Positions 1 to 21,969 of a DNA stretch of 21,969 nt are shown here, piece by piece. The translations under genes were made by a program, and so were the position numbers. This stretch comes from a virus. The DNA lies in the IMG/VR virus record IMGVR_UViG_3300021959_000458, positions 1-21,969 of that record; one strand, 5' to 3'. The stretch's first letter is position 1. The number at the start of each line of letters is the position of its first letter. The notes beneath the pieces are model-generated. The model was not told where the DNA came from. It worked only from the letters and a program-made list of their open reading frames with translations, and searched no databases.

Positions 1-3000
1 GCACTTTCCGAAGCGACTGGTCTAGCAGTTAGAATAAATATATTCTTGTTACCAAATTTATCTATTGCTTTTTGTATTCTTGGAATTAGTGGGCCAGGCT
101 GGCCTTTAACTACTTTATTAAATTCACTGAAATCAAACTCAGCTCCTTCTGCTAGAAGTTGTTCTCCTTTTGCTGCAAACTCGGCCGGAGTTATCATATA
201 GCTTTTGCCATCTTTTTTAACTATAACCTGGCTCTTGCTAAACGCTAGAGTGTCATCAAAGTCATAAACACTTATACCTTTTGGATTTTCAGAGTAGGAT
301 CTTTTGGCTGCGTTTTTAAAAGCTTTGTCTAAGTTACTATTTTTATTAGCATTTTCTGGATTAGTTTTAGAAAACAAAGAACCTACAAAATTTCCAGTCT
401 TAACATCAAGAAACATGATGCCTAAATCTTTATATCTAACGTCAAATATTGGATCTCCAGGTCTATAACCTATACCCATTTTTTCTTGAGTACCTCTTTC
501 TCTTAATATCTTATCTAGTTTATCGGGCAAAATAGCTGTATCATAATCTTTTAAAAGTGTTTTTATGTCTTTTAAAACACTAGCATCTTTATTGATAAGA
601 TACTTTACACTATTGGTAGCCATAGTTTTAGCTGTGATAACATGCTCAAGTACTAGTTTGTCTTTATCAAAAGCTAAACCCATTTCAGCAAGCTCTTCAA
701 CTGTAGCTATTGTTCCATCGCTTTTAACCGGAACAAATCTAGGTGCAGCCATTGCTTTGCCTACTCCGTTCATGTCGGCGAACTGACTTATTATTAAAAA
801 TTCAGCTGCTGCTAACGATATGCTACCATCTTCTACCGAATTAGCTAAAAATTCTAAAGATTCTAAAAATATTGCTTTATCTACTTCTCCTTCATTATAA
901 AGATCTAAAACCTTATCTATTTTTCCTTGCTCGCCAAGTTCAAGGAATTTCTTACTAACGTACCAATTTTTTCTAGATTGATCCGCCGGTCTTTTTTTAC
1001 CTTTAGTTGATTCGATACCTAAGCTGTTATTCATATCAGCAACGTTACCAAAATTACCGTTTCTACTAGATTTACCTTTTGGTCTTAACTCTACATTTTC
1101 AGATGTTAAAATTAATCCATCAGGCTGTTTTTTCATTAAAAATCCAGCTAAGCCTCCTGGTTTTTGAAGACCGTCATACCAACCTCTAATAAACTTATCC
1201 TCTCCTAAAAAATCAAAAAGCTTTTTAGAAGCTAATCTAGTTTCATTAATAAGGTCTATGTTTTTCAGATCAAACTTTCTTTCAATACCGGCTTGAGCAA
1301 AAATATCTTTATATTCTATAGGAGACATTATTTCTCTAGCGACATCTAAAGACAAGTCTAAAGCTACGCTCTTTTTATCTCTACTTTGTATTTGAAACTG
1401 ATAATTATTAAACAAAGCATTGCTACTTATTTGATCAGCTATTTGTTTTAGTTTACGTTCTGTCAATCCTAGTACTTCGTTTTCTTTGAAATGGCCTACT
1501 ATCGCTGTTTTTAAGTTTCCATTTTCAGCTACCAGTCTATTTATAAATGTCTCAGTGTTTATTCCTTCAATAAAATTGTTTATTACTGTGGGATCGTTTT
1601 TAGCAGCATCATACAATGCCGATACAGATCTTTTCACATTACCTCTTTCTGCTTGTTTGTTGAATTCTTGAACAAAATTGTTTGCTAAAACAGTGCCTAC
1701 TCTTTCTTGGTTTTCTTCAAATGCTTTTCTTATTTCGCTATTTGGATTTAAAAGCTCTTGACCATAGACGTCAAAAGCATACTCTTCAGCTAATGCTTTC
1801 GCTAGTGCTTCTTTTCTACCTCTAATAACTTCATCACCTTTGAACATGTAAGTTAAGAACTGCTCATCAGTAATTTTATTAGCAGCATTAGGTAGTCTTC
1901 TAACTAGCTGTGCACCAGATGTTCTACCTGCTTTGTCAGTACCAACACTTTCACGATCTATTTTTTTACCTTCCCAATCAGAAGTGAACTTACCATCAAC
2001 AGACTTTTGAATAGCAAAAGGCATACCTTGCATAAGCCAAGTGGTGGTCATGTTTTCAAGTATAGGCTTTTTAAGTTTTAAGAAGTTATTTCTAAGTTCA
2101 CCACCACGTTTAGCGCCTAACATCTTTTTAAATTCAATATCAGCTTGCTTACCTATTTCTTTTTTAATCTCAGACATTAAAGGCGTAACAGTCTTGTTTA
2201 TAGATGTTGCAGCATCAATACGCGATTTAAGTGTTTTAGTTATAAGCAGTATTTTGTCTTTTACTTTTGATACCATTTCAGCTGGTAGTACTTTACTATC
2301 TACTAAGTTTTTATATTCAACTCTTGGGGCTTCAGTTGTTGTTTCAACTACTGGTTCGTCAGCCACCTGTCTTGCTTCTTCAGTGTCTAAGCTTTCAGCT
2401 CGTCTTTCAGATTCTACTGCTAATCTCTTCTTAGCATCTAACTTACTAAATCTAGCATTAGCAAATAAGAACTCACCAAAAGTAATAGGTTCGCCGCTAG
2501 CAGTTTTTCTAACAGCTTTTGGATCAAAGTTTATTAATCTATCAACAACTCTCTCTAAGGTTATTTCTGCTTCTTCTCTAGAAGTAGATCTAGAGTTTAC
2601 ATAATTATATATAGGACCACCTGGTAGTGTAGCTTCATATATTGGATTAAATACTTTAGCATCTTGAAACTCTTCTTTTGTTTTTACATCTTTAGGTACT
2701 AAGTTATTTACGTCTTGCAGTATGCTTCTACTTCTTTTATTTTCTCCAGGCACGAACTCTTCAAGCTTTAGTTCTGCTTGCTTAGTTAGTTTACCTTTTT
2801 GTATATTTTTTTGATAATCTTTTATGAAGTCGAAAACATCTTGACCAGTTTCAAACCTAGCATTCTTAAGACCAAAACGAGTTTTAAATATTTTTACTAT
2901 TTTTCTACCTAACTCCATCAACACAGAATCTTGTAGTTGATCTTTACTTACTTGGTTCTTGCCTATCATGTCAGATAGTGCGGTGAAATATTCATCTGCG

Positions 3001-6000
3001 TTTTTTAAATCATCTACATCTACGCCTCTATCCCTGTAGTTTTTTTGCATTCTTTCATCTATAGTATCAAATAAGCCTTTATCTTTTAATATCTGCTTAA
3101 ATTCATCAACTACCTTAGCCATCTCTTTATTATTGGCAAACTCAGATTTAAGTATTTTGTGAAGAAGTTCATGGCTAGCTACAGAAATAGCTTGGAATTT
3201 TACAGCTACTTTTTCGTTTATAATTATAGTGCCATCTTCATCAATCATAAAGCCGTCAGATTTAAGATCTTCTATCTTTGTTTTGAGATTGTACTTTTTT
3301 CCTTCTTTTTTTGCCTTAGCTTCTAAAAATTCAATCATTTCTTTAGGATCACTAAAAGATTCAACTTTATCAGTTTTACCTTTAATAACTTCAGTTTGCT
3401 CTTTTATAGCTTTACCTGCGGCTAAGTTTATTATGTCTTGTTTCTCTTTATTAAGAGCTTCTATTCTTTCATCTATTTTAGAAGTAGCTTGCTCATCAAG
3501 ATTCTTTTTTTCTGCTTCTAGTTTTTCAATTTGGCTACCTTTTATAGCAGCGTCAATAAATGCAGTTGGATTGTTTAACATCCAAGCAGGTGCTTTTGGC
3601 GCATAGCTTCTTATAGCTTTTGCTTGATCTATTATGTCATCTGCTTCTTCTTGAGTAATTTCTCCTCTAGTTACAAAGTGGTTTAAGACTTTTTGAGAGT
3701 AGTCTATGTTTTCTGACAACTTGTGAAGATTCTTAAGTCTATTTTTAGGATTCATAGAAAAACCTTCAACAGCAGATTTTAAATTAGCATTTGTCATACC
3801 AGCAGCTGTTGCGCTTAATATTGCCGTATTCCTAAAGTCATCAGCCGTCATTTCTTCTATTAGAAAATCTTGGCTAGCTATTTCATTTATTTTTGGATTA
3901 ACAACATAAGTTTCAGCTCCTTCTTGTATAACCTCTTCTCCTATTTCTTTAGTTATAGCAGTGCCAGTCTTATAAAACTCTTTACCAACGTTAGTTATAC
4001 CTCTTTTAAAAGACTCTATAAAAGCTATTGTACCTTTGTTTCTGTAGTCGTTTATAGATTGCCTAGCCACACCAGCTCTAGCAAATATATCGTCTAGCTT
4101 GTTAAGCAAAGGAATTCTTGGATTTATAGGCCCTGTGGAGCCATATATAACAGAAGTCATAGGTGCTGCTATAAGAGCTAATTTCTCAGCCTCAGAGTCA
4201 GTTAGTCCAGCTTGCTTAGCCTGATTAAAAGTGCTTTTGTATCCATTACTATAACCACTCGTGCCGTAATATATAGTAGCGTCAGCAACTCTAACATCAA
4301 AAGATAAATTTTTACCAAAGGAACCTTTTGTATTACCTTTTACAAACCTGCCAGTTTTTAAATTTCTAGCTTGCAAATTTATAGGCTTTAAGCCTTTTGC
4401 TTTCCTTATAGCATTTGTTCTATTTATATATTTAGAAGAAGCTGCGTATCTGAGCTTACCTACGCCTTTAGTTAAAGCTACATCAGCTAATAAGTTGCCT
4501 AGCATTCTTCCACCATGCACTGATAAACCATATCCGCTATATTCTACGTCGTATTTTCCTACTTTATCTATTATGTTGCTTATTCGTTGATATTCTTTGC
4601 TACTAACTCTGTCAGATATAGGTAAGCTATTAGCTACGTTATATATCGCACCGTCGTCACCTTTTATATACTCTTCGTTACCAACTTTAGCTTTTAATCC
4701 TCCTAAAGAAACAAAGTGTTTTTGCTTAGTATCAGACATGTCAACTAAGTTTTTTGAAGATATACTTCTGTTCATGTATCTAGGATCAATTCCAGTAACG
4801 TCTAATAATGCGCCAGTAAATAAATCACCTATACCTCCAAAGTTCTCCATCGCACCATACGCATTGTATTCAACCCAGTTAGATAATTTGTCTAAAGCAG
4901 ACTGCGCAGTACCGTCTTCTAGTGTATTTTTATAATATTCTTCTTCTTTTTTAGCTAGCTCTTTTTTATACTTATTTAAATTTGTAAAATTATTTTTCTT
5001 CCATAAATCTAGTACTGATGTGTCGAAGGCTGGTATTAATCCACCGTTTTCTCTTACAAAACTATTGTAAGCTAAATCCATAGTTTTAAACTGCTCGTAT
5101 TTTTTAGGATTTTTTTCGTAGTCCTTGTAAAACTCTTTAGCAGTATGCTTTTCGTGCAATTCTTGAACATAATTATTTAAATGTATATCGAGCTCATACT
5201 CTTTGTTTATTTTTTTAAATTCTTCAGCATCAAAACCTTCTCCTGTAAAAACTCTTCTAACACCTGCTTGAGCTGAAGGTACATATTTAAATCCATCTTC
5301 TGCGTCTTTTGTAGAAAAATCTTTAGTAATACCTAGTTTATTTAGATGGCCTTGCAGATCAAGATTATTTGGCAGTCCTTTTATGTTTGGGTAGTATTTT
5401 TTTACAAACCAATCGCTAGATTTTTCATACACAAACTCAGGTGCAGGCTCTTTATCATAGTAGTACATGTTTGCATCTGATGGGTCTACGTTTAAGTCGT
5501 ATTTGTTATAAAAATCTCTAGGTGTTTTTGCAGATGGAGCTCCTAACTCTACTTCTCTTTCTTCAGAAACTTGCTCAGGCATATCTATAGCAAAAGTTTG
5601 CTGACCAATATCGGACATAGAGCCTGACTGTCTAGCGGCTTCTCGTTGCAGTTCTTCTTCAACTTTGTAAATACCAAATGGATCAGAAAGATCTATATCT
5701 TCTTCTTCTGGCAAAGTTTCTGATAAAGGCTTAGCAGAAGGCGCTTCTGGATAATCTTTGTTGTAATATTTTTTTTGTTTTCTTATTTTAGAAGCCCATT
5801 CTTCTATATTTTCAGGCTCGACTACTTTCTCTTCTTTAGCATAAGAAACTAAATTATCTGCTTCTATAGCCACATCTAAAGATGTTTTTATTTCAACTTG
5901 ATATTTTCCATTTCCTACACTTTTTGCGTTAGGATAGTTTTTGAAAAAATCCGCCTTTTGCTGTGCGGTGTATTTACGTATATCTATAACTAAAGGGTTG

Positions 6001-6005
6001 CCCAT
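1..6005 (-). CDS. Giant polyvalent virion protein with zincin metallopeptidase and HAD domains (C-terminus cut by window edge)
   Basis: The frame opens with ATG at 6005..6003 (MGNPLVIDIRKY) and stays open to the left edge: 2001 codons, no stop, 3' end missing. Residues 1-330 are charged and low in complexity. Residues about 380-720 hold Gly/Ala-rich helical segments, one (about 570-625) semi-hydrophobic, followed by EIGEEVIQEGAE near 686-698. A zincin domain lies at about 905-1010: strand DEDGTIIIN, then HELLH at 945-949, with E1005 (ADEYFTAL) a plausible third zinc ligand. Residues 1180-1900 are long helical stretches of unknown role. A HAD-type domain begins near 1908: DFDDTL (nucleophile D1915, acid/base D1917) and motif II ILTARP (T1993). 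Family knowledge: such multidomain proteins in podovirus-like phages are packaged and ejected, or act early on the host. Placement after two putative ejection proteins, 19 bases downstream, supports that. Enzyme motifs are seen directly; targets are unknown. Confidence 0.85.
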   Translation of the reverse strand, partial: MGNPLVIDIRKYTAQQKADFFKNYPNAKSVGNGKYQVEIKTSLDVAIEADNLVSYAKEEKVVEPENIEEWASKIRKQKKYYNKDYPEAPSAKPLSETLPEEEDIDLSDPFGIYKVEEELQREAARQSGSMSDIGQQTFAIDMPEQVSEEREVELGAPSAKTPRDFYNKYDLNVDPSDANMYYYDKEPAPEFVYEKSSDWFVKKYYPNIKGLPNNLDLQGHLNKLGITKDFSTKDAEDGFKYVPSAQAGVRRVFTGEGFDAEEFKKINKEYELDIHLNNYVQELHEKHTAKEFYKDYEKNPKKYEQFKTMDLAYNSFVRENGGLIPAFDTSVLDLWKKNNFTNLNKYKKELAKKEEEYYKNTLEDGTAQSALDKLSNWVEYNAYGAMENFGGIGDLFTGALLDVTGIDPRYMNRSISSKNLVDMSDTKQKHFVSLGGLKAKVGNEEYIKGDDGAIYNVANSLPISDRVSSKEYQRISNIIDKVGKYDVEYSGYGLSVHGGRMLGNLLADVALTKGVGKLRYAASSKYINRTNAIRKAKGLKPINLQARNLKTGRFVKGNTKGSFGKNLSFDVRVADATIYYGTSGYSNGYKSTFNQAKQAGLTDSEAEKLALIAAPMTSVIYGSTGPINPRIPLLNKLDDIFARAGVARQSINDYRNKGTIAFIESFKRGITNVGKEFYKTGTAITKEIGEEVIQEGAETYVVNPKINEIASQDFLIEEMTADDFRNTAILSATAAGMTNANLKSAVEGFSMNPKNRLKNLHKLSENIDYSQKVLNHFVTRGEITQEEADDIIDQAKAIRSYAPKAPAWMLNNPTAFIDAAIKGSQIEKLEAEKKNLDEQATSKIDERIEALNKEKQDIINLAAGKAIKEQTEVIKGKTDKVESFSDPKEMIEFLEAKAKKEGKKYNLKTKIEDLKSDGFMIDEDGTIIINEKVAVKFQAISVASHELLHKILKSEFANNKEMAKVVDEFKQILKDKGLFDTIDERMQKNYRDRGVDVDDLKNADEYFTALSDMIGKNQVSKDQLQDSVLMELGRKIVKIFKTRFGLKNARFETGQDVFDFIKDYQKNIQKGKLTKQAELKLEEFVPGENKRSRSILQDVNNLVPKDVKTKEEFQDAKVFNPIYEATLPGGPIYNYVNSRSTSREEAEITLERVVDRLINFDPKAVRKTASGEPITFGEFLFANARFSKLDAKKRLAVESERRAESLDTEEARQVADEPVVETTTEAPRVEYKNLVDSKVLPAEMVSKVKDKILLITKTLKSRIDAATSINKTVTPLMSEIKKEIGKQADIEFKKMLGAKRGGELRNNFLKLKKPILENMTTTWLMQGMPFAIQKSVDGKFTSDWEGKKIDRESVGTDKAGRTSGAQLVRRLPNAANKITDEQFLTYMFKGDEVIRGRKEALAKALAEEYAFDVYGQELLNPNSEIRKAFEENQERVGTVLANNFVQEFNKQAERGNVKRSVSALYDAAKNDPTVINNFIEGINTETFINRLVAENGNLKTAIVGHFKENEVLGLTERKLKQIADQISSNALFNNYQFQIQSRDKKSVALDLSLDVAREIMSPIEYKDIFAQAGIERKFDLKNIDLINETRLASKKLFDFLGEDKFIRGWYDGLQKPGGLAGFLMKKQPDGLILTSENVELRPKGKSSRNGNFGNVADMNNSLGIESTKGKKRPADQSRKNWYVSKKFLELGEQGKIDKVLDLYNEGEVDKAIFLESLEFLANSVEDGSISLAAAEFLIISQFADMNGVGKAMAAPRFVPVKSDGTIATVEELAEMGLAFDKDKLVLEHVITAKTMATNSVKYLINKDASVLKDIKTLLKDYDTAILPDKLDKILRERGTQEKMGIGYRPGDPIFDVRYKDLGIMFLDVKTGNFVGSLFSKTNPENANKNSNLDKAFKNAAKRSYSENPKGISVYDFDDTLAFSKSQVIVKKDGKSYMITPAEFAAKGEQLLAEGAEFDFSEFNKVVKGQPGPLIPRIQKAIDKFGNKNIFILTARPVASES

Positions 6006-6024
6006 GCTTATTTAATTAAACTAT

Positions 6025-7215
6025 TTATTTTATATCAAGTATTTCTTTAGCCGTTTTATTTATTTTTTCGTCAGACCATTTAGGATTTTCTTTTCTCAAT
6101 TCTTTTTCCATATTTGCTAGCTCAGTACTTTTATCATCTGTGCCGCTAGCAGGTGGCGTTGCTGTTCCTTGTATCTTAACTAACTTAGGTGGCTCTCCTG
6201 TTTTTGTAGGATATGCATAATATTCTCCATCTTGCAGTGTTATCTTGTCTGGAGAATAGTAAGCGCTGGTGTCGTTTCTAAAATTGTTTTTTGAAGCAGC
6301 AACTTGTTTTGCTTTATAGCCTTCGTTAGAAACGCTAGACAACACATCCATGTAATTATCTACAACTATATCTCTTAGGCCTTTAAAGCTAATAGCACCG
6401 CTATTATATTGGTCTAAACTTTGAGCAATGTAAGGATCATCTATCATTTTAACATTACCTATTAATCCGTCTGAAATTATAGACATCAAAGTATTTCTGC
6501 CTCCTTCGTCTATAGCTAATGCTAATTTGCTTTTTTCTAATTCGTACGTAGGATTACCAGGTTTCAACGGGACTCCAGCCTTATACGCCGTATCCGATGC
6601 TTTCAACATGTTTTTAGCAGCACTAAAAGCTTTTAATTCATATCCTGGTAAGTTGTCCATGGGGATAGCGCCATCATCACCTGCAAAACTAGGATTACCA
6701 TATTCGTCTACAACCATATCAAATTGTTCTGTAAATACAGATTGTAGTAAATTTACGTTAGCTATGTTTTCTGGCGACAAAGATGTTCTTTGTTGTCTTA
6801 TATCTTCTACTAGCTTTTGCTTGAACTCTCCGTAGTTCTTCATCTTAGCACTTAGATTTGTAAAAGAATTTTTTATATTAGTCATTTGACCTTGAAGATA
6901 CATATATCTATCACTACCTGTCTCTTGTTGAGATAATTCTCTACCAAGCACGACATAGTTGTGTTTTTGAGTTGTTAAGAAGCTATGTATGCTATTCTTA
7001 TATTTGTCTGGTATTGTTGTTAAGTCTACGTCTTGAGGAAGATTGTTCAAATAACTTTCTAATTTATTTTCATATACGTTTTTAACCGATCCTCCCGGAT
7101 TAGACGTAGGCGTAGTTCCTCCGCGAGTAGCTATTTGTAAGCCTTGATTAAACGCTGCTCCAATATCTACAAATCTTTTATTAGGACTTTTTCTTTGTGT
7201 TTGTGAATTAATCAT
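6025..7215 (-). CDS. Putative medium-sized internal virion/ejection protein
   Basis: I do not recognise a named family. The 396-residue product is mostly charged and predicted helical, with no signal peptide or membrane segment. The N-terminal 50 residues are Gly/Thr/Asn-rich (ATRGGTTPTSNPGG) and likely flexible. Residues 90-330 look like a helical bundle. A short beta-like piece with DGEYYAYPTKTGEPPK (about 328-343) is followed by a Thr/Gly linker and a basic C-terminal helix ending AKEILDIK. It starts 2 bases after the stop of the 227-residue gene and is followed 19 bases later by the giant gene, so the three are surely co-transcribed. Its start is backed by an AAAAGG motif 5 bases upstream, one of the few Shine-Dalgarno-like sites here. 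Position and size suggest the middle member of a three-protein ejection set (compare T7 gp14/gp15/gp16), which is inference. A tail or capsid cargo protein is the alternative. Confidence 0.8.
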   Translation of the reverse strand: MINSQTQRKSPNKRFVDIGAAFNQGLQIATRGGTTPTSNPGGSVKNVYENKLESYLNNLPQDVDLTTIPDKYKNSIHSFLTTQKHNYVVLGRELSQQETGSDRYMYLQGQMTNIKNSFTNLSAKMKNYGEFKQKLVEDIRQQRTSLSPENIANVNLLQSVFTEQFDMVVDEYGNPSFAGDDGAIPMDNLPGYELKAFSAAKNMLKASDTAYKAGVPLKPGNPTYELEKSKLALAIDEGGRNTLMSIISDGLIGNVKMIDDPYIAQSLDQYNSGAISFKGLRDIVVDNYMDVLSSVSNEGYKAKQVAASKNNFRNDTSAYYSPDKITLQDGEYYAYPTKTGEPPKLVKIQGTATPPASGTDDKSTELANMEKELRKENPKWSDEKINKTAKEILDIK

Positions 7216-7217
7216 AA

Positions 7218-7901
7218 TTACCTTTTAAATAAGTTATTAGGTTCTGCTTCCATCATATAATCAACTTTTTGCTGAGCCACATTACCAACACCACCAGCTA
7301 ATTGACCTATGCCACCCATCACTGCTTGTTTTGCTTGTGCTCTTGCTTCTCTAGCGTCGGATAGTCTATCTTGAGACATGCCTAGCAGTGTTCCTGTTTT
7401 CTGTGCTTGCATTTGTCTAGAAAGTAAATCGCCTTCTCTTTCCTGCGCTTGCAATTGTCCAGCCATACCTCTTTCTGCCATTAAGTTTGCTCTTTCTTGT
7501 TGACCTATATCTACCGAAGCTCTTTGAGCATTAACCGCTTGTTGGCCTGCCATAGCTTGTGCTAACGCGGCTATACCACTTCCACCAGCTGCTCCCGCGA
7601 ACTGATCCATAGTGTTCGCCATTCCTTGAGCTTGTTGTTGCGCTTGGAAATCTGCTGCTTGGGTATTTACTGTAAGATCTTCGTAAACATTTTCCATGTT
7701 CTTATAAGGATTAGATGTGTCTAGCTCTTCAAGCTGTCTCTTATACATGTCAAACTCTGCTTGAGCATTTCTTTCTTCTGCTCTTCTCTGTTTACTACCT
7801 ATAATACCACTAGCTATACCAACTAGGCCTCCTACCGCATTGCCGGCTTGCGAAAGTGCCATAGCAGGTAGTATTTTAAATGGTGAATTATTTTTTTGCA
7901 T
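7218..7901 (-). CDS. Putative small ejection/internal virion protein with glycine zipper
   Basis: The 227-residue product is rich in Ala, Gln and Gly. Near the N-terminus residues 20-35 form a perfect glycine zipper (G20, G24, G28, G32 at four-residue spacing) in a hydrophobic stretch. A second Gly-rich hydrophobic stretch (VMGGIGQLAGGVG) occupies about 194-206. Between them are Gln/Ala/Met-rich helices with the segment GGSGIAALAQAMAGQQ near 107-122. I recognise this layout from uncharacterised structural proteins of marine phages. Known counterparts by general character are the small ejection proteins of podoviruses (T7 gp14, P22 gp7), which insert in the host envelope as part of the DNA channel; homology is not shown. 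It begins 27 bases after the 125-residue gene and ends 2 bases before the next start. A minor tail or capsid-lumen protein remains possible. Confidence 0.8.
   Translation of the reverse strand: MQKNNSPFKILPAMALSQAGNAVGGLVGIASGIIGSKQRRAEERNAQAEFDMYKRQLEELDTSNPYKNMENVYEDLTVNTQAADFQAQQQAQGMANTMDQFAGAAGGSGIAALAQAMAGQQAVNAQRASVDIGQQERANLMAERGMAGQLQAQEREGDLLSRQMQAQKTGTLLGMSQDRLSDAREARAQAKQAVMGGIGQLAGGVGNVAQQKVDYMMEAEPNNLFKR
7221..7226 (-). promoter_or_regulatory. Shine-Dalgarno-like site for the 396-residue gene
   Basis: On the minus strand AAAAGG sits 5 bases before the ATG at 7215..7213. It overlaps the last two codons (Lys-Arg) of the upstream gene, whose TAA lies between the site and the start. 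Most other genes here lack any such motif, so this may be a real ribosome site or a by-product of the Lys-Arg codons. Confidence 0.4.
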
Positions 7902-7928
7902 TTTATTTAATATCTATATAGTTACACA

Positions 7929-8306
7929 TTATTTACTACTTTCAAATATCTCAGATCCCATTGCAAATAGCTCTGCTTTTTCAGTAGAATTATTTTTAAC
8001 TTCAACTTCCGCATAATAACCAAGTAGACTTGTCATATTAGCTCTATTGTCCTTGCTGAAGAACAAAAAGTCGTTAGATGCCGGCAATACTGTATTGCTC
8101 GCTACGTCGCAAGTTATTTGCTTAGCTGCGTAGTCTACGTCAGTTATAGGGCCTAATCGAACTAAAGAAGCGCTATCTGCAAAGTCTACAGAGGTAGCGT
8201 CGGCAAAGTTGTAGGTACTAGTATCAGCGTAATAAGCTACGTCTGTAGTTCCTTTTTGTATTGCTTGATTTAGTGGATAAGTTAGTGTAAATGTTATATT
8301 TGGCAT
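7929..8306 (-). CDS. Small virion structural protein (125 aa)
   Basis: This 125-residue protein looks beta-rich, starting MPNITFTLTYPLN. Its C-terminus (SLLGYYAEVEVKNNST, then KAELFAMGSEIFESSK) matches a pattern I recall from small conserved proteins in marine phage structural modules, often unannotated or called virion proteins. A short internal repeat is visible, NFADATSVDFADSAS at about residues 33-47. DFLFFSKDNRANM near 78-90 is also characteristic. No signal peptide or membrane segment is present. It starts 11 bases after the 822-residue gene and has no Shine-Dalgarno site (leader AATTAACAT). Its position between a large beta-rich tail protein and the putative ejection proteins suggests a small adhesin-associated, decoration or tail component. 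The exact role is unknown. Confidence 0.8.
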   Translation of the reverse strand: MPNITFTLTYPLNQAIQKGTTDVAYYADTSTYNFADATSVDFADSASLVRLGPITDVDYAAKQITCDVASNTVLPASNDFLFFSKDNRANMTSLLGYYAEVEVKNNSTEKAELFAMGSEIFESSK

Positions 8307-8317
8307 ATGTTAATTGT

Positions 8318-10786
8318 TTAAAATGGTGATGGCTCAACCCCACCAGTACCTCCTCCAAAATACTCTTCAGCGTCACTTACGTCCTGGTAAGAAGAACTAA
8401 GTCTATGCGTAATATCTCCACTTAGAGTATATGTATTAGATGCGCTTAGTGATGTAAGTGTGTTATTGAAGTCTACTATGACATCAAAAGTAGGTATTGT
8501 TAGTTTCCTATATATATTATCTGCTGACTCAAGAGATACGCTAGGTTGGCTCGCTACACTAAGTTGTGCTGACAGTAGTTCGGAGCTAGTGCCAAAACCA
8601 TGATTAAATATTAGAACGTAATCGTTAATATCAAAGTTCACAGGCAACGTATCTTGCGCGTCTATAAACGCTCCTGCTATTGTGAACTTAGCATGTGTAG
8701 TTGCCGTTGTTATATTTTGATTGCTATAATTAGCCCCACCATCATTAGACACCGTAATACTGCTACTGTAGTCATATTCGCTAGAAGTATATCTAGCAGC
8801 AGAGCCTGAAGAATTTATAAATTTGCTAATTATATGACTTATATCAAAGTTTATATTAAGTGTAGTTACTGAAGATTGAGCAGAGTTAAAAGCAAAAGTA
8901 TCTAAGCTATGCGTGAACGTCATGTCGCCAGATCCCCAAGCATATATGTTTAAATTATTCCCGTTTATATAAAGCTTCCTTCTGTTTAGAGAAGGCGTTG
9001 TTTCTGTAGTTGTATTTTGCTGACCAGCTTCTCCTGCTACTACGTCGTAATCAGGCTCTACTATTATTGTTTGGCTTTTATACACGGGCGTTTCGTCTGT
9101 TGTAAAAAATTCTATTTTTAAATAAGACTCGTCACCAGATAACGTTATAGAATCACTAAAGCTACGTGCGTTAAAGCTAGTCTTATCTGTAAGCGCTTGT
9201 CTTTGATCATCATCTAAAAATATATCTGCATTGGCAGCTAGGGCAAACGCATCGGCGTGACTAGTTGCTGGATCGCCACTACTAACCTTTCCAGCGTAAA
9301 AACCATTATCACTCGCTTTTAGAGTTGCAGTAACACTTGGCCTTGAAATATTACCATCATTTAGTGTTTCTGTGTAATTAAATTCTTTTAATTTATAAGA
9401 ATTTTCTTCGTTAGGTAAGTGAAAATCTTCATTATCATCAGTTATGATTAGTTCATAAGAATAATCATTTGTTTCTACATTTACGCTAGAGTTTTTCTGT
9501 CCTCTAGGCTCTACGCTTCCTTTAGAGTCATACAAATAATCATAATATTCTATAGTACTAGTAAGGCCTCCTCTAGTAGAGCTATAGTCCGACGTAAAAA
9601 AAGCAAAACCATTTCTTGATATATCAAACTCTATAACATCGGGATCAGGAGTGGTGTTTATATCAGGCGCTGAAGCGTCTATAGTAGTACCAGTTTCTGG
9701 TATTATAGTAAATCTATAAACTATACCATCAATATCGTCGGGTATAACTATATTTCTAAAAAATAACCCTGTATCACTTATGGTGTACGGATCAGTAGCT
9801 GGATCATAGCTTCCGTCACTTTGTATTTCTGAAGGATAAGTAGTGTTTGACGTTGATGGTTCAAAAGCAGTTGCTATAGTTGTTTGAGAGTTGTCAAAAA
9901 CATATATTCCGTCTGTAGAGTTTGCCGTAAACGTATCGCCAGATAGAGTACCTCTTTGCATTTTTATTCTAAACTGAGCACCGCTATCACCTATTATTTC
10001 AAGTCTTCTATTTATGCCAGTCAACCCAGCGTTAGCTGTGTTCATCTTATAAGCGTATATTTTTTTATCCAAACCTGGTATGTCTACACCTGCGCCTGTA
10101 AAAGTTATTAAATCACCTGATCTATCGACCCTAGGTATTGTAGCTTTTATTGTGTATACAACTTGAGTTAATCTATTCTCGCTATCAAAAGTATCTGCTC
10201 TAGTTATGTTGTAATCTTCTTCTGCTGTTGCATTAGAGGTATTGCTTATGACCACAGTAGGATCTTCATTTATAAAGTCATTAGTAGTAGCAGCTATTGT
10301 CATGACCATTATATTCACTGAGTTACCTGGATTGTCGTAAGCATAGAAATCTGTGGTAGATACAGACGATGCAAAATCTTCTACACTAGAAGCCACGAAA
10401 GTTACTTTGTTAGGTGATCCTGGCGCTACAAATGTACCTTGTAGTTTTACAGGTATTGAGTCTTCTGGCGTTGCGCTACCACTAGGATTTATATCTAAGG
10501 TTATGTTTTCCGTAGGTGCGTAAGCATCTACAAAATCTACAACAACGTTTACTTTGTTATTGGCTGCATAAGATCCATCGCTCTGAGGACCTCCGGTAGT
10601 TTCGCTATCAGATAAAGTAATACTTTGTATTTTAGCAGCATCTGGATTAGTTCCAGCAACAAAGTCTCTTGCTGCCACAACATATCCTGAATCAGGTATT
10701 ATTTCTAATGTAACACTCGCTACATCGCTTTGGCCTGAGGTTACAACCACAGTCCTCTTTTCCATACTACAATTTATTAATGCCAT
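8318..10786 (-). CDS. Large beta-rich, Ig-like modular tail/fibre protein
   Basis: The 822-residue product is rich in Ser, Thr, Asp and Asn and is predicted almost entirely beta. Several segments share a strand pattern: TLEIIPDSGYVVAARDF near 26-42 resembles FTIIPETGTTIDAS near 359-371. This repeat type, an 'I-P-x-x-G-Y' strand before an acidic turn, is common in Ig-like or BACON-like modules of phage tail proteins. The C-terminus ends in a Gly/Pro tail (EEYFGGGTGGVEPSPF). There is no cysteine cluster, hydrolase motif or signal peptide. It starts 3 bases after the muzzle-like gene and is followed 11 bases later by the 125-residue gene. I infer a tail spike/fibre or tail-surface protein that contacts the host. 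A head-surface fibre is an alternative. The gene boundaries are secure, the function is not. Confidence 0.8.
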   Translation of the reverse strand: MALINCSMEKRTVVVTSGQSDVASVTLEIIPDSGYVVAARDFVAGTNPDAAKIQSITLSDSETTGGPQSDGSYAANNKVNVVVDFVDAYAPTENITLDINPSGSATPEDSIPVKLQGTFVAPGSPNKVTFVASSVEDFASSVSTTDFYAYDNPGNSVNIMVMTIAATTNDFINEDPTVVISNTSNATAEEDYNITRADTFDSENRLTQVVYTIKATIPRVDRSGDLITFTGAGVDIPGLDKKIYAYKMNTANAGLTGINRRLEIIGDSGAQFRIKMQRGTLSGDTFTANSTDGIYVFDNSQTTIATAFEPSTSNTTYPSEIQSDGSYDPATDPYTISDTGLFFRNIVIPDDIDGIVYRFTIIPETGTTIDASAPDINTTPDPDVIEFDISRNGFAFFTSDYSSTRGGLTSTIEYYDYLYDSKGSVEPRGQKNSSVNVETNDYSYELIITDDNEDFHLPNEENSYKLKEFNYTETLNDGNISRPSVTATLKASDNGFYAGKVSSGDPATSHADAFALAANADIFLDDDQRQALTDKTSFNARSFSDSITLSGDESYLKIEFFTTDETPVYKSQTIIVEPDYDVVAGEAGQQNTTTETTPSLNRRKLYINGNNLNIYAWGSGDMTFTHSLDTFAFNSAQSSVTTLNINFDISHIISKFINSSGSAARYTSSEYDYSSSITVSNDGGANYSNQNITTATTHAKFTIAGAFIDAQDTLPVNFDINDYVLIFNHGFGTSSELLSAQLSVASQPSVSLESADNIYRKLTIPTFDVIVDFNNTLTSLSASNTYTLSGDITHRLSSSYQDVSDAEEYFGGGTGGVEPSPF

Positions 10787-10789
10787 GCT

Positions 10790-13700
10790 TTATTCTATTA
10801 CTATTTGTATATCTTCACCTTGAGACCCTGTAATTGCGTTTATGTATCCCAAACCTTGCACTGAGTACTCTTTAGTATCTAGATTTGCTAGTGTGGTTTC
10901 AGTTCCAAGTATATTATAAAACCATTTACCTTCTTTGTTTTTAAAAGTTTTAACTTGTCCACTTTGCAAATCTGACTCTATTGAGCTAACCCACCAACCG
11001 TCTTTAGCTAATCTATTTCTAAATTTGTTATCTGTGTCAGGGTCATCTACAAACACCCTAGCTTGTGTGCCCTCGTAATTTATAGTTTTAAATGACTTGA
11101 CAGATCCTGGCGCGTCGTTAAATATAAACTTAACAGATGATTCGTATTGAGTTCCGTAGAAGTTGTTTCTAGTCTCATTATCGTGAGACCATAACTCGCC
11201 ATCTTTAAATGTATAATATATATTATTTAAAGATAATCCATTTTCTTGTATAAAACTTTTTCTAGACGACCAAGCATTATTAGCTTCTACAAAAGACACT
11301 GTGTCATTATAGTTCTTAGCGCTTATATTCGGGTGATTATTTTTAACAGTTAAAGTTATATTGTATTCTTTTTTGTTTTCATCATAACTACCTACAACTT
11401 TATTAGCATTAGCAAGCTTGTCAGCGAAATAATCTTCCATACCATATCTAGATATTGGCTCTAAGCCGTCTCCAGAAAGTCTAAGTATCACACCTCTATT
11501 TTTATCAGAAAAATAAGCTCTATTGCCATACCTAGAATAAGACTCTGGGTTTTTACTTATACCGAAGTCTCCTGCATAAGGCATTATTGTGCCTAAAACT
11601 CTTGTACTAGCAATAATGTTAGTACTGCCATCGGCGTTGAAAAGTGCATCCTTATCTGATAGTATTTTAACAACATTGTCTTCTAAATAAACATCTAGAG
11701 CACCTCTTCTAAACTGCATCAACTGTATCGATCCATAAGAAGGATTTATAGCTTTTGTTATTTGCTCAGCTTGTATAAATTGATTTAGATTGTTAGTTCC
11801 AGATGTTGAGTTGTACAACCCAGAGAATATTATATCAGATTTTTTATTTACCTCTTTATACTGATCTTCTAGCACTGTAGACACTTTAACTCCTTTGCCA
11901 ATAACAGGTGCGTTAAAGTCGTCTCTTATTCTATCTGATTCAACACCATTGCCAAAACTAAAGCAATTGCTGTAAGAAAGTATTTGCGTATAACCGTGAG
12001 CTGACTTTTCATAAGCATTACTTGCTTCATAGTATATATCTAGCTCAGGAGCTTCTTTAGGCTCTGTTTCAAATATTCCAGGATTATTAGATGTAAAACC
12101 TTCGTCTTCGTAAAAAACATTTACTATTTCTATGTTAGTAGGATTTTCTTTAGATGTAAATCCATTTTTTACAGGAACCCACTTTAAAGGCTTGTCTAGC
12201 TGCAGAGTCCATTTTATAGCTCTACTAGTAGAATAATACCTGTTGTCACGAACTTCAGTTGTCATTCTGGTCCTACTCCAGTTTTTTATAGTGTAAACAG
12301 TTCCTTCAGGATCATCAGAGAATCTGAACATTGTTCCAACAGTCTGCAGCGATTTAACAAAGTCGGCGTATTGAGGAAAGACAGAAACACCTCCAAATTT
12401 ATTGTGCTCTTCAAAATGAGCCTTTTTACTTCCTTTTATAGAAGCACCAAAACCGTGATAAGCTATTTCCATGTAGTCATTGCCTTCATCCGCACCGTAT
12501 CCTGGCACATGATGTTGCTCGCCAGCGTTTCTAACCATGCCACCTCTAAAATCAGTGCCAAATCGACCCCATATTGAAGAGTTGTTCGATGGATCATATG
12601 AATCTAAATAGCTATACCTATCTATATACCACTCTTCAGCCCGTCGTAGCCGTAAATTCTTTTTTGTTCTATTTGGAAAGTTAGGATCTGGTACAGTATA
12701 ATAATATTCTTCTTGACCAGGATAGTAGCCTTTTTCAGCGTCTAGCCACCAACCATACCCATTTGCTGTTGCGTTATAACCTCTGTCAAATATATTTTGA
12801 GATCTTATTACTTTGTATTCTTGGGCGTTTTCTTTTGAAAGTAAAGAGTTATCTATAGTGAAATCTCTTTGTATTTTAGTAAAAAATCTGCCTTTAAACT
12901 CTGGCTTTGTTTTTGTTACTTTTTGAAATATTTCTATTGATAAGCCACCTTTATCATCAGTAAATTTAGGTATAAAAGCGACATCTTCAGCTGATAACGC
13001 TTTTTCTAAATTAATTCTATACTTAGCGTTACCGCCTGGAAGATTTTGTATGTTAGCTATCTCGTAGTATTTTGTTCTATTTTTAGAATTATATATTACC
13101 AGCCACAAATCGTTTAGCTGATGCACGGGTATTGCTGAGTCTACTGAATTTCCAGAACCTCCATATATTCTTCTCCAGTCGTTAGCTTTTATATCTATAA
13201 AACCACTGGATTCTAATGGATACCCAGAAGATGATGAAAATATACTATCTACCTCGCCACTTTGCGATATTGTTCGGTTTAATTTTCCTTTAGAAACGTA
13301 TTCTTGCTTTATAAAATCTGGCGCTTCATTTTCTATAGATAGCACTTTATACTTAGCTTGATCTTCTACAAAAACATCAGAGTCATGAGCTTTTTTTAAT
13401 GTTATAAAATCTTCTTCTTGTATTTTATTCCTATCAGAAGAAGAAAAAGCTATCCAAACATTACCATCCTCAGCAGGGTAGTGTCTATCCATAGCTATAT
13501 TATAATAAGGTTGTGATGTTTCTCTAATGTAGTATTTGTAAGAATCAACCCAATCAGGTTTAGGACTTGTAATTCTAACTCTAATACTATTTCTGCTAGG
13601 TGCAAATCCTTTGTTTAATTTAACAGAACCGGTTGTATCAGTTAGTACTGGTGTTTCTCTGCCATACTTGTCTCTATATACAACTCCTATTTGATAGGTT

Positions 13701-15283
13701 CTTTGAGATTTTATTGACTCAATCGCGTTAGTAGTGTCGTACTTTGAACTTGTCACCGTAACTGCAAATCTTACGCTTATCTCTTTACCTTGGCTCTTAA
13801 TGTTATAGTTTTCTACATAGTTGCCAAACATTAATCTATTGCCTGACACTGCCAAAGCTTTAGCTTTTCTAGGTACATTGTCGTATGGTCTTAATATTTG
13901 ATTAGATGGTATTACTTTATATATTAATTCAGATGTTATTTCTAACCTACCAGAATATGGATCTGAGAAATTGCCTACATCATTATATTCTGAATCTGTA
14001 GTCTTAATACTTTTTACTATGTATATGTTATTAGATACAGAATCTTTATATAGTATATCTATTTCTTCTACGTTATAAGGTTCATATATACCTGTGATTG
14101 AGGACGGTGCCCAGTTTCTTACTTCTAATTTTCTAAGTTGGTTTACCATGCCCAGGTTATAACCCTTTTTAGGATCATAATCAAATTCATCACCTAAGAA
14201 AGCTACTTTACTAAATGGTGATATAGTTGAATATTCTCCATCTTTATATTTATATCTGTAAGCAAACCTAACAAACTTAGTTTCAAATAAAGCTGGTTTC
14301 TGTATGAGTTTTATTTTCCACTTCTGTATACCTTGCTCTATGTCTGTGCTTATAGAATCTATGTTTATTTTAAAAACTTTAGGTGCATAACTATATGTCT
14401 CTAAAACAGATACTATAACTTTTGCTTGAGTGGTTTCGTCTTCTTCTGGATCATCTGCCAGCGTTATCTCAAGCTTATCACCAACTCTAAAGTCCGGTGC
14501 GGTACCGCTGACCTCTATTTCGCTTTCTTGAGGTCTTGGAAGAAAAGACGTGCTTGCGTCTGCCGAACCGTCTGCGTCTTGGTCAGTATACTCTCCTGTT
14601 TGAACAGGCTTCCAGCTACCATCACTGTCTAGAAATGTAAAAGAATATCCAGAAGATGGTACAGTAGGTCTAGGATTTAGCCTAGCTACTATAGGGCCTT
14701 CTCTAGTTGTTTTAGACATTTTAAGTACAGGTGCTGTTCTAGGACCTTCTTTTATTACAGTACAATGTTTTTCTTCAAAATCTCCACCATCCACCTGCGT
14801 GTGCGACCATAGTCCATTAGTGTAGCTTTTCCAATCAGTAACTTTTATCATCTTTGGTTCTGTTTTGTTGTCAGTCCAAATTAAAAAGTCGTCTAATATT
14901 TCCACACCTGTTATTAAATTATTTTTATCAAAATTTAATATTCTATTTTGATCTACTAGCACAGGCGTAACAGTGTTTTCTACTTGGTTATATTCTATTA
15001 TTAAGCTTTTTTCATCGCCACCTACAAGCCAGTATATGCACTCAGTTTCATCTCTTTTTATAGCACCAACTACATAAGCGTTTTTGCCTAAATTAGAAAC
15101 ACCTATAGCGCTAGTATAAGGCAATTTGTTGCCTAATATATTTTGCAAAGCTCCAACGTCGCTACCTTCTGATGTTGATACTTCAACATTTAAAGCGTCT
15201 CTGTATTGACCATTGGGAACAAGTCTTTCATCAAGGTCTTTGTTCATCATACCCTTGCTGAATGTTCTTTTTAACTCTGGCAT
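10790..15283 (-). CDS. Muzzle/nozzle-like tail tube protein (1497 aa)
   Basis: This is the longest complete gene here. The N-terminus (KGMMNKDLDERLVPNGQYRD, residues 10-29, then LNVEVSTSEGSDVG) is a signature I recall from large 'stabilization' or structural proteins of marine and crAss-like podoviruses. Family knowledge: proteins at this position form the tail nozzle/muzzle, analogous to T7 gp12 and P22 gp10, and are built from beta-propeller and beta-sandwich domains. The sequence fits, with many short beta strands, aromatic residues and repeated 'Y-F-S-D-x-N-R-G' style loops; NRAYFSDKNRGVILRLSGDG lies near 1250-1270. Residues 234-242 read DQDADGSAD, a calcium-loop-like pattern. There is no hydrolase motif. 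It starts 2 bases after the upstream ring-like gene, with no Shine-Dalgarno site, and is followed 3 bases later by the beta-rich tail gene. The specific muzzle role is inference. Confidence 0.85.
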   Translation of the reverse strand: MPELKRTFSKGMMNKDLDERLVPNGQYRDALNVEVSTSEGSDVGALQNILGNKLPYTSAIGVSNLGKNAYVVGAIKRDETECIYWLVGGDEKSLIIEYNQVENTVTPVLVDQNRILNFDKNNLITGVEILDDFLIWTDNKTEPKMIKVTDWKSYTNGLWSHTQVDGGDFEEKHCTVIKEGPRTAPVLKMSKTTREGPIVARLNPRPTVPSSGYSFTFLDSDGSWKPVQTGEYTDQDADGSADASTSFLPRPQESEIEVSGTAPDFRVGDKLEITLADDPEEDETTQAKVIVSVLETYSYAPKVFKINIDSISTDIEQGIQKWKIKLIQKPALFETKFVRFAYRYKYKDGEYSTISPFSKVAFLGDEFDYDPKKGYNLGMVNQLRKLEVRNWAPSSITGIYEPYNVEEIDILYKDSVSNNIYIVKSIKTTDSEYNDVGNFSDPYSGRLEITSELIYKVIPSNQILRPYDNVPRKAKALAVSGNRLMFGNYVENYNIKSQGKEISVRFAVTVTSSKYDTTNAIESIKSQRTYQIGVVYRDKYGRETPVLTDTTGSVKLNKGFAPSRNSIRVRITSPKPDWVDSYKYYIRETSQPYYNIAMDRHYPAEDGNVWIAFSSSDRNKIQEEDFITLKKAHDSDVFVEDQAKYKVLSIENEAPDFIKQEYVSKGKLNRTISQSGEVDSIFSSSSGYPLESSGFIDIKANDWRRIYGGSGNSVDSAIPVHQLNDLWLVIYNSKNRTKYYEIANIQNLPGGNAKYRINLEKALSAEDVAFIPKFTDDKGGLSIEIFQKVTKTKPEFKGRFFTKIQRDFTIDNSLLSKENAQEYKVIRSQNIFDRGYNATANGYGWWLDAEKGYYPGQEEYYYTVPDPNFPNRTKKNLRLRRAEEWYIDRYSYLDSYDPSNNSSIWGRFGTDFRGGMVRNAGEQHHVPGYGADEGNDYMEIAYHGFGASIKGSKKAHFEEHNKFGGVSVFPQYADFVKSLQTVGTMFRFSDDPEGTVYTIKNWSRTRMTTEVRDNRYYSTSRAIKWTLQLDKPLKWVPVKNGFTSKENPTNIEIVNVFYEDEGFTSNNPGIFETEPKEAPELDIYYEASNAYEKSAHGYTQILSYSNCFSFGNGVESDRIRDDFNAPVIGKGVKVSTVLEDQYKEVNKKSDIIFSGLYNSTSGTNNLNQFIQAEQITKAINPSYGSIQLMQFRRGALDVYLEDNVVKILSDKDALFNADGSTNIIASTRVLGTIMPYAGDFGISKNPESYSRYGNRAYFSDKNRGVILRLSGDGLEPISRYGMEDYFADKLANANKVVGSYDENKKEYNITLTVKNNHPNISAKNYNDTVSFVEANNAWSSRKSFIQENGLSLNNIYYTFKDGELWSHDNETRNNFYGTQYESSVKFIFNDAPGSVKSFKTINYEGTQARVFVDDPDTDNKFRNRLAKDGWWVSSIESDLQSGQVKTFKNKEGKWFYNILGTETTLANLDTKEYSVQGLGYINAITGSQGEDIQIVIE

Positions 15284-15285
15284 AT

Positions 15286-16371
15286 TTAGTGTTTAATTAT
15301 TTTAGATTTGTTTTTCATTACAAGATTTATCTCTTCTATTTTAAGATTAGACAATCTTAGCTTAGCTTGTCTTAGTGCAGCTCTTCTTTCTTTCTTAAAT
15401 CGAGCGACTATGTATTCTGGAGTATTAATTCTAGAAGCTAGTATTGCGTAAGCCACATGCTTGTATATTGCTTCTTCAGCAAATTTATGCACTCGCATCT
15501 CGTTTTCAGTTCCTAGTCCATCACTTATATACTTTATAGTCATTATTTTGCCAACCATATTAGAGCTGAAGAAAATATAGCCTCTATTATTGTCTATAAA
15601 AAATGATCCATTAGACTGCGCGTGTTCTGGAGTTAAACCATATCTCCTACCTTGCGCTAAGCTAGCGTCGACGTCTGGCCTAGTAGTGTTATTTAGATCG
15701 TCATTTGTAGCTGAACTAGCCTTGAAGTCTTTCCAAGTTTCAGAATCAAACGCCTTTAATAAGTTATCATCACCTCCAAAAGTATAATTATAATCTGAAT
15801 CTTGCAATAGCGCTTCAGGATTACTGGTTTTTCTAGCTGGATACAATATTCTTTCGGAGCCTTCATCATCTTTATATGTAAACTTAACATAATTTACATA
15901 ATCGTGGGGAAGCTTCATTTTAAGTGATGGCGGTATTTCTATTTCTTGAGATTTCTCGGACTTAAGCGTGTCATAGCTAAACTCCTGCATCGCTCTTTGT
16001 ATATGGAAGTTTATATCTGGTATTTTTACTTTTGATATTATTTTCTCTTCACCAACGTAATTAATCCTGAAGTTGTTAGCAAGATCGTCTATGCTTATAT
16101 ATTGATAGTTTCCTAGCTTTTCACTTTCTGCTAATTGCTTTACTAGTATTATAGCTCCATCTGCTGGCGCAGTAAGAAATGTTATTTGATTAGGTATATA
16201 AGTGAATGTGCTAGTACTTTGCTCGATGCCATCAATAAATACTTCGAACTCTCCTTCGGCTGGCGCAGGGCTAAATACTGTAGTTAGCGAATATAAAACT
16301 TGTACTCCATCACCTACAAAAGATGCGGTGTTAGTATAGTACTGTCTTTCTGTTCCTTTAAATAATGCCAT
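15286..16371 (-). CDS. Head-tail connector/tail ring protein with N-terminal tail-fibre-like domain
   Basis: The 361-residue product has two parts. Residues 1-82 are beta-rich with the pattern SFVGDGVQVLYSLT ... EFEVFIDGIEQ ... ITFLTAPADGAIILVKQL, a small sandwich common at the N-terminus of phage tail-fibre proteins. Residues 90-190 carry ISIDDLANNF, DINFHIQRAMQEFSYDTL, PHDYVNYVKF and LYPARKTSNP. I recall this series from connector/ring ('tail tubular') proteins of crAss-like and marine podoviruses. The C-terminal 60 residues are basic and helical (ARFKKERRAALRQAKLRL), typical of ring proteins that pack against neighbours or nucleic acid. It starts 3 bases after the preceding ring-like gene and ends 2 bases before the muzzle-like gene, the expected order of neck to tail. 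The likely role is a ring between portal and muzzle, analogous to T7 gp11. Connector assignment is moderately sure; gp11 equivalence is inference. Confidence 0.82.
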   Translation of the reverse strand: MALFKGTERQYYTNTASFVGDGVQVLYSLTTVFSPAPAEGEFEVFIDGIEQSTSTFTYIPNQITFLTAPADGAIILVKQLAESEKLGNYQYISIDDLANNFRINYVGEEKIISKVKIPDINFHIQRAMQEFSYDTLKSEKSQEIEIPPSLKMKLPHDYVNYVKFTYKDDEGSERILYPARKTSNPEALLQDSDYNYTFGGDDNLLKAFDSETWKDFKASSATNDDLNNTTRPDVDASLAQGRRYGLTPEHAQSNGSFFIDNNRGYIFFSSNMVGKIMTIKYISDGLGTENEMRVHKFAEEAIYKHVAYAILASRINTPEYIVARFKKERRAALRQAKLRLSNLKIEEINLVMKNKSKIIKH

Positions 16372-16374
16372 ATC

Positions 16375-17073
16375 TTATTGTTTTTCTTGTTGGGTGTTCT
16401 TAGCGTCTTCTGTAGCAGCTATTTGATATAGTTGTGGATCTCTTATAACTATACCTGCTAAAGATAATATTTTTAATACTAACTCTGTTTCTTCAGAAGC
16501 GTGTAACTCAAAGTTTATTGATGTAGATGGATTGTATAAAGCTTCGTCATTAACCATAACATAGCCCCAGTAAACATCTGTTGGTTTTTTAATATAATTC
16601 ATGCTTAAATTATCTGCTTCTGCTGGTAGAACAGTGATTTGGTCTTGTTGAACTATGAATACAGGTCGTTTAACTGTTGGAGCAGTTAATGGTGAATTTA
16701 TATAATACCTTAATTCATTAGGATTTAGCTTTTCAGCCTCTACTTTGGTTTGAACACCATTTATAGTTTCTTGATGATACACAGCGCCAAGCTTGTGCAC
16801 ATTAAGTTCTGAGAGTGTACCTGTGCCTATAGGTGAGTTGTACACTTCAAATATACCTATTTTTTCTTCGAGCATATCGACAGCATCAGAATGAATAGTA
16901 TCATTGCCCGGTAATCTTAAAAATTGATTAAGATCATAAAAATACTGCTCGAATATATCTAATTGAGCTTGATTAGCAAGTGTATTAAATTCTTGCGGAG
17001 TTATATAGCCTCTTTGCTCTTTGTTGGCTATAGCTAAAACTCTTAGATAAACTGTATTTATATTTACTGCCAT
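16375..17073 (-). CDS. Putative neck/ring structural protein
   Basis: The 232-residue product begins MAVNINTVYLRVLAIANKEQ and continues RGYITPQEFNTLANQAQLDIF. I recognise this helical N-terminus from conserved small structural proteins that sit next to connector genes in crAss-like and marine phages (ring-protein type). The middle (residues 60-170) is mixed beta, including RPVFIVQQDQITVLPAEA and MNYIKKPTDVYWGYV. Residues 190-220 form a helix (SEETELVLKILSLAGIVIRD), followed by a Gln/Lys tail. No catalytic motif or membrane segment is seen. The start ATG at 17073 has only a weak A-rich leader. A hairpin lies just upstream, and the next gene starts 3 bases after the stop. Its place between the head genes and the second connector argues for a head-tail joining ring. 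The neighbour-based call is moderate; no enzyme role is suggested. Confidence 0.8.
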   Translation of the reverse strand: MAVNINTVYLRVLAIANKEQRGYITPQEFNTLANQAQLDIFEQYFYDLNQFLRLPGNDTIHSDAVDMLEEKIGIFEVYNSPIGTGTLSELNVHKLGAVYHQETINGVQTKVEAEKLNPNELRYYINSPLTAPTVKRPVFIVQQDQITVLPAEADNLSMNYIKKPTDVYWGYVMVNDEALYNPSTSINFELHASEETELVLKILSLAGIVIRDPQLYQIAATEDAKNTQQEKQ

Positions 17074-17092
17074 AATTTCTTTTTATATAGTT

Positions 17093-17118
17093 TGTGGCCA
17101 CCTATAAAGATGACCACA
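17093..17118 (-). other. RNA hairpin in the spacer before the ring-protein gene
   Basis: The minus-strand transcript can form an 8-bp stem (TGTGGTCA with TGGCCACA) that contains one G-U wobble. The wobble would be a C-A mismatch if the plus strand were transcribed. Two further closing pairs are possible around a TTTATA loop. No clear U-tract follows, so it may be a weak terminator, an RNA processing site or a stability element rather than a full intrinsic terminator. It lies in the 61-base gap between the stop at 17135 and the start at 17073. Confidence 0.45.
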
Positions 17119-17134
17119 TCCTATAAGTGACTAA

Positions 17135-17944
17135 TTATTTTAATCGTTTTTCTATGTTTTTGAAAACCTCCATACCTTCATCGGTTTTAAACCAAGCTGC
17201 TAACGCAGAATAAGGATGCTCGTCAAATGGTACTGACATAAGTTTTCTATCTGTTTCACCGTAAGTAAATGTTCTTTGATCAGCAGATAATTTTATTATG
17301 CCTTGTTGAGTAGCTTTTATACCTATGTTTCTAAGCTCTACGTTTTCATCTTGAGCTAATTCAATAAATAGCATAGGATTTCTTTTTGCAAATACTAAAG
17401 CATCTCTTTTGAGCTCGCTACTACTAAGCTCATCTACTTTCGTACCATATTCTACTCTCACTATAGCCTCTAATTGATTTACATCTAGTTCTTTAGCTAA
17501 GTTTAGAGCAGCTATTTCCATTTCTATATAATCTAATTCGTTTACAGATTCTTGTACAGGATTATACTCGTAGTACAATTGATCTCTTAACGGATGATAT
17601 AGTGATAATAACTTTTGAAGTGCAACTTCTTGCTTTGGAACAAATAGTTGGCCTTCTCTAAATACCACTCTACCTAATGTAGCTTCTCCTTTCTGTTCGT
17701 CTACAAATGGTGAGTTCATGTTGGTTGCATATCTTAATTCTCTTTGCATGCTAGTATCTTCATCAAACCATAGTAATGGTTTTTTAGTACTGTGCCTTGT
17801 AGGTATTGTAAATACTAAAGGTTGCTTATTGTCTTTTAAGAAATATGCTCTATCTCTAACTTCCCATTGAGGCGCTTTAGCCTCGACAGAAACTTTATTT
17901 TTTATTGGTGCACTAGTTTCAGTGCTTGTTTTTTTGTTTGCCAT
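17135..17944 (-). CDS. Conserved-looking head-region protein of unknown function
   Basis: The 269-residue protein is not one I can name. The first 25 residues are Lys/Thr/Ser-rich and likely disordered. A beta-containing core follows (VFTIPTRHSTKKPLLWFDED near 45-64, then RELRYATNMNSPFVDEQKGE near 69-88 and GRVVFREGQLFVPKQ near 91-105). The second half is mainly helical with acidic/hydrophobic heptads (ALNLAKELDVNQLEAIVRVE near 146-165) and FAKRNPMLFIELAQDENVEL near 185-204. The C-terminus has the charged helix AAWFKTDEGMEVFKNIEKRL. There are no cysteine clusters, signal peptide or membrane helices. It is the first gene after the terminator-like hairpin behind the capsid gene, so its expression may be lower than the capsid protein's. 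Position between capsid and neck genes suggests a head accessory, head-completion or neck protein; this is inference only. Confidence 0.8.
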   Translation of the reverse strand: MANKKTSTETSAPIKNKVSVEAKAPQWEVRDRAYFLKDNKQPLVFTIPTRHSTKKPLLWFDEDTSMQRELRYATNMNSPFVDEQKGEATLGRVVFREGQLFVPKQEVALQKLLSLYHPLRDQLYYEYNPVQESVNELDYIEMEIAALNLAKELDVNQLEAIVRVEYGTKVDELSSSELKRDALVFAKRNPMLFIELAQDENVELRNIGIKATQQGIIKLSADQRTFTYGETDRKLMSVPFDEHPYSALAAWFKTDEGMEVFKNIEKRLK

Positions 17945-17949
17945 GATAT

Positions 17950-18014
17950 AATAAAATTAAAAAATTTAAAAGGTAAATATTACCCCCGTTATTTGAACGA
18001 GGGTAATTATTTAC
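17950..18014 (-). terminator. Intrinsic terminator-like hairpin after the major capsid gene
   Basis: The stem at 17973..18014 lies 14 bases past the capsid stop. On the minus strand GTAAAT and ATTACCCTCGTT pair with AACGGGGGTAAT and ATTTAC. This gives about 18 bp with a single bulged base and one U-G wobble. A five-base loop closes it. The wobble exists only in the minus-strand RNA; the plus strand would carry a C-A mismatch. The 3' arm runs into a broken T-rich stretch (CTTTTAAATTTTTTAATTTTA) before the next ATG. Partial read-through is expected, because the downstream tail genes show no clear promoter of their own. The structure is seen directly; termination is inferred. Confidence 0.7.
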
Positions 18015-18028
18015 ATTAGTTATTGTTA

Positions 18029-19462
18029 CTATGAAGTTTTCTTCAACATTACAAAGTTGTTAGCTGCTTGTACACATAGCGTTCTTTCAGATAAGAAATG
18101 TACATTCATTTCATCTGCAGCACTTGTGTAGTTACCGCCAACTGAACCAGTAATCCAAGACTTCATTTTTCTGTCATCAGCTTCAGAAGCTCTGTAGCGT
18201 ACATGCAAGAAAGGTCTAGCAATGTTTTTACCTAAGTTCTGATCATATACAGTTGAAGTACCTGCTGGTACAAATACACCTTCTACGTCTCCAAGTAGTC
18301 CTCGAGTAGTAGAATCATTTAAGTATTTCCAATCAGTTTTGTAGAAGTCGTAAGAACCTCTTCTAAAACCAGAGAAACCTAAATTTAAAGCCATATCTTC
18401 AGAGTTGTTAAATACTCCATAAGAAGTACCACCAGTTCCGTAAGAATTAGCTCGTGCAAGCATATTGTCTATAGCTAAAGAAGTTGAACGATCTAAGAAA
18501 AGCATGTTTTCTTCAATAGCTCCTTGCTTGTCTAGCTCAGCCAAAATAGTATCAAATTCAGCAAGACCAGTTAGTCCTGTAGCATTATCAAAGTCTTGAT
18601 CGTTAAAGATCATTCCTCGTGTTTCGATAGCTTCGAATAAACCTTCGCTACCTTCAAATCCTGCCGCTCCAGCAGAGTTAGTAGTAGTTCCTTCATCTTT
18701 AACAGCTTCGATCATTGCCATTTCTAATTGATCTTCGAAACGTAAACGAGCTTCGTGCTCAGACTTCAAATACCATAAGTATCCAGAAGCCCCGTTTTCG
18801 CTAGTTACTTCAACCCAACCAATTTGAGCAGTATCAGAACCGTTAACCGTATACTTGTCTCTAAGTATGATTGGTTTGTTACTGAAAGAAGTAAATTGAG
18901 CGTCAACAGATTTTCCTCCGTCTTGGCTACCTTTAGCAAACTCAGAACCATATACGAATAATTTAACCGCAGTTAAAGATCCAGATCCAAGAGCGTTTAA
19001 GTTACCAGCTCCGTAAGGCGCAACAGTAATTGTAGCTGAACCAGCTGCAGAGACTGTAGCAACTCTAGCCTTAACAACGTTAACGCCTTTTGCTAAAATA
19101 ACAGTCATTCCAACTCCTAGCAAATCTTTATTTGCTTCAGAAGCAAGAGTAACAGTAGTGGTAGCAGAGCTGTTGTCTACAGCAGCGTCGTCAAAAGCTA
19201 CGTGTAATCTTCCTTGCTCGCTCCATACAACTCTATCAGATGACATAGGCATCTCAGCACCTACCATACGTAAAAATCCGCTAACTGTTCTGTTTCCAAA
19301 ACGCTCAACTTCTTTTTCGTATACATCTGGTAAAAATTGTTTTGTAAAATCCATATCCGCTAAGGATAGGTAGTTGTCTCCAAATAGTCCTTGTACCGGA
19401 CGTGGAGTTAGTGTGTTTAAATTCGCCAATGTGCTTGGCGACGTTGCAAATGTTCCTGCCAT
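18029..19462 (-). CDS. Major capsid protein, HK97-fold, crAss-like type
   Basis: At 477 residues it fits the size of crAss-like and related capsid proteins (about 480-500). Features: N-terminal arm (residues 1-45), then YEKEVERFGNRTVSGFLRM near 48-66, a region typical of the capsid N-arm/E-loop. A beta-rich insertion follows at about 95-170 (VTLASEANKDLLGVGMTVIL and ATITVAPYGAG). A long helix sits at 230-255 (LKSEHEARLRFEDQLEMAMI). FLDRSTSLAIDNML is near 322-335, and HVRYRASEADDRKMKSWITG near 427-446 precedes SVGG. The last motif and gene order recall Crassvirales-type capsid proteins. The gene follows the scaffold-like gene by 19 bases and is followed by a strong hairpin, as expected for the most abundant virion protein. 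Arg codons include many CGN (about 10 of 22 by hand), unlike the AGA-dominated neighbours. No Shine-Dalgarno is seen; the leader is A-rich. High confidence for capsid, lower for subfamily. Confidence 0.9.
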   Translation of the reverse strand: MAGTFATSPSTLANLNTLTPRPVQGLFGDNYLSLADMDFTKQFLPDVYEKEVERFGNRTVSGFLRMVGAEMPMSSDRVVWSEQGRLHVAFDDAAVDNSSATTTVTLASEANKDLLGVGMTVILAKGVNVVKARVATVSAAGSATITVAPYGAGNLNALGSGSLTAVKLFVYGSEFAKGSQDGGKSVDAQFTSFSNKPIILRDKYTVNGSDTAQIGWVEVTSENGASGYLWYLKSEHEARLRFEDQLEMAMIEAVKDEGTTTNSAGAAGFEGSEGLFEAIETRGMIFNDQDFDNATGLTGLAEFDTILAELDKQGAIEENMLFLDRSTSLAIDNMLARANSYGTGGTSYGVFNNSEDMALNLGFSGFRRGSYDFYKTDWKYLNDSTTRGLLGDVEGVFVPAGTSTVYDQNLGKNIARPFLHVRYRASEADDRKMKSWITGSVGGNYTSAADEMNVHFLSERTLCVQAANNFVMLKKTS

Positions 19463-19481
19463 GATTTTGTTTTTTTAATTT

Positions 19482-20702
19482 TTAAGTAATTCTGTTTTGT
19501 GGTCTGTTTTGACCAATTTTAATTTTAAAATCAGAAGAAGAATCACCTGGTATAGATCTAACTTTCATACCATTAGGAGAGCTTTCGCTTGACAAAGTAC
19601 CTCTAGGCGACATATCTACGTTTTTAGCCTTAGTCATACTTTCTTTTAAAGCATCAGCTTTACCTTGTTGGTAAAAATGATTAGCAACTACATCAGGGTT
19701 CATCGCAGTAAATAAAGACTTGTGGTAACCTTTAGCGTCATCTATTTTGCCAGTTTCTTTATTAACAAACTTATTTACAAAATTTCCAATATCCATTTGG
19801 TTACTCTTAACACTGTCAGTATCTTTAACGTTTAATCTAAACTTTTTTTCTCCTAAATTGTATTCAAAACCTTTGAATTCATTAGAGAAAACTTCATTAG
19901 TTTTTCGTTGAAAAAACTTAGTGTTTTCTTCAGCTACTGTCTGATTCTTGTTGTATCGGTTGAAAAAATCCATAGCCTTCTGTTGTTCAGGACTCAATCT
20001 TGAACCAGCTTTGATTTCATCATAATATTTAGACTTTAGCCCGTCTAGGTGGCTTTTAGCATTCGCAACTTGCTCTTTTAATGCTAATTTCTTTCTTCTT
20101 ATATCTCTTTCGTCATCTAACTCCTCATCGTATGAATAAGAATCTTCCATTAAGAAAGCTCTTTCATCATCTGTTAGGTGAGGTTTAGTCTGCTTTAAGT
20201 ACTCGTTCAATAATTCATTATCACTCATTTCTGAGTAATCTTTATTTAATTGAACATAATCTTCTAAAGTTCCTCCAGTTTCATCCATAAAGTCGATAAC
20301 CTTCTGTATGTTTTCTGGAAGATTAGTACCTTTCTCTTCAGCAGTTTCAATAGCGTCAACTATATCATCATTTAACTGATCAGCCTCTGCTTGAACCTCT
20401 TCTGTTATTTCCTCTACGTCTGCTTGTATTTCTACTACAGGTTGCTCTTCTACAACTTCGTTATCAACTACTTCCTCTACAACCGGTGCTTCTTCGTTTT
20501 GAACCTCAGCTACTTCTTCTTGTTTAGTCTCAACCTCTGTTGTTTCTTTAAAATCCCTTAGATCTAGCCTAGCTATACCATCATCGGGTTTCTCTTGCTC
20601 AGTAGCCTTAGATTCCTCTTGCTTAGAAGTTTCTTCAACTACTACTTCTTCTTTTGGTTCCACGATCTCTTCGACCACTTCTGCCTTCTTTTTTTTAGCC
20701 AT
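19482..20702 (-). CDS. Scaffold-like capsid assembly protein
   Basis: The 406-residue protein lies between portal and capsid genes, the usual place of a scaffold. Residues 1-125 are extremely rich in Glu and Val (EEIVEPKEEVVVEE and similar) with a Lys-rich start (AKKKKAE), so this part is disordered and strongly acidic. Residues 130-260 are helical and acidic/basic mixed, with coiled-coil potential (ERDIRRKKLALKEQVANAKS near 199-218). Residues 270-350 are more compact (FRLNVKDTDSVKSNQMDIGN). The C-terminus is Ser/Gly-rich and basic (FKIKIGQNRPQNRIT), compatible with docking on acidic capsid surfaces. No protease motif is visible. It is 31 bases after the portal stop and 19 bases before the capsid start, with A/T-rich leaders. 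Scaffold is inferred from position and composition; an internal head protein is an alternative. Confidence 0.8.
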   Translation of the reverse strand: MAKKKKAEVVEEIVEPKEEVVVEETSKQEESKATEQEKPDDGIARLDLRDFKETTEVETKQEEVAEVQNEEAPVVEEVVDNEVVEEQPVVEIQADVEEITEEVQAEADQLNDDIVDAIETAEEKGTNLPENIQKVIDFMDETGGTLEDYVQLNKDYSEMSDNELLNEYLKQTKPHLTDDERAFLMEDSYSYDEELDDERDIRRKKLALKEQVANAKSHLDGLKSKYYDEIKAGSRLSPEQQKAMDFFNRYNKNQTVAEENTKFFQRKTNEVFSNEFKGFEYNLGEKKFRLNVKDTDSVKSNQMDIGNFVNKFVNKETGKIDDAKGYHKSLFTAMNPDVVANHFYQQGKADALKESMTKAKNVDMSPRGTLSSESSPNGMKVRSIPGDSSSDFKIKIGQNRPQNRIT

Positions 20703-20733
20703 AATAAGATATTATATAATTAATTAATTGTTT

Positions 20734-21969
20734 TTATCTTGGATCAAACGCGTTTAATCCAAAGCCTCCACCCATTATATCGTTGCCTGATGATTCAAAG
20801 TTTTTAGGTGGAGTTTCTTTTTTTCTTTGATCTATTAATTCAGACTGTTGTGACGCTTGAATTTTAGTTCTTTCGTCTTTTCGATCTTCTTTTTGCTTTT
20901 CACGCTCTTTTAATATTTCAGTTTCCATTTGCTTTATTTGCATGTTTAACTGGAACTCGTGATTCATAAGCTCTTTCTTGAGCATAGCTTCTTGTTGCAT
21001 TTTTTGCATCTCCATCTGCATCATGCTTTGCTCTACTTGTATCTTGCTCTGAGATAAAGCTTGATTCTTTTGAACTTCAGCTTGTGCTGCGACTTGCTGT
21101 GCTTGAGCGTTAGCCTGTGCTTGCGCTTGTATATTTTGTTGCTGAGCTATCTGATCTCTTTCTGCTTTCTTTTTTCTTCTTATTTTAAGAACTTGGTTAG
21201 CAAGCTTTATATTCTTTATTTCTCTTACGTCAATAGCATCTTCTAAATCTATACCATTTCTAGACAATGCCACTTGAATGTTATTTTCAAGCATTTGTTT
21301 TTGCTCTTCATCTGGTGCAAGCTCTATAAATATACCAAAGTCATATAAATGAAGCTCAGACATCTCAGCTAGTGTTGCTACGTTATGCCCACCTATCTTT
21401 TGTATAAACGCATCTCTAGTTGGCGAGTATTCTATTATATCAGATATTCGAAGTGATATAGATTCAGCTAGTTCTGATGTTAAGAATAATCCGCTTTGCA
21501 ATATATGTCTTGTAGCTGTGTTAGAGTTGGCGGCGGCCATTTTCTGTATACCTACTAAAGCATTTTTATCAGGAGTACTACCATCACGCGCCTCGTTTAA
21601 TCCGGTGACATCTCTTATCATTTGTAGATAGTAGTTGTATGTTTGTATCAGCGAAGCTAATTTAGCTCCTCCTGAGCCACTCTGTATCTCTTGAATAGGT
21701 ACTTTGCCAGGATTCATATCTCCATCAGCAGTCATTGATCTACCAATTATACTACCAGTTTGGAAGAACATGTTTAAGGCTTCTTGAGGATTGTAATTAG
21801 TTCCATTACCTAAATCTATTTCAGCAAGTCCATCTGCGTCTAAATATATACCATCAGGTATCATGCGCGACATAACTTGCTGTAGTTTTAAGTGTGTTAG
21901 TTGTATCATGTCAGCAAAAGTAGTTATTCTACTTACTAATGACTCGATACGACCTTTATACATCCTAGG
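20734..21969 (-). CDS. Portal protein, C-terminal part (5' end cut by window edge)
   Basis: The frame is open through the right edge: two codons (CCT AGG) precede the ATG at 21963, so that ATG is probably internal and the true start lies outside. At least 411 residues are present. Numbering from that Met, LVSRITTFADMIQLTHLKLQ (9-28) is a long stem-type helix. IRDVTGLNEARDGS (116-129), then DKNALVGIQKMAAANSNTATRHILQSGLF (132-160), is a pattern I recall from portals of crAss-like and marine podoviruses. The region from about 260 to 375 is Gln/Ala/Met/Lys-rich and helical, able to form a long coiled coil or barrel, and ends in a Gly-rich tail (GNDIMGGGFGLNAFDPR). The portal is the dodecameric DNA channel at the capsid vertex. 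Gene order portal, scaffold, capsid supports it. Portal family is likely; exact subfamily is inference. Confidence 0.82.
   Translation of the reverse strand, partial: PRMYKGRIESLVSRITTFADMIQLTHLKLQQVMSRMIPDGIYLDADGLAEIDLGNGTNYNPQEALNMFFQTGSIIGRSMTADGDMNPGKVPIQEIQSGSGGAKLASLIQTYNYYLQMIRDVTGLNEARDGSTPDKNALVGIQKMAAANSNTATRHILQSGLFLTSELAESISLRISDIIEYSPTRDAFIQKIGGHNVATLAEMSELHLYDFGIFIELAPDEEQKQMLENNIQVALSRNGIDLEDAIDVREIKNIKLANQVLKIRRKKKAERDQIAQQQNIQAQAQANAQAQQVAAQAEVQKNQALSQSKIQVEQSMMQMEMQKMQQEAMLKKELMNHEFQLNMQIKQMETEILKEREKQKEDRKDERTKIQASQQSELIDQRKKETPPKNFESSGNDIMGGGFGLNAFDPR

Follow-up and report, generated by a model that had tools for sequence, protein, structure and literature searches.

The analysis of a 21,969-nucleotide stretch of viral DNA (the window; IMG/VR record IMGVR_UViG_3300021959_000458, positions 1 to 21,969) showed three consecutive genes, S, M and L (for the small, middle and giant protein), which probably encode the ejection (cargo) proteins of a marine podovirus akin to the Pervagoviridae (Callevirus) and to Elemovirus. 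The cassette is laid out as in the crassviruses and N4. We infer ejection as the best reading because a muzzle-type gene lies upstream, the S-M-L order is kept, the phi40:1 counterparts are found in virions, and crAss001 and N4 have the same layout. The counterparts in these two phages are described or proposed as ejected in PMC10172136 and PMC12633501.

Gene layout in the window and its relatives

The sequence-only reading had described three consecutive genes of 227, 396 and at least 2001 codons, separated by gaps of 2 and 19 bases and following the tail genes, and the coordinates confirm this (Table 1). The S-M gap occupies positions 7216-7217 and the M-L gap positions 6006-6024. The interval originally assigned to the set, 6025-7901, spans S and M only, and L lies outside it. 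The tail gene that precedes the three genes carries a crassvirus muzzle C-terminal domain, for which PF25729 scored 47.4 bits against a cutoff of 27.

Table 1. Coordinates of the features discussed, as positions in the window.
Feature	Positions	Strand	Basis or remark
L, at least 2001 aa, multidomain, C-terminus lost at the contig end (frame still open)	3-6005	minus	gp16/gp47/gp50-position
N-terminal half of HAD phosphatase-like domain of L, residues 1889-2000, cut at the contig end	6-341	minus	DFDDT at 249-263
Zincin-like metallopeptidase region of L, residues 820-1056	2838-3548	minus	HExxH and downstream E invariant
HELLH zinc-binding motif of L, residues 945-949	3159-3173	minus	Third ligand candidate E1005 at 2991-2993
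M, 396 aa, mainly helical (model mean pLDDT 79), gp15-position	6025-7215	minus	Position and size; candidate periplasmic tunnel
S, 227 aa, predicted helical, gp14-position, phi38:1/phi40:1 gp99 homolog	7218-7901	minus	Candidate first-ejected pore component
Hydrophobic glycine-rich segment of S, residues 16-34	7800-7856	minus	Inside the part aligning with crAss001 gp45 residues 139-204
125-aa protein between tail gene and S, relative of the muzzle C-terminal region	7929-8306	minus	phrog_18548 and phrog_38031 common to muzzle
822-aa protein, differs between relatives	8318-10786	minus	Matched in 22/52 contigs
Muzzle-type tail protein, 1497 aa, proposed gate	10790-15283	minus	PF25729 E 2.7e-12; phrog_14478 E 1.1e-150
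Tail/neck virion protein, phi38:1 gp96 homolog	15286-16371	minus	phrog_13977; hhalign E 5.1e-36 to phi38:1
Tail/neck virion protein, phi38:1 gp95 homolog	16375-17073	minus	phrog_14543; hhalign E 1.7e-24; phi40:1 counterpart MS/MS-noted
Putative major-capsid-type virion protein, phi38:1 gp93 homolog	18029-19462	minus	phrog_13704; 'capsid' from position and family

The gene order was surveyed in 52 distinct IMG/VR contigs holding S, which form 33 clusters at 90% S identity. Directly after S, a frame of at least 342 amino acids (where complete) was present in all 49 contigs in which S is intact and the sequence runs far enough; outside these testable contigs were two that end after S and one (L035) in which S is only 106 amino acids long and M was not called. 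M was recovered by tblastn with the window M as the query in 36 of the 52 contigs, and was assigned by position in the rest. A long frame followed M in 43 of the 45 contigs with a complete M and at least 400 remaining bases; 30 of these frames were complete (1585-2810 amino acids) and 13 ran, still open, for 233-2606 amino acids to the contig end. In the remaining two contigs a shorter frame came first, with a second, long one behind it (1139 + 1391 and 229 + 2146 amino acids). Upstream of S, the muzzle was matched in 51/52 contigs and the 125-amino-acid protein in 52/52. The order muzzle, 125-amino-acid protein, S, M and long frame is also present in isolates, and the database records label these genes merely 'structural protein' or 'hypothetical protein'. 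The survey confirms that the S-M-L arrangement is more than chance across the relatives.

The marine Cellulophaga phages phi38:1 and phi40:1 (Callevirus, Pervagoviridae) have a like order, with a muzzle-type protein followed by proteins of 132, 200, 549 and 1691 amino acids (gp97-gp101), but with no counterpart of the 822-amino-acid gene between gp97 and gp98. That protein had no match in the family searches (PHROGs, Pfam) and is probably a tail appendage outside the ejection set. In the phi40:1 GenBank record, gp97-gp101 are all tagged 'experimental MS/MS proteomics analysis', which denotes presence in the virion and not an inside or outside position; by this remark gp98, at the position equivalent to that of the 125-amino-acid protein, is a virion protein. 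The link to the virion runs through homology to gp99 for S, and through position for M (gp100) and L (gp101). A three-sequence capsid profile searched against 192 frames recovered each of the four flavophage-type capsid genes (Prob 100), with no crAss001 gene among the best 7 of the 192. Relatedness of the Pervagoviridae models to Crassvirales is proposed in PMC9855967.

The small and middle proteins

S matched phi38:1 gp99 by BLASTP (34% over 82 columns, E 3e-8 in a single comparison) and by hhalign (Prob 93.9, E 1.6e-7; control Prob 0.1). When the S profile was compared with the 192 frames from seven phage loci, each of the five crass-like or flavophage loci contributed a single gene, which follows the tail genes, to the top five (E 2.2e-5 to 0.016, the sixth frame being at 0.033), with crAss001 gp45 at rank 2/192; ranks 4 and 5 were individually weak (E 0.0028 and 0.016). 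The gene picked by the profile in ctfjg026 was not the one guessed in advance.

The likeness between S and crAss001 gp45 is modest (E 1.8e-4 to 2e-4, Prob 46-48) and involves C1 residues 139-204, a stretch that overlaps the membrane helix predicted for this cargo protein in PMC10172136. A three-isolate S profile against a five-phage gp45 profile reached only E 0.025, and the latter against the window S alone E 0.032; the basis of the likeness may be hydrophobic-basic composition. Identity to the window copies was 34-73% for S and 12-46% for M, so that S is the better conserved; gp14-like proteins are likewise reported to be better conserved than gp15-like proteins in PMC8954989.

The membrane-inserting features first attributed to S are weak. 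The best 19-residue Kyte-Doolittle mean of S was 1.28, close to the maxima of T7 gp14 and P22 gp7 (both 1.31) by the same measure, with 1.73 for crAss001 gp45 and 0.95-1.86 across the S family; 79 of 500 shuffles of S reached the value of S itself.

The homology of M beyond its own group is at most weakly hinted at by the profile comparisons. An hmmsearch match to phi38:1 gp100 (domain E 0.001) came alongside an equally strong match to a wrong gene, while hhalign with the core alignment placed gp100 at rank 11/192 (E 0.086) and crAss001 gp46 (C2) at rank 66/192 (E 0.29). The M model matched viral models at E 2.4e-4 but with TM-scores of at most 0.40, and these matches were set aside. A match between M and the designed protein 8prj (E 7.9e-5) covered 25 positions with no stretch passing alone, and was rejected.

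The fold comparison with known ejection proteins that had been suggested as a check gave no support: none was present among the best 50 of 53 PDB matches for the S model, which has long helices of low confidence (pLDDT 66), or among the best 50 of 225 for the M model, an absence that is not probative. A second PDB look at M likewise gave no solved tunnel or ejection protein among the matches listed. The PHROGs, Pfam and NCBIfam libraries contained no usable match for S, M or the window L, and tblastn of the three against 50,697 phage records gave zero matches; all homology therefore rests on contigs and profiles. Comparison of the profiles of S, M, the zincin, the HAD domain, the C-terminal part and the N-terminus of L with solved structures produced nothing convincing. 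Among the literature matches listed, no paper dealt with ejection proteins in Pervagoviridae, Callevirus, Elemovirus or phi38.

These results bear on whether L alone is delivered, with S and M serving as assembly or packaging partners (a scaffold of the core, or chaperones for L), remaining behind in the empty particle and forming no conduit. The long low-confidence helices of S are as compatible with a coiled scaffold as with a pore, its hydrophobic segments are weak, no solved tunnel protein was among the matches listed for M, and the enzymatic signatures are confined to L. We nonetheless consider such an arrangement unlikely, given that S resembles the part of crAss001 C1 with the predicted membrane helix and that the small and middle proteins of T7, N4 and crAss001 are described or proposed as ejected in PMC8954989, PMC12633501 and PMC10172136.

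The giant protein

An enzymatic domain, as in T7, had been attributed to L; the enzymatic signature is clear (a zincin and the HAD half-domain) but not of the T7 kind. The residues H945, E946, H949 and E1005 are invariant in 19/19 giants chosen without reference to the motif, and account for four of the six invariant columns within the window copy. HExxH was found in 43 of 47 giants (45 distinct), and is missing from those of phi38:1 and Panino; unlike L, phi38:1 gp101 also had no match to the zincin, HAD or C-terminal profiles. Against the 192 frames, the zincin profile ranked the elemoF giant first and crAss001 gp47 second (E 0.013). In a separate comparison it reached N4 gp50 at E 0.2 (0.039 for the C1 part).

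The HAD domain of the L relatives resembles polynucleotide kinase-phosphatase and matches the polynucleotide kinase PHROG_415, and the window HAD half itself had no match in the family libraries (PHROGs, Pfam). Two distinct relatives carry, in place of the HAD domain, a P-loop kinase of the Zeta type that may be the 5'-kinase half. This slot sits just ahead of the conserved C-terminal 750 residues of L. The profiles that map the zincin and HAD domains were built partly from sequences later searched, and the motif-based HAD alignment took in L024 and L025, in which the domain is displaced by an insertion.

No Pfam match to a peptidoglycan-cutting domain was found in M, in 18 L relatives or in the window L, which is incomplete. 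The Pfam LPD and other polyvalent-domain models gave no match up to E 0.05 in 19 giants. An N4-type RNA polymerase was not found in L, a weak test because the L N-terminus is poorly conserved. In Iyer et al. 2017 (PMC5512222), polyvalent proteins are defined by a zincin joined to other enzyme modules and encoded among virion genes; L has this make-up, and shares with them the HExxH zincin with a downstream E.

The zincin and the HAD or kinase module of L also bear on a reading of S, M and L as external tail or fibre proteins with an incidental size gradient, which we regard as very unlikely. Fibres are usually beta-rich, whereas S is predicted to be helical and M mainly helical, with no fibre-like composition in the models. 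The three genes do adjoin the tail genes, and the MS/MS tags are blind to inside versus outside; the crAss001 counterparts, however, are internal cargo according to PMC10172136.

Comparison with known systems and proposed mechanism

The layout of the window matches that of crAss001, in which the muzzle gp44 is followed by gp45 (C1), gp46 (C2) and the 2341-amino-acid gp47 with its HExxH, and the muzzle family domain of that phage, PF25729, is the one present in the window tail protein. The differences are that C1 has 842 amino acids against 227 for S, that C2 has no detectable relation to M, and that the zincin lies near the C-terminus of gp47 (2157 of 2341) but around the middle of the protein in L and its relatives. 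The Carjivirus counterpart bears the annotation 'putative RNAP associated protein fused to zincin protease'; no RNA polymerase part was found in L by what is again a weak test.

In N4, gp52 (150 amino acids), gp51 (644) and gp50 (3500) follow a tail gene in a small-medium-giant series like that of the window. N4 gp50 has HExxH at 2228, with a large helical part beyond it as described in PMC12633501. The S, M, zincin and C-terminal profiles had no significant similarity to N4, and gp50 residues 113-268 matched the L N-terminal profile at only E 0.014.

The order and the size gradient are shared with T7 gp14/gp15/gp16 and P22 gp7/gp20/gp16. As the sequence-only reading had stated for the T7 proteins, there is no sequence similarity: the S, M, zincin and C-terminal profiles matched none of T7 gp11-16 or P22 gp5, 7, 16, 20 and 26, with S at E 0.47 to T7 gp14 and E 0.095 to P22 gp7. 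The T7-type sizes given in PMC8954989 are 181-240, 431-982 and 609-1337 amino acids for gp14-, gp15- and gp16-like proteins, a scale on which S fits and M and L fall outside; gp15-like proteins are there mostly matched through size and synteny. L is far larger than its T7 and P22 counterparts. A true diverged T7-type core, with S, M and L as orthologs of gp14, gp15 and gp16, is scarcely credible: the order is equal, the 125-amino-acid protein stands where T7 has gp13 (138 amino acids) and the size of S is gp14-like, but profile similarity to the T7 or P22 ejection proteins is absent, L with its length and zincin has no transglycosylase match, and the 125-amino-acid protein is related to the muzzle. 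Of the podovirus ejectosome first proposed, the ejection set stands as the best reading, and the T7 parallel is one of layout only, because profile similarity is lacking, the sizes of M and L are off, the zincin and HAD domains occur without a transglycosylase match, and S has no clear membrane helices. T7 is not the closest relative of the set, which is more like that of the gut crAss phages.

Under the ejection reading, receptor contact would open the muzzle, and S would exit first and help form the outer-membrane end of a conduit whose periplasmic part M may line. L would then thread through partly unfolded; its N-terminal part would come to lie close to the inner membrane, and the remaining domains would arrive in the cytoplasm. 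The zincin would most likely cleave L itself, freeing domains (here the HAD phosphatase) once inside or during assembly. More tentatively, and with a low expectation, L could be a carrier that is ejected and has a slot for interchangeable end-healing enzymes, filled by a P-loop kinase or by a HAD phosphatase similar to the 3'-phosphatase half of polynucleotide kinase. Freed by the zincin on entry, the enzyme would immediately repair broken ends of tRNA or phage DNA, blunting nuclease-based defences before phage gene expression.

If the ejection reading is right, crassvirus-style cargo storage and ejection would extend to marine flavobacterial podoviruses outside Crassvirales, and a function would be given to genes so far named only 'structural' or 'hypothetical protein'. 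The occurrence of a giant with HExxH at the end of the ejection operon in this clade, crAss001 and N4 suggests a design that recurs alongside the transglycosylase-based one of T7. Through its exchangeable enzyme slot, L would connect ejection proteins with early counter-defence in a way that can be tested.

Conservation of the S, M and L genes

All the main genes of the 21969-base IMG/VR virus record were present on the minus strand, with a gap of 2 bases between S and M and of 19 bases between M and L. The sequence-only reading of these three genes gave their sizes and gaps correctly, but its coordinates omitted L.

Genes of the window, in minus-strand order
Gene	Coordinates	Strand	Length (aa)	Remark
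Portal gene end		-		Named by position versus phi38:1
Scaffold-like gene		-		Named by position versus phi38:1
Capsid-type gene		-
269-aa gene		-	269
Two neck/tail genes		-
Tail protein (muzzle)	10790-15283	-	1497
822-aa gene	8318-10786	-	822
125-aa gene	7929-8306	-	125
S	7218-7901	-	227
M	6025-7215	-	396
L	3-6005	-	2001	Open at contig end

S (203-298 aa) was found in 52 distinct viral contigs, which fell into 33 clusters at the 90% identity level. In all 49 contigs with an intact S and sequence remaining, the frame directly after S was mid-sized; two contigs ending after S, and one (L035) with an S of 106 aa and no M called, were excluded. The window M recovered M by tblastn in 36 of the 52 contigs, with M in the others assigned by position; complete M proteins measured 342-527 aa. 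When M was complete and at least 400 bases lay beyond it, a long frame followed in 43 of 45 contigs, 30 being complete (1585-2810 aa) and 13 running off the contig after 233-2606 aa. The position started with a shorter frame in the two exceptions, L010 and L033. The giant occupied two consecutive frames in L010 (1139 + 1391 aa), L022 (1585 + at least 707 aa) and L033 (229 + 2146 aa), through either real gene splitting or sequencing errors.

The S, M and L proteins of the isolates comprised 200, 549 and 1691 aa in phi38:1, 216, 500 and 1829 aa in Panino, and 205, 449 and 3694 aa in elemoF; in ctfjg026, the best S match was a 302-aa gene, with a 644-aa gene and then a giant downstream. An S relative was also encoded by PBPJ01000012.1, assigned to a Red Sea Woesearchaeota MAG; this is most likely a phage contig in the wrong bin.

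Virion proteins and crassvirus likeness

The phi40:1 GenBank record carries the label 'experimental MS/MS proteomics analysis' for gp91, 92, 93, 95, 97, 98, 99, 100 and 101, of which gp97 is a muzzle-type protein and gp99-gp101 occupy the S, M and L positions. S was homologous to gp99 (BLASTP E 3e-8 in one comparison; hhalign Prob 93.9, E 1.6e-7, with an unrelated control at Prob 0.1). Position is what links M to gp100 and L to gp101. The profile hints for M were weak, coming from hmmsearch with filters off (domain E 0.001, with an equally strong match to a wrong gene) and from hhalign against 192 frames (phi38:1 rank 11, E 0.086; Panino rank 14, E 0.091).

The empirical null for the S profile comprised 192 reading frames, each of 100 codons or more, drawn from seven loci (phi38:1, ctfjg026, Panino, elemoF, crAss001, T7 and P22). 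The first three were phi38:1 gp99 (E 2.2e-5), crAss001 gp45 (1.8e-4) and the elemoF S gene (2.5e-4), followed by the Panino S gene (0.0028) and the ctfjg026 302-aa gene (0.016), which differed from the S candidate guessed beforehand; the sixth scored 0.033. A T7-type set by homology was rejected, as the profile gave E 0.47 with T7 gp14 and E 0.095 (rank 12 of 192) with P22 gp7. CrAss001 gp45 is cargo protein C1, observed in tail and capsid and described as likely the first ejected, with a predicted membrane helix at residues 136-158 (PMC10172136); the S match spans residues 139-204. Since the E-values of the other tests were not strong (five-phage profile, 2e-4; isolate S profile, 0.025; reverse search with the window S alone, 0.032), the likeness of S to C1 is rated as suggestive. 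S was predicted to be helical, with one helix of 107 residues (pLDDT 66), and M to be helical with small strands (pLDDT 79). Fold comparison of the two models returned no solved ejection protein among the matches listed and was non-decisive.

The crassvirus muzzle C-terminal domain (PF25729) was detected in the 1497-aa protein (E 2.7e-12), which shows homology to the crassvirus set for this domain. The annotated relatives of the muzzle and capsid-type proteins were mostly marine or Baltic Flavobacteriia phages, including Cellulophaga phi38:1 and phi40:1 (Callevirus, Pervagoviridae), Flavobacterium elemo phages, Maribacter Panino and, by muzzle only, two Tenacibaculum records; ctfjg026, from a spring, was a further relative. 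NCBI taxonomy places Pervagoviridae outside Crassvirales; capsid and terminase models put the family near Crassvirales (PMC9855967). The tail of a Callevirus isolate is short, at about 23 nm (PMC8776804).

The 125-aa protein and the muzzle C-terminal region had two PHROG families in common, and the same frame held the best 125-aa match and a muzzle match in 6 of the 54 loci having both. One possible origin of the 125-aa protein is detachment or duplication of the end of the muzzle, the variable 822-aa gene having been inserted between the two. Only 22 of the 52 contigs gave a match to the 822-aa gene; in relatives (L006-L058) the occupant of its slot was absent or of differing length, with the flanking genes kept, variability that would not be surprising in a host-range appendage. 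A 361-aa tail protein (15286-16371) carried approximately 80 additional N-terminal residues, unaligned in the isolates' homologs, with a weak, below-cutoff likeness to DUF4183 (E 0.003).

Enzyme regions of the giant protein

In an alignment of 19 giants made regardless of motif, the zincin signature H945, E946, H949 and E1005 accounted for four of the six invariant columns within the window copy; columns past its cut end, where the window is gapped, were uncountable. Of 47 long frames (45 distinct), 43 had HExxH; the four lacking it were phi38:1, Panino and two cut early by contig ends. The zincin profile, run against the 192 frames, scored best with the elemoF giant (E 1.5e-5) and next best with crAss001 gp47 (E 0.013), the HExxH motifs being aligned. 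N4 gp50 also has HExxH (PMC12633501), although its profile similarity to the L zincin was non-significant. The elemoF giant (L005, 26917-38001) had a DUF3293 domain before HExxH, a further extra module in this protein class.

Profiles derived from some of the searched giants detected a HAD region in 23 of the 47 and, at the same position, a P-loop kinase region in three (L014, L015 and L016, the last two identical), with neither in the remainder. They also detected, in 34 of 47, a conserved C-terminal stretch some 750 residues long, the window's copy of which lies past the contig end. In 4 of 19 cases the HAD region resembled the polynucleotide kinase family PHROG_415 (best E 5.5e-5). The kinase region of L014 and L015 scored above the Pfam cutoffs for Zeta_toxin and AAA_33, and its match to TIGR01663 (polynucleotide kinase-phosphatase) was far below cutoff. 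From residue 926 or 1034 onward the closest relatives shared 76-87%, and before it about 15%. The N-terminal half of L evolves faster than its neighbours, which looks like module exchange.

Putative role in ejection

S-M-L is best explained as an ejection set, a reading that we consider probable. By analogy with the models for T7, N4 and crAss001 (PMC8954989, PMC12633501, PMC10172136), the three proteins would be stored in the capsid and tail and exit ahead of the DNA. S would be the likeliest outer-membrane element, M would form a periplasmic tunnel, and L, the last and largest component, would reach the cytoplasm. For polyvalent proteins, Iyer et al. suggested that the zincin divides the polypeptide into units, either in the course of assembly or following entry (PMC5512222), and such self-processing would fit L. 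We infer that the set works like the crassvirus and N4 cassettes; for S and the zincin, the evidence is suggestive of homology to crassvirus counterparts. The ejectosome idea itself was already known; what is new is the clade and the exchangeable enzyme slot of L.
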